A DNA stretch of 64,000 bases from IMG/VR virus record IMGVR_UViG_3300042890_000947, positions 22,230 to 86,229 of that record. One strand, given 5' to 3'. Of this stretch, positions 1 to 64,000 are shown piece by piece. Below the pieces are notes generated by a model. The model made no database searches. It saw only the letters and a list, made by a program, of their open reading frames with translations, and was not told where the DNA came from. Numbering within the stretch: position 1 is the stretch's first letter; every line of letters begins with the position of its first letter. The DNA is from a virus. Made by a program: the position numbers and the translations under genes.

Positions 1-1
1 A

Positions 2-679
2 GAGTTTTTATTTCCAACTTATGAGCCGACATCAAAAAATCAAACGAAACATAAGATTGAAAGAATATATCCAGAATATGATGCGAAGTATGGCGAATGG
101 GGATGGATTTCACTCGACAAGGCCGGATGTTTAATCGACTATGTAGATGAAATTTGTAGAGATGTTGACAATCCTATCTGCGTTGAAATTGGAGTTTATG
201 CGGGTAAGAGTATTTTGCCTGTTGCTTTGGAATTAAAGAGAAATTACAAAGGTCAAATCTATGCCATTGATCCTTGGACAAATGAAGAAGCGACCAAAGG
301 ATATGAGGGTCCGCACTATGAATATTGGAGTCAAATCAATCTACAAGAAAAATTTCAATTGTTTAAGACGGTAATTAAGGAATTTGAATTAGACGAATAT
401 GTTGTAACACTCAAAGAAACAAGTGATAATGCTCCTGAACTAAAGAATATTAACTTGCTACATATCGATGGTCAGCATACCGATCAAGCTCTACGCGATG
501 CGAAAAAGTATGCTGTGAATGTTGAACTGAATGGATACTGTATTGTCGATGATGTTGATTGGGGTCAAGTTGAAAATGTACCTAAGTTCTTAGAAAAGAT
601 AGGATTCGTGCCTATTCATTCGGTAGGCTCTACGGCAATCTTTAAGAAACTTTGTTACAGAACAGATGTGGAAATTTAA
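2..679 (+). CDS. SAM-dependent methyltransferase-like protein (5' partial)
   Basis: The frame is open from position 2, so the gene begins before the window; about 225 residues are visible. The stretch VEIGVYAGKS (about nt 183-212) is a class I SAM-binding motif I. It is followed by HIDGQHTDQAL and GYCIVDDVDW, the pattern seen in Methyltransf_24/CmcI-like enzymes, where the DG/DD acidic residues bind metal or cofactor. A later TTG at 215 is internal and not a credible start. It sits at the head of the glycan-modification block, so a sugar O-methyltransferase role is inferred, not shown. Confidence 0.7.
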   Translation, partial: EFLFPTYEPTSKNQTKHKIERIYPEYDAKYGEWGWISLDKAGCLIDYVDEICRDVDNPICVEIGVYAGKSILPVALELKRNYKGQIYAIDPWTNEEATKGYEGPHYEYWSQINLQEKFQLFKTVIKEFELDEYVVTLKETSDNAPELKNINLLHIDGQHTDQALRDAKKYAVNVELNGYCIVDDVDWGQVENVPKFLEKIGFVPIHSVGSTAIFKKLCYRTDVEI

Positions 680-681
680 TT

Positions 682-2154
682 ATGAAGACAGTACTATTTT
701 ATCATATCTATTTGGACGATCTGGGTCATTGGTCATCAATTGTTAATGAACAGTTTTCCTGTGCTGTAGATTCGGGTCTATTTGATGCTACAGATGAAAT
801 GTATATCACATGTGTCAGCAACAGTTATTGGAAAACAAAGTGGTTTAGTGTTCTAGCTAATTCTTATTTTAAGAAAGCGGTAATCGAGGAAGTACCAGAT
901 CCTTTTGTTTCAGATCAAGATATGTTGAACCACTATCCTGATTTTACAAAAAATCAAGGCAATCATGGCGGAAATAAAAATACTGAATCCTATACCCATA
1001 GTAAAATCTATAATATGGCTCAAAAAGAAGACATGAAGATTTTGTATTTTCATGCGCGTGGTATAACTTTCAGTTTGAGAGGACTGTATGAGGCAAGAGA
1101 TAACAACAATGTTAAGTGGGCATATGATAATCAATATCAAAAGTCAACATATCTTTCTAGACAATTTTTAAATTGGGGAGCAATTGAAAATTGGAAAACA
1201 TTACATAAAGCTCTTGATACATATGATGTAGCCAGTTTCAATTACCAAACATATCTTATACCACATTTTGCTGGTAATACTTGGTGGGCAAAATCAAGCT
1301 ATCTGAGAACTCTCGGTGATCCTTCAAATCTAAATTGGTGGAACAGTTTTCTAGATAATTTAGGAGATGTTAGATCGATAATAGGATCTAACAGATATAG
1401 AGATGAATTCTGGATCAATTCAAATCCAGAGGCCAAGTTGTATAACTTTGTTGATATAAAAGAGAACGAGAATCCCCTTAAGAACATAGTTCATAGACCA
1501 GTGTATGAGAATAAGGCTCATCATCCTCTTCCAGAACCTGAAAAGCCTAAGCCCACTGAACAAGAATTAATGTTCAATGTGAACAAAGGCATGAACAAGA
1601 GAGCCTTTATAGTAGACAACTTCTATTCAGATCCTCTTGCTATTCGGGCTTTCGCGCAGCAGCAAGAATATGTCGAAGGTGGTTTTGGTCGTGGGTTTAT
1701 AGGAAAAAGAACAGTTAAGCAGTTTCTTTTTCCTGAAGTCAAGAGATCATTCGAATCTATTTTAAATATGAAAATTACCAAGTGGGAAGACTATGGTATG
1801 AATGGTAGATTCCAACTCAATACCGCAGGAGAACCAGTAGTATATCACTGTGACTTCCAAAAATATGCTGCTATGATCTTTCTAACACCAGATGCTCCGC
1901 CATCGTGTGGAACATCTACTTTCATGCATAAAAAGAGTAGAGTTCATCATAACTCTAGTCCACGCATCAATGAAGTTTTCTATGGTAGCAACCACCTTGA
2001 TGGAACTCCATTTGAAAGAGTTGATAAGTTCGGAAACATATTCAATAGATTGGTCATCTTTGACGGCGGATGCATCCATGCTGCCAGCGAATATTTTGGC
2101 ATAACTATGGATGATGCTAGACTGTGGCATATGTTCTTCTTTGACGCAGAATAA
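682..2154 (+). CDS. Two-domain protein: glycosyltransferase-like N-domain plus 2OG-Fe(II) oxygenase-like C-domain
   Basis: The ATG at 682 directly follows the upstream stop and gives 490 residues; an upstream TTG at 652 overlaps the previous gene and is unlikely. Residues 1 to about 280 (FYHIYLDDLGHWSSI at the N-terminus) resemble the whole of the protein at 39451-40263, a phage-type glycosyltransferase-like family. The C-terminal ~190 residues look like a 2OG-Fe(II) dioxygenase of the DUF6445 kind: YHCD (HxD near residue 389), GTSTF, a distal CIHAAS histidine near residue 465 and a following arginine (ARLWH). The fusion suggests glycosylation coupled to hydroxylation of a target; the substrate is unknown. 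Confidence 0.6.
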   Translation: MKTVLFYHIYLDDLGHWSSIVNEQFSCAVDSGLFDATDEMYITCVSNSYWKTKWFSVLANSYFKKAVIEEVPDPFVSDQDMLNHYPDFTKNQGNHGGNKNTESYTHSKIYNMAQKEDMKILYFHARGITFSLRGLYEARDNNNVKWAYDNQYQKSTYLSRQFLNWGAIENWKTLHKALDTYDVASFNYQTYLIPHFAGNTWWAKSSYLRTLGDPSNLNWWNSFLDNLGDVRSIIGSNRYRDEFWINSNPEAKLYNFVDIKENENPLKNIVHRPVYENKAHHPLPEPEKPKPTEQELMFNVNKGMNKRAFIVDNFYSDPLAIRAFAQQQEYVEGGFGRGFIGKRTVKQFLFPEVKRSFESILNMKITKWEDYGMNGRFQLNTAGEPVVYHCDFQKYAAMIFLTPDAPPSCGTSTFMHKKSRVHHNSSPRINEVFYGSNHLDGTPFERVDKFGNIFNRLVIFDGGCIHAASEYFGITMDDARLWHMFFFDAE

Positions 2155-2167
2155 TTTTTTTAAACAC

Positions 2168-2198
2168 TTGACTTGAGACATAGGATGTGATATAAATA
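2168..2198 (+). promoter_or_regulatory. Sigma70-like promoter of hsp20 with T4-late-like TATAAATA
   Basis: TTGACT at 2168-2173 and TATAAA at 2191-2196 are separated by 17 bases. The -10 region reads TATAAATA (2191-2198), which is also the T4 late promoter core. The spacer ends GGATGTGA, shared with the promoter at 30199. Predicted start of transcription is near 2203, giving a leader of about 57 bases to hsp20. Confidence 0.65.
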
Positions 2199-2203
2199 TG
2201 TAT

Positions 2204-2262
2204 GTCTTCGCCTGAATGGGAAGACTTAAACAACTAACTTGCTAAACAGGAGTTAACACATG
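2204..2262 (+). promoter_or_regulatory. ROSE-like RNA thermometer in the hsp20 leader
   Basis: Two hairpins fill the short leader. Hairpin I pairs GTCTTC (2204-2209) with GAAGAC (2220-2225). Hairpin II pairs TAACTTGCT (2235-2243) with AGGAGTTA (2248-2255) around an AAAC loop, leaving G2241 bulged. The 3' arm is the Shine-Dalgarno sequence AGGAG. A UYGCU strand with a bulged G opposite the SD is the diagnostic motif of ROSE thermometers of alpha- and gammaproteobacterial small heat shock genes. The pairing is seen; heat response is inferred. Confidence 0.6.
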
Positions 2263-2793
2263 ACTATCAATAAAATCCCCTTTTTCGATCCTATGTCTTT
2301 TTCTCTTCCGAAGCAGTTCAATACCACAATTGGATTTGAACCAATCTTGAAGAGACTTTCGGAAATGTCAGAAACCCTTCCTAAGATTCCTACTTATCCG
2401 CCTTACAATATCAGACAGACTGGTGAAAACACCTACGTTATTGAAATCGCTGTTGCTGGTTTTGGCAAGCAGGATCTGGAACTTGAGCTAGAAGATGGTA
2501 AGCTTACCGTCAAGGGCAATATTCATACAAATGACACCGACGACAATTATATCTTCAAGGGAATTGCAGAACGTGCTTTCACTCGCCAGTTCGCTCTGGC
2601 CGATACAATTGAAATTAAGAATGCTGATTTGATTAACGGTATGCTAAAGATTTGGCTTGAACGCTTCATTCCTGAAGATAAGAAGCCAAAGAAAATCAAC
2701 ATCGGCGAAAAGACTGAATCCAAGAAAGAACTTCTCAACGAGGATGGCAATACTGCCACCAAAGAGTATCTACAAGATAGATCGGAGAAGTAA
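2260..2793 (+). CDS. hsp20: Small heat shock protein Hsp20 (IbpA-like)
   Basis: 177 residues. The alpha-crystallin domain spans about residues 45-140: PPYNIRQTGENTYVIEIAVAGF, then DLELELEDGKLTVKG, and GIAERAFTRQFALAD, ending with NGMLKIWLERFIPEDKKPKKI. An ATP-independent holdase chaperone; phage copies are common in T4-like cyanophages, where a role in virion assembly or stress protection is proposed. It has its own promoter and a ROSE-like leader, and overlaps the DUF3563 gene by one base (TAATG). Start supported by AGGAG nine bases upstream. Confidence 0.93.
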   Translation: MTINKIPFFDPMSFSLPKQFNTTIGFEPILKRLSEMSETLPKIPTYPPYNIRQTGENTYVIEIAVAGFGKQDLELELEDGKLTVKGNIHTNDTDDNYIFKGIAERAFTRQFALADTIEIKNADLINGMLKIWLERFIPEDKKPKKINIGEKTESKKELLNEDGNTATKEYLQDRSEK

Positions 2794-2942
2794 TGATAAG
2801 AACACTGAAGAAACTATTCACTCGCAAGAGTGAGCATGATCGTATGTATGATTATCTTTGTCAAGCTACCGATCAAGCTCACTTAGAATGGCTTCAGCGT
2901 GAATGGGACCGCAAGTCCTATAACGATAGGAGACATTGGTAA
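2793..2942 (+). CDS. DUF3563-like small protein
   Basis: 49 residues, starting in TAATG overlap with hsp20, so translationally coupled. Begins MIRTLKKLFTRKSEHDR and continues YLCQATDQAHLEWLQREWDR, matching the pattern of proteobacterial DUF3563 proteins (basic N-terminus, then YLxxAxDxxxLExxxRExD). Function unknown. It ends with TAATG into a 15-codon open frame that I do not call, followed by a terminator. Confidence 0.6.
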   Translation: MIRTLKKLFTRKSEHDRMYDYLCQATDQAHLEWLQREWDRKSYNDRRHW

Positions 2943-2998
2943 TGGCTCCTTATACTAATGAAGAAGCTGATTGGCTATCTGGCCAATGACACTACATA

Positions 2999-3028
2999 CT
3001 GAGGAGCAATAACGCTCCTCAGTTTTTA
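2999..3028 (+). terminator. Rho-independent terminator after hsp20 operon
   Basis: Perfect 9-bp stem CTGAGGAGC/GCTCCTCAG with AATAAC loop, followed by TTTTT. It separates hsp20-DUF3563 from pstS. Confidence 0.9.
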
Positions 3029-3042
3029 TTATGGAGAAATGT

Positions 3043-4014
3043 ATGAATAAGACTATGCTTACTCTTGCTGCTGTTCTGTTTGCTTTTGGTACCAGTTCAG
3101 TTTATGCTACCAGTGATGTTATCCGTATTGTAGGATCATCTACAGTTTATCCCTTCACAACCACTGTCGCAGAACAGTTCGCTAAGAAGAATGGTGTTTC
3201 AGCACCAATCGTTGAAGCAACTGGCACTGGTGGTGGTATCAAGATGTTCTGTGCTGGTAACGGTCCGGATACTCCTGATGCTGTGAATGCTTCTCGTAAG
3301 ATGAAGGATGAAGAGAAGAAGATTTGTGCTGAGAATGGTGTAGAAAACATCACCGAAATGGCAATCGGTATTGATGCCATTGTAGTCGCAATGTCTAAGG
3401 ATCATCCTGGCATCAACCTATCAACAAACGATATCTATCGCGCTCTTGCGAAGTATGTGGTTGTTGATGGTAAGTTTGTCGAAAATCCAGTAAAGACTTG
3501 GAATGAGGTTCGTTCTGATCTTCCTTCTGACAAGATTGAAGTTCTTGGCCCGCCGCCAACTTCAGGTACGCGCGACTCATTTGTAGAGTTGGTATTTGAG
3601 AAGGAATGCAAGGCTGACATTAAGAATAACAACTTGATCGTTTCAGAAGAAGATACAAAGGCATTCTGTCAATCAGTTCGTGAAGATGGCGCATACATCG
3701 AAGCGGGTGAGAATGATAATCTAATCGTTCAGAAGCTTCAATCGAATCCTGCTGCTCTCGGTATCTTTGGTTATTCATTCCTTGAAGAGAACCTAAACAC
3801 TATTCAGGGCGCAACAATCAATGATGTTGCACCAGAATATGATGCTATCGCTGCTGGTAATTATCCAATCGCTCGTAAGCTCTATGTTTATTTCAAGGGA
3901 TCACACTTTGAATCAAATCCAGACTTGAAGAAGTTTATGGATGAATATCAGAGCGACGAAGCTATTGGCGAAGAAGGATATTTGGCTGAGAAGGGTCTTA
4001 TCCCGCTTAAGTAA
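3043..4014 (+). CDS. pstS: Periplasmic phosphate-binding protein PstS
   Basis: 323 residues from the ATG at 3043, which has GGAGAA five bases upstream; the ATG at 3031 would place that SD inside the gene. Signal peptide: MNKTMLTLAAVLFAFGTSSVYA, cleavage after AYA-like site (VYA). Phosphate-ligand motifs of PstS are present: IVGSSTVYPF (T/S loop), ATGTGGGI, ASRKMKDEE and PPPTSGTRDSF (SGT-R). Family role: binds periplasmic phosphate for the host PstCAB transporter. In marine phages pstS is an auxiliary metabolic gene boosting phosphate uptake during infection. No Pho box was recognised upstream. Confidence 0.93.
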   Translation: MNKTMLTLAAVLFAFGTSSVYATSDVIRIVGSSTVYPFTTTVAEQFAKKNGVSAPIVEATGTGGGIKMFCAGNGPDTPDAVNASRKMKDEEKKICAENGVENITEMAIGIDAIVVAMSKDHPGINLSTNDIYRALAKYVVVDGKFVENPVKTWNEVRSDLPSDKIEVLGPPPTSGTRDSFVELVFEKECKADIKNNNLIVSEEDTKAFCQSVREDGAYIEAGENDNLIVQKLQSNPAALGIFGYSFLEENLNTIQGATINDVAPEYDAIAAGNYPIARKLYVYFKGSHFESNPDLKKFMDEYQSDEAIGEEGYLAEKGLIPLK

Positions 4015-4017
4015 TAC

Positions 4018-4046
4018 TTGACAATCTGGAGAGGATGATATATACT
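4018..4046 (+). promoter_or_regulatory. Sigma70-like promoter for the glycan gene cluster
   Basis: TTGACA (4018-4023), 17-base spacer containing GGATGATA, and TATACT (4041-4046). The -10 box sits in the loop of the hairpin at 4028-4058. Drives the gene at 4077 and possibly the long overlapping run to 16782. Confidence 0.6.
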
Positions 4047-4065
4047 ATCATCTTCTCCTTTCTTT
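4028..4065 (+). terminator. pstS terminator with embedded -10 box
   Basis: A 13-bp stem (one G-U) formed by 4028-4040 and 4046-4058, five-base loop TATAC, followed by TTTCTTT. It should end readthrough from pstS, while the nested promoter starts RNA inside the 3' arm and so escapes the hairpin. Confidence 0.6.
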
Positions 4066-4076
4066 ATAGGTATATT

Positions 4077-4826
4077 ATGAAACTCATTATTGAAAAGTCT
4101 GTGGTCGTTGTTACCCCTACAGTAGGTTCAGCAAAACTTGCTGATGCTGTTGAGAGCGTTGCGAATCAGACATATAAAAATCTCACACATCTTTTGGTTC
4201 TAGATGGAACTGAACATCTAGAACGTTTTAATAAAAATCTTGTGCACCAAGATAAGGATCATTGGAATCTTCAATTTATGTTTCTACCTTGGAACACTGG
4301 AGGGACTGGTGGCAAATTCTACGGGCATCGCATCTATGCTGGTGTTCCTCATTTTCTCAATGCTGATTATGTCTTTTTTCTTGATGAAGATAATTGGTAT
4401 GAACCCGATCATGTGAGAACTCTTGTAGAGGTGCTTGATCGTGGTAACGATTTCGCATACTCATTCCGCAAAATATACTCCCCCGATAAGACATATATCG
4501 CAGACGATAACTGTGAAGCACTAGGCAAATGGCCAATCTATTTCTCTCACAATGATCCGCAGTATCTTGTTGATACATCTTCGTTTGCCTTCAATACAAA
4601 ATTCCTACAGAAGACTTGTCATTTATGGCATTCTGGTTGGGGCGGTGATCGCAGATATCTTTACAGTGTATTAGCTCAGAATCCTAAGTGGGATACAAGT
4701 TATAAACACACTCTCTGTTATAGAACAGACGCAAATCCAAATTCTCCTGATGCTGATTTCTTCATCAAGGGCAACGAACAACAGCTTGAACATTATAATG
4801 GAGCATTACCATGGATTACAAATTAG
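4077..4826 (+). CDS. Glycosyltransferase family 2-like protein
   Basis: 249 residues from ATG 4077; an upstream ATG at 4035 lies in the promoter hairpin. N-terminus VVVVTPTVGSAKLADAVESV followed by NQTYKNLTHLLVLDG is the GT-A fold nucleotide-sugar binding pattern, and YVFFLDEDNWYEPDHV supplies the DxD-type metal motif (DED) followed by a GT2-type W-PDHV. Transfers an activated sugar to an unknown acceptor in the cytoplasm. First gene of a run of overlapping surface-glycan genes. Confidence 0.8.
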   Translation: MKLIIEKSVVVVTPTVGSAKLADAVESVANQTYKNLTHLLVLDGTEHLERFNKNLVHQDKDHWNLQFMFLPWNTGGTGGKFYGHRIYAGVPHFLNADYVFFLDEDNWYEPDHVRTLVEVLDRGNDFAYSFRKIYSPDKTYIADDNCEALGKWPIYFSHNDPQYLVDTSSFAFNTKFLQKTCHLWHSGWGGDRRYLYSVLAQNPKWDTSYKHTLCYRTDANPNSPDADFFIKGNEQQLEHYNGALPWITN

Positions 4827-5392
4827 TACTACCCGGCCAAGAAGTGATAGAATCAAACAGTCTTTCTCATTTAACATTAGAATACTTAAAAACGTATGCT
4901 TCAGGTGATATTTTTGTTGAAACTGGCACATATCTCGGTGATACTGTAAGACTTGCTCTTGAGCATGGTTTTAAGAAGATACATTCGATTGAGTTGAACA
5001 AGAAGCTTTATGATGATGCTGTAGAAATGTTTAAGGATGAACCAGCCGTGAAGATTTGGCTTGGCGATTCTGCCGAGATTCTTCCTGTTATCATTAATGA
5101 GATTGGAGATAACCGTGCTACTTTCTGGTTAGACGCTCACGCATCTGGACCTCTTGTTGGTGGCAAGAGCGGAGGTTCTCCTGTGGTAGATGAGTTAGCT
5201 ATCATTAATGCTAGTGTTTGTAAAGAACACACTATCTTTATTGATGATAAGAGATTATTTGGTTCGGCCGAATGGTCTTATGTGAGTTTATCAAGTGCTA
5301 TGGAAAATCTTTTAAAGATAAATCCAAAATATAGAATTGAATTTCTTGATGGACACATTCCTAATGATGTGATTTGCGCGAGAGTAGAATAA
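4811..5392 (+). CDS. SAM-dependent methyltransferase-like protein
   Basis: 193 residues, overlapping the previous gene by 16 bases. DIFVETGTYLGDTVRLAL is a class I methyltransferase motif I, IHSIELNKKLYDDA gives the acidic residue that binds the SAM ribose, and RATFWLDAHASG matches the FxLDAH motif of phage and cyanobacterial methyltransferase-like proteins. Probably modifies a sugar or nucleotide-sugar; substrate unknown. Confidence 0.6.
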   Translation: MDYKLVLPGQEVIESNSLSHLTLEYLKTYASGDIFVETGTYLGDTVRLALEHGFKKIHSIELNKKLYDDAVEMFKDEPAVKIWLGDSAEILPVIINEIGDNRATFWLDAHASGPLVGGKSGGSPVVDELAIINASVCKEHTIFIDDKRLFGSAEWSYVSLSSAMENLLKINPKYRIEFLDGHIPNDVICARVE

Positions 5393-6297
5393 TGGGTAAA
5401 GACTTAATTATTGGTGGCGCTTCTGGCTACACCTGGGATCAATTGAAGTACTGGGTCAATTCAATTCAGCTTTCTGGTTTTGCTGGTGATGTTGTTCTAG
5501 TCGCAACAAACATCACTAAAGAGACAATTGATAAGCTCACAAGCAAGGGTGTTATTCTTGAATTGTATGGCAATAAGGATGCTGAAGGCAACTTTACAGC
5601 ACACACAAATGGTGCGCCTCATGTAGAACGCTTCTTCTATATCTGGAACTACATCAGACAAAATCTAGATTTATATGATTTCGTGATCACGACGGACACG
5701 CGCGATGTTGTGTTTCAGCAGAATCCCTCTGCTTGGCTTGATGAGATGATTTTCTCTGGTCGTGAAACTATTGTTGTAGCTTCTGAGGGAATGAAATATG
5801 AAGACGAGCCTTGGAGCAATAACAATTTATTAGAATCTTTCGGACCATATTTCCATAGCATATATAAGTCGAATCCAATTTTCAACGTTGGTACTATTGC
5901 GGGCGAAGCTGCGTACATTGCTGACTTACTATTTTTGATCTTCCAGTTGTCTATCAACAGACCTATTCCGATTGTTGATCAAGCTGTATTCAATATCATT
6001 CTTCAACAGAAGCCGTATAAGGATATTGTTAAGTTCTCATACAACTCTGATGGGTGGGCAATTCAGCTTGGCACAACAATTGAGGCGGTAAAGTCTGGCG
6101 CTGGTGATATTGGCATGAGCGTAGCACAGAATCCATCAAACATGATTCTATATCAAGCTAAGTATTTTGATGAGCAACCGCGACTAACTGCTGATGGTTA
6201 TGTTGAGAACGAAAAAGGCAATAGATTTGTAATTGTTCACCAATATGATCGCACTAATTCTTGGAAAAATAAGATTATGGAGAAGTATAATGACTAA
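5392..6297 (+). CDS. Glycosyltransferase-like protein (GT-A type)
   Basis: 301 residues; starts in a TAATG overlap with the preceding stop. N-terminal LIIGGASGYTWDQLKYWVNS, then FAGDVVLVATNIT, resembles nucleotide-sugar transferase-like proteins, and FVITTDTRDVVFQQNP contains a DTRD sequence in the place of the DxD metal-binding motif. NVGTIAGEAAYIADLL and VDQAVFNIIL fit the C-terminal acceptor-side pattern of such transferases. Acceptor and sugar unknown. Confidence 0.55.
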   Translation: MGKDLIIGGASGYTWDQLKYWVNSIQLSGFAGDVVLVATNITKETIDKLTSKGVILELYGNKDAEGNFTAHTNGAPHVERFFYIWNYIRQNLDLYDFVITTDTRDVVFQQNPSAWLDEMIFSGRETIVVASEGMKYEDEPWSNNNLLESFGPYFHSIYKSNPIFNVGTIAGEAAYIADLLFLIFQLSINRPIPIVDQAVFNIILQQKPYKDIVKFSYNSDGWAIQLGTTIEAVKSGAGDIGMSVAQNPSNMILYQAKYFDEQPRLTADGYVENEKGNRFVIVHQYDRTNSWKNKIMEKYND

Positions 6298-7315
6298 GAC
6301 TGTATTGATTACTGGCGGCGCTGGCTTTATCGCACACCATGTTGTGGGACATTTATTGGATAATACAGACTGGAATATTATCACATTAGATAGACTTGAT
6401 TATTCTGGCAATTTGAATAGATTATATGAAGTCACTCATGATCGTCCTTCCGATCAAACAAAGAGAGTTCGTACTGTTTTTCATGATTTGAAGGCTGAAC
6501 TTAATCCTCTCGTACAGAATTTTGTTGGTAAGCCAGATATCATTCTTCATTTGGCAGCAGCTTCACATGTGGATCGTTCTATTTCACATCCTATAGAATG
6601 TATTACAGATAATGTCATGGGCACAGCTAACTTGCTTGAGTACGCGCGTAGACTTGATAATCTTGAAATGTTCCTTTATTTTAGTACTGATGAAATCTTT
6701 GGTGTAGCACCTCCCGGTGTTGCGTACAAGGAACGTGATCGTTACAACTCGACCAATCCTTACTCAGCATCTAAGGCAGGCGCAGAAGAACTGTGTGTTG
6801 CGTATGAGAACACATACAAGATGCCAATGATGGTCACTCACACAATGAACGTGTTTGGCGAACGTCAGACTCCAGAGAAGTTTATTCCTCTGTCTATTAA
6901 GAAGGTACTACACGATGAAGTAGTGACTATTCATGCTGATCCCACAAAGACAAGAGCAGGATCTCGTTTCTATGTTCATGCTAAGGATGTGGCTGACGCA
7001 CTGTTATTCTTATTACAGAATAATCCACAGATTGAACCAGATTTTGGTATGGCAAAGTGTCGCAAATTTAATATTGTTGGTAAAGAAGAAGTGGACAATC
7101 TTTCTCTTGCTAAGATGATTGCTGCCGCTCAGAATAAGGAACTAAAATATGAGATGGTTGATTTTCATACTTCTAGACCAGGTCACGATCTTAGGTATGC
7201 TCTCTCTGGTGATCTTATGCGGTCACTTGGTTGGGAACCTAGACTTGCTTTAAGTGAGCGCATCAAGGAAGTATCTGATTGGTATATGAATAATACCAAA
7301 TGGTTAGGAATGTAA
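6290..7315 (+). CDS. NAD-dependent sugar dehydratase/epimerase (dTDP-glucose 4,6-dehydratase-like)
   Basis: 341 residues from ATG 6290, overlapping the preceding gene by eight bases. Extended SDR: GGAGFIAHHV (NAD-binding glycine loop), LHLAAASHVDRSI, FSTDEIFG (active-site S-T-DE as in RmlB) and YSASKAGAE (catalytic YxxxK). HTMNVFGERQTPEKFIP is the typical substrate loop of 4,6-dehydratases. Makes a 4-keto-6-deoxy sugar nucleotide, the usual first step to deoxysugars, which fits the C-methyltransferase and fucosyltransferase downstream. Confidence 0.85.
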   Translation: MTKTVLITGGAGFIAHHVVGHLLDNTDWNIITLDRLDYSGNLNRLYEVTHDRPSDQTKRVRTVFHDLKAELNPLVQNFVGKPDIILHLAAASHVDRSISHPIECITDNVMGTANLLEYARRLDNLEMFLYFSTDEIFGVAPPGVAYKERDRYNSTNPYSASKAGAEELCVAYENTYKMPMMVTHTMNVFGERQTPEKFIPLSIKKVLHDEVVTIHADPTKTRAGSRFYVHAKDVADALLFLLQNNPQIEPDFGMAKCRKFNIVGKEEVDNLSLAKMIAAAQNKELKYEMVDFHTSRPGHDLRYALSGDLMRSLGWEPRLALSERIKEVSDWYMNNTKWLGM

Positions 7316-7316
7316 T

Positions 7317-8510
7317 ATGGAAAACTGCGTAGAAATTAAAGAATGTATTGCGTGTGGAGGCAATCATTTAAAGTCTCTACTTGATCTTGGAATACAGCCT
7401 CTAGCTAATTCGTTTGTTAAGACAGACAATGAACCAGAGGCTGTGTATCCTCTCGCTACCAATTATTGCGAAGAATGCTTTCATGTACAATTGACACATA
7501 AAGTTAATCCTGATCTTTTGTTCAAGAACTATCTCTATGTGTCTGGTACTACAAAGACTCAGTTAGAATACTTTGATTGGTTTGCTCAGTTTGTTATGGA
7601 AAACCATAAAGCGGATCGTGTTTTAGATATCGGCTGCAATGACGGCTCACAACTTGACGCATTCAAGAAGTATGGCGCATTGACTTTCGGTGTTGATCCT
7701 GCAGAAAATCTATATCAGATCAGTTCCAAGAATCATCATGTACATTGTGGCTATTTTGATAGCACTTATCCTAGAATTGGATGTGGTGCTGTTATCTGCC
7801 AAAATGCTTTTGCTCACAACTATGACCAGCTTACATTCTTAAAGAATATGGCTAACGTTGTGTCAGATGAAGGGTACATCTATATTACTACATCACAGGC
7901 CGACATGGTCTTGAACTGTGAGTTTGATACTATCTATCACGAACATCTTTCTTTCTATAACGTTCGTTCTATGAATGAACTGTGTAAAAGGGCTGGACTA
8001 AATCTAGTAGAAGTATTAAAGCATCCGATTCATGGCACTAGCTTTATCTTTGTTATATCAAAGTCAAAAGCTAGACCTTCATATATCAATCTTCTTATTA
8101 AGAATGAAGAAACATATCATCTTTATGATGAGAACACCTATGAAGCTTACGTTGAGGAATGTAAGAATATTATAGAAGCGTTTGGTATTGAAGTTAGAAA
8201 CCACAAGGCAGCGGGTAAGACTGTTATTGGCTATGGTGCTCCAGCTAAGGGCAACACTCTACTAAACGCAGCAAACATCATACTTGATTTCATCATTGAT
8301 GATAATCCTATGAAGCAAGGATTGTTTACTCCTGGTATGCGCGTTCCTATCTTCTCTTCGGAAAAGATGAATGAATATGCCAATGAAGATGTTGTATTCG
8401 TGCCTCTTGCTTGGAACTTCTTTGAAGAGATTCAAGCTAAGATTAAAAAGCTTCGTCCTGACAAGAAGGATTCTTTTGTAAGATATTTTCCATACGTGTT
8501 TACGGAATAA
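7317..8510 (+). CDS. Sugar C-methyltransferase (NovU/TylCIII-like)
   Basis: 397 residues. N-terminal zinc-binding region CIACGG then YCEECFHVQLTH (Methyltransf_13), central SAM domain with VLDIGCNDGSQLDAFKKYG (motif I) and GVDPAENL, and a C-terminal Methyltransf_14-type domain with IGYGAPAKGNTLLNA and FIIDDNPMKQG. This three-part arrangement is diagnostic for C-methyltransferases acting on keto-deoxysugar nucleotides, using the product of the neighbouring dehydratase. One base separates it from the dehydratase gene. Confidence 0.85.
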   Translation: MENCVEIKECIACGGNHLKSLLDLGIQPLANSFVKTDNEPEAVYPLATNYCEECFHVQLTHKVNPDLLFKNYLYVSGTTKTQLEYFDWFAQFVMENHKADRVLDIGCNDGSQLDAFKKYGALTFGVDPAENLYQISSKNHHVHCGYFDSTYPRIGCGAVICQNAFAHNYDQLTFLKNMANVVSDEGYIYITTSQADMVLNCEFDTIYHEHLSFYNVRSMNELCKRAGLNLVEVLKHPIHGTSFIFVISKSKARPSYINLLIKNEETYHLYDENTYEAYVEECKNIIEAFGIEVRNHKAAGKTVIGYGAPAKGNTLLNAANIILDFIIDDNPMKQGLFTPGMRVPIFSSEKMNEYANEDVVFVPLAWNFFEEIQAKIKKLRPDKKDSFVRYFPYVFTE

Positions 8511-8522
8511 GTGAGGTATAAT

Positions 8523-9401
8523 ATGAAGAAAAAACTTAAATTAGGTTTTACCGATGCGTATGATAATGCTAAGAAAACTCTAACCGATATTCTCGGTAGA
8601 TACTACGAAATTATTCGAGATGATACCAATCCAGATTATCTTATCTTTTGTGATCCTACATTTGGTACCAACAACTACACATATAAAAACTGCAAGAAGA
8701 TTTTATTTACAGGCGAAAATTATCGTCCAACATATTTCACATATGATTATGCTATCACATTTGATCATGAGAGTAGTCCAAAGCACTATCGTTTACCGCT
8801 ATATGTTGCTGAAATGTTGTCGGCAACATATGATACAGACTACAAGGACTTCTATCATGTACTGAATAGAAAAGTTGATATTGAATATGAATGGGACAGA
8901 AAAACAGAATTTTGTTCTTTCGTTCAAAGTAATCCCAACTGTGAAACTCGCAATATTTTCTTTGATCTTCTCTCAGAATATAAGAAAGTGAATTCGGCAG
9001 GGCCGCACAAGAACAACATAGGATATACTATTCCTAAAAAGCTTCAAGCAAAAATTGATTTTGTTTCTAAACACAAGTTTAACATTGCTTTTGAGAACGG
9101 TAGTTATCCTGGGTATGTAACCGAAAAGATATTGAATACTTTCTATTCGAATACAATACCTATATACTGGGGGAGTCTAACTGTTGTGCGTGATTTTAAT
9201 CCAAAAGCATTTATCAATAGTCATGAGTATGTAAATTTGGGTGAGGTCGTTGATCGTGTTAGAGAACTGGACAATAACAAGAACCTGTATCTTGATATGC
9301 TTTCACAATCTGCTGTCAAAGATAACAGACCAAATGAATGGATGAACTTTGATGAATTTTATAAGTGGTTCGATACTTTTGTTTATGAGGATAAATTGTA
9401 A
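8523..9401 (+). CDS. Alpha-1,3-fucosyltransferase-like glycosyltransferase (GT10)
   Basis: 292 residues from ATG 8523 (GTG 8511 directly abuts the previous stop and is less likely). The GT10 signature is clear: KFNIAFENGSYPGYVTEKI, then FYSNTIPIYWGS and FNPKAFINSHEY, corresponding to the GDP-fucose binding region of alpha-1,3/4-fucosyltransferases. It would add fucose or a related deoxysugar to a glycan. Overlaps the next start (TAATG). Confidence 0.88.
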   Translation: MKKKLKLGFTDAYDNAKKTLTDILGRYYEIIRDDTNPDYLIFCDPTFGTNNYTYKNCKKILFTGENYRPTYFTYDYAITFDHESSPKHYRLPLYVAEMLSATYDTDYKDFYHVLNRKVDIEYEWDRKTEFCSFVQSNPNCETRNIFFDLLSEYKKVNSAGPHKNNIGYTIPKKLQAKIDFVSKHKFNIAFENGSYPGYVTEKILNTFYSNTIPIYWGSLTVVRDFNPKAFINSHEYVNLGEVVDRVRELDNNKNLYLDMLSQSAVKDNRPNEWMNFDEFYKWFDTFVYEDKL

Positions 9402-10348
9402 TGAGTAACGCTCGTATTATGTTTGTGGTACATCGATATGCTCCATTTCCTGGTGGCTCTGAGTATTATGTGAGAGATATGGCAGAAGAATGTGTGAGAC
9501 GTGGCTATGATGTTACCGTACTTGCTCATGAGCATCAGGGCGACTTAAACGGCGTTAAAGTTACAAACGATTATAACATTCTTAATCAGCGATGGAATCT
9601 CATAGTTGTTCATGGCGGCGATGTTATCTCTCAGAATATTGTTCATGCGAATGCCTATGCTTTAAGAAAAACACCTGTTGTCTATATGATTATCAAACCG
9701 AGCGAAAGCGAAATTTGTTACAATGGATTAAAGCATCATCGATTCATAGCATATTCAACTTCTGTCGATATCAATCATATCAAGAAATTTGGATATCTTA
9801 ATAAAGCTCGGCGCATTCGTCATGGAATGAATGTTGGGCAAACCATAAAACCAAAATTGAAATATCCTAAGACAACTTTCGTTTCTGCTGGTGGTTTTTG
9901 GCCAAATAAGGCAATGGTGCCTCTTGCTCAAGAATTCATACATGCGAACATACCAAATACAGAACTCCATCTATACGGATATCATCCTGGAGAAATGCCA
10001 CCGAATACAAGTAATGTTAAGGTATTTCTTGGCAAACCAAAAGATGAAGTTGCTCAAGCTATCGCAAGTGCGGATGCTTATATTATGAATAGCTATGATG
10101 AAGGATTCGGTCTTGTTCTTTTGGAAGCAATGATGAATAAGACACCTTGGTATGCTCGTAACATTGCTGGAGCTAAAGATATGTCATCATATGGTAAAAT
10201 CTATGATAACGAATCAGAACTTATGTTGATGCTGATGAGATTTAAAAGAGTTGACAAAGAGATTGAAGATAGCTATAATTACGTCATGGCAAATCACACA
10301 ATCGAACAAACGGTAAATGATATCGAAGATATTCTATGGGAAATTTAG
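9401..10348 (+). CDS. Glycosyltransferase family 4-like (GT-B)
   Basis: 315 residues. N-terminal FVVHRYAPFPGGSEYYVRDMAEECVRRGYDVTVL is the standard GT4 acceptor-side opening with the GG loop; the C-terminal half carries LHLYGYHPGEMP and YIMNSYDEGFGLVLLEAM, the E(x7)E-type donor-binding motif of GT4 enzymes. Cytoplasmic retaining transferase in the glycan block. Confidence 0.88.
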   Translation: MSNARIMFVVHRYAPFPGGSEYYVRDMAEECVRRGYDVTVLAHEHQGDLNGVKVTNDYNILNQRWNLIVVHGGDVISQNIVHANAYALRKTPVVYMIIKPSESEICYNGLKHHRFIAYSTSVDINHIKKFGYLNKARRIRHGMNVGQTIKPKLKYPKTTFVSAGGFWPNKAMVPLAQEFIHANIPNTELHLYGYHPGEMPPNTSNVKVFLGKPKDEVAQAIASADAYIMNSYDEGFGLVLLEAMMNKTPWYARNIAGAKDMSSYGKIYDNESELMLMLMRFKRVDKEIEDSYNYVMANHTIEQTVNDIEDILWEI

Positions 10349-11115
10349 AAGTTTCATTTGGCATCTGCCTTTCTCCAGAGTATGATGTTAATCAATTACA
10401 AAATCTCGTAGACAGTATTGGAAAACAATCTGATGCTGTCTACGAAGTTAATCTTATTGGAAAATTTAGAAACGATGTGAATCTTCCTAAAAATTCAAAC
10501 ATTATTGATTTTGATGAAACACAGAAAAAGGGTTGGATCACAAAGAAGAAGAATATACTCGTCAATAATTCAAAGTATGATATTGTCTGTCTCATACACG
10601 ATTACTATATATTACATCTCAATTGGCATGAAGGCATGAGACGTTATAATGATGAGAATCCTAATTGGAATATTCTTATGAATAGGGTGCATCGATATGA
10701 GGGTGATCGTCATAGTGACTGGCTTGTAAATCAAAAATATATGGATAAGCTTTTAGAAAAATATCCTAGTCTACATAATGAATTATACTCTGTTGCTCCC
10801 GATAACTGGAATGGCGCGAGATGGGTTTGCGGTCTGCCTTACTCCGAACAAGGTCTCACGCATCTACAATATATAAGTGGTGGATACATTCTAGCAAAGA
10901 AGAAGGTACTCACAGATGTTGTGCTAGATGAATCGTTTGTTTGGGGTCAAGCAGAAGATTTGGCATGGAGTGAAAGTGTTATTGATGCTGGTTACAAATT
11001 TCAATTTAATCCTTATTCAGACGTTTCTATACAGAAGCCTAATAAGTGGAAAGTTGGACAGATGACCGACGAATGTGTTAAAAGGCTTAAGGAGATATTT
11101 GATAATGGCCACTGA
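10336..11115 (+). CDS. Glycosyltransferase family 2-like protein
   Basis: 259 residues, overlapping the GT4 gene by 13 bases. FGICLSPEYDVNQLQNLVDSI opens like a GT-A fold; YDIVCLIHDYYILHLNWHEGM resembles the metal-binding/acceptor region (HDY replacing DxD) and SFVWGQAEDLAWSESV matches the WGQxED motif before the C-terminal helix of GT2 enzymes. The absence of a standard DxD makes activity less certain. Confidence 0.6.
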   Translation: MGNLEVSFGICLSPEYDVNQLQNLVDSIGKQSDAVYEVNLIGKFRNDVNLPKNSNIIDFDETQKKGWITKKKNILVNNSKYDIVCLIHDYYILHLNWHEGMRRYNDENPNWNILMNRVHRYEGDRHSDWLVNQKYMDKLLEKYPSLHNELYSVAPDNWNGARWVCGLPYSEQGLTHLQYISGGYILAKKKVLTDVVLDESFVWGQAEDLAWSESVIDAGYKFQFNPYSDVSIQKPNKWKVGQMTDECVKRLKEIFDNGH

Positions 11116-12487
11116 ATATAATAAACTAATGATATTTGATCTTGATGGTGTTTTGATCGAAAGCCGAGAACTTCATTATGAAACTCTCAATGATGCTCTG
11201 AATGCGATTGATCCAAAATATATCATTACCCGTGAAGAACATCTTTCAACTTATGATGGATTATCAACAACAACTAAGTTGAAAATTCTTGCTGCTAACA
11301 AGGGTCTACCTTCTTCCTATTTCGATCAGATTTGGCAAGATAAGCAGAAGCACACTTTTGAACGATTGAAGTCTATTTCAAAGTCATCTAAACTTATTGA
11401 AATTTGCGAATGGCTTAAAAGCAAAAACTATCGAATAGCTGTAGCATCAAACAGTATCCGAGAAACAATTAAGATTAGTCTCATGTCTCTTGGTATAATG
11501 GAATACGTTGAATACATCATGAGCAATGAAGATGTTCGACGTACAAAGCCTTATCCTGAGATGTATTGGAATTGTATGAATGCTCTTAATGCGATTCCTC
11601 GAACTACGATTATCGCAGAAGATAGTCATATTGGTAGACAGGGCGCAATAGATAGTGGTGCTGTTTTGCTTCCTATAGAAAACAGTTATGATCTAACATT
11701 AGAAAGAATACAGGATATTGTAATGAAGTTAGAAAGTGGTAGTAAGAAGTCTATTCCATGGCGTGATCAAAAACTCAATGTTCTTATTCCAATGGCAGGA
11801 GCAGGATCACGCTTCGCGGCTGCTGGATATACTTTCCCTAAGCCTCTTATCGAGGTACGTGATAAGACTATGATCCAGACAGTGGTTGATAACCTAAACA
11901 TGGAAGCAAATTATATCTTTATCGTACAGAAGGATCACTACGAGAAGTATAATCTTAAGTCTCTTCTATCTGCCATCAAGCCCGGTTGTAAAATTGTACA
12001 AGTTGAAGGCATGACAGAAGGTGCGGCTTGTACTACTCTTCTTGCGAGAGAATTGATCGACAATGATCATCCTCTTATTATGGCAAACTCCGATCAATTT
12101 GTTGAATGGAATACTAACGAAGTCATGTACGCTTTCAATGCGGATTCGATTGATGGTGGTATCCTAACATTTAAGGCAAATCATCCAAAGTGGAGCTACG
12201 CAAAACTGGATGATAATGGTTTTGTTAGTGAAGTGGCAGAGAAGAATGTGATCAGTGAAAATGCTACTGTTGGTATATATTTCTGGAAGAAGGGATCCGA
12301 TTACGTAAAATATGCCGACCAAATGATTGCGGCAAATGATAGAACAAACAACGAGTTCTATGTGTGTCCAGTATTCAACTACGCAATCAAAGACAATAAG
12401 AAAATTCGTATCAAGCAGATTGAGCGTATGTGGGGCATCGGCACTCCTGAAGACCTCAAGTATTTCTTGGAAAATCATAAAGAATGA
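11105..12487 (+). CDS. Fusion of HAD-family phosphatase and sugar-nucleotidyltransferase
   Basis: 460 residues from ATG 11105. Residues 1 to about 220 are a HAD phosphatase of the phosphoglycolate/beta-PGM type: MIFDLDGVLIESRELH, VASNSI, RTKPYPEMYWNCM and IAEDSHIG. Residues 230-460 are an NTP_transferase domain: LNVLIPMAGAGSRFAAAGYTFPKPLIEV, with later NSDQFVEW (metal) and ATVGIYFW. The pair would make or edit an activated sugar or polyol from a sugar phosphate. Domain fusion in one chain is visible directly. Confidence 0.82.
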   Translation: MATEYNKLMIFDLDGVLIESRELHYETLNDALNAIDPKYIITREEHLSTYDGLSTTTKLKILAANKGLPSSYFDQIWQDKQKHTFERLKSISKSSKLIEICEWLKSKNYRIAVASNSIRETIKISLMSLGIMEYVEYIMSNEDVRRTKPYPEMYWNCMNALNAIPRTTIIAEDSHIGRQGAIDSGAVLLPIENSYDLTLERIQDIVMKLESGSKKSIPWRDQKLNVLIPMAGAGSRFAAAGYTFPKPLIEVRDKTMIQTVVDNLNMEANYIFIVQKDHYEKYNLKSLLSAIKPGCKIVQVEGMTEGAACTTLLARELIDNDHPLIMANSDQFVEWNTNEVMYAFNADSIDGGILTFKANHPKWSYAKLDDNGFVSEVAEKNVISENATVGIYFWKKGSDYVKYADQMIAANDRTNNEFYVCPVFNYAIKDNKKIRIKQIERMWGIGTPEDLKYFLENHKE

Positions 12488-13200
12488 CAAACATCGCTGT
12501 AGTTCTAACTGGACATATGAGATGTTGGAAACAAGTGTTTCCAAACTTTCAAGAGAGGATTATACAGCCTTATCAGCCCGATATTTTCATTCATACATGG
12601 AATGAAGAGGGTTGGTGGATTCCTGGCGATAAGACCAATGTAAAAGGATTTCATGAAAATACTCCTGATGTAAATCATCAAGAGGTTTTTGATACATATC
12701 TTCCTAAGAGTATGGTCACAGAAGACTGGGAAGATTACAACGAGCATTTTGAAAAGTTAGGGGACACCTTTCCTAACTTTGCCCATCGCCGAAAGAATAT
12801 TCTAAGCATGTTTTATAAGATACAGCGAGGCATGTCTTTAGTTGAAGAGTATTCTGCGCGAACTGGAAAAACATACGATTTCGTAATTCGCATAAGGCCG
12901 GATATGATCTTACATCAACCGTTGCCGAGTTTTGATCCTAAAAAATTCTATACAGCAGTACATAGAAATCATTTGGGTCAAGGCACAGGAGATATGTTTC
13001 AAGCAGGGAACATGTTGAATATGGTCTTGTTTTCAAAACTATCATGTTATATTAATCACATATATAAGCAGACAGATACTCTTTGTCCACATCTTCTTTC
13101 AGAAGCATGGATTAAGATGCTTAATCTTAATTGGCAAGAAATACCTCTCAATAAAACAATACAACATACTCCACTAGGTGAATATAAGGAAATAGCATGA
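12484..13200 (+). CDS. Glycosyltransferase-like protein
   Basis: 238 residues, overlapping neighbours at both ends by four bases. IAVVLTGHMRCWKQVFPNF, then PYQPDIFIHTWNEEG and YDFVIRIRPDMIL, is the pattern of phage and bacterial surface-glycan transferase-like proteins (WavE-like), with RIRPD probably in the DxD position. Specific activity unknown. Confidence 0.5.
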   Translation: MTNIAVVLTGHMRCWKQVFPNFQERIIQPYQPDIFIHTWNEEGWWIPGDKTNVKGFHENTPDVNHQEVFDTYLPKSMVTEDWEDYNEHFEKLGDTFPNFAHRRKNILSMFYKIQRGMSLVEEYSARTGKTYDFVIRIRPDMILHQPLPSFDPKKFYTAVHRNHLGQGTGDMFQAGNMLNMVLFSKLSCYINHIYKQTDTLCPHLLSEAWIKMLNLNWQEIPLNKTIQHTPLGEYKEIA

Positions 13201-13880
13201 GCAATTACTTTGAACAAATTTTAGCATTAAATGACGGCCCTGTTTCTTATGAGTCCGTAAGTGGTGGAAATCTTAAGATGAAGAATCACCAGTATCCATA
13301 TTCAATTAAGCAAAGCGAATTTGACTTCTTAACTGATCTAGTGACGAAGTATAATCTCCAACGCGGATATGAATGTGCCACAGCATTTGGTATCAGCAGT
13401 CTTGCTATCGGCCTAGGATTTAAAAATACTGGTGGCAGATGTGTTACAATGGATGCCTATGTCGAAGAGGTATTAGATAATCCAGGCGCATACGAAAATA
13501 TTGACCCTCTTGTGTATGAAAAGTCTGATGGATATAAGTCTGTTAACTATCTTATCGATAAGTTTGGATTGAGAGATATTTTGTATCCAGAAATTGGATG
13601 GAGTCCATATGATACAGAAAAATCTATTCGTAAGTGGATTAAAGAACCTCTTGATTTTGTATTCATTGACGCGGGCCACTTTGAGCATCAAATGATTAAA
13701 GACATTAGTTCGTTTGTTCCTTTACTTGGAGAAAAATATGTAATCGCATTTCATGATGTGTATCCATGGAGTTTCACAGACAAAGTACATGAACACCTTT
13801 ACAATCTAATAGGTAAGAGAGTTGAAATTATGTTGCCTCAGCCACACGGTGAAAATCTAGGAGTCGTGATTAACGTATGA
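13197..13880 (+). CDS. SAM-dependent methyltransferase-like protein
   Basis: 227 residues. GYECATAFGISSLAIGLGF is a degenerate motif I and DFVFIDAGHFEHQMIKDI, then YVIAFHDVYPWSF, corresponds to motifs around the metal/substrate site of Methyltransf_24 proteins. ATG overlaps the stop of the previous gene. Target unknown; the surroundings suggest glycans. Confidence 0.6.
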   Translation: MSNYFEQILALNDGPVSYESVSGGNLKMKNHQYPYSIKQSEFDFLTDLVTKYNLQRGYECATAFGISSLAIGLGFKNTGGRCVTMDAYVEEVLDNPGAYENIDPLVYEKSDGYKSVNYLIDKFGLRDILYPEIGWSPYDTEKSIRKWIKEPLDFVFIDAGHFEHQMIKDISSFVPLLGEKYVIAFHDVYPWSFTDKVHEHLYNLIGKRVEIMLPQPHGENLGVVINV

Positions 13881-14377
13881 GAATTGTATCGCACAGAGGC
13901 AATCTTACTGGCCCAGATAAAGAAAAAGAAAATACCGAATCGTATCTAATCGAAGCCCTCGAAAGGGGCTTCGATATTGAATTTGATATTTGGTATATGG
14001 GCAGCAAGTTTTGGTTAGGACATGATAATCCTGTCAAATCATTTTCAATCGATACTCTTTTACACTGGTCTACTGTTTACATGAATCAGAATTTTTATGT
14101 TCATTGTAAAAATATGTGGGCATTAGAAGAGATGGTAAAGATTAGTAAGAGAAATATAATTCCATTCTTTCATGATATTGATCAGTGTATTCTTCTAAAA
14201 GATAATACTATCTGGGTTCATCCAAATGCTGTTAATTCCGCATCAGTAAGAGAAAATTGTATTGCTGTATTTCCTGCTTGCAAAACAATCAAATATGATA
14301 TAAACTATGATGTAGATTTTGAAAGATTTCATGGAATCTGTACAGACTATCCACTCACTTTAAGGAATAATTTGTAA
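13877..14377 (+). CDS. Glycerophosphodiester phosphodiesterase-like protein
   Basis: 166 residues, shorter than full GDPD enzymes (about 230-250). MRIVSHRGNLTGP with ENTESYLIEALERGFDIEFD reproduces the GDPD catalytic start (HR, then E-N-T and E-x-D metal ligands), followed by WLGHD. The C-terminus (ICTDYPLTL) matches the end of the TIM barrel in phage homologs. Might cleave glycerophosphodiesters or act on a glycan-linked phosphodiester. Confidence 0.65.
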   Translation: MRIVSHRGNLTGPDKEKENTESYLIEALERGFDIEFDIWYMGSKFWLGHDNPVKSFSIDTLLHWSTVYMNQNFYVHCKNMWALEEMVKISKRNIIPFFHDIDQCILLKDNTIWVHPNAVNSASVRENCIAVFPACKTIKYDINYDVDFERFHGICTDYPLTLRNNL

Positions 14378-15597
14378 TGAAGGTAGCTGTTATTGGTGCA
14401 GCAGGACATGTTGGATTTCCTTTCTCACTTGTTCTAGCGGATGCTGGACATGATGTTATAGGCATTGATTGTAATCCAGCAGCATGTGTACAACTATTAG
14501 GCGGTTTTGTTCCTCATAAAGAAGAGGGAGCAAAAGAATTATTAATGAGTTTACTTAATACCAATCGCTTGACATACACAACAGATACCGAGCGATTAGA
14601 AGAATGTGATGCTGTCGCAATCATGATCGGCACTCCGGTTGATGGCGAAAGTAATCCTCGAGTTGATGATATCTTAGACTTTGTAAGATATTCTCTTGCT
14701 CCAAGCATTCGTGATAATACTCTTGTGGTTCTTCGTAGTACAGTTGCTCCTGGTACTACAGAACTTATTGAGAAAATCTTGAAAGAGGAATCATCTGTTT
14801 CTACACATGTCGTATTTGCTCCAGAACGTGTAGCGCAGGGCGTTGGCATATTGGAAAGTAAAAAGTTCCCACAACTTATTGGTGCTAGTACAGAAGACGC
14901 ATATAATCGCGCGTGTGAGCTATTTAATTTCGTGCCAGAATGTATGTGGCTAACGCAACGCGAAGCTGAGTTTGGTAAGCTCATTACTAATATGTATCGT
15001 TATGTGACATTTGCTCTTGCTAATGAATTTTACATGATCGGTACAGATCAGGGCTTAGATGTTCATAAGGTAATCGATGCTGCGAATAAAGGATACTCGC
15101 GCATGGCATTACCTAAGCCTGGACCAAACGTGGGCGGCCCATGTTTATTCAAAGATGGCAAGTTTTTACTTGAAGATGTACACTATCCAGAATTGATTCA
15201 GTCTTCATTTTTGATCAATGAAGGTATGCCACAATATATGTTTAAGATGATGATGAAGGAAAATCCTAATATCAGTAAGATTGGTATTCTTGGTGCGACA
15301 TTCAAGGCTGATTGTGATGATGCTAGAAATAGTTTAAGTTTTAAATTCGCAAAGATTTGTAAAAGAAATGGTATTGAATATGCTTTTTTTGATCCATATC
15401 TCCGTCATCCAGATAATTGGTGGCCATTAGATCACCTATTAGAAGAATTTGATGCGTTCATTGTCATGACACCTCACACAGTATTTCAGAAATTCTTTGA
15501 TAAACATATCGCTAAGAATCGCGGCACTGTGATTGCTGATGCTTGGAAATTCTTAAATCAAAGTAAAGAGACAACAGACGGAGTTTATACATTATGA
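14377..15597 (+). CDS. UDP-sugar 6-dehydrogenase (UDP-glucose/GDP-mannose dehydrogenase family)
   Basis: 406 residues. Rossmann start VAVIGAAGHVGFPFSLVLA with GIDCNP; VLRSTVAPGTTE; FAPERVAQG (family signature with E); LITNMYRYVTFALANEF with the catalytic-site N; and GPNVGGPCLFKDGKFL carrying the catalytic cysteine (GGPC). Closest in pattern to UDP-N-acetylmannosamine dehydrogenase. Produces a uronic-acid nucleotide with two NAD+. Translational overlap with neighbours on both sides. Confidence 0.88.
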   Translation: MKVAVIGAAGHVGFPFSLVLADAGHDVIGIDCNPAACVQLLGGFVPHKEEGAKELLMSLLNTNRLTYTTDTERLEECDAVAIMIGTPVDGESNPRVDDILDFVRYSLAPSIRDNTLVVLRSTVAPGTTELIEKILKEESSVSTHVVFAPERVAQGVGILESKKFPQLIGASTEDAYNRACELFNFVPECMWLTQREAEFGKLITNMYRYVTFALANEFYMIGTDQGLDVHKVIDAANKGYSRMALPKPGPNVGGPCLFKDGKFLLEDVHYPELIQSSFLINEGMPQYMFKMMMKENPNISKIGILGATFKADCDDARNSLSFKFAKICKRNGIEYAFFDPYLRHPDNWWPLDHLLEEFDAFIVMTPHTVFQKFFDKHIAKNRGTVIADAWKFLNQSKETTDGVYTL

Positions 15598-16580
15598 AAA
15601 TTTTAGTTACTGGATCCGAAGGCAGTTTGATGCAGGCTGTTATTCCCTATTTGATTGCTAACGGTCATGAAGTTGTTGGTGCTGATAGTCTATTTCGTTA
15701 TAATGAAAGAATGAATTTAGCAAAGGGTTATGACTTTGAGAAGATCGACCTTACAAATCCATTCGATGTTGACACTCTTATTGGTAGAATAAGACCCGAC
15801 TATATCATTCAAGCTGCTGCTCGAATCTTTGGCGTTGGTGGATTCAACAAGTACTGTGCGGACATTCTATACAATGATCCTATGCTACATGGTAATATTC
15901 TCCAATCTGCTGTTAATTGGAACGTAAAGCGCGTTGTCTATATATCATCAAGTATGGTGTATGAGAACTGTCCACAAAGTGTCGATGTTCCTGTATACGA
16001 AGATATGGTAGACAAGTATCCTGCTCCTTATACCGAATATGGAATGTCCAAGTATGTTGGTGAACGTATGTCTATCGCATACAAAAAGCAATATGATTTG
16101 GATTATACAATCTGGCGTCCATTCAATATCATTACGCCTTATGAAAAGTCTGAAGGTGATATTGGCACTTCGCATGTGTTTGCGGATTACATCAAGCATA
16201 TTGTAATTGAAAAAAAGAATCCTCTACCAATCATCGGTGATGGATCGCAGATAAGATGCTTCACTTGGATTGATGATGTAGCCCGAATGATTGGCACGGA
16301 ATCTTTTAATGTTAGATCACTTAATGAAACGTTCAATATAGGTAATCCTGAACCTTTAACCATGAAGCAGTTAGCATATACCATTCATGATGAAGCAGTA
16401 GAGCGCGGTCTTATTCCGCCGAGTGATCTTTCTTTCGAAACTGTTGCGGATTATTATGCTGACGTTAAAGTTCGTATTCCAGATATAAGCAAGGCGGAAA
16501 AAATGCTAAATTTCAAGTCAACAAAGAAACTTCAAGAGAGCATCAAGTACTGTCTGGATAATTTGAAAAACAATGAATAA
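15594..16580 (+). CDS. NAD-dependent nucleotide-sugar epimerase/dehydratase (SDR)
   Basis: 328 residues. ILVTGSEGSLMQAVIPYL is the NAD loop (GxxGxL variant), QAAARIFGVGG, ISSSMVYENC, and YGMSKYVGERM (YxxxK). RPFNIITPYEKSEG and IGDGSQIRCFTWIDDVARM are typical of UDP-sugar epimerases. Last enzyme of the glycan block; product sugar not predictable. Confidence 0.82.
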   Translation: MKILVTGSEGSLMQAVIPYLIANGHEVVGADSLFRYNERMNLAKGYDFEKIDLTNPFDVDTLIGRIRPDYIIQAAARIFGVGGFNKYCADILYNDPMLHGNILQSAVNWNVKRVVYISSSMVYENCPQSVDVPVYEDMVDKYPAPYTEYGMSKYVGERMSIAYKKQYDLDYTIWRPFNIITPYEKSEGDIGTSHVFADYIKHIVIEKKNPLPIIGDGSQIRCFTWIDDVARMIGTESFNVRSLNETFNIGNPEPLTMKQLAYTIHDEAVERGLIPPSDLSFETVADYYADVKVRIPDISKAEKMLNFKSTKKLQESIKYCLDNLKNNE

Positions 16581-16782
16581 TTCCATTTGTAGAAAGGTAT
16601 GTGAATATGAAGACGATCAAAGAATATGCCGAGGGTGCGGCCGCACGGCTGAGGAGATCACCGAGTGGTTCTATGCCACCAAAGAACGGAAAGTTGAAAT
16701 CGCAAAAGCCGCAAGGAAACGTTCCAAAGCCACCAAGAAAGCCAACGAGCAGAGGCAGATGATTTCACTTGACTTAGTTTAA
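16573..16782 (+). CDS. DUF1289 small cysteine protein
   Basis: 69 residues. CRKVCEYEDDQRICRGCGRTAEEITEWFYATKERK matches DUF1289 (four cysteines, C-x3-C and C-x2-C, then EI-W). Family common in alpha- and gammaproteobacteria; function unknown, probably metal or Fe-S binding. Starts inside the end of the epimerase gene. The C-terminal third is Lys/Arg rich. Confidence 0.75.
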   Translation: MNNSICRKVCEYEDDQRICRGCGRTAEEITEWFYATKERKVEIAKAARKRSKATKKANEQRQMISLDLV

Positions 16783-16797
16783 TTCCTATGGTATAGT
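16769..16797 (+). promoter_or_regulatory. Sigma70-like promoter
   Basis: TTGACT (16769-16774), 17 bases, TATAGT (16792-16797), overlapping the end of the DUF1289 gene. Drives the 75-residue protein, tRNA-Gly and probably the small-gene run ahead of DNA polymerase. Confidence 0.6.
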
Positions 16798-16829
16798 ATA
16801 CAAACTGACAAACACACAGAGGAAATGAG

Positions 16830-17057
16830 ATGGCTAGAGTTATTACCGAAGTTGAAGTTGAAGTTGACCTTGACGAGTTTGATGATCAGGAATTGATTGA
16901 GGAAGTTGAAGCTCGAGGTTTCTATGTTAGCGATGCTGATCATAACGATATCATAGCAATTGAGTACCACTGGAATCGTGGTGATAAGAAGGAAGCACTT
17001 ATTCTTCTTGAAAGAAAATTTCGTGAGTTGCGTGGCATTTCACAGTTAGCAGACTAA
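16830..17057 (+). CDS. Acidic small phage protein
   Basis: 75 residues, RBS AGAGGAAA. Strongly acidic N-terminus (VITEVEVEVDLDEFDDQELIEEVEARGF) followed by DIIAIEYHWNRGDKKEALILLERKFREL, a likely helical tail. No family recognised. Confidence 0.75.
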   Translation: MARVITEVEVEVDLDEFDDQELIEEVEARGFYVSDADHNDIIAIEYHWNRGDKKEALILLERKFRELRGISQLAD

Positions 17058-17068
17058 ATACAAATATC

Positions 17069-17142
17069 GCGGGGTTGGTATATGGGTTGTGCCCTAGCCT
17101 TCCAAGCTAGAGAAACGAGTTCGAATCTCGTACTCCGCTCCA
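17069..17142 (+). tRNA. tRNA-Gly(UCC)
   Basis: Acceptor GCGGGGT/ACTCCGC (one G-U), anticodon arm CTAGC-CTTCCAA-GCTAG with anticodon TCC, T-arm CGAGT-TCGAATC-TCG, encoded CCA. Isolated from the main tRNA cluster by 12 kb and read with the genes ahead of DNA polymerase. Confidence 0.93.
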
Positions 17143-17161
17143 TTCATTATGAGGTGACATT

Positions 17162-17404
17162 ATGTCCATTTGGTATATCATTCTTTTTACAGTTCTGGCT
17201 GACGGTAAGGCTACCGTTGATACCAGATATCCTAACACTCCCGAATACAACAACGAGAAGACTTGTAATGATGTAGGCAACTATCTCATGGAACAAGAAC
17301 AGGCCAAGATCGGCACTGATGCTGGTTCTGTCTATTACATTTGTAAGGAAATTACTGGCGAAGAAATCAACAAGGCAATTGGCAAGACTGGAAGCGGCAC
17401 CTAA
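17162..17404 (+). CDS. Small protein with N-terminal hydrophobic segment
   Basis: 80 residues. MSIWYIILFTVLADGKATV gives a short signal-like or anchor segment; remainder hydrophilic with two cysteines (KTCNDVG, YYICKEI). Possibly periplasmic. RBS GAGGTGAC upstream. Ends in TAATG overlap with the next small gene. Confidence 0.65.
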   Translation: MSIWYIILFTVLADGKATVDTRYPNTPEYNNEKTCNDVGNYLMEQEQAKIGTDAGSVYYICKEITGEEINKAIGKTGSGT

Positions 17405-17571
17405 TGAATAACTTTACTCTAGATGAGTTCATTGAGAATGAAGATGGCAGTGCGACTATTGCCGTGACTATGGATTACGATACTCTTTTAGTGTTCGCGC
17501 GAAAGGGTATTTTAGCCACTCTGATTGAATCTGCTAATAAGATTATTGAAGAACAGGAAACTAAAGAGTGA
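17404..17571 (+). CDS. Small hypothetical protein (55 aa)
   Basis: Starts in TAATG overlap: MNNFTLDEFIENEDGSATI..., ending EEQETKE. Predicted strand-rich start and helical acidic tail. Its stop overlaps the GTG start of the next gene (GTGA), so three genes are coupled. No family recognised. Confidence 0.65.
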   Translation: MNNFTLDEFIENEDGSATIAVTMDYDTLLVFARKGILATLIESANKIIEEQETKE

Positions 17572-18164
17572 AGGTTTATATCGGCCCATATTGTAACTGG
17601 ATTGGTCCATACCAGATCGCAGAAAAGATCCTGTTCTGGATGGACAAAGAGAAAGACGAGCGTGTTCATAATTTTGGCTCTTGGCTCGCTGATACATGGG
17701 TTGGCAATTTTTGTGATTGGATACACAGTAAGAAGGAACGCAATGTCAAGGTTCGTATTGATAAGTATGATACTTGGAATATGGATCATACTCTCGCTCT
17801 TATCGTTCTTCCTATGTTAAAGCAACTCAAAGCTACCAAGCACGGTTCTCCTTATACTGACGATGAAGATGTGCCTGAGCATCTTCGGTCTAACGCAGAT
17901 CGTATTAAGATGGGTGATCCTGATATTCGTGAGACTGAAATCTGGGATCCTGATGACACTATTCATGTTCGTTGGAATTGGGTTATGGATGAAATGATCT
18001 ATGCTTTTGAAATGGAACTTGATGAAGATTGGGATTTGCGAATCTATGAAAAGCATGGCAAAGATTGGCCACCCGAAGCATTAGCAGAACGCAAAGTAAT
18101 CAATGATCGTATCGCAAACGGCTTTCGTCTCTTTGGCAAATATTATCAAGGACTATGGGACTGA
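17568..18164 (+). CDS. Conserved phage protein, unknown function
   Basis: 198 residues, GTG start in a GTGA overlap. Trp-rich start MKVYIGPYCNWIGPYQIAE and the segment DTWNMDHTLALIVLPMLKQL followed by KHGSP and DDEDVPEHLRS, then HVRWNWVMDEMIYAF, are strongly conserved in many T4-like and cyanophage genomes as I recall them. No enzymatic motif is visible. Confidence 0.8.
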   Translation: MKVYIGPYCNWIGPYQIAEKILFWMDKEKDERVHNFGSWLADTWVGNFCDWIHSKKERNVKVRIDKYDTWNMDHTLALIVLPMLKQLKATKHGSPYTDDEDVPEHLRSNADRIKMGDPDIRETEIWDPDDTIHVRWNWVMDEMIYAFEMELDEDWDLRIYEKHGKDWPPEALAERKVINDRIANGFRLFGKYYQGLWD

Positions 18165-18418
18165 TGAAGTGTAATACCTGTGAACAAGAGTTCTATTCTT
18201 CAACAAAACAAAACATGGAACATAGTCATGGGTGTGCCGCAACTCTCTATTTGATGAATGGAGACTTTTATATTATCGCTCAGTATGGCTCTTTCTATGA
18301 TATGCAAAAATTTGCCTTGAAGAAAGATAAATATAAGACAGGTAATGTTTGTGATGATTGTATTGGTAAACTTATAGAGAATGGTCGCGCGTGGGTAATA
18401 GAAGACGGAGTATGGTAA
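18164..18418 (+). CDS. Small zinc-ribbon-like protein
   Basis: 84 residues starting at the ATG overlapping the previous TGA (an ATG nine bases upstream, 18155, is possible). Cysteine pairs MKCNTCEQEF and NVCDDCIGKL, with HSHGC between, suggest one metal site. Function unknown. Confidence 0.65.
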   Translation: MKCNTCEQEFYSSTKQNMEHSHGCAATLYLMNGDFYIIAQYGSFYDMQKFALKKDKYKTGNVCDDCIGKLIENGRAWVIEDGVW

Positions 18419-18439
18419 CCCTTTAGAAGGAATAGAACT

Positions 18440-18640
18440 ATGACTTATCAAACTATTTCCGAAGAAATTATTAAACAAGCAGCAGAACTATCCGGCCCCG
18501 ACAGCAACTTCCATATAGCAATAAAATACGCAGAAGACTATAGACAAGCAGGGTTAAACCCTGTATACTATACTGATGACAGCGAACGAATGATATTCGT
18601 TACCACCGAAGAAAAAATGAACGGCACAATATTTAATTAA
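18440..18640 (+). CDS. Small hypothetical protein (66 aa)
   Basis: RBS AGAAGGAA. Helical N-terminus (ISEEIIKQAAELSG) then short strands. No family recognised. Confidence 0.6.
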   Translation: MTYQTISEEIIKQAAELSGPDSNFHIAIKYAEDYRQAGLNPVYYTDDSERMIFVTTEEKMNGTIFN

Positions 18641-18656
18641 TTTGGAGAAGTATATA

Positions 18657-18839
18657 ATGAATATTCTTGAAACTCAGTTCGTACAACGCGCTTATGATGG
18701 TAAGTGGGAGAAGCTTGCTAAGGTTATGGACTATGATAACAAGTGTGTCTATAAGACCGAGAGTGGTAATCGGATGACATATGTCCCTGAAAAGTGGATG
18801 ACAGTTGGAGTGTTTGATTACATGATGGAGTTGGAATAA
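18657..18839 (+). CDS. Small hypothetical protein (60 aa)
   Basis: ATG 18657 preceded by GGAGAAG; a TTG at 18642 is unlikely. Begins MNILETQFVQRAYDGKWEKL and ends DYMMELE in TAATG overlap with the Sm-like gene. Function unknown. Confidence 0.65.
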   Translation: MNILETQFVQRAYDGKWEKLAKVMDYDNKCVYKTESGNRMTYVPEKWMTVGVFDYMMELE

Positions 18840-19159
18840 TGGCCGCTAATGTAAAGATTCTAAGACTTGTTACAGGTGAAGAGTTACTTGGTGAAGTTAC
18901 GGAATCATCACCTATTCCAACAAGTGTGATAATCAAGAATCCTGTTCGTATCGTTGTAATGCCTAACAAGGTTGATCCTAAGACTCCAAATGTAGGCTTT
19001 GCTCCATGGGCAGAATTTAGTGATGACAAGACATTTACTATTGACAAGTCTCATATTCTTGCTATAATCAATCCTATCAAAGAGTTTATCAATCAATATA
19101 ATTCCATGTTTGGTGGACTTGTTGTACCTTCCAGTAATCTTATCATGCCAGGAGCTTAA
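18839..19159 (+). CDS. Sm-like domain phage protein
   Basis: 106 residues. ANVKILRLVTGEELLGEV followed by VIIKNPVRIVVMP and FAPWAEFSDDKTFTIDKSHIL has the strand spacing of the LSm/Hfq-like proteins found next to the DNA polymerase in cyanophages. RNA binding is inferred from family only. Its stop abuts the polymerase start and supplies that gene's RBS (GGAGC). Confidence 0.6.
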   Translation: MAANVKILRLVTGEELLGEVTESSPIPTSVIIKNPVRIVVMPNKVDPKTPNVGFAPWAEFSDDKTFTIDKSHILAIINPIKEFINQYNSMFGGLVVPSSNLIMPGA

Positions 19160-21715
19160 ATGAAATCTTTCTATACTAATGTTCAGGTCTACGGTTCTCG
19201 TATCCTGTATCGCGGTGTAGAAGACGGAAGAAAAGTCAAGCGAAAGATTGATTATTTCCCAACCCTGTATGTTCCAGCAAAAGAGCATACAGGGTTTTCT
19301 TCCGTTTCTGGTGAAGCTATGGCTGAAATGAAGCCAGGCAACATCCGCGAAACAAGGGACTTTGTTGAAACATACAAAGATGTACAGAACTTCAAAATTT
19401 ATGGCAATCAAAAGTATGAGTATGCTTTTATCGCAGATCATTTCAGTGATGATGTGGACTGGGATCTAAGTCATATCAATGTTACCAATATCGATATCGA
19501 GGTTGGATCCGAGAATGGATTTCCTGAGCCTGGTCAGGCCAGTGAGCCTATCACTGCTATCACATTCAAGAACAATCAAGGCAAGTTTATTGTATTGGGT
19601 TGTGGCAAGTTTGATAACAAGCGCGATGATGTTTGGTATATTCAGTGCCGTGATGAAATCGATCTAATCAAGCGATTCATTGATGAGTGGGCTGACAACT
19701 ATCCAGATATCATTACTGGTTGGAATGTTGAGCGTTTCGATATTCCCTATCTTGTCAATCGTATTCGTAATGTCCTTGGTGAAGACGCAACGAAGCGTCT
19801 GTCTCCTTGGATGATTGTGAATGAGCGTAAGATTCGTGGATATAATGGTGCAGAAGAACAAGCCTATGATCTAATGGGTATTGCTGTTCTGGACTATCTC
19901 GCAATGTATAAGAAGTTTGCTCCAGGTGGTCAGTCTCAGGAATCATATAAGCTTGATGCTATCGCTAATGTAGAAGTTGGTGAGCGTAAGCTTTCGTATG
20001 AAGAGTACGGTAATCTTCATACTCTCTACAAGGACAACTATCAGTTATTCATTGAGTATAACATTAAAGACGTTGAACTGGTAGAAAAGATTGACGATAA
20101 GATCAAACTGATTGAACTTGTTCTAACTCTTGCGTATGATTCCAAGACAAACTACATGGACGCATTCTCTCAGGTGCGTATGTGGGATGCTATCGTTTAT
20201 AATCATCTCCGTAAGAAGAATATTGTTGTTGATCCTATCATCAAGCACCATAAGGATGAAGCATATGTTGGCGCATTCGTCAAGGATCCAATCCTTGGCA
20301 TTCACAAGTGGGTTGCTTCATTCGACTTGAACAGTCTGTATCCGCATTTGATTATGCAGTACAATATCAGCCCAGACACTATTATTGAACCGGAAAAATA
20401 TAATGATGCTCAAAGAAATATTTTGCGTAATCGCGTGGATGTTGACAGCCTATTATCTCGCAATGTTGAGCTTGGCAGCTTGGCAACATCTAATTGCACC
20501 TTAACTCCCAATGGGCAGTTCTTTACAAAAGAACGCCATGGGTTCTTGCCCGAAATTATGGAGACAATGTACAATGACCGCTCTGCGTACAAGAAGAAGG
20601 CTATTACGGCTAAGAAAGAACTTGAGAAAGAGACCGACTCATCAAAACGCTATGAGATTGAAAAACGCATTGCACGATATAACAATCTCCAACTTGCGAA
20701 GAAGGTTTCGCTCAATTCTGCTTACGGCGCTCTTGGCAACCAATATTTCAGGTACTTTGACGTTCGACAGGCCTCGGGTATTACCACGGCCGGTCAACTT
20801 TCTATTCGATGGATAGAAAACAAGATAAACGAGTATCTGAACAAGTTACTCAAGACAAAGGATCACGATTATGTCATTGCGTCAGATACGGACTCGATTT
20901 ACCTATCGCTTGATAAATTGGTCAGCGAGACTATTGTTAAGCAGAAGCCGAATGCTACTACAAGAGAAATCATCACCTTCATGGACAAGGCGTGTGAAGA
21001 TCGGATTCAACCGTTTATTGACAAGGCTTATTCTGAGCTTGCTGAGTATGTAAACGCCTACGAACAGAAGATGCAGATGAAACGCGAAGCTTTGGCCGAC
21101 AAGGGTATCTGGACAGCCAAGAAGCGTTACATTCTGAATGTGTATAACAACGAAGGTGTTGAGTATACGCATCCTAAGATAAAGATCATGGGTCTTGAAA
21201 TGATCAAGTCTTCGACTCCAGCCTATTGTCGTAAGATTCTTTGGGAAGCAATTGATATTGTTCTCAACAAGACTGAGGATGATATGATCAGTATGGTCGA
21301 AACATGGCGTCAAGAGTTCCGTCATCAAAATATTGCTGACATTTCATTCCCTCGCGGCGTGAATGGTCTTGCAAAGTTTTCTGATGTGAACATGGTGTAT
21401 GGTAAAGGTTGTCCAATTCATGTGAGAGGTTCATTGCTGTATAACGCATTTGTCGTTGTCAACAATCTTGATAAGAAGTTGCCTCTTATCAAAGAAGGCG
21501 AGAAGATCAAGTTTCTTTTCCTGAAAGAACCGAATCATCTTCATTCGAATGTAATTGCTTTCCCGCAATCGCTGCCAGATGAATTTGAATTGAAATCGTA
21601 TATCGACCATGATACACAATTCGAGAAGTCTTTTGTGGAACCATTGAAGATCATCCTTGATAGTATTGGTTGGAAGACAGAACAAGTTAGTTCACTAGAG
21701 GATTTCTTTTCATGA
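19160..21715 (+). CDS. 43: DNA polymerase, family B (T4 gp43-like)
   Basis: 851 residues. Exonuclease domain: ITNIDIEVG with D112 and E114 (Exo I). Polymerase motifs: A, SFDLNSLYPHLIMQYNISP near residue 388; B, KVSLNSAYGALGNQYFRYFD near 515; C, IASDTDSIYLS near 575. Intact proofreading and polymerase sites and a length slightly under T4 gp43 (898). Replicates the phage genome with a clamp (not in this window), helicase and primase. The only 3' neighbour oddity is an HNH gene overlapping its stop by four bases. Confidence 0.97.
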   Translation: MKSFYTNVQVYGSRILYRGVEDGRKVKRKIDYFPTLYVPAKEHTGFSSVSGEAMAEMKPGNIRETRDFVETYKDVQNFKIYGNQKYEYAFIADHFSDDVDWDLSHINVTNIDIEVGSENGFPEPGQASEPITAITFKNNQGKFIVLGCGKFDNKRDDVWYIQCRDEIDLIKRFIDEWADNYPDIITGWNVERFDIPYLVNRIRNVLGEDATKRLSPWMIVNERKIRGYNGAEEQAYDLMGIAVLDYLAMYKKFAPGGQSQESYKLDAIANVEVGERKLSYEEYGNLHTLYKDNYQLFIEYNIKDVELVEKIDDKIKLIELVLTLAYDSKTNYMDAFSQVRMWDAIVYNHLRKKNIVVDPIIKHHKDEAYVGAFVKDPILGIHKWVASFDLNSLYPHLIMQYNISPDTIIEPEKYNDAQRNILRNRVDVDSLLSRNVELGSLATSNCTLTPNGQFFTKERHGFLPEIMETMYNDRSAYKKKAITAKKELEKETDSSKRYEIEKRIARYNNLQLAKKVSLNSAYGALGNQYFRYFDVRQASGITTAGQLSIRWIENKINEYLNKLLKTKDHDYVIASDTDSIYLSLDKLVSETIVKQKPNATTREIITFMDKACEDRIQPFIDKAYSELAEYVNAYEQKMQMKREALADKGIWTAKKRYILNVYNNEGVEYTHPKIKIMGLEMIKSSTPAYCRKILWEAIDIVLNKTEDDMISMVETWRQEFRHQNIADISFPRGVNGLAKFSDVNMVYGKGCPIHVRGSLLYNAFVVVNNLDKKLPLIKEGEKIKFLFLKEPNHLHSNVIAFPQSLPDEFELKSYIDHDTQFEKSFVEPLKIILDSIGWKTEQVSSLEDFFS

Positions 21716-22170
21716 AGTTAGATTTTTGTGCGGTATGTGGTACAACAAACGATTTACATCAACATCATATTGAGCCTGTTGTTTACAGTAGAATAAACAG
21801 AAAAGCAAAAAATAAGAATTATGATTCTAACAAAAAATTAAAGGATTGTACTTCAATAGAAGTCTTTGCGTGGCTTTTTGACAAAGGGATTATTACGGAA
21901 GATGAAACAATTACTGTATGTTCATATCATCATAATTTGATGCATGGTCTCATAAGATTTCAAAAATATGAACATAGTAATATGATCAAAGAAGGACAAA
22001 AGACTGCCAAAGAGAAGGGCATTAAAATAGGCAGACCGACGAAATTAACAGAAGAATTAAAATCTAAAATTAGTATCATGAGAAATTCCGGAATAGGTAT
22101 AAAGAAGATCGCAAAAGATTGTTGTGTTGGCGTAGGAACTGTGTATGAGGTATTAAGAACTTCTAAATAA
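21712..22170 (+). CDS. HNH endonuclease with C-terminal resolvase-type helix-turn-helix
   Basis: 152 residues starting in ATGA overlap with the polymerase gene. N-terminus: DFCAVCGTTNDLHQHHIEPVV (Cys pair and HH of an HNH fold) with CSYHHNLMHG. C-terminus: GRPTKLTEELKSKISIM then GIGIKKIAKDCCVGVGTVYEVL, the HTH of Hin/resolvase-type DNA binding. Likely a free-standing homing endonuclease; homing enzymes near DNA polymerase genes are common in T4-like phages. Confidence 0.78.
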   Translation: MKLDFCAVCGTTNDLHQHHIEPVVYSRINRKAKNKNYDSNKKLKDCTSIEVFAWLFDKGIITEDETITVCSYHHNLMHGLIRFQKYEHSNMIKEGQKTAKEKGIKIGRPTKLTEELKSKISIMRNSGIGIKKIAKDCCVGVGTVYEVLRTSK

Positions 22171-22173
22171 GAG

Positions 22174-22959
22174 ATGAAACAACATTTCTTAAACTATCTG
22201 GTCTTTCTAACAGGACTAATCATATCAGGCGTTGCTGCTTACTACTCAATCATAGGTCTTACTGCTATCTTTGCAGGAGCATTTTGGCCTGTGGTCATTA
22301 TGGGCACTTCACTTGAGTTTGGCAAACTCGTCGCAGTATCATGGCTATACAATAACTGGAAACAAACGCCGTTTCTAATCAAGTCATATCTCACAATATC
22401 AATAGTGGTTCTCATGCTGATAACAAGCATGGGAATCTTTGGCTTTTTATCAAGAGCGCACATAGAACAGACACTAACAATGAACACTGGTGTTAGTGAT
22501 CAAATTGAAATTGTTGATAACGATATAAAGTTTCAAGAGGAACGTATCGCAGATTTGGATAAACAGATAAAAGTCATCGATGATTCCATTTCAAAGATGA
22601 TTGAAAAGGGGCAAACTAAATCTTCCTTACAGGCTGCAAAGCAACAAAAGGAAACTAGACAAACTCTTGTGGATGAAAAAAGAGCAGAGATTGATAAGAT
22701 CGGCAAATTAAAGACAGATAAAATCAAATTACAATCCAATCAAAAAAAGATTGAAGCGGAAGTCGGCCCACTAAAATATGTGGCCGAACTTATCTATGGG
22801 TCAGATGATCAACAATTACTTGACAAAGCCGTTAGATTTGTTATAATAGTTCTCATATTTGTATTTGATCCTTTAGCGGTATTGCTCCTATTAGCATTCA
22901 ATATATCGATGAGCAGATCAAGACGAATGGAATACTTAACAATGGATGAGTTGGAATAA
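22174..22959 (+). CDS. Conserved phage membrane protein with coiled coil
   Basis: 261 residues. Three N-terminal hydrophobic segments (about residues 7-30, 30-55, 72-92), a long charged coiled coil (about 105-200, rich in K/E/Q) and a C-terminal membrane segment (FVIIVLIFVFDPLAVLLLLAF). Resembles membrane proteins in cyanophages and pelagiphages. Function unknown; inner-membrane location inferred. Confidence 0.75.
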   Translation: MKQHFLNYLVFLTGLIISGVAAYYSIIGLTAIFAGAFWPVVIMGTSLEFGKLVAVSWLYNNWKQTPFLIKSYLTISIVVLMLITSMGIFGFLSRAHIEQTLTMNTGVSDQIEIVDNDIKFQEERIADLDKQIKVIDDSISKMIEKGQTKSSLQAAKQQKETRQTLVDEKRAEIDKIGKLKTDKIKLQSNQKKIEAEVGPLKYVAELIYGSDDQQLLDKAVRFVIIVLIFVFDPLAVLLLLAFNISMSRSRRMEYLTMDELE

Positions 22960-23327
22960 TGGATAGTTATGATGATTTGAATGATAGGAATCAACCGATG
23001 TTACATGAATCGATGAAGCGCCCATGGGGTGAATGGCATGTACTTGATGTAGATCAGGGATATAAGGTAAAGCGCCTACACATTCTACCTGATCAGGCTA
23101 TTTCACTACAGTATCACAATCATCGTTCGGAACATTGGACGATTGTGCAGGGTGAAGGCAAGGTCATCGTTGATGGTAATATCTTTACTGTTAGTAAGGG
23201 CGAATCATTTCATGTGCCTCGCATGTCTTTACACAAGATTACGAATACTCACCTACATGAAACTTTGATTGCTATTGAGGTTCAGATGGGGGAGATATGT
23301 AGCGAAGAAGATATCGTTCGCTGCTAA
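22959..23327 (+). CDS. Mannose-6-phosphate isomerase type II-like cupin
   Basis: 122 residues, ATG overlapping the previous stop. RPWGEWHVLDVDQGYKVKRL, ISLQYHNHRSEHWTIVQGEGK and SFHVPRMSLHKITN match the C-terminal cupin domain of ManC/AlgA (H-x-H metal ligands and E). Free-standing, without the GDP-mannose pyrophosphorylase domain. May feed mannose-derived sugars to the glycan genes at 4-16 kb. Confidence 0.82.
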   Translation: MDSYDDLNDRNQPMLHESMKRPWGEWHVLDVDQGYKVKRLHILPDQAISLQYHNHRSEHWTIVQGEGKVIVDGNIFTVSKGESFHVPRMSLHKITNTHLHETLIAIEVQMGEICSEEDIVRC

Positions 23328-23378
23328 ATACGGCGTCACGGAGATTCGTGACTTAACACATAATATTGGAGAATCAAT

Positions 23379-24431
23379 ATGAGTAATATGTTTAACTCCC
23401 TATTAAAGGAGATTGATAATGAGTATGCGGGTATCGCAGAAGACGGCGTTGAAGCTGGTGATGTTACTGGGTTCATTGGTACCGGCAGCTATAGCCTCAA
23501 TGCTTTGCTTTCTGGTAGTATATACGGCGGCCTCCCTGCTAACAAGGTTACCGCACTTGCAGGTGAACCTTCAACCGGAAAGACCTTTTATGCGATTAAC
23601 ATCGTTCGACAGTTCCTCAGGGACAACGAAACAGGGTTCGTCTTCTACTTCGAATCCGAATCCGCTATATCTAAGCAAATGCTGGCAGATAGAGAGATTG
23701 ACACAAAGCGAGTTGCTGTTGTGCCGGTCGCAACTATCCAAGAGTTCCGCACTCAAGCCGTAAAAATCCTCGACAAGTATATTGAAAGCAAGAATGAAAA
23801 GGATCGTCCTCAGATGCTTTTTGTTCTCGACTCACTTGGCAATCTTTCTACTACGAAAGAGATGGAGGATATTGCTGATGGTAAAGACACACGCGATATG
23901 ACACGCGCACAACTTGTTCGTGGTGCTTTCCGTGTTCTCACTCTAAAGCTTGGCAAGGCCAAAGTTCCTCTCATCGTGACAAATCACGTTTATGATGTTG
24001 TTGGTGCTTATGTCCCAACTAAGAAGATGGGTGGTGGTTCTGGTCTTGAATATGCTGCGTCTACTATTCTCTTCCTGTCTAAGAAGAAGGATAAGGACAA
24101 GTCCGATAACTCCATTACTGGTGCTATCATCACCGCAAATCTCAAGAAGGCGCGTTTGACAATCGAGAATAAGAAGGTCGAAACTCTTCTTGACTATGCA
24201 ACTGGTCTTGATCCATACTATGGTCTTCTGGACTTGGCAGAGAAGTTTGGTATCTTCAAGAAGGTAACAACTCGTTACGAACTTCCTAATGGAACTAAAG
24301 TCTTTGAATCAGCCATCGAAAAGAATCCTGAGAAGTATTTCACTAAGGATATTCTCGACCAGATTGATGAAAAGTGTAAGGATGAATTCCTCTACGGCAA
24401 GTCTAATGTTGCAGCAGTGGAGGAAGAATAA
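23379..24431 (+). CDS. uvsX: UvsX RecA-like recombinase
   Basis: 350 residues. Walker [12 protein letters not shown] near residue 68, then [15 protein letters not shown] (catalytic glutamate region), [12 protein letters not shown] (Walker B), and [14 protein letters not shown] with [14 protein letters not shown] (L2/DNA-binding region) as in T4 UvsX. Carries out strand exchange in recombination-dependent replication. The start codon lies in a 6-bp hairpin (ATATTG/CAATAT, 23363-23380) with the SD GGAG in its loop. Confidence 0.95.
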
Positions 24432-24622
24432 TGAGTTTCCTTGAAAAAGCTAATGACAAATACGGCGCCATCTTCATAGTTTGTGCCGCAGTAACTCTAA
24501 TACTACTTCTATTAGTCTGTGTTGGCATTGCAATTCTGACGAATGGTTTATTCCTTTTGTTGTTTCCATTAGGATTCATCTACATGCTGTATAAGACCTA
24601 TCGTGAGGGAGATAATCAATGA
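24431..24622 (+). CDS. Small two-helix membrane protein
   Basis: 63 residues, TAATG overlap with uvsX. Hydrophobic segments IFIVCAAVTLILLLLVCV and LFLLLFPLGFIYML with a basic tail. Function unknown. Confidence 0.65.
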   Translation: MSFLEKANDKYGAIFIVCAAVTLILLLLVCVGIAILTNGLFLLLFPLGFIYMLYKTYREGDNQ

Positions 24623-24942
24623 TCATCGGTAAAGACTATCTCCTAAGAGATGATTTGTACGAAGAAGATAAGACGATGCCCATTCAGTTATTGACTGGGC
24701 CGTATAAAGATGTTATACTTCGCTATACAACCGTGTCCATCAAAGAGATGGAGAATGATCAAGCCAAGATGTTGTTTGATTATGATCTACTTGAGATGGG
24801 CGATCACACCGAAACATCGCTTCGGAAAGATGTGAAGTTCACACAACATGTTGGACTTGTATTGAATACGATGATTCTGGAAACTTTGGAGGAAAAGTAT
24901 GCAACTGGAGAAAACGATCCTACGGAATTTGTTGAGGAATGA
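24619..24942 (+). CDS. Conserved phage protein, unknown function
   Basis: 107 residues located between uvsX and helicase genes, overlapping neighbours by 4 and 44 bases. MPIQLLTGPYKDVILRYTTVSIKEM and GLVLNTMILETLEEKY have no motif I recognise. The position suggests a replication accessory role; inference only. Confidence 0.7.
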   Translation: MIIGKDYLLRDDLYEEDKTMPIQLLTGPYKDVILRYTTVSIKEMENDQAKMLFDYDLLEMGDHTETSLRKDVKFTQHVGLVLNTMILETLEEKYATGENDPTEFVEE

Positions 24943-26290
24943 TGACTATACCCGCAAGGTATTGCCATTCATTAAGAACGAATATTTCTCGTCGGAAGAA
25001 GATCGGGTTCTCTACAAGGAGATAAAGGACTTTGTTATCAAGTATAACAAGGCTCCTACCTATGATGCTTTACAGATTGAAGTTGATTCCCTTCCATCTT
25101 TGAAAGAAGATCAGGTCAAGAGTATCAATACCACAATCAATGACTTTCGTTCTAACACAGACGATACAAACATTGATTGGCTTGTTGATAGCACTGAAAA
25201 GTTCTGCCAAGAAAAGGCTCTGTATCATGCTATCATGTCCTCAATCGAAATCATGAACAACAAGAATGGCTCCCTTACAACGGGGGCCATTCCCTCTATT
25301 CTTTCGGATGCTTTGGCTGTATCGTTTGATCCAAATGTTGGTCACGATTATCTTGAAGATTTCGATAAGCGATATGATTATTACCATCGTGTGCTTGAGA
25401 AGATTCCATTTGACCTTGAATTCTTCAACAAGATCACCAAAGATGGTCTACCAAAGAAGACTTTGAATATCGCACTGGCTGGTACTGGTGTCGGTAAGTC
25501 TTTGTTCATGTGTCATGTTGCTGCTTCGTGTTTGAACCAAGGCAAGAATGTATTGTATATCACTCTTGAGTTGGCCGAAGAAGAGGTAGCAAAGCGTATT
25601 GATGCCAATCTTATGAACATTACCTTTGAAGACCTAATGGCTCTATCGAAGGATATGTATGAGAAGAAAGCCAATATGATCAAGTCTAAGACAAATGGCA
25701 AGTTGATCGTTAAGGAATATCCAACAGCTGGCGCATCCTCGATGCATTTCAAGGCATTGTTGAATGAGTTGAATTTGAAGAAGTCATTCAAGCCAGATAT
25801 TATCTTTATCGATTATCTCAACATTTGTATGTCCTCGCGCGTGAAGCCTGGTTCCAATATCAATTCATATACCTACATTAAGTCTATCGCAGAAGAGTTG
25901 CGTGGTCTTGCTGTAGAGTTTGAAGTGCCAGTTGTTTCAGCCACACAGACAACCAGAAGCGGCTTCACATCTTCCGATGTTGGTCTTGAAGATACTTCCG
26001 AATCATTTGGTTTGCCAGCAACGGCTGACTTCATGTTTGCCTTGATATCTACCGAAGAACTACAAGCACTCGGTCAGATTATGGTAAAGCAGTTGAAGAA
26101 CCGATACAATGATCCTACAATGAACAAGAGATTTATGTTGGGTATTGACAGATCAAAGATGAAGTTGTATGATGTAGAGAACACCGCACAGATGGATATC
26201 ATCGATAGCGGGCAGACTTCTAATACACCTAAGATTCCACAGAAACAGTTTGGCAACAATAAAGATAAGTTCAAAGGATTCAAAGTATGA
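24899..26290 (+). CDS. 41: Replicative DNA helicase (T4 gp41, DnaB-like)
   Basis: 463 residues; RBS GGAGG within the upstream gene. Walker A GTGVGKSLFMCHVA near residue 200, LYITLELAEEEVAKRIDANL, IIFIDYLNICMSSR (Walker B) and ISATQTTRSGF-like VVSATQTTRSG (sensor), LKNRYNDP. RecA-fold hexameric 5'-3' helicase loaded on the lagging strand with the gp61-type primase encoded at 53804. Confidence 0.95.
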   Translation: MQLEKTILRNLLRNDDYTRKVLPFIKNEYFSSEEDRVLYKEIKDFVIKYNKAPTYDALQIEVDSLPSLKEDQVKSINTTINDFRSNTDDTNIDWLVDSTEKFCQEKALYHAIMSSIEIMNNKNGSLTTGAIPSILSDALAVSFDPNVGHDYLEDFDKRYDYYHRVLEKIPFDLEFFNKITKDGLPKKTLNIALAGTGVGKSLFMCHVAASCLNQGKNVLYITLELAEEEVAKRIDANLMNITFEDLMALSKDMYEKKANMIKSKTNGKLIVKEYPTAGASSMHFKALLNELNLKKSFKPDIIFIDYLNICMSSRVKPGSNINSYTYIKSIAEELRGLAVEFEVPVVSATQTTRSGFTSSDVGLEDTSESFGLPATADFMFALISTEELQALGQIMVKQLKNRYNDPTMNKRFMLGIDRSKMKLYDVENTAQMDIIDSGQTSNTPKIPQKQFGNNKDKFKGFKV

Positions 26291-26532
26291 AAATGACCAA
26301 GTATGATGTAGTACCGTTCAAGGAAAATGATGATTACATGTGGGGAGTTTTTGAACTTGCTACCGAACAAGTGATTGAAACTTTTTTCTTTGAGGAAGAT
26401 GCCATGAGAATGGCAAAGCATTTAGACCGCGGTGCTGGATTCTCTGGCTGGACTCCAGGCTTTCTTCTAACAAAGGTTGTAGTCAAGGAAGATATCAACC
26501 AGAAGTTTAGTGAGCTGGTTTTGAGCAAGTAG
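26287..26532 (+). CDS. Small conserved phage protein
   Basis: 81 residues, ATGA overlap with helicase stop. MTKYDVVPFKENDDYMWGVF, FFFEEDAMRMAKHLDRG. Similar short proteins occur after gp41 in T4-like phages, as far as I recall; function unknown. Confidence 0.65.
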   Translation: MKMTKYDVVPFKENDDYMWGVFELATEQVIETFFFEEDAMRMAKHLDRGAGFSGWTPGFLLTKVVVKEDINQKFSELVLSK

Positions 26533-26566
26533 CAGCACCCCAGAACCGCTCAGATTTGACAGATTT

Positions 26567-26644
26567 GGAAGCGGCTGGAGACGGGTCTGGAGAGCGGTTG
26601 GTACGATTACGCCAAGCCTCAAACCACCCGTTCCAGCCGCTTCC
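26567..26644 (+). other. Long imperfect hairpin in intergenic region
   Basis: 20-base arm 26567-26586 pairs with 26626-26644 (19 bp, one bulged G), enclosing a 39-base loop in which GGTTGG/CCAAGC-type inner pairing is possible. No T-run follows, so it is not a simple terminator. GC-rich compared with surroundings. Could be a small structured RNA, a processing site or a protein-binding DNA dyad. Confidence 0.5.
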
Positions 26645-26672
26645 TATTGCGTCTGGATTCGACCCAATGATA

Positions 26673-26710
26673 TCAATGACTTAGCCGGACGAGAAATCAA
26701 TGACTTAGCC
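26673..26710 (+). repeat. Direct repeat TCAATGACTTAGCC, two copies, period 24
   Basis: Exact 14-base copies at 26673-26686 and 26697-26710. Lies between the hairpin at 26567 and the promoter at 26749; spacing slightly over two helical turns would suit a dimeric regulator. Nothing else recognised in 26533-26748. Confidence 0.6.
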
Positions 26711-26748
26711 CATGCGGCCAGAGCATAGCAGGTATGCGGAATGAACCC

Positions 26749-26781
26749 TTGAAAATCGGGGTTGCCATCCCCATCTATAGT
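26749..26781 (+). promoter_or_regulatory. Family B promoter-like motif (copy 1)
   Basis: TTGAAA (26749-26754), 21 bases containing GGTTGCCATCCCC, then TATAGT (26776-26781) followed by ATATGATGA. The same arrangement recurs at 30450, 59806 and 59932. An inverted repeat GCATA-GCAGG-TATGC lies just upstream (26723-26737), as at 59932. Confidence 0.6.
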
Positions 26782-26801
26782 ATATGATGACGGAGACTAC
26801 C

Positions 26802-27227
26802 ATGACCCTCGCTGAACACCTCGCTGCCCTCAATGCTGAGAAGCTGGCTTGGATCGCCGAAGATCCCGATAATCGCTGGACTGGTCTTTATGTCGAGGAA
26901 CTCGATTTCTGGGCTGAGATGGGCGTCACGACCGTGGCTCAGTTCAAGCGATACGAAAACGAAAGTTTCTTCTGGGAGATGTACAAGGACGTTACGGGTT
27001 GTCGCCCGCGCCACATCAACCTAAAGGACATGTCCGACGAGGAACTGGAACATGAGATTAACCTTCTCAGCCGCATGATGGAAGACGAAATCAAGCGCGA
27101 GGAAGAATGGCGCGCTCAGGAGATGATCTACATTCAGGAAGACGCTGAGGAAGAAAACATCAAGCGCGATGAAGCTCCGCTTCCGATTGACTATGTGGCT
27201 CACAACTATCAGGATGGATGGCTCTAA
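26802..27227 (+). CDS. Hypothetical acidic protein
   Basis: 141 residues from ATG 26802, which has GGAG upstream; ATG 26784 would lie at the predicted transcription start. MTLAEHLAALNAEKLAWI, then a long Glu-rich helical stretch (DEELEHEINLLSRMMEDEI and following). First gene behind a family B motif. No family recognised. Confidence 0.7.
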   Translation: MTLAEHLAALNAEKLAWIAEDPDNRWTGLYVEELDFWAEMGVTTVAQFKRYENESFFWEMYKDVTGCRPRHINLKDMSDEELEHEINLLSRMMEDEIKREEEWRAQEMIYIQEDAEEENIKRDEAPLPIDYVAHNYQDGWL

Positions 27228-27322
27228 TGGCCCTTGAAATTTTTGTTCGCGTTTCGCTCTTTATTGCGCTAATCGCATATCTTGTCTGGTTCTGGTCAAC
27301 GGTTTATTCGTGGGTGCTCTAA
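27227..27322 (+). CDS. Single-pass membrane peptide (31 aa)
   Basis: TAATG overlap on both sides; MALEIFVRVSLFIALIAYLVWFWSTVYSWVL. Almost entirely a membrane helix. Coupling to neighbours supports it being real. Confidence 0.5.
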   Translation: MALEIFVRVSLFIALIAYLVWFWSTVYSWVL

Positions 27323-27462
27323 TGCTTAGATTTCTACTCGGTATGGTTCTGGGCGCTTCGGCCACGACTGGTCTTGGCTTACAGATTGTGATGGGTACCA
27401 TCGGCTTCGGCTTCATGGCTTGGGGCTTCTATTCAATGCTTATGCATGGAGAATTGGAATGA
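27322..27462 (+). CDS. Small membrane protein (46 aa)
   Basis: TAATG start; two short hydrophobic Gly-rich segments (FLLGMVLGASATTGLGL, IVMGTIGFGFMAWGF). Function unknown. Overlaps next gene by ATGA. Confidence 0.5.
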   Translation: MLRFLLGMVLGASATTGLGLQIVMGTIGFGFMAWGFYSMLMHGELE

Positions 27463-27647
27463 CCGTTTCTGAAAAGATTAAAGCGCGAATTGCGTTTCTG
27501 AAAACTCGGATTTCTAATCTCTCGGAAGATTATGAAGATTATTCCGATGGTAAGATTGCAGCGTTTGAGGAAGATATCAACTTTCTCATAGAAATGCTGG
27601 ATGAAATTGAGTGTAAGGCTCTGAAGGAAGAGGGTTACAATGTTTAG
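27459..27647 (+). CDS. Small helical protein (62 aa)
   Basis: MTVSEKIKARIAFLKTRISNL then an acidic coiled-coil-like tail (EEDINFLIEMLDEIE). GGAG upstream. Function unknown. Confidence 0.6.
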   Translation: MTVSEKIKARIAFLKTRISNLSEDYEDYSDGKIAAFEEDINFLIEMLDEIECKALKEEGYNV

Positions 27648-27897
27648 CACCGATAAAAATGCCTATATGAACGGCTTTCATATGACTTTCGCAAACGGTT
27701 GGACTGTCTCGGTTCAATTCGGCAAGGGTAACTATATCTCGGATCGTGGTCATCACGGCCAGAGTGTAGATGCCGAGATTGCCGCTTGGGACAAGGATGG
27801 CGCTTGGTATCGTTTTGCCGATCAGGGCGATAATGTCAAGGGTTGGGTTAAGGCCGACGAGGTCGCGGACTTCATGGCGATGATAAAGGCAAAGTAA
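27640..27897 (+). CDS. Hypothetical protein (85 aa)
   Basis: Starts inside the previous gene. NGFHMTFANGWTVSVQFGKGNY, then AEIAAWDKDGAWYRF and VKGWVKADEVADFM. Resembles small beta-rich phage proteins; no function assigned. Confidence 0.65.
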   Translation: MFSTDKNAYMNGFHMTFANGWTVSVQFGKGNYISDRGHHGQSVDAEIAAWDKDGAWYRFADQGDNVKGWVKADEVADFMAMIKAK

Positions 27898-28086
27898 ATG
27901 AAAGTTTATGCTGCGGTTGGTCTAACGGCTCGAATTGATTGGGCTTCTAGATCCGATATCAAAATTCTCGGCTACTACAAAACGAGAGAAGGCGCCGAGA
28001 GAAAAATTACAAAGATGAAAGAAAGTAATTCGTGGTACATGGACTGGGAAGAGTTCGGTATTGATGCAATTACAATTGAGGACTAA
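27898..28086 (+). CDS. Hypothetical protein (62 aa)
   Basis: ATG immediately after the upstream stop. KILGYYKTREGAERKITKM, SWYMDWEEFGIDAITIED. No family recognised. Confidence 0.6.
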   Translation: MKVYAAVGLTARIDWASRSDIKILGYYKTREGAERKITKMKESNSWYMDWEEFGIDAITIED

Positions 28087-28091
28087 AACTA

Positions 28092-28601
28092 ATGGACATT
28101 AAGATCATCGGCAAGGCCAAGCACATGTGTAAGGCCGAAATCAAGTTCGCTACCGCCTTCTTTGCCAACTATGTGATGGGTGAGCGTCTAGCCAAAAACC
28201 TTGACTTTGAAATCCGTTTCGAGGATCAGGGTAAGATGGCCGAAGGGCATTGTAATCCTATTGATGCTGAACGGCGTCCTCGTTCGTTTGAGATTGGTAT
28301 CAATCCAAGACTCCAGCGTTATAAGATGCTCCAGTGTCTCGCGCATGAGATGGTTCATGTGAAGCAGTATGCCCGTGGTGAGTTGTCTTCCGAATTGATC
28401 ACCGCGAAGTGGCAGGGTAAGGTCTACAAGATTACCAATTCGTTTGAGGACTATCTCAACTATCCTTGGGAAGTGGAAGCTTATGGGCGTGACCGTTCGC
28501 TCTACCTGTTCTATCAGGTGATGTTGAAGTCGGAAAAGGTCAAGTTCAAGAACGGAAAACTTTACATCGGCGGTAAGCTGATGCGTTTCAACAAGACTTG
28601 A
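28092..28601 (+). CDS. SprT-like zinc metallopeptidase-domain protein
   Basis: 169 residues. CLAHEMVHVKQYARGEL carries the HExxH zinc motif; a downstream YPWEVEAYGRDR supplies the third ligand region, as in SprT/DUF-type phage proteins (W..PWE.EA). SprT/Spartan relatives process DNA-protein crosslinks; here only the fold and zinc site are supported. Confidence 0.72.
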   Translation: MDIKIIGKAKHMCKAEIKFATAFFANYVMGERLAKNLDFEIRFEDQGKMAEGHCNPIDAERRPRSFEIGINPRLQRYKMLQCLAHEMVHVKQYARGELSSELITAKWQGKVYKITNSFEDYLNYPWEVEAYGRDRSLYLFYQVMLKSEKVKFKNGKLYIGGKLMRFNKT

Positions 28602-28626
28602 CAAACCGATTGGATAGTGCTAATAT
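28598..28626 (+). promoter_or_regulatory. Sigma70-like promoter overlapping the SprT-like stop
   Basis: TTGACA (28598-28603), 17 bases with TTGGATAGTG, TAATAT (28621-28626). The spacer resembles those of the promoters at 2168, 4018 and 30199. Predicted start of RNA coincides with the ATG of the next gene. Confidence 0.55.
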
Positions 28627-28632
28627 ATAAAC

Positions 28633-28860
28633 ATGATGACAAAGCAACGGAATATTCAAGTCGGTGATCTGGTTCATGTTCGTACGGAATACAAGTACGG
28701 CGCACGACACAGTGTCTCTATCAAGTCTGGAAGGGTTATTAAAAGTGAGCGACATGATCATAAAGATACTTTTCGTTTATACACTGGCAATCCTCAGTAC
28801 CCCGTTTCTGTTATCGCATTTGAACGGGTCACTGGTATTAAGCTTCGCGAGGTCGCGTAA
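28633..28860 (+). CDS. Small basic protein, SH3-like pattern
   Basis: 75 residues (ATG 28633, or 28636). NIQVGDLVHVRTEYKYGARHS, SGRVIKSERHDHKDTFRLYTG, VIAFERVTGIKL: strands typical of a small beta barrel. No SD is visible, and the promoter places the RNA start at the ATG, so the message may be leaderless. Confidence 0.6.
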   Translation: MMTKQRNIQVGDLVHVRTEYKYGARHSVSIKSGRVIKSERHDHKDTFRLYTGNPQYPVSVIAFERVTGIKLREVA

Positions 28861-29048
28861 TGGTTAGGTCTTATGATGTAGATTTTTATGTTCTTGACAA
28901 TCGTGCTGGATTCATGCTATACTGTTTTGAAGAAGATGATTGTGTCCATGAGCAGTTCTACCGCAATTCGGATGATGCTCACTATGTTGGCCATAAGTTT
29001 CTTGATGGATGTTATGTCAAGGGTTATATTCTTGAGGATGTAGCATAA
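28860..29048 (+). CDS. Hypothetical protein (62 aa)
   Basis: TAATG overlap with previous gene. DVDFYVLDNRAGFMLYCFEEDDCVHEQ. Followed by tRNA-Arg after ten bases. Function unknown. Confidence 0.55.
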   Translation: MVRSYDVDFYVLDNRAGFMLYCFEEDDCVHEQFYRNSDDAHYVGHKFLDGCYVKGYILEDVA

Positions 29049-29058
29049 ATAAAAAACT

Positions 29059-29135
29059 GGTTCCGTAGTTCAACTGGATAGAGCAGTCGCCTTCTAAGCG
29101 ACGAGTTGGGGGTTCGAATCCCTCCGGAACCGCCA
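29059..29135 (+). tRNA. tRNA-Arg(UCU)
   Basis: Acceptor GGTTCCG/CGGAACC, anticodon arm GTCGC-CTTCTAA-GCGAC (TCT), T-loop TTCGAAT, encoded CCA. First gene of the main tRNA cluster. Confidence 0.95.
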
Positions 29136-29136
29136 T

Positions 29137-29219
29137 GTCCCCTTGGTGTAATCGGTAGCCACGGCAGACTTAAAATCTGCTTCTTCGGAGTGCCAGTTCG
29201 AGTCTGGCAGGGGACACCA
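29137..29219 (+). tRNA. tRNA-Leu(UAA)
   Basis: Class II. Acceptor GTCCCCT/AGGGGAC, anticodon arm GCAGA-CTTAAAA-TCTGC, variable arm TTCTTCGGAG, T-loop TTCGAGT, CCA. Follows tRNA-Arg after one base. Confidence 0.95.
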
Positions 29220-29224
29220 ATCAA

Positions 29225-29300
29225 GCGCCTATAGCTCAATGGTTAGAGCTGACGGCTCATAACCGTCTGGTTCCGGGTTCGAATCCTGGTGGGCGCACCA
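29225..29300 (+). tRNA. tRNA with CAU anticodon (Met or Ile2)
   Basis: Acceptor GCGCCTA/TGGGCGC, anticodon arm GACGG-CTCATAA-CCGTC, T-loop TTCGAAT, CCA. 1-72 is G-C, so not an initiator. Could be elongator Met or, if C34 is lysidinylated, Ile for AUA. Three CAU tRNAs occur in the window. Confidence 0.9.
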
Positions 29301-29316
29301 AATAATGAGGAAAGTA

Positions 29317-29532
29317 ATGAGAGTCCAAATGTCTGTTTTTCGTTCCGATGATATGGATCTCAAAGCTATTGTATATTACAATCCTCATAATGATCAGTAT
29401 GAAATCGATTATTGTAAAAATGGATTCTTAGTAACGACCGAATCATATCAAGATCGAGGTCTTATTCATCATGAAGATGCGGCCGAGAACTATGTATATG
29501 GAATCAAAAAGATTGAAGGTAAAATGTCCTAA
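29317..29532 (+). CDS. Hypothetical protein (71 aa)
   Basis: ATG 29317 with AGGAAAG upstream (ATG 29305 is an alternative). MRVQMSVFRSDDMDLKAIVYY, then YEIDYCKNGFLVTTESY. Function unknown. Confidence 0.55.
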   Translation: MRVQMSVFRSDDMDLKAIVYYNPHNDQYEIDYCKNGFLVTTESYQDRGLIHHEDAAENYVYGIKKIEGKMS

Positions 29533-29731
29533 ATGTAAGAAGACTTTCAAAGGAGATGATTATATCGATGCTCTTTTGAATTGTCCGTACTATACATGTG
29601 GACTGAAACAATCTACAGTGAATAATGGCGTGGGTGTTGGTACACAAGAGGGCCTTATAAACCCTTTAGCAGTAGATGACTGTTCTCGACTAGGATCGAA
29701 ACCTAGCACGCCAACCAAATTAGGAAGATGA
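29498..29731 (+). CDS. Possible zinc-ribbon small protein reading through a tRNA gene
   Basis: The frame starting at ATG 29498 encodes KRLKVKCPKCKKTF and LNCPYYTCG, a plausible four-cysteine zinc ribbon, but continues across the whole tRNA gene at 29626-29717 before stopping at 29731. The first ~42 codons look protein-like; the rest is tRNA-derived. No clear SD. May be a real fusion, a gene truncated by a tRNA insertion, or chance. Confidence 0.35.
   Translation: MESKRLKVKCPKCKKTFKGDDYIDALLNCPYYTCGLKQSTVNNGVGVGTQEGLINPLAVDDCSRLGSKPSTPTKLGR
29626..29717 (+). tRNA. Class II tRNA with UAU anticodon
   Basis: Acceptor TGGCGTG/CACGCCA (7 bp), discriminator A, CCA. Short D-arm GTGT-TGGT-ACAC. Anticodon stem AGGG/CCCT plus a C-A mismatch, loop CTTATAA, anticodon TAT. 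Long variable arm (CAGT/ACTG stem) and T-arm CTAGG-ATCGAAA-CCTAG. A long variable arm belongs to Leu, Ser and Tyr tRNAs, whereas UAU would read the Ile codon AUA. The body looks Leu-derived. Confidence 0.7.
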
Positions 29732-29733
29732 AG

Positions 29734-29934
29734 ATGATTACGAAGATGGAAATGAATATCGGTGAGATTTTGGATCTTGCTGCTTGGCTTGAAAAGCACG
29801 GCCTAAAGCGAACACACCGAGTTGTAATCGAACAGGAATGTGGCAACGGTATTGGTACCGCGACACAGGCCAGAGTTAAGACTACTGAATCGGAAGGCAT
29901 CTTTATCGATATCACCGATTATGATGTATGGTGA
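29734..29934 (+). CDS. Hypothetical protein (66 aa)
   Basis: ATG 29734 has AGGAAG seven bases upstream; ATG 29728 is too close to it. MNIGEILDLAAWLEKHGLKR, then VVIEQECGNGIGTATQARVK and EGIFIDITDYDVW, a pattern seen in small phage proteins. Function unknown. Confidence 0.6.
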   Translation: MITKMEMNIGEILDLAAWLEKHGLKRTHRVVIEQECGNGIGTATQARVKTTESEGIFIDITDYDVW

Positions 29935-29938
29935 TGAT

Positions 29939-30118
29939 ATGAACGAATGGCTTGATAAAGGACTTTTCTGTATTGGTTGGGTCAGCTTTATGTGGATTGC
30001 TGATTTGCTTTTGAGTAATACTGGCGTTACGAGTTATGGCGCTCTAATGATTGGTGCTCTATCTATTACAGCGGTAGGACTTATTAAACAATATCGGGCG
30101 AGTGTGGTGAAACGGTAG
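29939..30118 (+). CDS. Small membrane protein whose end overlaps tRNA-Leu
   Basis: 59 residues from ATG 29939: CIGWVSFMWIADLLL and ALMIGALSITAVGL are two membrane helices, basic tail. Its last seven codons, including the TAG stop (30116-30118), lie within the tRNA-Leu(CAA) gene. Confidence 0.5.
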   Translation: MNEWLDKGLFCIGWVSFMWIADLLLSNTGVTSYGALMIGALSITAVGLIKQYRASVVKR

Positions 30119-30179
30119 ACACAGTGGTCTCAAAATCCACCGCGTAAGCATGGGGGTTCAAGTCCCTCCACTCGCACCA
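30098..30179 (+). tRNA. tRNA-Leu(CAA)
   Basis: Class II. Acceptor GCGAGTG/CACTCGC, anticodon loop CTCAAAA in stem GTGG/CCAC, T-arm GGGG-TTCAAGT-CCCT, CCA. Overlaps the end of the upstream membrane protein gene. Confidence 0.92.
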
Positions 30180-30198
30180 AAAATAAATTTTATAATAC

Positions 30199-30229
30199 TT
30201 GACAATCCAGATTGGATGTGATATAAATA
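30199..30229 (+). promoter_or_regulatory. Strong promoter in the tRNA cluster (TTGACA-17-TATAAATA)
   Basis: TTGACA (30199-30204), spacer of 17 ending TTGGATGTGA, TATAAATA (30222-30229). Nearly identical to the hsp20 promoter over the -10 and upstream GGATGTG. Followed by about 175 bases without a convincing gene and then a terminator. Confidence 0.7.
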
Positions 30230-30233
30230 AGAA

Positions 30234-30409
30234 TACAAGTTAATAAGAGAATCGTTCCAACAAAAAATGAAACACCATTATTGCCCCATTGCGAATAATC
30301 AACCAAAAGGTCGTCCATCATGGGCAGGCAACGGGGGTTCTATGATTTGAGTCTTGTTACAGACTTAGATTCTTAAAGAACCCCGATGAGGAAACTCTCG
30401 GGGTTTTTA
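30234..30409 (+). ncRNA. Candidate small RNA between promoter and terminator
   Basis: A strong promoter and a strong terminator bound a ~175-base unit with no gene of normal size. The only open frame is 27 codons from ATG 30268 (MKHHYCPIANN..., ending GGSMI) without an SD. An internal hairpin AGTCT-TGTTAC-AGACT lies near the 3' end. Most simply a small RNA; a micropeptide is the alternative. Confidence 0.5.
30380..30409 (+). terminator. Rho-independent terminator
   Basis: ACCCCGA/TCGGGGT stem continued by GAG/CTC with a GAAA loop and one bulged T, followed by TTTTT. Confidence 0.92.
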
Positions 30410-30449
30410 GTTATGCGAAATAAACATAGCTGCCATGCAAAACAAAACA

Positions 30450-30482
30450 TTGAAAAACAGACTTGCAGGCATTATCTATAGT
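30450..30482 (+). promoter_or_regulatory. Family B promoter-like motif (copy 2)
   Basis: TTGAAA (30450-30455), 21 bases with ACTTGCAGGC, TATAGT (30477-30482) followed by ATGTGA. A related CATAGCTGCCATGC sequence lies just upstream. Precedes the 64-residue protein at 30511. Confidence 0.55.
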
Positions 30483-30510
30483 ATGTGAGAGATTGAGAGA
30501 AGGAGGGGCG

Positions 30511-30705
30511 ATGCTTCACTTCGTAGGGTTTAAAGGCGACGAATACCTTCGGGCTTGTCGCGTGTTTGGTTTACCAGATTTCATCCATCCGGGATGGGAT
30601 CTTCGTGCTCGACGGGAGATAACTCCCGATGATACCGTTGTCTTTGCTACTGGCTCTTTTAATCAGGAGCCGCGTAGTCGATCCTTTAGTGATCTCAAAG
30701 AATAA
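30511..30705 (+). CDS. Conserved small phage protein (64 aa)
   Basis: ATG 30511 with a perfect AGGAGG six bases upstream. FVGFKGDEYLRACRVFGLPDFIHPGWDLRARREI, then DDTVVFATG: a conserved pattern found in many phages, function unknown. Confidence 0.75.
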   Translation: MLHFVGFKGDEYLRACRVFGLPDFIHPGWDLRARREITPDDTVVFATGSFNQEPRSRSFSDLKE

Positions 30706-30735
30706 CGGCTTGCTGATTTACATTGTTAAGTTCCT

Positions 30736-30850
30736 AGAGATAACGAAAGTTATCTCTTCCGAGACACACCAGACAGGACGACAGGTTGGTTCGAAACGTC
30801 TGCGTCCGATACTAGCTTATCGAACTAAACTAGCTGGTGTGTCGCGGAAG
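30736..30850 (+). ncRNA. Structured RNA element upstream of tRNA-Asn
   Basis: Hairpin AGAGATAAC-GAAA-GTTATCTCT (30736-30757) is followed by a 17-position helix: 30756-30772 pairs with 30834-30850 with a single A-G mismatch. Inside, GGACG-A-CAG (30776-30784) pairs with CTGCGTCC (30800-30807). Not a tRNA and no T-run, so not a terminator. Unknown function. Confidence 0.55.
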
Positions 30851-30863
30851 TGATAAGTTTTAT

Positions 30864-30940
30864 TCCCTTGGAGCCGGGTTGGTACCGGCACCTGACTGTT
30901 AATCAGGCCGTTATAGGTTCGAATCCTATTAAGGGAGCCA
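30864..30940 (+). tRNA. tRNA-Asn(GUU)
   Basis: Acceptor TCCCTTG/TAAGGGA, anticodon arm CCTGA-CTGTTAA-TCAGG, T-arm ATAGG-TTCGAAT-CCTAT, discriminator G, CCA. Confidence 0.95.
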
Positions 30941-30944
30941 ATAT

Positions 30945-31019
30945 GCGGGTATAGCTCAGAGGTAGAGCGTCACGTTGCCAACGTGAATGTCGTGGGTTCG
31001 ATCCCCATTTCCCGCTCCA
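30945..31019 (+). tRNA. tRNA-Gly(GCC)
   Basis: Acceptor GCGGGTA/TTCCCGC (one T-T mismatch), anticodon arm TCACG-TTGCCAA-CGTGA, T-loop TTCGATC, CCA. Confidence 0.93.
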
Positions 31020-31023
31020 ATAC

Positions 31024-31098
31024 GCGCCAGTAGCTCAGTGGTAGAGCAGCGGTCTCTTAAACCGACGGTCAAGAGTTCAATTCTCTTCTGGCACACCA
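31024..31098 (+). tRNA. tRNA-Lys(CUU)
   Basis: Acceptor GCGCCAG/CTGGCAC (C2-A71 mismatch), anticodon loop CTCTTAA in CGGT/ACCG stem, T-loop TTCAATT, CCA. Confidence 0.9.
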
Positions 31099-31104
31099 AT
31101 CCAT

Positions 31105-31178
31105 GGTCTTGTAGTGAATGGATATCACACCTCTCTGTCTAAGAGGAGTAACGAGTTTGAGCCTCGTCAAGATCGCCA
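31105..31178 (+). tRNA. tRNA-Asp(GUC)
   Basis: Acceptor GGTCTTG/CAAGATC (one G-U), anticodon arm CCTCT-CTGTCTA-AGAGG, discriminator G, CCA. T-loop TTGAGCC is slightly atypical. Confidence 0.88.
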
Positions 31179-31189
31179 ATAACAGCCCA

Positions 31190-31370
31190 CCTCTTGACAA
31201 TGTGGGTGCCTGACATACGGGCTTGGGGAGAGATATAAAGTATTAAGATATGAAACTCCTCCACCATTTAGTACGCCGAGCATCCTTCGGGATACGCTGG
31301 GTAGGGTTGACGGCACCCTCGCAGTACGAAAGCCGTTATTCTATTAGCGACACAGTGTAACGCTACAGTT
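31190..31370 (+). ncRNA. Intercistronic region with several hairpins
   Basis: No gene. Hairpins visible: ATCC-TTCG-GGAT (near 31272), AGGGT-TGACGGC-ACCCT (near 31307), both inside a GTAC/GTAC-bounded block, and TAGCG/CGCTA near 31340-31360 followed by a short T-run. May be a structured RNA or a processing region between tRNA-Asp and the endonuclease VII gene. Confidence 0.35.
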
Positions 31371-31371
31371 T

Positions 31372-31401
31372 TATAAATACTCTCAAAAGGAGTATTCTAT
31401 G
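31372..31401 (+). promoter_or_regulatory. Late-type promoter core inside an SD-sequestering hairpin
   Basis: TATAAATA (31372-31379) overlaps the 5' arm of a 7-bp hairpin AATACTC (31376-31382) / GAGTATT (31390-31396). The 3' arm contains the SD (GGAG) of the ATG at 31399. T4 gene 49, which also encodes endonuclease VII, is known to be controlled by just such a hairpin and an embedded late promoter. Confidence 0.65.
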
Positions 31402-31719
31402 AAAATCTGTAAACACTGTGGAGAAGAACACAACATGCGCGGCCTATCGTGTAGAGTTTGTAAGGACAATCTGTATAACTATAACATGAACAGAAATGAT
31501 GTTCTTACTCTACATGAGAGTCAAAATGGCAAATGTGCTTTGTGTGATAAAGAAGTTAAGATGTTTAATGGTGGTAGTTACAAAAGCGGTAACGTTGACC
31601 ATTGCCATAAAAATGGAACAGTAAGAGGCATACTTTGCCATCAATGTAACACTTTCGTTGGTTACATGGAAAATAAAGTTCCGTTCTATAAGTTAAAAAG
31701 TTATCTGGGTGTAGCGTAA
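31399..31719 (+). CDS. 49: Recombination endonuclease VII (T4 gp49-like)
   Basis: 106 residues, shorter than T4 gp49 (157). N-terminal CKHCGEEHNMRGLSCRVCK gives one Cys pair set; CALCDKEVKMF, VDHCHKNGTVRGILCHQCNTFVGYMEN is the endonuclease VII His-Cys core. Resolves branched DNA before packaging. The T4 C-terminal dimerization/specificity part seems reduced. The last five codons overlap tRNA-Pro. Confidence 0.85.
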   Translation: MKICKHCGEEHNMRGLSCRVCKDNLYNYNMNRNDVLTLHESQNGKCALCDKEVKMFNGGSYKSGNVDHCHKNGTVRGILCHQCNTFVGYMENKVPFYKLKSYLGVA

Positions 31720-31782
31720 TCTGGTTATCGCGTCTGCTTTGGGAGCAGAAGACTGAGGGTTCAAATCCTTCCACCCAGACCA
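31705..31782 (+). tRNA. tRNA-Pro(UGG)
   Basis: Acceptor CTGGGTG/CACCCAG with the C1-G72 pair typical of Pro, anticodon arm TCTGC-TTTGGGA-GCAGA with G37, T-loop TTCAAAT, CCA. Its 5' strand overlaps the end of the endonuclease VII gene. Confidence 0.93.
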
Positions 31783-31856
31783 ATTTAGTAAGCCCCTAAA
31801 GGGAACGCCGGGTCACTCCCGAGCCGAAGCGAAGGAAACTTCGCCGAGTTTTAAAA

Positions 31857-31935
31857 CAGTGTGTAGGGGAGTCTGGCCGTCCCCACTACCCTTGGAAGGT
31901 AGGGATCGGTGGTTCAAATCCACCTACACTGACCA
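31857..31935 (+). tRNA. tRNA-Pro(UGG)-like, second copy
   Basis: Acceptor CAGTGTG/TACACTG (C1-G72), D-stem GGGG/CCCC, anticodon arm CTACC-CTTGGAA-GGTAG (anticodon TGG), class I variable loop, T-arm GGTGG-TTCAAAT-CCACC, CCA. Position 37 is A rather than the G37 needed for m1G in Pro tRNAs. A GCGAAG-GAAA-CTTCGC hairpin precedes it (near 31830). Confidence 0.8.
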
Positions 31936-31938
31936 ATC

Positions 31939-32027
31939 GCTGGATTACTATAGAGATGGTAGGTGCACTCTGTCTCTTGTGCGTACCAGTAGAGGACAGG
32001 CTGACACCTCTATAAAAACGCGCCAGC
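31939..32027 (+). ncRNA. Structured RNA between tRNA-Pro and tRNA-Trp
   Basis: Nested pairing: GCTGG (31939-31943)/CCAGC (32023-32027), ATAGAG (31950-31955)/CTCTAT (32008-32013), GGTA/TACC and GCAC/GTGC inside. No T-arm consensus, so not a tRNA; no coding frame. Confidence 0.45.
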
Positions 32028-32033
32028 AATTCT

Positions 32034-32108
32034 ATCAGTGTGGTGTAGCGGTAACATGCCGGTCTCCAAAACCGTGCGTCTAGGGTTCAAATCCTTACAC
32101 TGATGCCA
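32034..32108 (+). tRNA. tRNA-Trp(CCA)
   Basis: Acceptor ATCAGTG/CACTGAT, discriminator G, anticodon loop CTCCAAA in CGGT/ACCG stem, T-loop TTCAAAT, CCA. A1-U72 with G73 fits bacterial Trp identity. Confidence 0.92.
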
Positions 32109-32113
32109 ATAAT

Positions 32114-32188
32114 GGGGTGCTGATGATAACGGGAGCATGCCGCCCTTGCAAGGCGGACGACAGGGTTCGATTCCCTGGCATTCCACCA
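32114..32188 (+). tRNA. tRNA-Ala(UGC)
   Basis: Acceptor GGGGTGC/GCATTCC with two G-U pairs, anticodon arm CCGCC-CTTGCAA-GGCGG, T-arm CAGGG-TTCGATT-CCCTG, CCA. The canonical G3-U70 Ala pair is present. Confidence 0.92.
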
Positions 32189-32306
32189 GTTTGACTTGAT
32201 TACTTACGCTTGAGACACCATCCGCTTGAGGTTGGAATAATGTTATCAAGATAAGTCGCCAAATATCAAGCACATTCGTACCGACCGCGTGAGGTACAGC
32301 AGTTTT

Positions 32307-32392
32307 GGGTGAGCGGCAACGACGGCGAGTTGCGGCGGACTGTAAATCCCCTGTCTAGTACTTAGTTGGTTCGAATCCAACCTCACCCACCA
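32307..32392 (+). tRNA. tRNA-Tyr(GUA)
   Basis: Class II. Acceptor GGGTGAG/CTCACCC, anticodon loop CTGTAAA, variable arm about CTGTCTAGTACTTAG, T-arm TTGG-TTCGAAT-CCAA, CCA. One mismatch in the anticodon stem. The preceding gap (32189-32306) holds a GTACC/GGTAC hairpin and nothing else recognised. Confidence 0.9.
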
Positions 32393-32398
32393 AATTAT

Positions 32399-32609
32399 CC
32401 AGTATTCTAGACATGCTGGAGAGACCTCGCAAGACTATCAGAGGGGAATGCTTGCTAATATCGGATTGCTTACCTCAATAAGCGCAATGGGCTGAACCGA
32501 TAGGGTGTAAAGAATAAGAACTTGCCGAAAGGCATACGAAGCAGGCCTAGTGGTCGGTAGAAATGGCAGGGCATGAGCCCGTGCGCTCTGGGTGTAGAAA
32601 TACCCGACC
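32399..32609 (+). ncRNA. Multi-hairpin RNA between tRNA-Tyr and tRNA-Ile
   Basis: Gene-free 227-base gap with a run of helices: CCAG/CTGG (32399/32416), CCTC/GAGG (32425/32441), ATCGG/CCGAT (32460/32497) enclosing ATTGC/GCAAT, TGCC-GAAA-GGCA (32523-32534), and GGTCGG/CCGACC (32552/32604) enclosing GGGC-ATGA-GCCC. T4 encodes two small stable RNAs of unknown role in its tRNA cluster; this may be an analogue. No intron core was recognised. Confidence 0.5.
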
Positions 32610-32620
32610 AATTAATTTAC

Positions 32621-32695
32621 TGGCGCATAGCTCAGAGGTAGAGCACTGTCCTGATAAGACAGGGGTGGAAGGATCGTTACCTTCTGTGCCAACCA
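32621..32695 (+). tRNA. tRNA-Ile(GAU)
   Basis: Acceptor TGGCGCA/TGTGCCA, anticodon arm CTGTC-CTGATAA-GACAG, CCA. T-loop ATCGTTA departs from the usual TTCRANY. Confidence 0.88.
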
Positions 32696-32696
32696 A

Positions 32697-33086
32697 TTAC
32701 TGCTGACTTGGAGCAATGTCGTATGGAATACGCTTCTTCTTTTTCTTCGGTGGCGGTGTAGGCTTAGGCACAGGCATTACAACAGGCTTCTGCTTTGCTG
32801 CCTTAAGTTCCTTGTTGAGTTGATTGATAACAAGTCTTTGATCCTCAACCTTTGTATTAAGATAATCAACATCTTCCGTTAGAGTTGTGATCTGACCTTC
32901 AAGATCAGTCTTCTCTTTGATAACAACTTCAAGGTTATGTTGTGCTATTGATGCTTGTTCCTGATATTGCTTAGCCGAGGCATAATAGTTTCTGGCTTCA
33001 AATAAAAGATAGAACGTTGTGAAAACTGAAATGGCACAAAGCAAAAGTAATAACAGTGTTGGCATAGTTCTAAGTCCTTTTTTCAT
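32697..33086 (-). CDS. Membrane-anchored coiled-coil protein, spanin-like shape
   Basis: 129 residues on the minus strand, RBS AGGATT. Basic N-terminus, one membrane helix (TLLLLLLCAISVFTTFYLLF), a periplasmic coiled coil (about residues 35-95) and a Pro/Lys-rich tail (PKPTPPPKKKKKR). This architecture resembles an inner-membrane spanin (Rz type), but no outer-membrane partner is visible. Its 3' end stops two bases from tRNA-Ile, so its transcript could run antisense into the tRNA cluster. Confidence 0.65.
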   Translation of the reverse strand: MKKGLRTMPTLLLLLLCAISVFTTFYLLFEARNYYASAKQYQEQASIAQHNLEVVIKEKTDLEGQITTLTEDVDYLNTKVEDQRLVINQLNKELKAAKQKPVVMPVPKPTPPPKKKKKRIPYDIAPSQQ

Positions 33087-33129
33087 AGTGCTAATCCTGT
33101 AGTAGACATTTAAAGTATATAGTTAATAT

Positions 33130-33203
33130 TGGGAGATCGTCTAAAGGTAGGACGCAGGATTTTGATTCCTGCTATCTAGGTTCGAATCCTAGTCTCCCAG
33201 CCA
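33130..33203 (+). tRNA. tRNA-Gln(UUG)
   Basis: Acceptor TGGGAGA/TCTCCCA, discriminator G, anticodon loop TTTTGAT in CAGGA/TCCTG, T-loop TTCGAAT, CCA. Confidence 0.94.
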
Positions 33204-33206
33204 ATT

Positions 33207-33281
33207 GAACCCTTAACTCAGTGGTAGAGTAGCGGGCTTTTAATCCGTCTGTCCTGGGTTCGAATCCCAGAGGGTTCTCCA
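33207..33281 (+). tRNA. tRNA-Lys(UUU)
   Basis: Acceptor GAACCCT/AGGGTTC, anticodon loop CTTTTAA, T-arm CTGGG-TTCGAAT-CCCAG, CCA. Confidence 0.94.
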
Positions 33282-33286
33282 AATAT

Positions 33287-33361
33287 GGTTCCATCGACTA
33301 TCGGTTAGGTCAGGTCCCTTTCAAGGATCAGAGGCGGGTTCGACTCCCGCTGGAACTACCA
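33287..33361 (+). tRNA. tRNA-Glu(UUC)
   Basis: Acceptor GGTTCCA/TGGAACT (G1-U72 wobble), anticodon arm GGTCC-CTTTCAA-GGATC, T-arm GCGGG-TTCGACT-CCCGC, CCA. Confidence 0.94.
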
Positions 33362-33372
33362 ATCAAGGAGTT

Positions 33373-33507
33373 ATGATGTTCAAACTCACTTCATTATCTG
33401 CTATCGGAGCTAAGTCGTTGGCCAAGCAGTATGTGAGATTCGGTTACAAACTGGTCTCACAAATTTATGACAAGAAGAAAGAGATATACATTAGTACATT
33501 TAAGTAA
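33373..33507 (+). CDS. Small basic protein (44 aa)
   Basis: AAGGAG upstream; MMFKLTSLSAIGAKSLAKQYV... ending KKKEIYISTFK. Amphipathic, net basic. Lies between tRNA-Glu and the unusual CAU tRNA. Too short for family assignment. Confidence 0.5.
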   Translation: MMFKLTSLSAIGAKSLAKQYVRFGYKLVSQIYDKKKEIYISTFK

Positions 33508-33510
33508 TAA

Positions 33511-33586
33511 GGCGGATAGGACAAAGAAGGTAAGTCGTCGGTCTCATAAGCCGAAGGAGTTGGGGCAGATCCAACATCCGCAACCA
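33511..33586 (+). tRNA. Atypical tRNA with CAU anticodon
   Basis: Acceptor GGCGGAT/ATCCGCA with position 1-72 as a G-A mismatch, anticodon arm TCGGT-CTCATAA-GCCGA, T-stem GTTGG/CCAAC perfect but T-loop GGCAGAT instead of TTCRANY, D-arm GAC/GTC, CCA encoded. The anticodon arm is identical to that of the CAU tRNA at 35595. An unpaired 1-72 is an initiator feature, but the stem lacks three G-C pairs. Confidence 0.7.
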
Positions 33587-33587
33587 A

Positions 33588-33662
33588 CCCGTTTTAGTTC
33601 AATGGTTAGAACGCATGTCTGTGGAACATGATACGGTGGTTCGATTCCACCACTCGGGACCA
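33588..33662 (+). tRNA. tRNA-His(GUG)
   Basis: Anticodon arm CATGT-CTGTGGA-ACATG, T-arm GGTGG-TTCGATT-CCACC, CCA. Acceptor CCCGTTT/ACTCGGG pairs at only five of seven positions, with mismatches at 5-68 and 6-67. Confidence 0.82.
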
Positions 33663-33670
33663 CTTTGTTC

Positions 33671-33709
33671 ATTCATTTGTACATATAGACGCTTCGCGTA
33701 CAAACGAAT
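33671..33709 (+). other. 12-bp hairpin between tRNA genes
   Basis: ATTCATTTGTAC (33671-33682) pairs with GTACAAACGAAT (33698-33709) with one mismatch; 15-base loop. No T-run. Possibly a processing signal between tRNA-His and tRNA-Gln. Confidence 0.5.
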
Positions 33710-33715
33710 AGACAT

Positions 33716-33789
33716 TGCCGGGTCGTCTAACGGTAGGACGCATGACTCTGACTCATGCTATCGTGGTTCGAATCCATGCCTGGCAGCCA
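33716..33789 (+). tRNA. tRNA-Gln(CUG)
   Basis: Acceptor TGCCGGG/CCTGGCA, discriminator G, anticodon arm CATGA-CTCTGAC-TCATG, T-loop TTCGAAT, CCA. Second Gln tRNA in the cluster. Confidence 0.93.
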
Positions 33790-33805
33790 GAATAAATAAG
33801 TTAAT

Positions 33806-33881
33806 GGAGCCGTAGCAAAACGATTAATGCGCGGGACTGCAAATCCTTGAGGTATCAGTTTGAATCTGATCGGCTCCTCCA
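33806..33881 (+). tRNA. tRNA-Cys(GCA)
   Basis: Acceptor GGAGCCG/CGGCTCC, discriminator T (U73 is the Cys identity base), anticodon loop CTGCAAA, T-arm ATCAG-TTTGAAT-CTGAT, CCA. Confidence 0.92.
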
Positions 33882-33886
33882 ATAAT

Positions 33887-33978
33887 GCATTCGTATCCCC
33901 CTCCGCTACGAACGGAGAGAAAGGTAACTGGAAATGGTATAACAACTAATGCAGGTTCGAATCCTGTCGAATGCTCCA
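33887..33978 (+). tRNA. Noncanonical tRNA-like gene with ACG anticodon arm next to the acceptor strand
   Basis: Acceptor GCATTCG/CGAATGC (7 bp), T-arm GCAGG-TTCGAAT-CCTGT, discriminator T and encoded CCA are normal. The only good anticodon arm, CTCCG-CTACGAA-CGGAG (33901-33917, anticodon ACG, Arg), follows the 5' acceptor strand by seven bases, leaving no room for a D-arm. Then 33 bases including GGTAACTGGAAATGG separate it from the T-arm. May be a D-armless or rearranged tRNA-Arg, or one carrying an insertion. Confidence 0.6.
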
Positions 33979-33994
33979 TTAAAGGAAAAAATTA

Positions 33995-34342
33995 ATGAAG
34001 CTTATTAAAACTTTAATTGCTACATCATTTTTATTTGTGGCAATGCCTTCTGCTCATGCTACCGTTGCTTCCTGGTATGATTGTGTGAAACCGGGTGAAT
34101 GTAGTAAGAGCAAGATTACTGCTAACGGGGAAAGATTTAACCCCAATGCGTTGACAGCGGCGCATAAGACTCTTCCTTTCGGTACAAAAGTTCGTATTAC
34201 CTATAAGGGAAGGTCAGTTGTCGTGAGAATAAATGATCGCGGCCCATTTATTAAGGGTCGTCATATTGATCTTTCCAGGGCTGCTGCTCGGAAGATTGGA
34301 TGTCATGGAGTTTGTAAAGTACAAATAGCTGTGATAAAATAA
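33995..34342 (+). CDS. RlpA-like secreted protein (septal ring lytic transglycosylase domain)
   Basis: 115 residues: signal peptide [22 protein letters not shown], then the double-psi beta-barrel of Rlp[32 protein letters not shown] and [15 protein letters not shown]. Asp in NDRGP and His in AAHKT are the catalytic pair in RlpA transglycosylases. No lipobox and no SPOR domain. A periplasmic muralytic role, in lysis or wall remodelling, is inferred. Confidence 0.88.
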
Positions 34343-34441
34343 TATGTGTTAGAGGTTTGTGAGTGGACTGTAATTGACTGGAAACTCTCGTTAATCATAA
34401 AAGTGGAGGGCGTAACCACTATAAGAAATCGCATCGAATTT

Positions 34442-34529
34442 GGATAGATGGCCGAGCGGCTGAAGGCGCCAGTCTTGAAAACTGGAGAACAGAAATGTTT
34501 CGTGGGTTCGAATCCTACTCTATCCGCCA
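34442..34529 (+). tRNA. tRNA-Ser(UGA)
   Basis: Class II. Acceptor GGATAGA/TCTATCC, D-arm TGGCCGAGCGGCTGAAGGCG, anticodon arm CCAGT-CTTGAAA-ACTGG, variable arm, T-loop TTCGAAT, discriminator G, CCA. The preceding gap (34343-34441) holds only a GTGG/CCAC hairpin. Confidence 0.95.
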
Positions 34530-34532
34530 CTT

Positions 34533-34638
34533 TCGGGACGCAGCCAGAGTAACTGAGACAACTGGCTTAATGAGTAACTGCTGGCAAAGCCGCTAAATGA
34601 CTTTCTCAGGTCGTGCAGAGGCTCACGTACCCGATCCA
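34533..34638 (+). ncRNA. tRNA-like structured RNA ending in CCA
   Basis: TCGGG-ACG (34533-34540) pairs with CGT-A-CCCGA (34626-34634), directly followed by T and CCA, like an acceptor stem. Inside, AGCCAG/CTGGCT and CTGGC/GCC pairings replace the normal arms, and AGTAACTG occurs twice. No T-arm consensus. Not a functional tRNA by sequence. Confidence 0.4.
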
Positions 34639-34655
34639 ATTAAAAGGAAAACAAT

Positions 34656-34802
34656 ATGAGTAAAGACTGTGGTTGCGGAAGAAGTCCAACTGGAAAATGT
34701 ATTGGTTGGCATGGGTTGACAAACGAAGATTATTCTGCTAAACTTAAAGAATACGAAAAGAAGCAGTTAATGGAATCTGCCCCACAACTACTAAAGGAAT
34801 AA
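34656..34802 (+). CDS. Small CxCGRSPTGKCIGWH protein (48 aa)
   Basis: AAGGAAA upstream. MSKDCGCGRSPTGKCIGWHGL, then an acidic helical tail. The Cys-rich N-terminus (three Cys plus His) is typical of a conserved small phage/proteobacterial protein, probably metal binding. Function unknown. Confidence 0.65.
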   Translation: MSKDCGCGRSPTGKCIGWHGLTNEDYSAKLKEYEKKQLMESAPQLLKE

Positions 34803-34804
34803 AT

Positions 34805-34880
34805 GTGTTCTTGGTGAAGCTGGTGCTCACGTTCGCCTGAAGAGCGAAAGAACTCTGTTCGATCCAGAGAGAACACACCA
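34805..34880 (+). tRNA. tRNA-Phe(GAA)
   Basis: Acceptor GTGTTCT/AGAACAC, D-stem GTGA/TCAC, anticodon arm TTCGC-CTGAAGA-GCGAA, T-arm CTCTG-TTCGATC-CAGAG, CCA. G37 in place of the usual A. Confidence 0.93.
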
Positions 34881-34892
34881 AATCGCATATAT

Positions 34893-34900
34893 TATAAATA
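34893..34900 (+). promoter_or_regulatory. Late-type TATAAATA box
   Basis: Exact T4 late promoter core 59 bases upstream of the Gly/Asn-rich secreted protein. No recognisable -35. Confidence 0.4.
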
Positions 34901-34958
34901 AGTATATACACTATGTTGTATGTTACTAATACGTAATCGTGAAAAGAGGAATACAAAA

Positions 34959-35585
34959 ATGAAGTTTATTGTTTTAATCGGCGCAGTAGCACTGGCCGCA
35001 ACTACTTTCACTCCACTCGCTCATGCCAGTGCCGCTCTTGGCGGCCTTGACAAGCAATGTTATAATGCTCTTCGCAAGGAATGGTCTGGTTGTAATAAGG
35101 GATCAGGCGCAGATAATAAGAATCTTCCAGACTTTAAGTTTAATCCGAAGTCTCACGGCAAGCCAGGAAAGCCAGGCGGTAACGGTGGCAATGGTAATGG
35201 CAACGGCGGTACCGATAACGGCGGTGATGGCAACAACGGCGGTGGCGATAATGGCAACGGAGGCGACAACGGTAACGGAGGCGACAATGGAGGCGATAAC
35301 GGTAACGGTGGTGATAACGGTAATGGCGGTGACAATGGCAACGGTGGCAATAATGGCGGCGATGGTGGTTGCCAAGGAGCTGGCGGCGGTAACTGCGGCA
35401 TAGGAAACGGTGGCGGTGGTGGTAATGGAACCGGCAACGAAGGTAATGGCAACGGCCCTGGAGATAATAGCAATCAGCCCGACAATAACAACGGCGGTGG
35501 TAATAACTCAAACTCTCCTCAACTCAACAGCAATGACATAAAGGGTTTTGATCCTTCCACCGGTCTATACGGCCCTGGTACCTAA
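34959..35585 (+). CDS. Secreted Gly/Asn/Asp-rich repeat protein
   Basis: 208 residues from ATG 34959 (AGAGGAA upstream). Signal peptide MKFIVLIGAVALAATTFTPLAHA, short conserved N-domain with GLDKQCYNALRKEWSGC, then about 130 residues of NGG/DNGNGG-type repeats and an Asn-rich tail ending DPSTGLYGPGT. Likely an extended periplasmic or surface protein; similar Gly-rich proteins occur in rhizobial genomes. The antisense strand is also open here because of the repeat composition. Confidence 0.75.
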   Translation: MKFIVLIGAVALAATTFTPLAHASAALGGLDKQCYNALRKEWSGCNKGSGADNKNLPDFKFNPKSHGKPGKPGGNGGNGNGNGGTDNGGDGNNGGGDNGNGGDNGNGGDNGGDNGNGGDNGNGGDNGNGGNNGGDGGCQGAGGGNCGIGNGGGGGNGTGNEGNGNGPGDNSNQPDNNNGGGNNSNSPQLNSNDIKGFDPSTGLYGPGT

Positions 35586-35594
35586 TCACACAAA

Positions 35595-35670
35595 GCGTCT
35601 TGGGAGGTGTTGGCAATCTCATCGGTCTCATAAGCCGAACAACCCAGTTCGAAACTTGGAAGACGCACCA
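35595..35670 (+). tRNA. tRNA-Met(CAU)
   Basis: Acceptor GCGTCTT/AAGACGC, D-stem GAG/CTC, anticodon arm TCGGT-CTCATAA-GCCGA, T-loop TTCGAAA, CCA. Third CAU tRNA; regular 1-72 pair, so likely elongator Met or Ile2. Confidence 0.88.
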
Positions 35671-35716
35671 AACTAAATACTTCACGGTCAATCAAGGCCA
35701 ATAATGAGGTATTAAC

Positions 35717-35890
35717 ATGCTAAACACACTCGTTGTATTAGTTCTAGTCGCTGCCGTTCTCTGGGTTCTCTGGGAAATGTGGCAGAATGGTTGGGATCTT
35801 AAGAAGGGTGGCGCTGCTATCGTAGCCGCTGCTGCTGCTTGGTGGGTCTGGGTTCACGATTCAGTATCTTCACTAATTTCTGGAATGTAA
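35717..35890 (+). CDS. Small two-helix membrane protein (57 aa)
   Basis: GAGGT upstream. LVVLVLVAAVLWVLW, then a basic turn (NGWDLKKGG) and AAIVAAAAAWWVWV. Holin-like in size and topology but far from the lysis cassette; function unknown. Confidence 0.6.
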   Translation: MLNTLVVLVLVAAVLWVLWEMWQNGWDLKKGGAAIVAAAAAWWVWVHDSVSSLISGM

Positions 35891-35906
35891 ATAAAGAACC
35901 GTCGTT

Positions 35907-36001
35907 GGCCCGTGACGGTATATAAATCCTCGGGGTGTAAGTTCCTGCCTTGACCCTTCCATAAGGAATCACTGATCGCAGTAACCGCTAACGGGCCTCC
36001 A
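35907..36001 (+). ncRNA. tRNA-like RNA with 7-bp acceptor and T-CCA end
   Basis: GGCCCGT (35907-35913) pairs perfectly with ACGGGCC (35991-35997), followed by T and CCA. A second helix CGGT/ACCG continues the stem after a small internal loop. Inside are hairpins TTCC-ATAA-GGAA and ACTG-ATCG-CAGT, but no TTCRANY T-loop and no convincing anticodon arm. ACCGTC/GACGGT (35899/35914) is a competing hairpin. Confidence 0.45.
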
Positions 36002-36010
36002 ATTTAAATG

Positions 36011-36210
36011 CCGATTCCGACGGGAATCGGTCGAGTGCAAGGAAATGGCTGGACGCAAAGACCGGCTAACTTGGCTAGATGGTGTGGTGCCCGCGCGTGA
36101 TCTACGAGAGTAGAAGACGTGTCGTTTCCGACCAAGAAAATCTAGGCTGTCGCGTTGAACAGGTATCTGGGCCGTGACTTGTGGGTGTACCCGAATCCCA
36201 CCTCACCTTA
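36011..36210 (+). ncRNA. Gene-free structured segment before the heme-oxygenase-like gene
   Basis: Perfect hairpin CCGATTCC-GACG-GGAATCGG (36011-36030), CTAC-GAGA-GTAG near 36100, and GTGGG/CCCAC (36181/36197) resembling a T-stem with an enlarged loop (contains CCCGAAT). Together with 35907-36001 this 337-base gap is unusually rich in stable hairpins. Nothing coding is supported before 36229. Confidence 0.35.
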
Positions 36211-36228
36211 TTAACTATAGGAGCATTA

Positions 36229-36726
36229 ATGCCTGGACCATTATGGGAAGCGACTAGAGACTTACACCATGCTTGTGAAGCGCATCCTGTTGGTGCTGCT
36301 ATGGCAAGTGGTAGTCCACCTATGAAATGGTATGCTGACTGGCTTTCCGCTCTTTACACTATACACTGGGAAGTTGATCAACATATTCCGAAAGTCATCC
36401 ATAGAACGGAAAGAGTTCAAAATGACTTGACAGCCACAAACTGTCCTGCTAATATAATACGTGCTGCTAACAAATATACCAATTCCTTGATAACGGAAAA
36501 AGATATTGCAGGCGCTGCTTATGTTCTTACTGGAGCGCACCTGATGGGCGGCGAGATTATGCGTAGGCGTCTTGTTGGTTATCCTACTACACATCTGGAA
36601 TGGGATGATCGTAAAGCTGCACTTGTGGAACTAAACAAGTTTAGAGAGCGTGAAGAGATTGCAGAGGAATCTAAAAACTGTTTTCATGCTCTTCTAAAGA
36701 TTATGGACGAAATTAAGGCCGATTAG
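36229..36726 (+). CDS. Heme oxygenase-fold protein (tentative)
   Basis: 165 residues from ATG 36229 (AGGAG eight bases upstream). All-helical; TRDLHHACEAHPVGAAMASG offers a candidate proximal histidine and GAAYVLTGAHLMGGEIMRRRL resembles the distal helix of bacterial heme oxygenases. ALYTIHWEVDQHIPKVIHR lies between. True heme oxygenase activity is not established; it may be a HO-like fold of other function. The last ten bases overlap tRNA-Val. Confidence 0.45.
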   Translation: MPGPLWEATRDLHHACEAHPVGAAMASGSPPMKWYADWLSALYTIHWEVDQHIPKVIHRTERVQNDLTATNCPANIIRAANKYTNSLITEKDIAGAAYVLTGAHLMGGEIMRRRLVGYPTTHLEWDDRKAALVELNKFREREEIAEESKNCFHALLKIMDEIKAD

Positions 36727-36792
36727 CTCAGTGGTAGTAGCGTCTCGTTTACACCGAGAATGTCGGGAGTTCGAATCTCTCATCGGCTACCA
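36717..36792 (+). tRNA. tRNA-Val(UAC)
   Basis: Acceptor GGCCGAT/ATCGGCT (G1-U72 wobble), anticodon arm TCTCG-TTTACAC-CGAGA, T-loop TTCGAAT, CCA. Overlaps the preceding gene; the tRNA's conserved TAG at positions 8-10 supplies that gene's stop codon. Confidence 0.92.
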
Positions 36793-36797
36793 ATAAC

Positions 36798-36879
36798 GCG
36801 GATATGGTGAAATGGCAGACACGCTAGTCTTAGGAACTAGTGCTTCGGCGTGGGGGTTCAAGTCCCTCTATCCGCACCA
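36798..36879 (+). tRNA. tRNA-Leu(UAG)
   Basis: Class II. Acceptor GCGGATA/TATCCGC, anticodon arm CTAGT-CTTAGGA-ACTAG, variable arm TGCTTCGGCGT, T-loop TTCAAGT, CCA. Third Leu tRNA. Confidence 0.95.
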
Positions 36880-36884
36880 ACTAC

Positions 36885-36958
36885 GCCTCTATAGTATAAA
36901 GGTAGTACACGGCTTTGGTAAAGCCGAGACACAGGATCGATACCTGTTAGAGGCACCA
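36885..36958 (+). tRNA. tRNA-Thr(GGU)
   Basis: Acceptor GCCTCTA/TAGAGGC, anticodon arm CGGCT-TTGGTAA-AGCCG, CCA; T-arm ACAGG-ATCGATA-CCTGT. Normal class I. Confidence 0.9.
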
Positions 36959-36973
36959 TATAAATAGTTACAT

Positions 36974-37060
36974 GCTGGCTTGGCTGAACGGCTGAAGGCA
37001 ACGGTTTTGTAATCCGTCGGAGTAATCCCATTGCAGGTTCGAATCCTGTGGCCAGCACCA
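36974..37060 (+). tRNA. Class II tRNA with UGU (Thr) anticodon on a Ser-type body
   Basis: Acceptor GCTGGCT/GGCCAGC, D-arm of Ser type (TGGCTGAACGGCTGAAGGCA), anticodon loop TTTGTAA (TGT), long variable arm (about CGGAGTAATCCCATT), T-loop TTCGAAT, A73, CCA. Thr tRNAs are normally class I. G1-C72, C2-G71 and G35-U36 match known ThrRS identity bases, while the body matches Ser tRNAs. A TATAAATA box (36959-36966) precedes it. Confidence 0.82.
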
Positions 37061-37079
37061 TTTTTTTAGGAACTTAATA

Positions 37080-37574
37080 ATGATTAGAAAGCATCTCGAC
37101 CTAGACGCCGTTCGTGCGTTTATTCAATCACAATCTCCAGAAACAAAGGTATATCTTGGTGGCGACTCCGAACGCTTTCAAATCGATGGCGTGTGGTATG
37201 CTGACTACATCAATGTGGTAGTTGTTCATAAGAACGGCAAGAACGGTTGTAAGGTATTTGGTGGTATCGTGCGTGAGCGCGACTATGACCAGAACAAGGA
37301 CAAGCCACGGATGCGTTTGATGAATGAAGTAATGAAGACTGCTTCGCTATATCTGGAACTATACGATGTGCTTGAGGATCGTGAAACAGAAATCCACTTG
37401 GACATTAATCCAGACATGAAGCATGGTTCTTCATGCGTTATCAACGAAGCTGTTGGCTACATTCGTGGTATGTGTAACATCATACCTCTGGTTAAGCCAA
37501 ATGCTTGGGCCGCATCTTACTGTGCGGATCGATATAAGGACGCTATTCAACACGCACATAAGGCGGTAGCATAA
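37080..37574 (+). CDS. RNase H-like protein (DUF458/YkuK type)
   Basis: 164 residues. VYLGGDSERFQIDGVWYADYINVVV, KVFGGIVRERDYD, MRLMNEVMKTASLYLELYDVLE, then EIHLDINPDMKHGSS and VGYIRGMCNIIPLVKPNAWAAS: the DUF458 pattern, with the D of GGDS and of HLDINP as putative RNase H-type metal ligands. RNA cleavage is a possibility, not shown. Confidence 0.75.
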   Translation: MIRKHLDLDAVRAFIQSQSPETKVYLGGDSERFQIDGVWYADYINVVVVHKNGKNGCKVFGGIVRERDYDQNKDKPRMRLMNEVMKTASLYLELYDVLEDRETEIHLDINPDMKHGSSCVINEAVGYIRGMCNIIPLVKPNAWAASYCADRYKDAIQHAHKAVA

Positions 37575-37771
37575 TGTTTATCAAGTTAACGAATATGGTT
37601 CCTGAACGAAAAGGTGATCCTCTATACCTCAATGTAAATCATATCAAGGTGGTATATGAGGATCACGTTGAAGGAGGCAGTCTTTTGACTCAAGTCCATG
37701 CAGAGAATGTTACATGGTCTGTCGAAGAAAGTCTTGGTGAAGTAATGAAGTTGATTGGAGAAGCAGTTTAA
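37574..37771 (+). CDS. Small FlbD-like protein (65 aa)
   Basis: TAATG overlap. MFIKLTNMVPERKGDPLYLNVNHIKVVYE, then VTWSVEESLGEVMKLIGEA, like the short FlbD/phage protein family (strand-strand-helix). Function unknown. Confidence 0.6.
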   Translation: MFIKLTNMVPERKGDPLYLNVNHIKVVYEDHVEGGSLLTQVHAENVTWSVEESLGEVMKLIGEAV

Positions 37772-37772
37772 A

Positions 37773-38198
37773 ATGGCAAGATTTTTCGTTATGATTTGTG
37801 TTGTTATCTTCGCAATCTTTACGTTGGTTGTCGGAGCTAAAGCGGAAGTATTCATTACGATTGATAAGTCGGATCAAACAATGTATGTTGAAACTTTGAC
37901 CGATACATATGAATGGCCAATTTCTACGGGTCGAGAAGGATACAATACACCGTCTGGAGAATATCGTCCGTATCTACTTAAGAAACTTCACTATAGCAAG
38001 AAGTATGATAATGCGCCGATGCCTTGGTCAATCTTCTTTCACGAAGGATACGCAATTCATGCGACTGGCGAAGTAGAGCGTCTTGGATCTCCAGCATCTC
38101 ACGGTTGTGTTAGACTTGAACTGAGAAATGCTCGTTGGTTATATCGCCTAATAGATGAAAGTGGCAAAGAGAATACATATATACGTGTAATAGAATAA
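37773..38198 (+). CDS. L,D-transpeptidase (YkuD domain), secreted
   Basis: 141 residues from ATG 37773. Signal peptide MARFFVMICVVIFAIFTLVVGAKA, then YkuD fold: ITIDKSDQTMYVE, TPSGEYRPYLL, and the catalytic motif HATGEVERLGSPASHGCVRL with SHGC and R. Such enzymes cross-link or edit peptidoglycan (3-3 links are prominent in Rhizobiales). Role in infection unknown. tRNA-Ser begins two bases after its stop. Confidence 0.88.
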   Translation: MARFFVMICVVIFAIFTLVVGAKAEVFITIDKSDQTMYVETLTDTYEWPISTGREGYNTPSGEYRPYLLKKLHYSKKYDNAPMPWSIFFHEGYAIHATGEVERLGSPASHGCVRLELRNARWLYRLIDESGKENTYIRVIE

Positions 38199-38199
38199 T

Positions 38200-38289
38200 G
38201 GAAGGTTGGCCGAGTGGTCTAAGGCACCTCACTGCTAACGAGACGTACCTTAATCGGTACCGAGGGTTCGAATCCCTCACCTTCCGCCA
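38200..38289 (+). tRNA. tRNA-Ser(GCU)
   Basis: Class II. Acceptor GGAAGGT/ACCTTCC, D-arm TGGCCGAGTGGTCTAAGGCA, anticodon loop CTGCTAA, long variable arm with GTACC/GGTAC, T-arm GAGGG-TTCGAAT-CCCTC, G73, CCA. Last tRNA of the cluster. Confidence 0.94.
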
Positions 38290-38297
38290 TATAAATA
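38290..38297 (+). promoter_or_regulatory. Late-type TATAAATA box before the Dps-like gene
   Basis: Exact TATAAATA 25 bases upstream of the ATG at 38322, abutting the CCA end of tRNA-Ser. No -35. Confidence 0.4.
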
Positions 38298-38321
38298 GTG
38301 ATATAATTTAGAGGAAATAAA

Positions 38322-38765
38322 ATGGAAGAATTAGTAGAAAAGATGAAGGCGGTATTAGCAAGTACCTTTGCTGCTGGACTTAAAGCTCAGTCGTATCACT
38401 GGAATGTAATTGGTTCCGATTTCCCACAACTACATGATTTCTTCGCAACTATCTATGAGGACTATCAGGGTGCAGTAGATCCACTAGCGGAACACATTCG
38501 TCAGTTGGACGCTTTTGCACCTCAGACATTGACAAGGATGAAAGAATTGTCTATAATAATGGAGGATGAGAAAATTCCTACTGCGGAAAAGATGATTGCC
38601 AATCTTCAGACCTGTAACGAGAATCTTTCTAACTTAGTTATTGAAGCGTATGAAATGGCAGAAGCACAGAAGATGTATGGTCTTTCCAACTATCTTCAGG
38701 ATCGTATTACTGCTCAAATGAAACTTAACTGGATGATCAAGGCAACAATGGGCAAGAAGTCCTAA
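38322..38765 (+). CDS. Dps/ferritin-like protein
   Basis: 147 residues. YHWNVIGSDFPQLHDFFATIYEDYQGAVDPLAEHIRQLDAF reproduces the Dps ferroxidase region (HWN, then D and E across a subunit interface). Dps proteins store iron and protect DNA during stress; the phage copy may guard DNA or sequester iron. Slightly shorter than bacterial Dps (about 160); no basic tail is visible. Confidence 0.85.
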   Translation: MEELVEKMKAVLASTFAAGLKAQSYHWNVIGSDFPQLHDFFATIYEDYQGAVDPLAEHIRQLDAFAPQTLTRMKELSIIMEDEKIPTAEKMIANLQTCNENLSNLVIEAYEMAEAQKMYGLSNYLQDRITAQMKLNWMIKATMGKKS

Positions 38766-38779
38766 AAAGGATATTTATT

Positions 38780-39448
38780 ATGAACGAACTTATGCAGATA
38801 CACCAAAATGTAGATCATCCATCAGACAAGTGGAGCAACTACTTTGACATTTACGAAAAGCACCTTAAAGATTATCGAGGTAAAAACGTTACACTAGTTG
38901 AAGTTGGTGTACAAAAAGGTGGATCATTGGATATGTGGCACACATACTTTGGGCCACATAGTAAAATTATTGGTATTGATGTGGATCCCGAGTGTGCCAA
39001 GTTAATATATCCAAATAAAAATATTAGTGTGACTATAGGCAATCAAGAAAGTCCTGCTTTTTGGGATGAGTTTTTGAGCAACAATACTGATATTGACATA
39101 TTCATTGATGACGGCGGTCATACGATGGGTCAGCAGATTGTGACTTTTGAAAAAGTTTTTCCTAAGCTGAAAACAGGAAGCATCTTTATATGCGAAGACA
39201 CTCACACATCTTATTGGCCTGAATTGGGCGGTGGTCTTAGAAGAGAATCATCATTCTTAGAATATGCTAAAGACTTTGTTGACGTTCTTCACAACAATTG
39301 GAAAAGAGAAACAACCGAATCTTTAGAAAAGAAAAGCGCCATGGCGTTTGATGGCTTATCTGGTCTATATTTCTACGATAGTGTGGTTGTTTTTGAAAAG
39401 TTTGGCAAACAACCTATGAATAGAATACTGATACCTGGCAAACAATAA
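38780..39448 (+). CDS. SAM-dependent methyltransferase (MycF/CmcI-like)
   Basis: 222 residues. TLVEVGVQKGGSLDMWHTYF (motif I), IIGIDVDPECAKL, IDIFIDDGGHTMGQQIVTF (metal-binding DDGGH) and SIFICEDTHTSYW match macrolide sugar O-methyltransferase-like proteins. Paired with the glycosyltransferase-like gene that follows after two bases; together they repeat the gene pair at 2-2154. Confidence 0.75.
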   Translation: MNELMQIHQNVDHPSDKWSNYFDIYEKHLKDYRGKNVTLVEVGVQKGGSLDMWHTYFGPHSKIIGIDVDPECAKLIYPNKNISVTIGNQESPAFWDEFLSNNTDIDIFIDDGGHTMGQQIVTFEKVFPKLKTGSIFICEDTHTSYWPELGGGLRRESSFLEYAKDFVDVLHNNWKRETTESLEKKSAMAFDGLSGLYFYDSVVVFEKFGKQPMNRILIPGKQ

Positions 39449-39450
39449 TT

Positions 39451-40263
39451 GTGAAAAACAAATTATATTATCATATATTTTTGTCTGATGATTATGGTAC
39501 GTGGTCTTCCATTTTTATGGAACAAGTTAAACTAATGGAAGACCACAATCTAATTGACGCTCTAGATGAAATCAATATAGGTTGCGTATACACATCAGAT
39601 CACGCTAAGGAAACTTTTGAGCTTTTAGCGACCTCCATATTTAAAAATCCAAATATAACTTACTATCCTAATACTATAGGATCTAGTGAAGATGTATATT
39701 TCGATTCGAAACTAAATTCTTACTATCATTCGGCTGTTACTGAAAACGTAACTATGAAAAAGATATTTGATGATAGTCAGAAAGAAGACTTTAACATTTT
39801 ATATCTTCATAGTAAAGGTGTAACGTCAGTCGCAAGACATTTAAAAACACACAACATATTTGCTTATCTGTTATATTTCAATTGGAGACAATATTTACAA
39901 TGGGCAGTTATTGAAAATTGGAAAAAATGTGTCAGGGCTTTAGATAAAGGCTATGACATAGCATCCGCAAATTTTATGACTGATCCAGCTCCACATGTAA
40001 GCGGCGATATTTGGTGGTCAAAAGCATCATATATAAGAAATTTAGATGACCCTACTGAACTTGATTGGTATTTTAATATGAGAGAAAGGTCTCATAATCA
40101 GGATTTTAAATATAACGGATCTTTGAGACATAGAGATGAAATGTGGATTTGCTGTCGAAACAATTTCAAGTTTTATCATATACATCTTCTAGATGAGAAA
40201 GATAATCCCGCTTATAATATTCTGCCTAGAAAAAACTACACAACAACAGGAGAAAAGTCATGA
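39451..40263 (+). CDS. Glycosyltransferase-like protein, paralog of the 682-2154 N-domain
   Basis: 270 residues, GTG start. KLYYHIFLSDDYGTWSSIF parallels the start of the 682 protein; further shared blocks are KEDFNILYLHSKGVT, NWRQYLQWAVIENWK, PHVSGDIWWSKASYIRNL and RHRDEMWI. No oxygenase domain. Divergent copies suggest duplication within the phage. Confidence 0.65.
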   Translation: MKNKLYYHIFLSDDYGTWSSIFMEQVKLMEDHNLIDALDEINIGCVYTSDHAKETFELLATSIFKNPNITYYPNTIGSSEDVYFDSKLNSYYHSAVTENVTMKKIFDDSQKEDFNILYLHSKGVTSVARHLKTHNIFAYLLYFNWRQYLQWAVIENWKKCVRALDKGYDIASANFMTDPAPHVSGDIWWSKASYIRNLDDPTELDWYFNMRERSHNQDFKYNGSLRHRDEMWICCRNNFKFYHIHLLDEKDNPAYNILPRKNYTTTGEKS

Positions 40264-40571
40264 GAAAGTTTATAGTCGCGGGAGTAGTTCTTTTGACTAT
40301 GCTTGCAGGATCCGTACCAGCCTATGCGGATAATTCCGAAGAAGTGATTATTGGAATTTTAGGCGGTGCTCTTGGCGGTTTAATTATCGGTGAGGCTATC
40401 GGTAATGGTAATCGTGTTTACGCTGCGCCACAATACTACCTACCGCCTCCTATTGTGTATGAAGAATATGTAGAACCAGCGCCAGTGCGTTGTGTATACA
40501 AAAAGAAGCGAGTATATAATCCGGAAGCGGATGAGTATGCTGTTGTAAAAAAGCGCGTATGTTATAGATAA
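40260..40571 (+). CDS. Secreted glycine-zipper protein
   Basis: 103 residues. Signal peptide MRKFIVAGVVLLTMLAGSVPAYA, then IIGILGGALGGLIIGEAIGNG (glycine-zipper, membrane or self-association), a Pro/Tyr linker and a basic C-terminus with two cysteines. Periplasmic or outer-membrane associated; function unknown. GGAGAAAAG upstream. Confidence 0.7.
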   Translation: MRKFIVAGVVLLTMLAGSVPAYADNSEEVIIGILGGALGGLIIGEAIGNGNRVYAAPQYYLPPPIVYEEYVEPAPVRCVYKKKRVYNPEADEYAVVKKRVCYR

Positions 40572-40576
40572 GAGAC

Positions 40577-40598
40577 GGGCACCTTCGGGTGCCCTTTT
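40577..40598 (+). terminator. Rho-independent terminator
   Basis: GGGCACC-TTCG-GGTGCCC stem followed by TTTT. Ends the Dps to glycine-zipper unit. Confidence 0.92.
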
Positions 40599-40603
40599 GT
40601 ATT

Positions 40604-40792
40604 ATGAACCCATTCGAACAAAGAAGAGTAATCAAAGAAAAACGATTAGAAATCTGTAACTCCTGCGAACGCTATGATAAGGATCAGAAGCGTTGCAGGG
40701 AGTGCGGATGCTTTATGGAATACAAGGCTTTCATGCCATACACTTCTTGTCCTTTAGATAAGTGGAAAATATTGAATCTGGAAAAGACATAA
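40604..40792 (+). CDS. Small zinc-binding protein (62 aa)
   Basis: ATG 40604, just after the terminator T-run; no clear SD. ICNSCERYDKDQKRCRECGCFMEYKAFMPYTSCPLDKW: five or six cysteines in CxxC-type spacing, typical of small phage zinc proteins. Function unknown. Confidence 0.65.
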   Translation: MNPFEQRRVIKEKRLEICNSCERYDKDQKRCRECGCFMEYKAFMPYTSCPLDKWKILNLEKT

Positions 40793-40822
40793 ATAAGTAG
40801 AACCCTAATTTTGGATTGAAAT

Positions 40823-42130
40823 ATGTCTAGTACTGGCGCAAATAAATGGCAAAAATACTTTTCTAAAGGCGATGTGGCCACAGCTATCATTAAAGGTCCC
40901 GCAAAAATATATGATAGCACGAACAGCATAATTGATACTTTAGCTGACGGTACGTCTATAACTGTCCTAAAGATGAAAACTTTTTCTTCGAAATATGCCA
41001 TATCTTACACTAAAAGATCAAAAGCGGTTGAGGGTTTTGTTTCAGATAAAAACGTAGGCAAACCTATCGCTAAGAAAGGCGCTACAGAAAATTTAGGTGT
41101 TAGAGCGGAAACTCTTACCAAATTAGGAGTAAGAAAGCAGATTAGTTTTGGTGGTAAAAAAGTTGAATGTATGACATTCAATAGTCATGTAACGCTTATG
41201 CGCTCACTCATTAGTGGACTAAAAACTAATCCAAAAGTATCAGAAAGTATCGTTGAGGTTTTTGAAGATTTTGCAAAAACCAATTACACTACATTAAAGT
41301 GGCAAAAACAGATACCAGATTCTGATATCAATGAACTTGGCAAATACGCAGGCGAAATCATAATCGGGCTCTTAGGACTTAAAGGAAACAAAACTCCATT
41401 TAATACCAACTTCTATAAAGGAAAAGTTTTTAGTTTTTGTATTCCTACTGATCCTTCTTTTTCAGGCGTTGATAGTTTTTTTATTCTTGGAGATAAAACA
41501 ATTGTCCCTATCAGTTCAAAATATGGTGTTGGTGCTAAAGCATCTTTCTTTTCAAATCTACTGAACAAAGCAATAGACGCGGGTGTGCCTCCTAGAACAG
41601 TGATAGGTGAAGTTGTAGATTCTGCCAAAAGAGCAGGAGTATCATCATCATCATTAACATCAAAGCAAGGTTCAAAAGAAGTTTTGTATGAATATGGAGT
41701 TAGAAAAGTTTTGAACATGTCTAGAAATGCTGTTAAAGATCCGTATGCTGTATATACAAATGTAAAAACAAATGGTAAAAATACAAAGAAGTTATCACCT
41801 GAGGCAAAACTAGTTTTAGATAAGATTAAAGAAATGGCAGATAAAAAAATTGCTGATAAACTGCCTTTCTCTATGACTTCATTTTTTTCTAGATCGATGG
41901 CAGATAGATTAAATTCAGATGGTAAGTCTGTAGAAGCAATGATTGAAATTTTAGCTGGTAAAAATTTTTGGCAAGCTAACCTAGATATTATGGAATGGAA
42001 AAAAGGCAATATCAAATATAGAATGGTTTCTTCAGGCAAAGCATCAGTTCAAATTATTGGCTCTAAGTCTGCTATTGATGATATTGATGCGAAACAGGGT
42101 ATGGTCAATTATGAAGTAAGAATGCCTTAA
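40823..42130 (+). CDS. Large hypothetical protein (435 aa)
   Basis: N-terminal ~75 residues (GPAKIYDSTNSIIDTLADGTSI, then YTKRSKAVEGFVSDKNVG) look like a small SH3-type barrel. The centre has TLMRSLISGLKTNP, ELGKYAGEIIIGLLGL and FCIPTDPSFSGVDSFFILG...ISSKYGVGAKASFFSNLLN. This resembles proteins in other T4-like phages but I cannot name a function. CATAAATA at 40788 upstream may be its late promoter. Confidence 0.75.
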   Translation: MSSTGANKWQKYFSKGDVATAIIKGPAKIYDSTNSIIDTLADGTSITVLKMKTFSSKYAISYTKRSKAVEGFVSDKNVGKPIAKKGATENLGVRAETLTKLGVRKQISFGGKKVECMTFNSHVTLMRSLISGLKTNPKVSESIVEVFEDFAKTNYTTLKWQKQIPDSDINELGKYAGEIIIGLLGLKGNKTPFNTNFYKGKVFSFCIPTDPSFSGVDSFFILGDKTIVPISSKYGVGAKASFFSNLLNKAIDAGVPPRTVIGEVVDSAKRAGVSSSSLTSKQGSKEVLYEYGVRKVLNMSRNAVKDPYAVYTNVKTNGKNTKKLSPEAKLVLDKIKEMADKKIADKLPFSMTSFFSRSMADRLNSDGKSVEAMIEILAGKNFWQANLDIMEWKKGNIKYRMVSSGKASVQIIGSKSAIDDIDAKQGMVNYEVRMP

Positions 42131-42139
42131 GGATTAAAC

Positions 42140-43375
42140 ATGTTACAGTATCAAAACTATTTAACAGAATCAAAAGAAGGTAAAAACCTTCATCTAGAAC
42201 ACTTGGAGGACGAAGTACTCAATGGAGGAGTTACTGGAACAAGAGGTGCAATATCCTTTCTACAGTCTCTTCGTGATATGCTTGCTGGTCACGCTACTGG
42301 TAAGTCAGTGAACTTAACAACAAAGTGGGATGGTGCACCTGCCATCTTTGCTGGTATCAATCCAGAGAACGGCAAGTTCTTTGTTGGTACGAAAGGAATT
42401 TTTGCTCAAAACGCAAAGCTCAATTATACAAATGCTGACATTGATGCTAGTTATCCTGGTAAAGGACTAAATGACAAACTAAAAGTCGCTCTACGTTATT
42501 TGCCAGAACTTGGCATAAAAGGTGTGATGCAGGGTGATATGATGTTTACGTCTGCCGATCTTAAAACGGAAAAGATTGATGGAAGTTCTTATGTTACATT
42601 CCAGCCTAATACTATTGTTTACGCTGTTCCTGATAATACTGCTTTGGCTAAGTCTATAAAATCTGCGAAGATGGGTATTGTTTGGCACACAACATATAAT
42701 GGTGATACAATGGCCGATATGAAAGCATCTTTTGGTGCTGATATTGGTAGCATGAAGGTATCAAAGAATGTTTGGTATCGTGATGCTTCATTTGTTGATG
42801 CCTCTGGCACTGCTACATTTACCAAGCAAGAGACGGATGCTTTGAACGCCATTCTATCACAAGCTGGTTCATTGTTTAGAACAATATCTCCTCGGACGTT
42901 AAATACGATTGCTACAAATGACACATATAAGGTTACGATTAAAGCGTGGAACAATCTGAAGGTTCGTGAAGGAAAAGAAATTACAAACACCGCTACTCAT
43001 GTTGCTGGTCTTATTTCCAGTGTAGAGGAAAAATTAAACAAGTCTATATTAGAAGCTAAGAAAGCAGATACAAAACAGAAGCGACAAATGGAAAAGAAGC
43101 TCGTCATGGACTTCTATAAGTCAAATAAAAATGAGCTAAAGAAGATTTTTGACTTGCAAAACATCCTGGTTCGTGCTAAAAATATGATAGTCAAGAAACT
43201 ACAAGAAGTTCAGGACACAGTCGGAACATATCTCAGAACAGATTCCACTGGATTAAGAGTAACATCTCCTGAAGGATTTGTTGCCATTGACAAGATCGGT
43301 AAAGCAGTCAAACTGATAGATAGACTGGAATTTTCACAGGCAAACTTTAATGCCACAAAGAATTGGTCAAAATGA
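42140..43375 (+). CDS. Nucleotidyltransferase/ligase-like protein (DUF6267-type)
   Basis: 411 residues. NLTTKWDGAPAIFAG has KWDG at residues 62-65, the KxDG motif that takes AMP or GMP covalently in DNA/RNA ligases and capping enzymes. GVMQGDMMF could be motif III, SPEGFVAID near 376-384 resembles motif IV (EG-V-K), and KAVKLIDR motif V. The spacing from I to IV is longer than in classical ligases. Followed by a HAD phosphatase and a P-loop protein, so a nucleic-acid end-repair role is plausible. Confidence 0.6.
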   Translation: MLQYQNYLTESKEGKNLHLEHLEDEVLNGGVTGTRGAISFLQSLRDMLAGHATGKSVNLTTKWDGAPAIFAGINPENGKFFVGTKGIFAQNAKLNYTNADIDASYPGKGLNDKLKVALRYLPELGIKGVMQGDMMFTSADLKTEKIDGSSYVTFQPNTIVYAVPDNTALAKSIKSAKMGIVWHTTYNGDTMADMKASFGADIGSMKVSKNVWYRDASFVDASGTATFTKQETDALNAILSQAGSLFRTISPRTLNTIATNDTYKVTIKAWNNLKVREGKEITNTATHVAGLISSVEEKLNKSILEAKKADTKQKRQMEKKLVMDFYKSNKNELKKIFDLQNILVRAKNMIVKKLQEVQDTVGTYLRTDSTGLRVTSPEGFVAIDKIGKAVKLIDRLEFSQANFNATKNWSK

Positions 43376-44058
43376 AACTGAATGATTATCTAAAAGAGCA
43401 TAAAAAAGAAGTTCGGACTTTAAACGTTTGGGACATCGATGATACTTTAGGTAAAACCTCTGCGAAAGTAAACATCAAAAAGAATGGCAAAGTTATTAAA
43501 TATCTTTCCCCTGGTGAGTTTAATTCATATAAGCTTGAAAAAGGTGAAGAGTTAGATTTTTCTCAGTTTCGTTCTGGTAAAATCTTTCGTGAAACATTTA
43601 AGCCCATCAGCAATGTTCTGGATAAGGCCAAAAGTATCGTATGGAATCAGTCAGAAAATTCTCATTCAATTATCATTACTGCCCGAGCAGATTTTGATGA
43701 TCACAAAGAGTTCTTAGAAGCATTTCGTGATCATGGATTCCCTATCGATCATGTATATGTTGAACGTTCTGGCAATCTATCAAAGTTAAAGCCAAGCTCA
43801 CCAGCACATATCAATAAGGGTGTTATTCTAAAGAAGTATCTGGCCAAAGGTAAGTGGGATCGTATTCGTATGTGGGATGACCATGAAAAGAATCTGGATA
43901 TGCTATTCAAAGTAGCTGCGATGTATCCTGATGTAGAAGCTGTTGGATATCTTGTAAAAGATGGTAAAGTGAGCAAGTATTTACCTAAGAAAGCACTGGC
44001 CGAAGGTATTATTTCAGTTGCCAAATCGACAAGAGTGCGTAAACTCTACGAAAGTTAA
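43372..44058 (+). CDS. HAD-family phosphatase-like protein
   Basis: 228 residues, ATGA overlap with the ligase-like gene. NVWDIDDTLGKTS carries the catalytic DxDxT (D21, D23, T25), IIITARADF is motif II, and RIRMWDDHEKNLDML supplies the motif IV acidic pair. Layout is close to polynucleotide 3'-phosphatase-type HAD proteins, consistent with processing of nucleic-acid ends; substrate not shown. Confidence 0.75.
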   Translation: MKLNDYLKEHKKEVRTLNVWDIDDTLGKTSAKVNIKKNGKVIKYLSPGEFNSYKLEKGEELDFSQFRSGKIFRETFKPISNVLDKAKSIVWNQSENSHSIIITARADFDDHKEFLEAFRDHGFPIDHVYVERSGNLSKLKPSSPAHINKGVILKKYLAKGKWDRIRMWDDHEKNLDMLFKVAAMYPDVEAVGYLVKDGKVSKYLPKKALAEGIISVAKSTRVRKLYES

Positions 44059-44072
44059 AGTTTACTAAATAA

Positions 44073-44108
44073 CTCTATAGATTAACATTCCTATAGAGGG
44101 AAGTAATG
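44073..44108 (+). promoter_or_regulatory. Hairpin at the SD of the 1046-residue protein
   Basis: CTCTATAG (44073-44080) pairs perfectly with CTATAGAG (44091-44098). The SD GAGGGAAG (44096-44103) starts in the 3' arm; ATG at 44106. CTAAATAACT just upstream resembles a late promoter core overlapping the 5' arm. Confidence 0.45.
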
Positions 44109-47100
44109 AAAAAGAAAACTACAGGTGTTGCCTTCTATGGCAAGGTACGTATACCTACTATCGGTCACAAAGCAGCTATTGATCAAGCTAAAGATATAGC
44201 AACCAAGACAAGCGGTAAACTGTCAATAGGTCTTTCTGGTACAGCCGAACCACTTGATATCAAAACCAAGAAATCCCACGCAGAAAAAGTATTCGGTCAT
44301 CCTGTTGATACAGGCACCGAGCATACCAAGACTTTACCTGCTTTCTTATCACATCTCAATAAGCACCATGATCATTTACACCTTGTCGCGGGTTCAGATC
44401 GCGTTGAGGAATACAGGAATTTCCTACAAAAGTATAATGGCAATAAAGACAAGAAGGGCAATATTCCATTCCATTTTAAAAGCTGGCAAGTACATGCTGC
44501 TGGTGGTGAACGCACAGAAAGCGACAAAGATCCTCGCAAGATGAGTCGCGCAGAGCTAACAAGTTCTGTATCTGCTTCCAAACTTGAAAAGTTGGCCAAA
44601 GAAGGCAACTACGAACATTTTAAAGCATATCATCCAGGCATGCCTGAAAGTCATGTTCGTAAGGTATTCAATCAAATCCGCAAACATCACTCCTTAAATG
44701 AAGAAGTAACACGCAAAGAACTGGCACCAATGCTTGATTCTTTTTTGTCGTTTGCGTCTAAGAAACTTGGTATCAAATCTTTACCTGGTGTTAGATATAA
44801 GAGTGATGAAGACGATTACAACTCTTTCGCAGCATATAATCCCTCAAAGAATGAACTATCCATTTCAACAAAGAACAGACATCCAATGGATGTGTTTCGT
44901 TCTATCGCACATGAATTGGTACATCACAAACAAAATGAAGACGGTAAACTTGGCAAAGACATTGCCAAGGAAGGTTCTACTGGTTCGGATATAGAGAATG
45001 AGGCCAATGCCGAAGCAGGTAAGATCATGCGTTGGTTTGCGAAATCTAATCCAGATATGTTTGCTAAAGAACATATCATAGAAGATCATGCTCTAAATCA
45101 TGCTTCTGGTGGTGACATAAGAGGTATGGGATATGTAACAGGTGAAGTCTCTCCTACAGTAACATCACAATATCTTTTACAGAACATAAAAGATACCGAT
45201 AGCATGAAGAAGGTTAATAAGACTCACATTTTAGATACAGGTGAAGGTGATTGGAAAGATGATGAGACTGCTGATGAATATAAGAAAAAAAATCTTCAAG
45301 AAGGTATAAATGATCCAGGCAAATTAAAAGCTATCTTCTTAGCTGGCGGTCCTGGTTCAGGTAAAGATTTCGTAATGAATTCCGTTCTTCGCGGTGAAGG
45401 TCTAAGAGAAGTCAATTCGGATGTTGCTTTTGAATATCTAATGCAAAAGAATGGTCTTGATCTTGAAATGCCAGATGAAGAAAGAGTTGAGCGTGATATC
45501 GTGCGCGGTCGCGCGAAGAACATTACCAAAGAACAAGAAAGACTAGCTCTTTCAGGCCGTCTAGGGCTTATCATTAATGGCACCGCAGACGATTTAGAAA
45601 AGATTAAAACAGTTAAGAGAAATCTCGAGGCTGATGGTTACGAAACTATGATGGTATTCGTAAACACATCAAACGATGTATCGCGTGAGCGTAATGTTGA
45701 ACGCGGCAAACTAGGTAAGCGTAAAGTTCCAGATGGCACTGATAAGCAAGGTATGCCAGACAACTCTTCCGATATTCGTCAAGAGAAGTGGGATCTAGCA
45801 CAAAAGAATATTGGTGAGTTACAAAAGATTTTTGGTAATGAAAAGTTTGCGGTTGTAGATAATACTGCCGATGTTCGTAAAGTATCTCCTGAAGAAAAAG
45901 AAAAGATTCAAACAAACTTCAATCGTGTTCGTCGCATGGCACAACAGTTTGTTCGCGCCGATAATCAAAATCCAGCAGCAAAAGCATGGATTGAAAAAGA
46001 AGCGCAGAAGCGCGGCATCACATATCAAGAACCAAGAGCAAATAAAACTCTCACACAGGTTCGTCAAGAAATTCCAAACGTTGTCCATAAACCAGATAAT
46101 GAGTTGATGGCACAAGCAAGAAAGCTTGGACTATCATACTATGGATTTGGTAGATTTGGTCGCAAAGTAGGAAACGAAAACAAGGTATTATTCCACAGCA
46201 AAGGTGGTAAACTAGTAAGGGTTCAAAACATGAACGAAGAAAAGAAAAAAGGTATTGATGGTAAAGCCTGCTGGAAAGGTTATCGTTATGCTGGCACTAA
46301 GAACAATAAAGATAAATGTGTACCAGTAAGTGAAATGGATAAGACATTTGAAAAGTACATGGAAAAACCATCGAATAGAGAGATTGGTACGGATTCTTTA
46401 GCTCAAATTTATAAGTCTATGACTCCTGGTCAAAACTGTGTATCAGAAAATAAGAAAATTAAAGCTGTTAGAAAGAAGTTAGCTCAAGAAGACAATAACA
46501 TTCCACGCGGTGGATTACCAATTGGTAATGGTTTAGGACAAGAAGTTAATGTTTCTAAAGCGCCAGGTTTCTATATGGGCTTTGCTAACGTGGGTAACTC
46601 TGTATATGAAGCAACACAGTCTATTCAAGAATGGGCATTAAATCCAAAAACACAACAGAAGTTTGCCGATAAGTATGGCAATCTTGCTGAAGAAAAACTT
46701 ATTGAGGCTGCATTAAAGCTTGAAGCATGTGGTTGTGGCAATATGCCATCTGAATCAAAGAAATCTTTGAAAAAGATCAAAGAAATGGCATTTGCTGCCG
46801 CTTCATCTGGTAAAGATCCTACAGAAAAAGAAGGCGAAAAACCAGGCAGTGTTCCTGTTCAGGCTGAAGAAGTAATGTCTAAAGCACAAATTAAAAAGAG
46901 AAATGAAATTGCTGACGCTATAAAAAGAGAAAATCCTGAATATTCTGACAAAAAGAAGTTTAGTATTGCTACAGCACAGGCTATGAAAGAAAAACAGATA
47001 GAAGAAAATGTAGACAAAGCCAAAATGAAATGTAACGCGCCTCGTGCTGACAGTCATAATGGTAAATCACACGTAGTCAAAGCTTGTTTTGATGGTAAAG

Positions 47101-47246
47101 AAAAAGTTATTCGTTTTGGTCAAGCTGGTGTACAAGGTTCACCAGATGGAACAGATCGTAATAAAAGATTTAAAACTCGCCATGCAAAGAACATTGCTAA
47201 AGGTCCAAAGTCCGCAGCATATTGGGCCAACAAAGTAAAGTGGTAA
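44106..47246 (+). CDS. Multidomain protein: nucleotidyltransferase-like, HExxH peptidase-like and P-loop kinase-like domains
   Basis: 1046 residues. Residues 1-190: GVAFYGKVRIPTIGHKAAI, the T/HxGH motif of HIGH-superfamily nucleotidyltransferases. About 200-330: SIAHELVHHKQ with HELVH at 269-273 and NEANAEAGKIM, a zinc peptidase pattern. About 405-620: AIFLAGGPGSGKDF, Walker A 414-420, of AAA_33/zeta-kinase type. Later GKACWKGYRYAG...KCVPV and a C-terminal KMKCNAPRADSHNGKSHV domain common in phage structural proteins. Possibly packaged in virions; the combined role is unknown. Confidence 0.75.
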   Translation: MKKKTTGVAFYGKVRIPTIGHKAAIDQAKDIATKTSGKLSIGLSGTAEPLDIKTKKSHAEKVFGHPVDTGTEHTKTLPAFLSHLNKHHDHLHLVAGSDRVEEYRNFLQKYNGNKDKKGNIPFHFKSWQVHAAGGERTESDKDPRKMSRAELTSSVSASKLEKLAKEGNYEHFKAYHPGMPESHVRKVFNQIRKHHSLNEEVTRKELAPMLDSFLSFASKKLGIKSLPGVRYKSDEDDYNSFAAYNPSKNELSISTKNRHPMDVFRSIAHELVHHKQNEDGKLGKDIAKEGSTGSDIENEANAEAGKIMRWFAKSNPDMFAKEHIIEDHALNHASGGDIRGMGYVTGEVSPTVTSQYLLQNIKDTDSMKKVNKTHILDTGEGDWKDDETADEYKKKNLQEGINDPGKLKAIFLAGGPGSGKDFVMNSVLRGEGLREVNSDVAFEYLMQKNGLDLEMPDEERVERDIVRGRAKNITKEQERLALSGRLGLIINGTADDLEKIKTVKRNLEADGYETMMVFVNTSNDVSRERNVERGKLGKRKVPDGTDKQGMPDNSSDIRQEKWDLAQKNIGELQKIFGNEKFAVVDNTADVRKVSPEEKEKIQTNFNRVRRMAQQFVRADNQNPAAKAWIEKEAQKRGITYQEPRANKTLTQVRQEIPNVVHKPDNELMAQARKLGLSYYGFGRFGRKVGNENKVLFHSKGGKLVRVQNMNEEKKKGIDGKACWKGYRYAGTKNNKDKCVPVSEMDKTFEKYMEKPSNREIGTDSLAQIYKSMTPGQNCVSENKKIKAVRKKLAQEDNNIPRGGLPIGNGLGQEVNVSKAPGFYMGFANVGNSVYEATQSIQEWALNPKTQQKFADKYGNLAEEKLIEAALKLEACGCGNMPSESKKSLKKIKEMAFAAASSGKDPTEKEGEKPGSVPVQAEEVMSKAQIKKRNEIADAIKRENPEYSDKKKFSIATAQAMKEKQIEENVDKAKMKCNAPRADSHNGKSHVVKACFDGKEKVIRFGQAGVQGSPDGTDRNKRFKTRHAKNIAKGPKSAAYWANKVKW

Positions 47247-47250
47247 TTTT

Positions 47251-47258
47251 CATAAATA
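47251..47258 (+). promoter_or_regulatory. Late-like CATAAATA box
   Basis: CATAAATA followed by CAATT, 29 bases upstream of the ATG at 47287; one mismatch from the T4 late core. No -35. Confidence 0.3.
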
Positions 47259-47286
47259 CAATTAAACCTAAAAGGAATTAAAAAAA

Positions 47287-48243
47287 ATGCTTAACAATAA
47301 AGATCCATTAATCGCAGCAGTTCAAAAAGTTATGCAAGATAGCTACGCTGAACGTAATGCTGTAAAAGTTGTAAACGAAAAGTTTGGTGTGGTAGACCGT
47401 AGAGTTCTTCCACATGAGCGTCAAGGTGAATGGGATGCTGCTTATAAGGCTGTATTAACAGAAGGTGTAAAAGCACTTGATGAAAAACTTTCTCCTGCTC
47501 AAAAGCATCACATGGATGTTGACGATGACAACGATATTGATTCTAAAGATTTGGAAATGAAGCGCATGGGAATGAAAGAAGCTAATATTGACACAGTTGG
47601 TAAAGGCGAAAATGAAGGCGGTTCTGCTGTAACAACAGTTAAGCCAAAAGCAACTTCCGTCAACAGTCAAGATCAAAGAAAATTAAAGGATCTAATTGTC
47701 AAGAAAGCTATGACCATTAAAGAAGCCAAAAAGGCAGCTACATTGGAATCAATTCAGGAAGAAATTTCAAACAATCTGGCCGAACAAGCTGCCAGCATCT
47801 ACGAAAGTGAAGGACAGGAAGGTCTGGATATTTTCCTAGAGTCGCTATCAGAAGAGCAGATGGAACTTCTTCAAATAAATGAACGCGCACCCGGTGGGTT
47901 TGTTCAAGCAATGCAAAAGACAGCACAAGCTAAAGAAACTACTGCCAAGCTGAATGCTCCTGGAGCAAAAGGTCCAAATGCGGCTGCTGGATATTCTCCT
48001 GCTCGACCACAAGTTGCTGCTAAAGCCACAGGAACAAGCAAAGCTATTCAGAATTTGAATACACATTCAGCTTCAAATCCGCAGCCTGCTAAGAAGGCTA
48101 CAGTTAAACCAAAGCCAAAGCCAGCTGCACCAGCTCCAAAAGCTGCCGCACCTAAAGCTGCTTCTGCTCCAGCTCCAAAAGTTACAGCAAAGCCAAAAAG
48201 ACCACTATCTAGAACTGAAAGAGATGACGGCGGCAGAAGATAA
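47287..48243 (+). CDS. Low-complexity phage protein, prohead/virion-type
   Basis: 318 residues. Helical N-half with MDVDDDNDIDSKDLEMKRMG (EF-hand-like acidic loop) and EEISNNLAEQAASIYESEG, then GGFVQAMQKTAQ and a long Ala/Pro/Lys-rich tail (KPKPKPAAPAPKAAAPKAA). Composition and context fit scaffolding or internal head proteins; unproven. Shares GGFVQAMQK with the next protein. Confidence 0.6.
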   Translation: MLNNKDPLIAAVQKVMQDSYAERNAVKVVNEKFGVVDRRVLPHERQGEWDAAYKAVLTEGVKALDEKLSPAQKHHMDVDDDNDIDSKDLEMKRMGMKEANIDTVGKGENEGGSAVTTVKPKATSVNSQDQRKLKDLIVKKAMTIKEAKKAATLESIQEEISNNLAEQAASIYESEGQEGLDIFLESLSEEQMELLQINERAPGGFVQAMQKTAQAKETTAKLNAPGAKGPNAAAGYSPARPQVAAKATGTSKAIQNLNTHSASNPQPAKKATVKPKPKPAAPAPKAAAPKAASAPAPKVTAKPKRPLSRTERDDGGRR

Positions 48244-48247
48244 GATA

Positions 48248-49576
48248 ATGGCAAAAAGTCTTATAGAAACATATAAAACTTTAAAAGAGGCTGGCGGCGC
48301 GTCTGGAGGATTTGTTCAGGCAATGCAAAAGAAAGCCGCAGGATCAGGTGCAGCTCAGGCTGCACCTGTTAAACCAGCAGCCTCTGCGCCAACTCAAACT
48401 TCTGGTCCAAATAGACCACCTCCTGGCGGTTTTATATCTCCTCAAGCTGCGATGAAAGCTGGTCAAAATTTTAATGTAGGATCAACGGGCGGTGTAGTAT
48501 CTAGACCTGCTGCACCAGGTAAAACTCCAACGCTTGATAGAACTATACCAAAGAGTCCTGTCTATCCTAATAAAGGTATGGCAGGATCTCCTATTGATCA
48601 AACCCAAGGTGCTCGTCCAGAAGTAGGTCGCGATTATCGTCTCAATAAAATGAGACAGAATCCACCTGCTTTAGATACTAAAAGAGATTCTGCTTTAGAT
48701 CAACCTACAACTCAATCTCCAATGGCAAGAGCGACGAATCCAAACATTGGTGGTGCTGCCGGCGGTAATTACAAAGCCGCTCAGACACCTTCTGTTACAG
48801 CTACTGGAAATCCAAACGCTGCTGGCGGTACTGTACCTGTTAAACCAGGAACACCACCAAAGCCTACGCCTAAACCTGCAACAACAGCTTCACAAACACA
48901 GACAAAAAAACCAGGTGTTGTTCAAAAGCCAAATGTTATTGTTAAACCTGCTGGAAAATCTCAGAGTGCTGGAACACAGAATAACATGACTCCCGCACAA
49001 AGAGCGCAACAGAATAGACAGGTTGAAAGAGGCAATTCAAACAAAAAGCTTATCGGTCTTGGAGTTAAAACAGGAAAAGTTACAAGAAATGCCGCAAATT
49101 CTAAGCGACCAATTGGATCATCTCAACTAAAAGAAGGTGTAATGAATAACAAACAACTTGCCGAAATAGTAAAGCAGATCAGAGAGAAAAAACTTTTGGA
49201 AATAATTGGTAAACCAGGACCTTTTGATCCTGTTCATCCTGAAGGCAAACAGGATTCTGGTAGTCCTAATCAATATGCTCATCGTAAAAAATCTGTAGCG
49301 GAAGCTCACGGACCTTTAGTCAAAGGTGGTCAACAAGGTAAAGGATATCTTGGTGGCAAAGCACTAGTAAAGAGAAGTGAAGGTCAGAAAATGCGAGGCA
49401 ATCAAAATGTTTATGGACGTAACACTATCACTATGGGTGAACAAGATGAAGAAGATTTAGGACCAACTGAAACAGGTCAAACAGGCAAGAAAACCGAAAA
49501 AGTTACAGTAAATCCAAAAGATACTACTTTTTCCGCTAGAAATTCAACAAATATCAAAGAAATCAAGGAGAAGTAA
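48248..49576 (+). CDS. Low-complexity phage protein, prohead/virion-type
   Basis: 442 residues from ATG 48248. N-terminus AKSLIETYKTLKEAGGASGGFVQAMQKKA repeats the GGFVQAMQK motif of the previous protein; then a Pro/Ala/Thr/Gln-rich disordered region; the C-terminal 145 residues begin MNNKQLAEIVKQIREKKLLEII and carry IGKPGPFDPVHPEGKQDSG. An internal ATG at 49141 has GAAGG upstream and could yield this C-terminal part separately. Confidence 0.6.
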   Translation: MAKSLIETYKTLKEAGGASGGFVQAMQKKAAGSGAAQAAPVKPAASAPTQTSGPNRPPPGGFISPQAAMKAGQNFNVGSTGGVVSRPAAPGKTPTLDRTIPKSPVYPNKGMAGSPIDQTQGARPEVGRDYRLNKMRQNPPALDTKRDSALDQPTTQSPMARATNPNIGGAAGGNYKAAQTPSVTATGNPNAAGGTVPVKPGTPPKPTPKPATTASQTQTKKPGVVQKPNVIVKPAGKSQSAGTQNNMTPAQRAQQNRQVERGNSNKKLIGLGVKTGKVTRNAANSKRPIGSSQLKEGVMNNKQLAEIVKQIREKKLLEIIGKPGPFDPVHPEGKQDSGSPNQYAHRKKSVAEAHGPLVKGGQQGKGYLGGKALVKRSEGQKMRGNQNVYGRNTITMGEQDEEDLGPTETGQTGKKTEKVTVNPKDTTFSARNSTNIKEIKEK

Positions 49577-49577
49577 A

Positions 49578-50114
49578 ATGCCACTATGGGGTAAATCAGA
49601 TAATGCTACAGGTAATAATAAGCCAAAGTATGCTAACGTAGCAAGTACAATGGGCGTATCTGTAACAGAAAAATCAAACACACAGGCTATTGCTGCTGGT
49701 AATATTCCGCCACACTCTGGTTGGGTAAAGCAGACACTAGGTACTGGTGGTGTAGCAACAATTACCATCTCAGGTGGTGGTACAGGCATCAACGCAGCAG
49801 GATTCTTAACAATCTCTGGTGGTGGTGGAGCAAATGCTAACGCATCATACACAACAGCAAATTCGCAGAATACACTACAGTCATACTCAACAAATCCTGC
49901 TTGGAATGTAGTAGCTTCTGTTGTTCTTAACAACCCAGGCACAGGATATACATCTACACCAACAGTAACATATGTTGGCGCAAATATATCTCGTCCAACA
50001 TTTACCGCTACAATGAGCGGTCGTACTGGTCGTAAGTTCTATGAGACTCTTGTTGCTACTGGAACAATTACTGACGACGATACTGCTGACAATACATACT
50101 TCCCTGGAACTTAA
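49578..50114 (+). CDS. Phage virion structural protein-like
   Basis: 178 residues, AAGGAGAAG upstream. MPLWGKSDNATGNNKPKY start is shared by small structural proteins of T4-like cyanophages; the body is Gly/Thr/Ser-rich beta (TISGGGTGINAAGFLTISGG, PGTGYTSTPTVTY) with KFYETLVATGTI at the end. Role in tail or capsid not assigned. Confidence 0.65.
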   Translation: MPLWGKSDNATGNNKPKYANVASTMGVSVTEKSNTQAIAAGNIPPHSGWVKQTLGTGGVATITISGGGTGINAAGFLTISGGGGANANASYTTANSQNTLQSYSTNPAWNVVASVVLNNPGTGYTSTPTVTYVGANISRPTFTATMSGRTGRKFYETLVATGTITDDDTADNTYFPGT

Positions 50115-50117
50115 TAG

Positions 50118-50777
50118 ATGAAGAAATTTAAAGAATTTCTCAGTGAAGAGATGATGCCCTTTGCTCAAACCGAGAAGGGCTTTGTAGGCGTAGATAATGG
50201 ACCTGTTAGAGATAACATTAACATTCATCTAGCGTCCGTAACTGCTAGACCACATGCGACTCCATACCACGCTTTGGAAATGGTTCGCAAGGTTTTAGCA
50301 CCATTCAGTATATTTCCACCTCAGACAAATTTCTTAGATGGGGATTCGGGTCATGAAGTTTTTCCAATCAGTCAGTTTGGAAACAAGATGGGTATGACAA
50401 ATGATGGAACAGTAGTTGTAAAGAACTATGATCCATATTACGTATACTTTGAGTATCAAATGAATGATAGAGGTTCATTTGATATCTTCTGTGAGATCGT
50501 GGAAGAGAGTGAACTCCAAGAAATTTTAGATGATATGGAATCTGAAATGGAAGATGGAGAAACATCAGACGGCGATGAGGCCGATGCCGAAGATTCATTT
50601 GATTCATACAAGGCTGGCAATGATCTAAAAGAAGACAAAGATCCTTGCTGGGATAACTATGAGATGATTGGTATGAAGAAGAAGGGCGGCCGTAAAGTTC
50701 CTAATTGTGTGCCAAAAAATGAAAGTATTGATGTGGCTAAACTAGTTAAAAAGGCAATGGCAAAAAAGAATAAATGA
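50118..50777 (+). CDS. Conserved phage protein with CWxxY...CVP motif
   Basis: 219 residues. N-half beta-rich (MPFAQTEKGFVGVDN, HLASVTARPHATPYHALEMVR), acidic linker (DMESEMEDGETSDGDEADAE), then DPCWDNYEMIGMKKKGGR and VPNCVP, a motif shared with the 1046-residue protein (ACWKGYRYAG...CVPV). Function unknown, probably virion associated. Confidence 0.65.
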   Translation: MKKFKEFLSEEMMPFAQTEKGFVGVDNGPVRDNINIHLASVTARPHATPYHALEMVRKVLAPFSIFPPQTNFLDGDSGHEVFPISQFGNKMGMTNDGTVVVKNYDPYYVYFEYQMNDRGSFDIFCEIVEESELQEILDDMESEMEDGETSDGDEADAEDSFDSYKAGNDLKEDKDPCWDNYEMIGMKKKGGRKVPNCVPKNESIDVAKLVKKAMAKKNK

Positions 50778-51160
50778 TTGAAAACTTAAATGATGATAAC
50801 TTTATCATTTATGCAATGAAAGCCTACGATAGACCAAATTGTATAATGAGTGAATTTGAGGAAGACTTAAGTAGAATTAAGTATGTAAAGAGACTTATCA
50901 AAAGATACAAGACTACGGGTGAGCTAAAGGAAAGATTGATACTCAACCACATTATCGTTCTATCAAATGTGTTTGGAATTGAACCCTCTGCTAGAATGTT
51001 GTTCTTTAAGATTGATAAGGAAGACTACGATATACTGAAAACTTTTCTACTGTTTTTGAACTTTATGCCACGACATATCAATGGTATTAGTGGTAATCAT
51101 TATAATTCAGCAGATATTGGAGTAGATGTATTCGTCGGTAGCAGACTTAATAAACTATAG
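50774..51160 (+). CDS. Conserved phage protein, unknown
   Basis: 128 residues, ATGA overlap. KYVKRLIKRYKTTGELKERLILNHIIVLSNVFG and MLFFKIDKEDYDILKTFLLFLNFMPRHI: a helical protein conserved in T4-like phages, with no functional motif that I recognise. Confidence 0.7.
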   Translation: MIENLNDDNFIIYAMKAYDRPNCIMSEFEEDLSRIKYVKRLIKRYKTTGELKERLILNHIIVLSNVFGIEPSARMLFFKIDKEDYDILKTFLLFLNFMPRHINGISGNHYNSADIGVDVFVGSRLNKL

Positions 51161-51224
51161 AGTTATTCATATGATGGCTGACATAGCCTTTATACCACGT
51201 TGTCAATAGAAAGTCAAGAGAAAA

Positions 51225-51557
51225 ATGAAGTTGAATGAAATGGATGTAAGCGCAATCGCAGGAACAGGTGATAGTAGATTGTCTCCAGATCAAAGAGAGC
51301 CCGGTCTAACTAAACCAACGCGACCGCCCGCTCGTCGTGGAAAGATGTTTGGGCGAGAAACATTTATCGTTTCTTCTTCCACTTTCAATTCAATAAAACA
51401 CCAAAAGAAAAAGGGTATGCATTGGAAAAGATATCTTGAAGAAGATGATGCTTATTATGACCTAAGAGAGTATGCCCGAAAGAAAAGAAAAGGTCCAATA
51501 ATTGTAGAGGACGAAAGAACAGGCGCCTGTATGTATGTGCGCTATGGAGATATATGA
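51225..51557 (+). CDS. Hypothetical protein (110 aa)
   Basis: Basic, with DLREYARKKRKGPIIVEDERTGACMYVRYG at the C-terminus. Weak SD (AAGAG). Preceded by a 64-base gap with nothing recognised. Confidence 0.6.
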   Translation: MKLNEMDVSAIAGTGDSRLSPDQREPGLTKPTRPPARRGKMFGRETFIVSSSTFNSIKHQKKKGMHWKRYLEEDDAYYDLREYARKKRKGPIIVEDERTGACMYVRYGDI

Positions 51558-51558
51558 A

Positions 51559-52080
51559 ATGACAAAATGGCCATTACAACGCGAATGTGATTCCTTCTAT
51601 GGTAATCCACGCGGCAAGAATGTAACACAACCATCAGCGAAGTGGGAATCGGAATATCTGGTATTTTTTAAACCACCATTCCGTATTACATATGCTGGCA
51701 AACATGTAGCACAATTCAAAGTGAACAAGAATTGTCTGGTTGGATTCCAAGAAGCATTCAACAACTTGCTCAAGGCCGCAGGCGGTAAGCAAAAGACTTT
51801 AGACCACTGGGGCGTATCTACCTTTGCTGGTTGTTATAACTATCGCTTGATGCGTGGCGGTAACAGTCTATCGATGCACTCATGGGGTTGTGCTATCGAC
51901 CTCGATCCGGCTAACAATTCACTCTCAGATAATACTCCACGTTTTGCTCAGTTTCCAGAAGTTCTGGATGCTTGGGCTAAAACAGGTGCAGTTTGGGGTG
52001 GTGATTGGAACGGCAACAAGAATACACTAGACGAGCGCCGCTGTGACGGTATGCACTGGCAGTTTGCTAGATTGAGATGA
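51559..52080 (+). CDS. Endolysin, peptidase M15 (D-Ala-D-Ala carboxypeptidase/VanY type)
   Basis: 173 residues from ATG 51559 (GGAG nine bases upstream; ATG 51544 possible). SMHSWGCAIDLDPANN contains the zinc ligands H and D, and CDGMHWQF the third ligand histidine and catalytic region of M15 peptidases. No signal peptide, so it needs the holins encoded next. Cleaves the peptide part of peptidoglycan. Confidence 0.9.
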   Translation: MTKWPLQRECDSFYGNPRGKNVTQPSAKWESEYLVFFKPPFRITYAGKHVAQFKVNKNCLVGFQEAFNNLLKAAGGKQKTLDHWGVSTFAGCYNYRLMRGGNSLSMHSWGCAIDLDPANNSLSDNTPRFAQFPEVLDAWAKTGAVWGGDWNGNKNTLDERRCDGMHWQFARLR

Positions 52081-52376
52081 CAGAATCTCCTTGGCTGAAG
52101 ACATATTGGAGACCGGCAATTGCATGGCAGTATTTAATTGTATGCGTTTGCGACTTCATTATATTTCCTTCAGTCTATATGTATATTGTTAGAGAGCCGT
52201 GGGATCCTATTACACTAAAAGAAGGTGGATTCTATCATCTGGCCATGGCAGCAATTATAGGTGTTGCCGCATGGACAAGAGGTCAAGAAAAGATTGTACA
52301 GTTGATGGATGGCAGTGAAGAAGTGCAGAAGACAACTACAACCATGACGCCTACACAGACTAAACGAGGTAAATAA
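52077..52376 (+). CDS. Holin-like membrane protein (2 TM)
   Basis: 99 residues, ATGA overlap with endolysin. WRPAIAWQYLIVCVCDFIIFPSVYMYIV and FYHLAMAAIIGVAAWTRGQEK: two membrane helices with a hydrophilic tail, as in phage holins found beside M15 endolysins. Confidence 0.78.
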   Translation: MTESPWLKTYWRPAIAWQYLIVCVCDFIIFPSVYMYIVREPWDPITLKEGGFYHLAMAAIIGVAAWTRGQEKIVQLMDGSEEVQKTTTTMTPTQTKRGK

Positions 52377-52954
52377 TGTTAGCAATTTTATCCTTACTAT
52401 CACCGTTTTTTGGTATTTTGGGAAGTCTTTTACCTTCCGTTGTGAAAATATTTGAGCGTAAGCAGGAGATTAAATATGAACTTGATATGGCAAAGATCAC
52501 GGCCGAAGCAGGCAAGTACACTGCCGAAGTACAGTATGACATTGAGGCTATCAAGGCTAATTCTGTCGAGAGACAATCTCTTTATGATCATGATAAGTCT
52601 CTTGATGGTGGAAAGTTTATTAACGCACTACGCGCTTCTATTCGCCCCATCATCACTTATTCATTCTTTCTTCTTTTCGTTACAGTAAAAGTCGCAGCCG
52701 CGTATGTGATGATTGTAAATGGTCAAGATATCCCAACTATGCTTGACGCTGTATGGGACGTTGATACAATGTCTCTATTCTCAACCATAATCGCATTTTG
52801 GTTTGGTAGTCGTGTTATGGAAAGACAAAGCAGAATCAACGCTGTTGTTTCTTCAGCCCAACCACAAATCATAGTCAAAACCAAAGTAGCATCACAATCA
52901 CAACCAACTCCATTAAAGCCAAAAAGACCGGCAGGAATGGGAAGAGATAAATAA
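52376..52954 (+). CDS. 3TM holin-like protein (GTA_holin_3TM type)
   Basis: 192 residues, TAATG overlap. N-terminal hydrophobic helix, a Glu/Lys helix, SLYDHDKSLDGGKFINALRASIRPIITYSFFLLF and STIIAFWFGSRVMER match the 3TM holins of alphaproteobacterial phages and gene transfer agents. Pro/Lys-rich tail. Confidence 0.8.
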   Translation: MLAILSLLSPFFGILGSLLPSVVKIFERKQEIKYELDMAKITAEAGKYTAEVQYDIEAIKANSVERQSLYDHDKSLDGGKFINALRASIRPIITYSFFLLFVTVKVAAAYVMIVNGQDIPTMLDAVWDVDTMSLFSTIIAFWFGSRVMERQSRINAVVSSAQPQIIVKTKVASQSQPTPLKPKRPAGMGRDK

Positions 52955-52977
52955 AAATAATATAGGAGTGCTTTGAA

Positions 52978-53451
52978 GTGTCTGAACAAGAAATTAAAGT
53001 TGATATTGAATTACTGAAAAAAGATGTGGTTACAATGTCTGCTTTGTTAGAAAAGTTCGACACTACGATTGACAAGATGCAAGAGATTGCATCCAGCCTT
53101 TCTAGAATGGTATCTTTGCAAGAGCAGAGACTTGAGAACCAAGAAAAAACAACCGCGGAAATGCAGAGTGTTCTAGAGATGAGAAGAATAGAAACAAACA
53201 ACAACATCAAAGATATTTACAATCGTATTAATACCGTAAACAAAGATTTAACGGACAAGATTGAAAACACAGAAAAGACAATCTTGGCCGAATTACAAAA
53301 GTTAAGACAAGAGATTCAAAAAGAAGATACCGGAATCTCTCGTCGCCTTGGACAAATTGAGATATGGAAATATGGCGCAGCGGCCATCATTACATTCTTG
53401 ATGTTCCTAATAGCAAACAACGCAATCAATATCAGCAAACTATTCGAATAA
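52978..53451 (+). CDS. Tail-anchored coiled-coil protein of the lysis cassette
   Basis: 157 residues, GTG start with AGGAG upstream. Long coiled coil with heptad-like L/I and many Q/E, and a single C-terminal membrane helix (YGAAAIITFLMFLIANNA). Resembles XhlA-type proteins that assist holins. Function inferred from position. Confidence 0.65.
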   Translation: MSEQEIKVDIELLKKDVVTMSALLEKFDTTIDKMQEIASSLSRMVSLQEQRLENQEKTTAEMQSVLEMRRIETNNNIKDIYNRINTVNKDLTDKIENTEKTILAELQKLRQEIQKEDTGISRRLGQIEIWKYGAAAIITFLMFLIANNAINISKLFE

Positions 53452-53462
53452 GGTAAATCAAA

Positions 53463-53744
53463 ATGGACATTAAAGAAAGTTTTCAAATAAAACTAAACGA
53501 ACTTCGTGAACCAAAAAAACCATCAAAAGAACGTGAAAAAGATGTGATTGATACCGCAAAGAAACATTCTTATAAAGATTATGATAAGGCACACGAAAAA
53601 AATGTTGAGGCTAGAAAAAAACACATTCGTAATAAAAAGCCAGAATCGAGAGATGAGGTAGACCACACGGAAGATGATCGTGTTAAAAAAGGTAAGCGTG
53701 CCAGAATACTTCAAAGAAAAAGTGAAAAGCTTAAAGAAAAGTAA
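53463..53744 (+). CDS. Highly charged small protein (93 aa)
   Basis: About half the residues are K, E, D or R; no hydrophobic core visible, probably disordered or helical. Ends just before the primase promoter. Function unknown. Confidence 0.6.
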   Translation: MDIKESFQIKLNELREPKKPSKEREKDVIDTAKKHSYKDYDKAHEKNVEARKKHIRNKKPESRDEVDHTEDDRVKKGKRARILQRKSEKLKEK

Positions 53745-53748
53745 TCGT

Positions 53749-53776
53749 TTGACTTTTTAAATCCACCTGATATAAT
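53749..53776 (+). promoter_or_regulatory. Primase promoter
   Basis: TTGACT (53749-53754), 16 bases, TATAAT (53771-53776). Predicted start of RNA near 53783, inside the inverted repeat at 53774-53803. Confidence 0.65.
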
Positions 53777-53806
53777 GCCATCTATGTAACATTAGGTGGC
53801 ATTATG
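53774..53806 (+). promoter_or_regulatory. Inverted repeat covering the primase ribosome binding site
   Basis: AATGCCATCTA (53774-53784) pairs with TAGGTGGCATT (53793-53803) over 11 bp with one T-G wobble; loop TGTAACAT. The 3' arm holds the SD (AGGTGG) and abuts the ATG. The 5' arm overlaps the -10 box, so only readthrough RNA would form the hairpin; it could equally be a repressor operator. Confidence 0.6.
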
Positions 53807-54814
53807 TCTTTGTATATTGATCGGAAATACATATCTCTCGTTTCCACTAAACTGGAACGCTTTAAACAGAAGTCGGAATTTCTCTGGAACTTCCGTTGCC
53901 CTATCTGTGGAGATTCCCATAAGAATAAGTTGAAGACGCGCGGCTATTTCTACCGTCGTAAGTCTGATCTATATTTCCAGTGTCATAACTGTGGTACATC
54001 GCTCTCTATTGGAAATTTTCTTAAGACGATTGACCGCTCACTCTATCGTGAGTATCAACTTGAACGCTACAAGAATGAGAACAAAGGTAATGTAGCAACA
54101 CCAGATTTTTCCATAGCAAAGACAAAGCCTGTATTCAATATCGTACAGAAGATAAATCTTCCTACTATCGAATCTCTACCAGAAGATCATGCAGCGAAGA
54201 AGTATCTTGTGAATCGTAAAATACCGCGCGATAGAATGAATGATATATACTACGCATCCAACTTCAAAGCGTTTGTTCTGGAGATGTTGCCTGATTATGA
54301 AAAGACTTTGTTTGAAGAACAGCGTATCATATTCCCGTTCTATGATCAAGACAAAAAGATTCTTGGTTTCCAGGGTCGTGCTATTGGTAAGTCCAAAGTT
54401 AAGTATATCACAATCAAGATGGATGAAGACTTCAAAAAAATCTACGGGCTTGATCGCGTAGATTTAACGAAGCGCGTTTATGTTGTTGAAGGTCCAATTG
54501 ATAGTCTATTCTTACAGAATTCACTTGCAACTATGGACGCTTCGTTGTATAATATTACTCTTTTGCTCGGTAATTATGACTATGTGTTCATTCATGACAA
54601 TGAGCCAAGGAATCATGACATTGTTAAGCAGATGAATAAGACAATTCGTCACGGTGATTATATTTTTATTTGGCCTCAAAATATAGTAGCAAAAGATATA
54701 AACGACTGGATCCTGACGGGAACGACACCAAGTGAGATCCAGAGTATTATAGATAGACATACATTTAATGATTTGAGAGCAAAGCTGGAGTTTGAACAAT
54801 GGAAAAAGGTGTAG
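53804..54814 (+). CDS. 61: DNA primase (T4 gp61-like)
   Basis: 336 residues. N-terminal zinc-binding domain: RCPICGDSHKNK and FQCHNCGTSLS. TOPRIM core: VYVVEGPIDSLFL (E of motif I) and VFIHDNEPRNHDIV with KDINDWI (DxN type) supplying acidic metal ligands. Makes RNA primers on the lagging strand with the gp41-type helicase at 24899. Separated from the rest of the replication genes by 28 kb. Confidence 0.92.
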   Translation: MSLYIDRKYISLVSTKLERFKQKSEFLWNFRCPICGDSHKNKLKTRGYFYRRKSDLYFQCHNCGTSLSIGNFLKTIDRSLYREYQLERYKNENKGNVATPDFSIAKTKPVFNIVQKINLPTIESLPEDHAAKKYLVNRKIPRDRMNDIYYASNFKAFVLEMLPDYEKTLFEEQRIIFPFYDQDKKILGFQGRAIGKSKVKYITIKMDEDFKKIYGLDRVDLTKRVYVVEGPIDSLFLQNSLATMDASLYNITLLLGNYDYVFIHDNEPRNHDIVKQMNKTIRHGDYIFIWPQNIVAKDINDWILTGTTPSEIQSIIDRHTFNDLRAKLEFEQWKKV

Positions 54815-55065
54815 TTAGAAAGTTTCGTAAGAAGCCTGTAACAATCGAAGCGATGCAATTGACAGATGCAAAGTCCGTGCTAGATATCGAAGATTGGATA
54901 AACAGTGGTGATGTTGGCTTTAGCACCAACCCTCCTACTCTGTGGATAGATACATTAGAAGGCCGCATGGAAGCATCTGTTGGCGATTGGATTATCAAGG
55001 GTATTGAAGGTGAGTTCTATCCTTGCAAGAATAATATTTTTATCAAGACATATCAGGAAGTATAA
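54799..55065 (+). CDS. Conserved small phage protein (VRKFRKKPVTIEAMQ family)
   Basis: 88 residues overlapping the primase end by 16 bases. VVRKFRKKPVTIEAMQLT and GRMEASVGDWIIKGIEGEFYPCKNNIF are hallmarks of a very widespread phage protein family of unknown function. Confidence 0.8.
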   Translation: MEKGVVRKFRKKPVTIEAMQLTDAKSVLDIEDWINSGDVGFSTNPPTLWIDTLEGRMEASVGDWIIKGIEGEFYPCKNNIFIKTYQEV

Positions 55066-55068
55066 ATT

Positions 55069-55767
55069 ATGAATAGTGTGACTTTGATCGGCGTAACACA
55101 GCCGACAATCTTTATGTGTAATATTAATGATCTGCCTGAGAAGGCTAAGGACCTTCCTAACATGACCGCAGAACAGTTGATTGCTTACTGCGCCCGCGTA
55201 TCTAATCCTGCTAATCAGGACAACCCAGATAGCGAACGTCTTCTCAAGTATCTTGTGAAGAACAAGCACTGGTCACCATTTGAAATGGTACATATTGTTA
55301 TGGAGATACAGACTACCCGTGATATCGGCCGTCAGATCCTTCGTCATCGTTCTTTCTCGTTTCAGGAATTTTCACAGCGATATGCGGAAGTTCAAGAGAT
55401 GAGTGAACCGCGCGAAGCACGATTGCAGGATACAAAGAATAGACAGAATAGTATTGAAACTGATAATAACGATCTTCAAAATAGTTGGAATCTTGTACAG
55501 AATGAAATGCTATTGGCTGCCAAGACATACTATGATTGGGCAATAAAAAATGGCATCGCAAAAGAATTGGCTCGCGCTGTTTTGCCTGAAGGTCTCACTA
55601 TGTCACGGATGTATATGTCAGGATCACTCCGTTCATGGATCCACTACTGTGAACTTCGTATGGCCAACGGAACGCAGAAGGAACATAGAGAATTAGCTAC
55701 CCAGTGTTGGAATATCATTACTGAACAATTCCCCTCACTTAAGAACGTATTAGAAAACAATCAATAA
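55069..55767 (+). CDS. thyX: Flavin-dependent thymidylate synthase ThyX
   Basis: 232 residues. The ThyX signature RHRSFSFQEFSQRY is complete; SPFEMVHIVMEIQTTRDIGRQIL precedes it and GSLRSWIHYCELR follows. Converts dUMP to dTMP using FAD and methylene-THF, feeding phage DNA synthesis together with the RNR downstream. Confidence 0.96.
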   Translation: MNSVTLIGVTQPTIFMCNINDLPEKAKDLPNMTAEQLIAYCARVSNPANQDNPDSERLLKYLVKNKHWSPFEMVHIVMEIQTTRDIGRQILRHRSFSFQEFSQRYAEVQEMSEPREARLQDTKNRQNSIETDNNDLQNSWNLVQNEMLLAAKTYYDWAIKNGIAKELARAVLPEGLTMSRMYMSGSLRSWIHYCELRMANGTQKEHRELATQCWNIITEQFPSLKNVLENNQ

Positions 55768-55786
55768 AATTTAGGAGACTACACGC

Positions 55787-57712
55787 ATGTCAGGCAGTAA
55801 TATGCTACCAACACTATATCAGGAATTCATTTATAAGAGCCGCTATGCTAAGTGGTTGTGGGATGAAAATCGTAGAGAAAACTGGGATGAAACAGTTGCT
55901 CGTTATTTCAACTTCTTTGATGAACATATCAAGGAAAATACTGGCTATACTGTTACCAAGGAAGAACGTAAGCAGCTTGAAGATGCTGTATTGAATCTTG
56001 AAATCATGCCATCCATGCGCTGTCTAATGACTGCTGGTGAAGCACTCAAGCGTGAGAATGTTGCTGGTTACAATTGCTCTTATGTTGCTGTAGATAATCC
56101 TCGTTCATTCGATGAAATCCTTTACATTCTTATGAATGGTACTGGTGTTGGTTTCTCTGTTGAGTCCAAGTTTGTTGACCAACTGCCTATCGTATCGGAT
56201 TCATTTCACGACACTGAAACAAACATCGTAGTTGCTGACTCAAAGCTTGGTTGGGCAAAGTCTCTCAAGGAACTTATTCATCTTCTTTATGCTGGTCAGG
56301 TTCCTCGTTGGGATCTTTCTAAGGTTCGTCCTGCTGGCGCACCGCTCAAGACATTTGGCGGCCGTGCTTCTGGGCCAGGCCCGCTTGAAGACCTATTTAA
56401 CTTTACTGTCGCAACATTCAAGAAGGCTGCTGGTCGTCGTTTGACCACATTGGAGGCACATGATATCGTTTGTAAGATCGCTGAAATCGTGGTTGTTGGT
56501 GGTGTTCGTAGAAGTGCTCTCATTAGCCTTTCTGATTTGTCTGACGACCGTATGCGCGTTGCCAAGTCTGGTGACTGGTGGAAAGAGAATGTTCAACGCG
56601 CTCTCGCTAACAATTCATTTGTGGCTAAAGAGAAGCCTGATGTGGGCATCTTCATGCGCGAGTGGCTTTCCCTCTATGAGTCGCGCTCTGGCGAACGCGG
56701 CATTTTCTCTAGAGCAGCGTCGAAGAAGCAGGCTGAGAAGTTTGGAAGACGAGATCCGGATCACGATTTCGGCACCAACCCATGTAGTGAAATCATTCTA
56801 CGTTCCAGAGAATTCTGTAACCTCACAGAGGTTGTCGTTAGAGGAGATGACACCCCAGAAAGTCTCAAGCGTAAGGTCAAACTCGCAACTATACTTGGTA
56901 CATTCCAATCCTCACTTACCAACTTCAAATACCTGAGCAAGAAGTGGTCTGAGAATTGTGAAGAAGAGCGTTTGCTTGGTGTGTCTCTGACAGGTATCAT
57001 GGACAACGAACACACGAATGGCACCACTTTAGGTGTTGATCTTGGAATTATGTTGGAGGAACTACGCAATGAAGCGGTCAAGACTAATAAACTTTGGGCG
57101 GCAAAACTTGGTATTCCTGTATCTGCTGCTATTACTTGCGTCAAACCTTCTGGCACCGTATCTCAGTTGGTCGATTCGGCTAGTGGTATTCATGCTCGTC
57201 ACAGTCCCTATTATATTCGTACTGTTCGCGCAGACAAGAAAGACCCACTCGCATTGATGATGAAGGACATGGGCTTCCCTGTTGAGGATGATGTGACGAA
57301 GCCTCAGCATACATATGTCTTCTCATTCCCGCAGAAGTCTCCTGATCATGCTGTGTTCCGTAAGGATCTAACTGCTATTCAACAACTTGAAATGTGGTTG
57401 ACTTATCAGCGTCATTGGTGTGAACATAAGCCATCTGTTACTGTGTCTGTTAAGGAAGAAGAATGGCCAGAAGTTGGTGCTTGGGTTTATAATCACTTTG
57501 ACGAAATGTCTGGCGTATCATTCTTGCCATTCTCAGATACAACATATAAGCAAATGCCATATCAAGATTGTACTAAAGAAGAGTACGAAGCATTATTGAT
57601 TAAAATGCCTAAGAATGTTGATTGGACTAAACTTGCTCAATATGAGAAGCAAGATACAACAACGGGAAGTCAAGAATTGGCTTGTTCAGCCGCTGGAGGA
57701 TGCGAAATTTAA
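55787..57712 (+). CDS. nrdJ: Adenosylcobalamin-dependent ribonucleotide reductase (class II)
   Basis: 641 residues; AGGAG upstream. NCSYVAVDNPRSFDEILYILMNGTGVGFSVE is the N-terminal active-site cysteine block; NPCSEIILRSREFCNLTEVV and the C-terminal ACSAAGGCEI cysteine pair complete the radical and reductant cysteines. Pattern is that of monomeric class II RTPR. Requires host or acquired B12. The 3' end overlaps an antisense homing endonuclease gene by four bases. Confidence 0.93.
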   Translation: MSGSNMLPTLYQEFIYKSRYAKWLWDENRRENWDETVARYFNFFDEHIKENTGYTVTKEERKQLEDAVLNLEIMPSMRCLMTAGEALKRENVAGYNCSYVAVDNPRSFDEILYILMNGTGVGFSVESKFVDQLPIVSDSFHDTETNIVVADSKLGWAKSLKELIHLLYAGQVPRWDLSKVRPAGAPLKTFGGRASGPGPLEDLFNFTVATFKKAAGRRLTTLEAHDIVCKIAEIVVVGGVRRSALISLSDLSDDRMRVAKSGDWWKENVQRALANNSFVAKEKPDVGIFMREWLSLYESRSGERGIFSRAASKKQAEKFGRRDPDHDFGTNPCSEIILRSREFCNLTEVVVRGDDTPESLKRKVKLATILGTFQSSLTNFKYLSKKWSENCEEERLLGVSLTGIMDNEHTNGTTLGVDLGIMLEELRNEAVKTNKLWAAKLGIPVSAAITCVKPSGTVSQLVDSASGIHARHSPYYIRTVRADKKDPLALMMKDMGFPVEDDVTKPQHTYVFSFPQKSPDHAVFRKDLTAIQQLEMWLTYQRHWCEHKPSVTVSVKEEEWPEVGAWVYNHFDEMSGVSFLPFSDTTYKQMPYQDCTKEEYEALLIKMPKNVDWTKLAQYEKQDTTTGSQELACSAAGGCEI

Positions 57713-58323
57713 GATTTCTTAAAGACGCCAGAAGACCAGCCATTTTCAATATAATATTCAATCTGGTCTTCTGGTATTCTTTTATTTGTGCCTTCTTTAT
57801 TGATCCAAAAAAGATTCTTAGTAAGATTTTTTTTACCTCTATTAGGCGAAGAGATTTTACCAAGTTTCCATCCCTTAGAAAGATAATTATCAACTTCATC
57901 TAAAGCAATTCTAGTATCTTTAATGCCATTAGTCATCCATTTACTATTTTGTATCCATTTTGGCATTTTCTTTATTGCTTCTTTACCTCCCTGTTGTTTA
58001 AGATGAATCTTAGAAGGATCGTGTATACCCACTTTTTTATCTCTGGTGGCAATACCACCAGCAACAGCAAGATCAGGATTATTACTAATAGTCTCATTGG
58101 CCCTTATTCGTCCAAGTTTCATCCTCATCTTACTGATTTCAGACATGGTTACTTGACCAGATAAAGCAAGCCATGCTATACGATCTTCTTCTTTTCCGTG
58201 TTGTTCGTATAATGATTTGTGTGCTTCGGCATGTTCTTCAATAGTAAGTTTGATTAGATTAGAGGAATCGTTTGTGCCGCCCATATGTCGGGGGATGATG
58301 TGGTGAGAATGATATATAGTCAT
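57709..58323 (-). CDS. HNH homing endonuclease with C-terminal DNA-binding repeats
   Basis: 204 residues from the minus-strand ATG at 58323, which has GGAG upstream; an earlier frame start (58416) lacks support. N-terminus: HSHHIIPRHMGGTNDSSNLIKLTIEEHAEAHKSLYEQH, an HNH fold. C-terminus: KWMTNGIKDTRIALDEVDNYLSKGWKLGK and WINKEGTNKRIPEDQIEYYIENGW, the xxG-K-R-x-GW repeats typical of phage homing endonuclease DNA-binding tails. Opposite orientation to all neighbours, consistent with insertion next to RNR, a common target. Confidence 0.85.
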   Translation of the reverse strand: MTIYHSHHIIPRHMGGTNDSSNLIKLTIEEHAEAHKSLYEQHGKEEDRIAWLALSGQVTMSEISKMRMKLGRIRANETISNNPDLAVAGGIATRDKKVGIHDPSKIHLKQQGGKEAIKKMPKWIQNSKWMTNGIKDTRIALDEVDNYLSKGWKLGKISSPNRGKKNLTKNLFWINKEGTNKRIPEDQIEYYIENGWSSGVFKKS

Positions 58324-58409
58324 ATTGCTGATGCTCCTTTTAAGCGTTAGAGTAGATGGGTGGTTCCAACACCGCGATCTACATCTATTTAGTAAACAAG
58401 GATATTGAA

Positions 58410-58571
58410 ATGACAAAAGAAGTAGAAAAGATAAAATGTAACTTCTGTGAGTCAGAATACAAAGTGCTTTACGATTATGAGGCTACGCAGGGGCAACCAA
58501 GATTCTGTTCTTTCTGCGGTGAAGAGTGTTTTGATGACGATGAGGTGGACATTGAAGAGAATGATGACTAA
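58410..58571 (+). CDS. Small zinc-finger protein (53 aa)
   Basis: ATG 58410 with AAGGAT upstream. KCNFCESEYKVLY and RFCSFCGEECF give two CxxC knuckles, then an acidic tail. Probable single zinc site; function unknown. Confidence 0.65.
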   Translation: MTKEVEKIKCNFCESEYKVLYDYEATQGQPRFCSFCGEECFDDDEVDIEENDD

Positions 58572-58725
58572 ATTATTCAGGTTGATATTCCAGCCATATA
58601 TGGAAGATGACTACGGTTCATACTATCATAGTGGAGTAGGATATACTGGTGTGACTTATAGTACTGACCAGTATGCGAGAAAGAAGCATAAGGGTATTGG
58701 ATATACAGGAGTTTACGATGAATAA
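58561..58725 (+). CDS. Small Tyr/Gly-rich protein (54 aa)
   Basis: Starts inside the preceding gene (ATG 58561 or 58564). Contains GVGYTGV and GIGYTGV, a short internal repeat. Coupled on both sides. Function unknown. Confidence 0.5.
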   Translation: MMTKLFRLIFQPYMEDDYGSYYHSGVGYTGVTYSTDQYARKKHKGIGYTGVYDE

Positions 58726-59041
58726 TGATTGGACAGAAGGTTTTAAAGAAGGTTTTAAAATTGGTTTAGAAGAGGGTAAGAGAAATCAAAATCTTAATCC
58801 TGTTCCATACACTCAACCTTATAAACCTTTAAGTTTGATGAAAGACAAGTGTCCAAAGTGTGGTATTACAATTAGTGGTGTTATGAATTATACTTGTAGC
58901 AGCATTAATTGCCCAACATTCTATCAAGTAACATCTAGTGTTGGTAAACCTTTGACTGGTGCCGTAGGTTCTACTGCCCTTGACACAGATGTTCCTGGTA
59001 CTAACGGTCCAAGTGGACCTATCGACTATTCCATGAGATAA
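58718..59041 (+). CDS. Conserved zinc-ribbon phage protein (107 aa)
   Basis: ATG 58718. NNDWTEGFKEGFKIGLEEGK helix, then KCPKCGITISG and YTCSSINCPTFYQ (four cysteines). Ends SGPIDYSM. Function unknown. Confidence 0.65.
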   Translation: MNNDWTEGFKEGFKIGLEEGKRNQNLNPVPYTQPYKPLSLMKDKCPKCGITISGVMNYTCSSINCPTFYQVTSSVGKPLTGAVGSTALDTDVPGTNGPSGPIDYSMR

Positions 59042-59073
59042 CATACATACTCTCGAAAGGGAGTTTTGTATGT
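59041..59073 (+). promoter_or_regulatory. Hairpin enclosing SD and start codon of the GIY-YIG gene
   Basis: ACATAC (59041-59046) pairs with GTATGT (59068-59073, contains the ATG), and ACTCTC (59049-59054) with GGGAGT (59059-59064, the SD) around a GAAA tetraloop. Twelve pairs in all. Expected to keep translation low on readthrough messages, as known for T4 homing endonuclease genes. Confidence 0.6.
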
Positions 59074-59474
59074 GGATTTATAACAACAAGGAGATTGGTG
59101 ATGACGAGATTGAAGGTCATGCTTCATTCGTGTATATCATCACCAATCTCGAAACAGGAAAGAAATATATTGGGAAAAAAATCTTTAAGTCGATCCAAAG
59201 AAAAAAAGTCAAAGGCAAAACGCGAAGAAAAAAAGTTGAAAAAGACAGCGGATGGAAATCGTATTTTGGATCTAACATCGTCCTGCTTGGAGATGTTGAG
59301 AAACTGGGACAAGATAGATTCCGAAGAGAAATCCTAAAACTCTGTAAGACACGCGGAACGGCCTCTTACTGGGAAGCCAAGTACCAGATGGAACATGAGG
59401 TATTGGAAAAGCCAGATGAATACTATAATGAATGGATTATGGTAAAAGTTCACCGCTCTCACATTAAGTCATAA
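59070..59474 (+). CDS. GIY-YIG endonuclease-like protein
   Basis: 134 residues. FVYIITNLETGKKYIGKKIF corresponds to the GIY-YIG pair (Y-I and YIG), followed by GSNIVLLGDVEKLGQDRFRREIL and ASYWEAKYQMEHEVL with the catalytic glutamate (WEAKY). Possibly homing or a host-DNA nuclease. Translation initiation region lies in a hairpin. Confidence 0.75.
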   Translation: MWIYNNKEIGDDEIEGHASFVYIITNLETGKKYIGKKIFKSIQRKKVKGKTRRKKVEKDSGWKSYFGSNIVLLGDVEKLGQDRFRREILKLCKTRGTASYWEAKYQMEHEVLEKPDEYYNEWIMVKVHRSHIKS

Positions 59475-59481
59475 TGTCGCA

Positions 59482-59510
59482 TTGATTTCGCAGTTGCGAA
59501 ACACTATATA
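59482..59510 (+). promoter_or_regulatory. Sigma70-like promoter
   Basis: TTGATT (59482-59487), 17 bases, TATATA (59505-59510). Precedes the 60-residue protein at 59551. Confidence 0.5.
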
Positions 59511-59550
59511 TTAGTAGACAATCACACAAGACTTGAAAGGAGTCCCTACC

Positions 59551-59733
59551 ATGATCGCATGGGGAAGAGCAGTAATCGGTGCTATGAACGGCTTTAAGAA
59601 TACAGAAGAAACTGGCCTGACCAGAATGTTCCGAACAGAATACGCAAAAGAGTATCAAATGATGAGAAAGAATGGTTATGAAGTTAATGACAGCTTTGTG
59701 AGAATATTCTTAGACATGAGAAAGAAGTCTTAA
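59551..59733 (+). CDS. Small basic protein (60 aa)
   Basis: ATG 59551 with AAGGAG upstream. MIAWGRAVIGAMNGF..., then KEYQMMRKNGYEVNDSFVRIF. Monocistronic: own promoter and terminator. Function unknown. Confidence 0.65.
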   Translation: MIAWGRAVIGAMNGFKNTEETGLTRMFRTEYAKEYQMMRKNGYEVNDSFVRIFLDMRKKS

Positions 59734-59761
59734 ACTACTATTAGTTGTATCCACTACCAAA

Positions 59762-59800
59762 ACCAGCTATGCGTCCAGCGTATGGCTGGTATTCGTTTTT
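59762..59800 (+). terminator. Rho-independent terminator
   Basis: 12-bp stem ACCAGCTATGCG/CGTATGGCTGGT (two G-U), loop TCCAG, then ATTCGTTTTT. Confidence 0.85.
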
Positions 59801-59805
59801 AGACG

Positions 59806-59838
59806 TTGAAATTCCGGGTTGCCAACCCCATCTATAGT
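59806..59838 (+). promoter_or_regulatory. Family B promoter-like motif (copy 3)
   Basis: TTGAAA (59806-59811), 21 bases with GGGTTGCCAACCCC, TATAGT (59833-59838) followed by ATATGATGA. Directly follows the terminator. Confidence 0.6.
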
Positions 59839-59840
59839 AT

Positions 59841-59924
59841 ATGATGATAACCCACTCCCTCTATCGCAAGTTGTATCGCTTCTTTATTGGACCCATGCGT
59901 CCGATGCATAGCAGATATGCGTAA
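59841..59924 (+). CDS. Possible 27-residue peptide
   Basis: MMITHSLYRKLYRFFIGPMRPMHSRYA between two family B motifs; start codon sits at the expected RNA start, no SD. Basic and aromatic. May be chance; otherwise the segment holds no gene. Confidence 0.25.
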   Translation: MMITHSLYRKLYRFFIGPMRPMHSRYA

Positions 59925-59931
59925 ACTGCCC

Positions 59932-59964
59932 TTGAAAAACCGACTTGCCGATCTTATCTATAGT
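59932..59964 (+). promoter_or_regulatory. Family B promoter-like motif (copy 4)
   Basis: TTGAAA (59932-59937), 21 bases with GACTTGCCGATC, TATAGT (59959-59964). Preceded, like copy 1, by the inverted repeat GCATA-GCAGA-TATGC (59906-59920); the two ~80-base regions are clearly related. Confidence 0.6.
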
Positions 59965-59987
59965 ATATGACAATGAATGAGGATACC

Positions 59988-60278
59988 ATGAGCTTCGTAG
60001 TTTTCGAGACCGCCACCACCCGCTACGCTGGGAAAAAGGCCAAGTACAATGACCCGATTTTCCCGACCATGGCTGCTGCCAAGTCTCACATGACGCGATT
60101 GATCAAGTCTGGGAAGTATACGGCCGAACAGATTGCCGTTGCCGACCGCAGCTACTTCCATGATGAGATTGAAGCGATTGTGGAGCGTACCAACCTCATG
60201 AGCGGGAAGCCGTTCTTTGAGCGTATCAATGTCCCTTACTACTGCTCGCCGTCGAGCGAAACTTACTGGAGCATGTAA
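59988..60278 (+). CDS. Hypothetical protein (96 aa)
   Basis: ATG 59988 with GAGGA upstream; ATG 59967 is at the presumed RNA start. MSFVVFETATTRYAGKKAKYNDPIF, AAAKSHMTRLIKSGKY, then PYYCSPSSETYWSM. Recalls small phage proteins; function unknown. Confidence 0.7.
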   Translation: MSFVVFETATTRYAGKKAKYNDPIFPTMAAAKSHMTRLIKSGKYTAEQIAVADRSYFHDEIEAIVERTNLMSGKPFFERINVPYYCSPSSETYWSM

Positions 60279-60280
60279 GA

Positions 60281-60403
60281 ATGACCAACTCTGAAATCCG
60301 TGATTTGTTTGATTCGAATCCCAACTTGACTGTCGCGCACATTGCGCGCCGCACAGGCAAGTCTACCGCACAGATTGTCAAGATCCTTATGGAGAAGAAC
60401 TAA
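60281..60403 (+). CDS. Tiny helix-turn-helix protein (40 aa)
   Basis: MTNSEIRDLFDSNPNLTVAHI, then ARRTGKSTAQIVKILMEKN: a compact HTH (helix, T-V-x-x-I-A, turn, helix). Could be a small DNA-binding regulator. Two bases after the previous stop, next ATG one base after its own. Confidence 0.55.
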   Translation: MTNSEIRDLFDSNPNLTVAHIARRTGKSTAQIVKILMEKN

Positions 60404-60404
60404 T

Positions 60405-60674
60405 ATGGAACGCCGCGAATATAACGGTTGGACTAACTACGAAACTTGGCTCGTCAACATGTGGTTCGGCGATATCTTTACCGATATGCAGGACGAGCGT
60501 GAAGACACCTCGGCCCAGTCTTTGGAAGACTTTGTGACTTCCATGCTTGAAGATCAGGGGCAGCTTCCCGAGACCGGTTTTGCGGCCGACATTATGAATG
60601 CCGCAATGCGCCAGGTTGATTGGGAAGACCTTGCTTCTCACTATGAACTGGAAGAGGAATCGGAAGATGCTTAA
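60405..60674 (+). CDS. Conserved phage protein (NGWTNYETW family)
   Basis: 89 residues from ATG 60405. YNGWTNYETWLVNMWFGDIF is the signature of a widespread small protein family (DUF7249-like) in phages and prokaryotes; acidic helical remainder. Function unknown. Confidence 0.75.
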   Translation: MERREYNGWTNYETWLVNMWFGDIFTDMQDEREDTSAQSLEDFVTSMLEDQGQLPETGFAADIMNAAMRQVDWEDLASHYELEEESEDA

Positions 60675-60876
60675 GACCGAATATAGCCAGCGACACGGTG
60701 GCCCGTATGATCGTGGTGGTGCGGACTCTTACTACCGCCGCAACTTTGATCCGCACTATTTCGTTGGTGCGACATACTCAACTCCTCGCCGTGATTGTGA
60801 GCCAGACTCTTATGAGTGGGAAGCCTATGCAGCAGGATATAGTGACAATGAAGCGTCCGGCAACTTCAAATATTAG
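60667..60876 (+). CDS. Conserved small phage protein (GGPYDRGGADSYY family)
   Basis: 69 residues; overlaps the previous gene by eight bases. HGGPYDRGGADSYYRRNFDPH and YEWEAYAAGYSDNEASG are conserved in many phages; the GY-N-A-G ending resembles ribosome modulation factor-like patterns. Function unknown. Confidence 0.7.
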   Translation: MLKTEYSQRHGGPYDRGGADSYYRRNFDPHYFVGATYSTPRRDCEPDSYEWEAYAAGYSDNEASGNFKY

Positions 60877-60883
60877 GAATCAT

Positions 60884-60982
60884 GTGGCGAAGGCCTTGTG
60901 GACACCAAAGTTCCGTCCGCAAGTGACGAAGAACCCCAAAGCCTATACTCGGAAAGTAAAGCACAAGGTGAAGTATGCGTAA
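60884..60982 (+). CDS. Very small basic protein (32 aa)
   Basis: GTG start with AGGAA upstream (ATG 60848 gives 44 aa). PKFRPQVTKNPKAYTRKVKHK is a motif I recall at the ends of several small phage proteins. Coupled with the next gene (ATG inside its end). Confidence 0.45.
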   Translation: MAKALWTPKFRPQVTKNPKAYTRKVKHKVKYA

Positions 60983-61157
60983 GCCCTATATTACCTATAA
61001 TGAAATTCCTCAGTTGATGCGCGAATATCTCTTGACCGTGGCCGAGAAGCGCGATATCATGGAGATACCGATTGAAGATATCAATTCCTATCTGGAAGGT
61101 CTTCATACATATTACAGCACACAAAAGGAAGAGTATTCGGAAGGTTGGATTGAGTGA
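60975..61157 (+). CDS. Hypothetical protein (60 aa)
   Basis: MRKPYITYNEIPQLMREYLLTVAEKRD, then an acidic tail. Overlaps neighbours at both ends (ATG inside previous gene, TGATGG at end). Function unknown. Confidence 0.6.
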   Translation: MRKPYITYNEIPQLMREYLLTVAEKRDIMEIPIEDINSYLEGLHTYYSTQKEEYSEGWIE

Positions 61158-61315
61158 TGGTTTCATATTTTTGGGAGTTACAGCCAAACGCTGTTGACAT
61201 GGAATGGGTTACCATATATACTCCCTACTATAGACACTTTTTGTTCTATGGAAGTAACGAAGGTGTTATGTTCGTTCCCGGCACTTATCAGGAGATGATG
61301 GAAGATTATGGTTAA
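61157..61315 (+). CDS. Hypothetical protein (52 aa)
   Basis: Starts on the A of the upstream TGA. MVSYFWELQPNAVDMEWVTIY, FYGSNEGVMFVPG. Function unknown. A promoter-like sequence lies inside it. Confidence 0.5.
   Translation: MVSYFWELQPNAVDMEWVTIYTPYYRHFLFYGSNEGVMFVPGTYQEMMEDYG
61194..61222 (+). promoter_or_regulatory. Promoter-like sequence inside a gene
   Basis: TTGACA (61194-61199), 17 bases, TATACT (61217-61222). Would start RNA near 61229, ahead of the genes from 61308 on. Confidence 0.45.
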
Positions 61316-61481
61316 GTTGAAAGAAAAGATTGTTCTCAAGACCCGCAATAGTTCTTTTGTGGTATCTACTCTTGAAAATCGTATTGAGCCTGCTGTTGGT
61401 AAGGTTCTTTCGGCTGATGACGTTTCAAATCTTTTGCTTGAAGCAAAGGTTCATGGTGCCCTCACTGTAAAGGTTTACTAA
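61308..61481 (+). CDS. Hypothetical protein (57 aa)
   Basis: Overlaps the end of the previous gene. MVKLKEKIVLKTRNSSFVVST, LSADDVSNLLLEAKVHGALTVKVY. TAATG overlap with the next gene. Function unknown. Confidence 0.55.
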   Translation: MVKLKEKIVLKTRNSSFVVSTLENRIEPAVGKVLSADDVSNLLLEAKVHGALTVKVY

Positions 61482-61843
61482 TGGCACTACTATATACTAA
61501 GACTTCTTCAGGCCGCAAGAAGCCGTCTAAGAAGACCTTGCGTCTCCGTGAAGAGCGTAAGGCATACTTCAAGGTCGTTCTAAACGGATCAGCCAAAGAG
61601 CGGCCGATCAACTTGCCTGAGCCATTGCCGCGCAAAGAGTTACCGCCTCTCTCAAATAGCGTCGGCAATGGCTTCAAGCGTTCGGTTGAGGACTACAAGT
61701 GGAAGCGCGACCGTGAGGAATCTGCTGCTACTGTTAAGGCTATTGAAGAGAAGAAGAAGCGTCTGGCGCCTATCGCAAACAAGACTGGCTATCAGTATAT
61801 TACTGATGGTGCTGATGTTGAAACTCTTGGAAGGAAAACGTGA
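61481..61843 (+). CDS. Conserved phage protein (120 aa)
   Basis: Basic N-terminus (SSGRKKPSKKTLRLREERKAYF), then DYKWKRDREESAATVKAIEEKKKRLAPIANKTGYQYIT and GRK ending, a pattern conserved in many phages. Function unknown. Confidence 0.75.
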   Translation: MALLYTKTSSGRKKPSKKTLRLREERKAYFKVVLNGSAKERPINLPEPLPRKELPPLSNSVGNGFKRSVEDYKWKRDREESAATVKAIEEKKKRLAPIANKTGYQYITDGADVETLGRKT

Positions 61844-62202
61844 TGGAAGTTTATGATGGACGGTTTGGATCTTGGGCTGACGTTCAACGTGAGTTTGATA
61901 TAGACTTGCCTGAGCCTGATGATGTAATATATGCCGAGTACGATACTCCGTATTACGAAGGTTACGCCAATGTGATCTATCGCAACGGTGATCGCTATTA
62001 CTGGGCGTATGGTTCCCACTGCTCTTGCTACGGGCTTGAGAATCAGTGGAATCCTGAAGAGTATGATGCGCGTCAACTCGTTGAGGTACTTCGTCGTGGT
62101 AACCACTGGCGCTTAAATGAAAGCGGCCGTGAAGTACAAAACTATATAATGGATGCCGTGCTGGCTTATCCTGGCAACGGTCAGTTTGGAGGACATGCGT
62201 GA
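61843..62202 (+). CDS. Conserved phage protein (119 aa)
   Basis: ATG 61843 overlapping the TGA. VIYAEYDTPYYEGYANVIY, YGSHCSCYGLENQWNPEEYD, a recurring phage family with a conserved SHCSCYG. Function unknown. Confidence 0.75.
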   Translation: MEVYDGRFGSWADVQREFDIDLPEPDDVIYAEYDTPYYEGYANVIYRNGDRYYWAYGSHCSCYGLENQWNPEEYDARQLVEVLRRGNHWRLNESGREVQNYIMDAVLAYPGNGQFGGHA

Positions 62203-62345
62203 TGAAAAAGTATACTGTTAGTTATAACATCGGTAATCACTGGTATCAATCTGAGGTCTTTACAACCAGTTCAAGTTCTGCTATTCTATGGGCAGAGACA
62301 ATTGGCGGATCTAATCCGATGGTCGTGAAGGAAGAGGAAGTATAG
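62202..62345 (+). CDS. Hypothetical protein (47 aa)
   Basis: ATG in TGATG overlap; stop TAG overlaps the GTG start of the next gene. MKKYTVSYNIGNHWYQSEVF, then a helix with AILWAETIGG. Function unknown. Confidence 0.55.
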   Translation: MKKYTVSYNIGNHWYQSEVFTTSSSSAILWAETIGGSNPMVVKEEEV

Positions 62346-63010
62346 TGAAATTCGGTATCTTTTCAGACCTACATCTAGAGTTTGCGCCGTGGGAACTTAC
62401 GGTCGATCCTGATGTATTTTATCTTAATGCTGGCGACACGCATCCTGATGTTCAACTTCGGGATGCTTTTCATTTTCAGTTTAAGAGTAAAGTCTTTTTT
62501 ATCAAGGGCAATCACGACTACTACGGCAACTCGTTTCGGGATGCTGATTTAGATTTTCCAGAATCATTTGATATTGAAGGCATCAAGATCGCTGGTGCTA
62601 CTCTTTGGACTGATATCACTCCTGTTCGCTGGTGGGATTTCAAAGAGTACATGATGGACAATCGTTATATCAAGGGCATGAACTATGATCGGTACATGAG
62701 TGCTTACAGGACGCACCACGACTTCCTGTTCAACTCTGGTGCTGATATCTGGGTCATCCATCACTTGCCGTCATATCAGTCGGTACATGAAGATTACCGA
62801 AACTCAAATGGTAATGACTTCTTTGCTACGGAACTTTCGCACAAGATTCTAGAAATGAAGAAGCCGCCGAAGTTGATCGTTCATGGTCATACTCATAGAC
62901 AGTGTGATTATATGATTGGCGATACTCGCGTGATCTGTCACCCGCGCGGATACCCGAATGAGAATGCGTGGTTCGAAGATTATAAGCCGCTGATTGTGGA
63001 GGTCGAATGA
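62345..63010 (+). CDS. Calcineurin-like metallophosphoesterase
   Basis: 221 residues, GTG start. All family motifs are present: IFSDLHLEF, LNAGDTH, IKGNHDYYGN, VIHHLPS and VHGHTHRQCDY. Dimetal phosphoesterase; phage members often act on nucleic acids or nucleotides, but the substrate here is unknown. Confidence 0.92.
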   Translation: MKFGIFSDLHLEFAPWELTVDPDVFYLNAGDTHPDVQLRDAFHFQFKSKVFFIKGNHDYYGNSFRDADLDFPESFDIEGIKIAGATLWTDITPVRWWDFKEYMMDNRYIKGMNYDRYMSAYRTHHDFLFNSGADIWVIHHLPSYQSVHEDYRNSNGNDFFATELSHKILEMKKPPKLIVHGHTHRQCDYMIGDTRVICHPRGYPNENAWFEDYKPLIVEVE

Positions 63011-63255
63011 AAATCGTAGTCTATTCAAAACCCAACTGCCCTTGGTGTGTGAAAGTCAAAGAACTGATGAATAATCTTCATCTATCATATGATGAAAAGG
63101 TTCTTGGTGTGGATTATACCCGCGATGAACTGAGAGAACTGGTTGGTGAGCATTTGCCTCTGACCGTTCCTCAAATCTTCATTAACGATAGACGAATTGG
63201 CGGATATGAAGACTTTGCTGATTGGTGTGATAATCATGGATTTGGAAATGAATGA
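63007..63255 (+). CDS. Glutaredoxin
   Basis: 82 residues, ATGA overlap. IVVYSKPNCPWCVKVKELM with the CPWC active site, LPLTVPQIFINDRRIGGYEDF (cis-Pro TVP and GG-x-D glutathione site). Likely reductant for the phage RNR or host proteins. Confidence 0.93.
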   Translation: MKIVVYSKPNCPWCVKVKELMNNLHLSYDEKVLGVDYTRDELRELVGEHLPLTVPQIFINDRRIGGYEDFADWCDNHGFGNE

Positions 63256-63454
63256 ACCTGAATATGTAAATCAAGTAAACGAGAAGACATTAGAGGCTAC
63301 TGAAAAGTTCCTTGATCGCCGAGCTTCGATCTTTATAGAAGAAGCCATTGCTCATTACAATGGACGATACGGTGTAAAAAAGACTAGACAGTATCTCCAA
63401 TATATGCTAGACTATCTTGAAGAGTTTGAAACAGAGGAAAGAAAAGATGTATAA
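63248..63454 (+). CDS. Hypothetical helical protein (68 aa)
   Basis: ATG 63248 (or 63236). KTLEATEKFLDRRASIFIEEAIAHYNGRYGVKKTRQYLQYML, acidic end. Function unknown. Confidence 0.6.
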   Translation: MNEPEYVNQVNEKTLEATEKFLDRRASIFIEEAIAHYNGRYGVKKTRQYLQYMLDYLEEFETEERKDV

Positions 63455-63722
63455 TGTGACTTTACAGAACCATGTTGCTTTGAACCACGAACAGGCCGGT
63501 AGTCTTGTTGCTCAGGTTCTAAAAGAAGACTTTGAGTTTATCTCTAAGGAAGTTGCCGAACTTATCCATAAGCGCGATAAGTTGGAACGCCATCAAATGG
63601 AAGACCTTTCCAACAATGTCGAAATGCGCGATGCTATGAAGTCGTTGCTTCGTTATTACCTCACTCATAATGATTACACCGAGTTTATGGAACTCCAGAG
63701 GGTGTATGGCAATGTTGAATAA
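63447..63722 (+). CDS. Hypothetical protein (91 aa)
   Basis: ATG 63447 with GAGGAAAG upstream. Helical, many charged residues: EQAGSLVAQVLKEDFEFISKEVAEL, MRDAMKSLLRYYLTHNDYTEFMEL. Function unknown. Confidence 0.65.
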   Translation: MYNVTLQNHVALNHEQAGSLVAQVLKEDFEFISKEVAELIHKRDKLERHQMEDLSNNVEMRDAMKSLLRYYLTHNDYTEFMELQRVYGNVE

Positions 63723-63981
63723 GGCCGAACTCAAGGAACATCTTTCCAGACATGTTGCTGAAATCACTTTCAATAAGGTTGATGGTTCAGTCCGAAAGAT
63801 GAATTGTACGCTAATGACCGACTATCTTCCTCAAGTCATTTCTGAGGAACAGGCCGCTCATGTGCCGCGAGTCCAGACAGACGAGGTTTTGGCCGTCTGG
63901 GATCTTGATAAGCAGGGTTGGCGGTCATTCCGTCTCGACTCAATCATAAATGTTAACTATATAGGAGTGAATAGAGTATAA
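63712..63981 (+). CDS. DUF2693-like SH3-barrel phage protein
   Basis: 89 residues from ATG 63712 (63706 possible). LKEHLSRHVAEITFNKVDGSVRKMNCTLMTDYLP and VLAVWDLDKQGWRSFRLDSI match the DUF2693 pattern (N-terminal helix, FTKxDGxxRxMxCTL, WRSFRxDxI). Function unknown. Confidence 0.75.
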   Translation: MLNKAELKEHLSRHVAEITFNKVDGSVRKMNCTLMTDYLPQVISEEQAAHVPRVQTDEVLAVWDLDKQGWRSFRLDSIINVNYIGVNRV

Positions 63982-64000
63982 TGCCACATCCACATAAGAA
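63981..64000 (+). CDS. Start of a gene cut by the window end
   Basis: ATG in TAATG overlap with the DUF2693-like gene (MPHPHK...); only six codons are visible. Confidence 0.4.

What the first reader, a model, noticed from the sequence alone, without database searches (positions are those of the whole stretch)
2204..2262. ROSE-type RNA thermometer in front of a phage hsp20 gene
The 57-base hsp20 leader folds into two hairpins. The second pairs UAACUU-G-CU with AGGAGUUA (the SD) around AAAC, leaving one G bulged opposite the SD. A UYGCU strand with a bulged G against AGGA is the defining core of ROSE thermometers of rhizobial and other proteobacterial small heat shock genes. A phage carrying one would control its chaperone by temperature at translation. 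It also hints at a rhizobial-type host.
Basis: partly seen in the sequence, partly recalled or inferred. Interest (0 to 1): 0.8.

Follow-up and report, generated by a model that had tools for sequence, protein, structure and literature searches.

The report
Phage ROSE-type leader controlling hsp20
A virus that infects bacteria carries, in front of its heat-shock chaperone gene, the same kind of folded RNA leader that bacteria use as a thermometer, and hundreds of related ocean and lake phages appear to carry it too, which matters because almost no RNA thermometers were known in phages.

Summary
The 57-nt leader of a phage hsp20 gene (2203-2259) has two hairpins, and the second pairs UUGCU with the Shine-Dalgarno AGGA around a bulged G2241. 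In this one sequence the case is modest (core expected 0.22 times per window; fold z = -2.4; no Rfam hit). Comparison decides it. Protein-selected hsp20 relatives carry the strict core in 151 of 186 leaders, against 1 of 318 other genes. Both hairpins covary, and both bulged Gs are nearly invariant (80/80 and 79/80). The same leader precedes hsp20 in S-PM2, P-SSM2, S-RIM2, pelagiphages, methylophage Melnitz and others. A covariance model trained on phages alone finds Pseudomonas ibpA thermometer leaders, and Rfam ROSE_3 scores some phage leaders (Melnitz 34 bits, sub-cutoff).

I therefore read it as a phage branch of short two-hairpin ROSE-like elements that controls translation of a core chaperone. 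Heat-opening is inferred, not shown. A serious alternative or addition is self-repression by Hsp20: the arginine that E. coli IbpA needs to bind its own leader is kept in 196 of 201 phage Hsp20s. The 'rhizobial host' inference is not supported.

The parts
2168..2198 (+). Promoter: TTGACT (2168-2173), 17-bp spacer, TATAAATA (2191-2198; reads as both a sigma70 -10 and a T4-type late promoter)
   Evidence: Sequence. TTGAC[A/T]-N17-TATAAATA/TATATATA lies 1-8 nt before hairpin 1, or about 24-39 nt before it when an extra hairpin intervenes, in most relatives.
2203..2259 (+). hsp20 5' leader, the whole two-hairpin ROSE-like element
   Evidence: Model R1 70 bits, E = 1.4e-13 (trained partly on this sequence); R2 61 bits; alignment A1 of 44 distinct leaders
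2204..2225 (+). Hairpin 1: GUCUUC-G-CC / GG-GAAGAC, bulged G2210
   Evidence: Stem heavily covarying: 7 of 9 pairs with compensatory changes. Bulged G in 79/80 of the wider set.
2235..2255 (+). Hairpin 2 (sensor): UAACUU-G-CU / AGGAGUUA around loop AAAC, bulged G2241
   Evidence: Core pairs C-G, U-A, U/C-G, C-G kept in 44/44. Closing U-A swapped to A-U in 4 relatives. Bulged G 80/80.
2239..2243 (+). UUGCU: anti-SD strand, the U(U/C)GCU motif of ROSE elements
   Evidence: U/C alternates opposite G in relatives (UG 33, CG 11); definition in PMC3669281
2248..2252 (+). Shine-Dalgarno AGGAG, sequestered in hairpin 2
   Evidence: 7 nt before the start codon; predicted mostly paired
2260..2793 (+). 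hsp20, IbpA-like small heat shock protein, 177 aa
   Evidence: Pfam PF00011, PHROG 432; IbpA R93 and Y34 equivalents conserved

Best explanation
The leader is a phage-borne short ROSE-like element. Transcription starts at hairpin 1. Hairpin 2 holds the Shine-Dalgarno sequence in an imperfect helix weakened by a bulged G, so little Hsp20 is translated from existing mRNA under normal conditions. Warming melts hairpin 2 while hairpin 1 stays folded, the ribosome binds, and chaperone is made within minutes without new transcription. Shown here: the two-hairpin structure, its covariation, the SD sequestration (by prediction and covariation), its restriction almost entirely to hsp20 genes, and its profile similarity to proven bacterial ROSE elements. 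Inferred: the transcription start, melting by heat in the relevant range, and the resulting rise in Hsp20.
For: Strict core in 151/186 protein-selected phage hsp20 leaders against 1/318 other SD-bearing genes of the same contigs. Covariation 102 double-changed cells against 37 shuffled in 44 leaders, and 243 against 76 in 80 leaders. Pattern scans of IMG/VR made without protein information land before hsp20 in 88/93 (+3 truncated) and 113/120 (+4 truncated) cases. R1 over 516 kb gives 80 hits, 79 of them at the hsp20 start. Phage-trained R2 finds Pseudomonas/Azotobacter ibpA ROSE leaders, best E = 2e-5. Rfam ROSE_3 scores phage leaders of Melnitz (34 bits), L276 (30), L139 (29.8) and C48C1 (27). 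The SD is more closed than in other genes (0.30 against 0.43 unpaired at 20 C, p = 3e-7). The architecture equals the 61-62 nt two-hairpin Pseudomonas ibpA thermometers proven by probing and reporters (PMC3669281).
Against: No Rfam ROSE model reaches even E = 10 on this leader. Predicted opening with temperature is gradual and hardly steeper than for other genes (0.075 against 0.069 from 15 to 40 C), although nearest-neighbour energies also fail to show sharp switching in bacterial ROSE leaders. Many carriers live in waters with small, slow temperature changes, and a phage infection lasts hours. No expression or structure data exist.
Confidence: 0.68

Rival explanations
1. The leader is primarily a binding site for the phage Hsp20 itself (self-repression, an aggregation or assembly sensor). 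Free Hsp20 oligomers bind the two hairpins and block translation; when unfolded phage or host proteins titrate Hsp20, translation resumes. It may coexist with heat-opening.
For: E. coli IbpA represses its own translation through its ROSE 5' UTR, and R93 and an aromatic Y34 are essential (PMC10474464). The phage proteins keep R93 in 196/201 and Y/F34 in 201/201, with R at both positions 93 and 97 in the window protein. Hairpin 1, which does not touch the SD, has an invariant bulged G (79/80) while its loop swaps freely between UAAU, GAAA and UUCG, as expected if protein contacts matter.
Against: The arginine is also general to IbpA-type proteins and could be kept for chaperone function. K98, also needed in E. 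coli, is Q in the window. RNA binding by a phage Hsp20 has never been tested to my knowledge.
Confidence: 0.2
2. An ordinary SD-sequestering leader that sets a low fixed translation level, or a target of another repressor such as the T4-type RegA, without temperature or Hsp20 sensing.
For: Predicted temperature response is shallow; in S-PM2 and S-CRM01 hsp20 lies directly behind regA.
Against: Does not explain conservation of the specific UYGCU/bulged-G core, hairpin 1, and profile similarity to bacterial ROSE at the same gene type.
Confidence: 0.1
3. Chance resemblance of one leader.
For: Single-sequence statistics are modest, and there is no Rfam hit.
Against: Comparative evidence.
Confidence: 0.01

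Closest known systems
Short ROSE-like RNA thermometers of Pseudomonas ibpA (Rfam RF02523 ROSE_3; PMC3669281)
   Same: Two hairpins in about 60 nt; U(U/C)GCU pairs the SD in hairpin 2; bulged G in both hairpins (sequence, alignments); sits a few nt before an IbpA-type gene; models cross-detect.
   Different: Carried by T4-like phages under phage/sigma70-type promoters instead of the sigma32 promoters reported for Pseudomonas; AT-richer; this leader itself escapes the Rfam model; some lineages have an extra upstream hairpin, a tRNA-like 5' flank or an altered core (AGAC-G-CUU).
Classical ROSE (RF00435, rhizobia) and ROSE_2 (RF01832, E. coli ibpA)
   Same: Same sensor hairpin logic and gene class.
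   Different: Three to four hairpins; no match to the phage leader at any threshold tried.
Known phage RNA thermometers: lambda cIII, SPbeta blyA (fourU), a sigma70 candidate (PMC10586365, PMC11182007)
   Same: Phage-encoded thermosensing leaders.
   Different: Different RNA classes and genes; none is ROSE-type or in front of a chaperone gene in the papers read.
E. coli IbpA self-repression through its ROSE 5' UTR (PMC10474464)
   Same: IbpA-type protein with the essential Arg and aromatic residue, encoded behind a ROSE-type leader.
   Different: Not tested for any phage Hsp20.

Membership tests
ROSE-like RNA thermometers (literature definition) | 5' UTR of a small heat shock gene | tested here: met
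   hsp20 starts at 2260; Pfam HSP20 E = 1.7e-17; leader inside the inferred transcript
ROSE-like RNA thermometers (literature definition) | Two to four hairpins, the last holding the SD | tested here: met
   Two hairpins with strong covariation
ROSE-like RNA thermometers (literature definition) | U(U/C)GCU imperfectly paired with the SD, one bulged G | tested here: met
   UUGCU/AGGA with G2241; Y = U or C in relatives; G 80/80
ROSE-like RNA thermometers (literature definition) | Hairpin melts and translation rises on heating | not testable with these tools
   Only thermodynamic prediction, not decisive
Rfam ROSE, ROSE_2, ROSE_3 (RF00435, RF01832, RF02523) | Gathering-score match of this leader | tested here: not met
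   None at E <= 10; ROSE_3 only an unrelated 10-bit match elsewhere in the record
Rfam ROSE_3 (RF02523) | Significant match of homologous phage leaders | tested here: met
   Melnitz 34.1 bits E = 9e-4; L276 30.0; L139 29.8; C48C1 26.8; all below the 43-bit cutoff but exactly at the leader
IbpA self-repression system | Essential Arg93 and aromatic residue 34 in the protein | tested here: met
   R in the window and 196/201 phage Hsp20s; Y/F34 201/201
IbpA self-repression system | Protein binds its own leader | not testable with these tools
   Needs a binding or translation assay

The most novel reading that the evidence does not exclude
Most T4-like phages of the Kyanoviridae and their freshwater relatives control a core chaperone gene with a virus-borne ROSE element that is old in the phage lineage. 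In near-constant-temperature waters it serves mainly as a sensor of free Hsp20, reporting unfolded or assembling phage proteins, with heat-opening as a second input.
Probability: 0.3. Interest if true: 0.87.

Novelty: new variant of a known kind. Interest (0 to 1): 0.74.

Why it matters
hsp20 is a core gene of cyanophages with a guessed scaffolding role (PMC3037559), and the phage Hsp20 work read here does not mention its leader. The papers read count only two or three RNA thermometers in phages; this adds a deeply conserved class spread over major marine and freshwater phages, and makes it directly testable whether viruses sense temperature, or protein-folding load, at the level of translation. 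It also supplies natural variation for studying how ROSE elements work, including the unexplained bulged G of hairpin 1.

Tried and rejected
Rfam on the leader and the window: no ROSE hit, and weak snoRNA/CRISPR matches judged chance. ROSE and ROSE_2 on the record: none. Nearest-neighbour melting as proof of thermosensing was rejected as indecisive. Recent acquisition of hsp20 from a rhizobial or Pseudomonas host is not supported by the tree, in which bacterial IbpAs form their own clade apart from the window clade (deep forks weak). Host inference from the RNA class was rejected. A tRNA upstream of hairpin 1 in some relatives: ARAGORN finds none, and the element is tRNA-like but sub-threshold.

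Full report
What is there. The window is part (22230-86229) of an 86-kb IMG/VR virus record. It has a T4-type DNA polymerase closest to Synechococcus T4-like phages at about 50% identity, a RecA-fold protein that may be UvsX and a DnaB-type helicase, and 29 tRNA genes. At 2260-2793 it encodes an IbpA-like small heat shock protein. A promoter, TTGACT-N17-TATAAATA, ends 5 nt upstream of hairpin 1 (hairpin 1 starts at 2204). It is kept in most relatives, so the 5' end should lie at hairpin 1 (inference).

Is it more than chance? On this sequence alone, only moderately: the core occurs once with 0.22 expected, the fold z-score is -2.4, and there is no Rfam match at E <= 10. The decisive evidence is comparative. 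Eighty IMG/VR hsp20 loci fetched by protein similarity carry the leader wherever it is not cut off by a contig end. In 44 distinct leaders hairpin 1 shows compensatory changes at 7 of 9 pairs. In hairpin 2 the core pairs are intact in all 44; the variable core pair alternates U-G and C-G (the Y of UYGCU), and the closing pair flips U-A to A-U in four. Broader protein-selected sets, cyanophage-like and pelagiphage-like, taken together with the first set give a strict core in 151/186 leaders against 1/318 other SD-bearing starts of the same contigs. Many of the remaining leaders are recognisable variants, such as AACUUU-G-CUU/AAGGAGGUU or AGAC-G-CUU/AAGGAGGUCU (by eye). Three whole-collection DNA pattern scans that used no protein information fall in front of hsp20 in 88/93 and 113/120 cases, nearly all the rest being truncated contigs.

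How widespread. Leaders of named phages were read one by one. The element precedes hsp20 in Synechococcus phages S-PM2, S-RIM2, S-SM1, S-CRM01, S-CREM1 and SynMITS9220M01, Prochlorococcus phages P-SSM2 and P-RSM1, pelagiphages HTVC008M and Mosig, Methylophilales phage Melnitz and phage C48C1. It appears in weaker form in HTVC115P and Pseudomonas phage PA5oct. S-TIM5 has only a distant variant at best. Model R1 finds 14 of 17 of these records at E < 1. The phage collection holds 496 records with a relative of this Hsp20; I read only a sample of their leaders, so 'hundreds of carriers' is an extrapolation from that sample and from the IMG/VR scans.

Membership. The literature definition of ROSE-like elements is two to four hairpins with U(U/C)GCU imperfectly pairing the SD in the last (PMC3669281; bulged G, PMC11182007). 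Every structural point is met, and the size and two-hairpin layout equal the functional Pseudomonas ibpA thermometers. Profile evidence runs both ways. Rfam ROSE_3 scores phage leaders, best 34 bits, sub-cutoff but exactly in place. Model R2, trained on phage leaders only, finds more than 40 bacterial ibpA leaders, almost all Pseudomonas and Azotobacter, at up to 35 bits. This specific leader is not matched by Rfam, so I call it ROSE-like, a phage branch related to ROSE_3, and leave thermosensing, the functional criterion, open.

How it probably works. Sequestration is supported: the SD is predicted more closed than in other genes. Temperature prediction is not decisive. The window SD goes from 0.01 to 0.21 unpaired between 10 and 45 C, comparable to P. 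aeruginosa PA7 ibpA at 0.02 to 0.30. A second input deserves equal experimental attention. E. coli IbpA represses its own translation by binding its ROSE leader, needing R93 and an aromatic residue at 34 (PMC10474464). Phage Hsp20s keep R93 in 196/201 and Y/F34 in all, and the invariant bulged G of hairpin 1, next to a freely changing tetraloop, looks like a contact site (inference).

Origin and host. A tree places bacterial IbpAs in one clade apart from the window's clade, with weak deep forks. That speaks against recent capture from a host. The RNA class says nothing about a rhizobial host.

Novelty. Papers in the open library count lambda cIII, SPbeta blyA and a sigma70 candidate as the phage thermometers known. 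The two phage-Hsp20 papers read do not mention the leader, nor does the cyanophage core-genome paper. A study that ran Rfam on S-CREM1 did not report it. Subscription journals and preprints were not searchable.

Noticed in passing
L016:2862-2932, L023:2875, L029:2863, L036:516, L037:2854, L038:2884, L040:2883: A 70-71 nt tRNA-Gly-like element (GCGGG.UAGUUUAAUGAAAAU...CCCGCUCCA) abuts hairpin 1 in place of a promoter. Rfam tRNA gives it 24.8 bits (cutoff 29) in L038 and ARAGORN does not call it. The hsp20 mRNA 5' end may there be made by tRNA-type processing.
   Followed up: partly
L018, L020, L039, L042, L045, L057, L065, L073-L077, L079, L080: about 25-35 nt upstream of hairpin 1: An extra hairpin with a variable, covarying stem and a conserved interior GGAUAA.GURUUGCGUACC lies between promoter and hairpin 1 in one group of relatives; function unknown.
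   Followed up: no
L464:10464, L498 (minus strand), L546:1856: The same two-hairpin leader, with different hairpin-1 stems, stands in front of a different small gene (65-79 aa; no Pfam match at E 0.01, no PHROG match for the one tested), so the element may have been redeployed.
   Followed up: partly
L213, L216-L230, L235, L238, L239, L243, L247, L250, L255: A core variant AGAC-G-CUU...AAGGAGGUCU keeps the bulged G but replaces UYGCU, with a fully complementary outer helix.
   Followed up: partly
L350 (CAIWHI010000271.1, labelled uncultured Bacteroidetes MAG): Carries a phage-type hsp20 grouping with the window clade, the leader (R2 47 bits) and a tRNA; probably a phage contig binned into a bacterial genome.
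   Followed up: partly
L187 (OQ572409.1, 'Pseudomonas phage Y7', marked UNVERIFIED): Its Hsp20 groups at almost zero distance with Pseudomonas aeruginosa IbpA, and its leader scores 69 bits with ROSE_3: likely bacterial DNA in a phage record.
   Followed up: yes
window 29059-38289 and 36013-36209: 29 tRNA genes in the window, most in a cluster, plus a manA cis-regulatory RNA.
   Followed up: no
window 652-2154, 3031-4014, 44106-47246: Neighbours: a 500-aa protein with a minor-coat/DUF6445-like C-terminus, a PstS-like phosphate-binding protein directly downstream of hsp20, and a 1046-aa protein with a zeta-toxin/AAA kinase-like domain.
   Followed up: no
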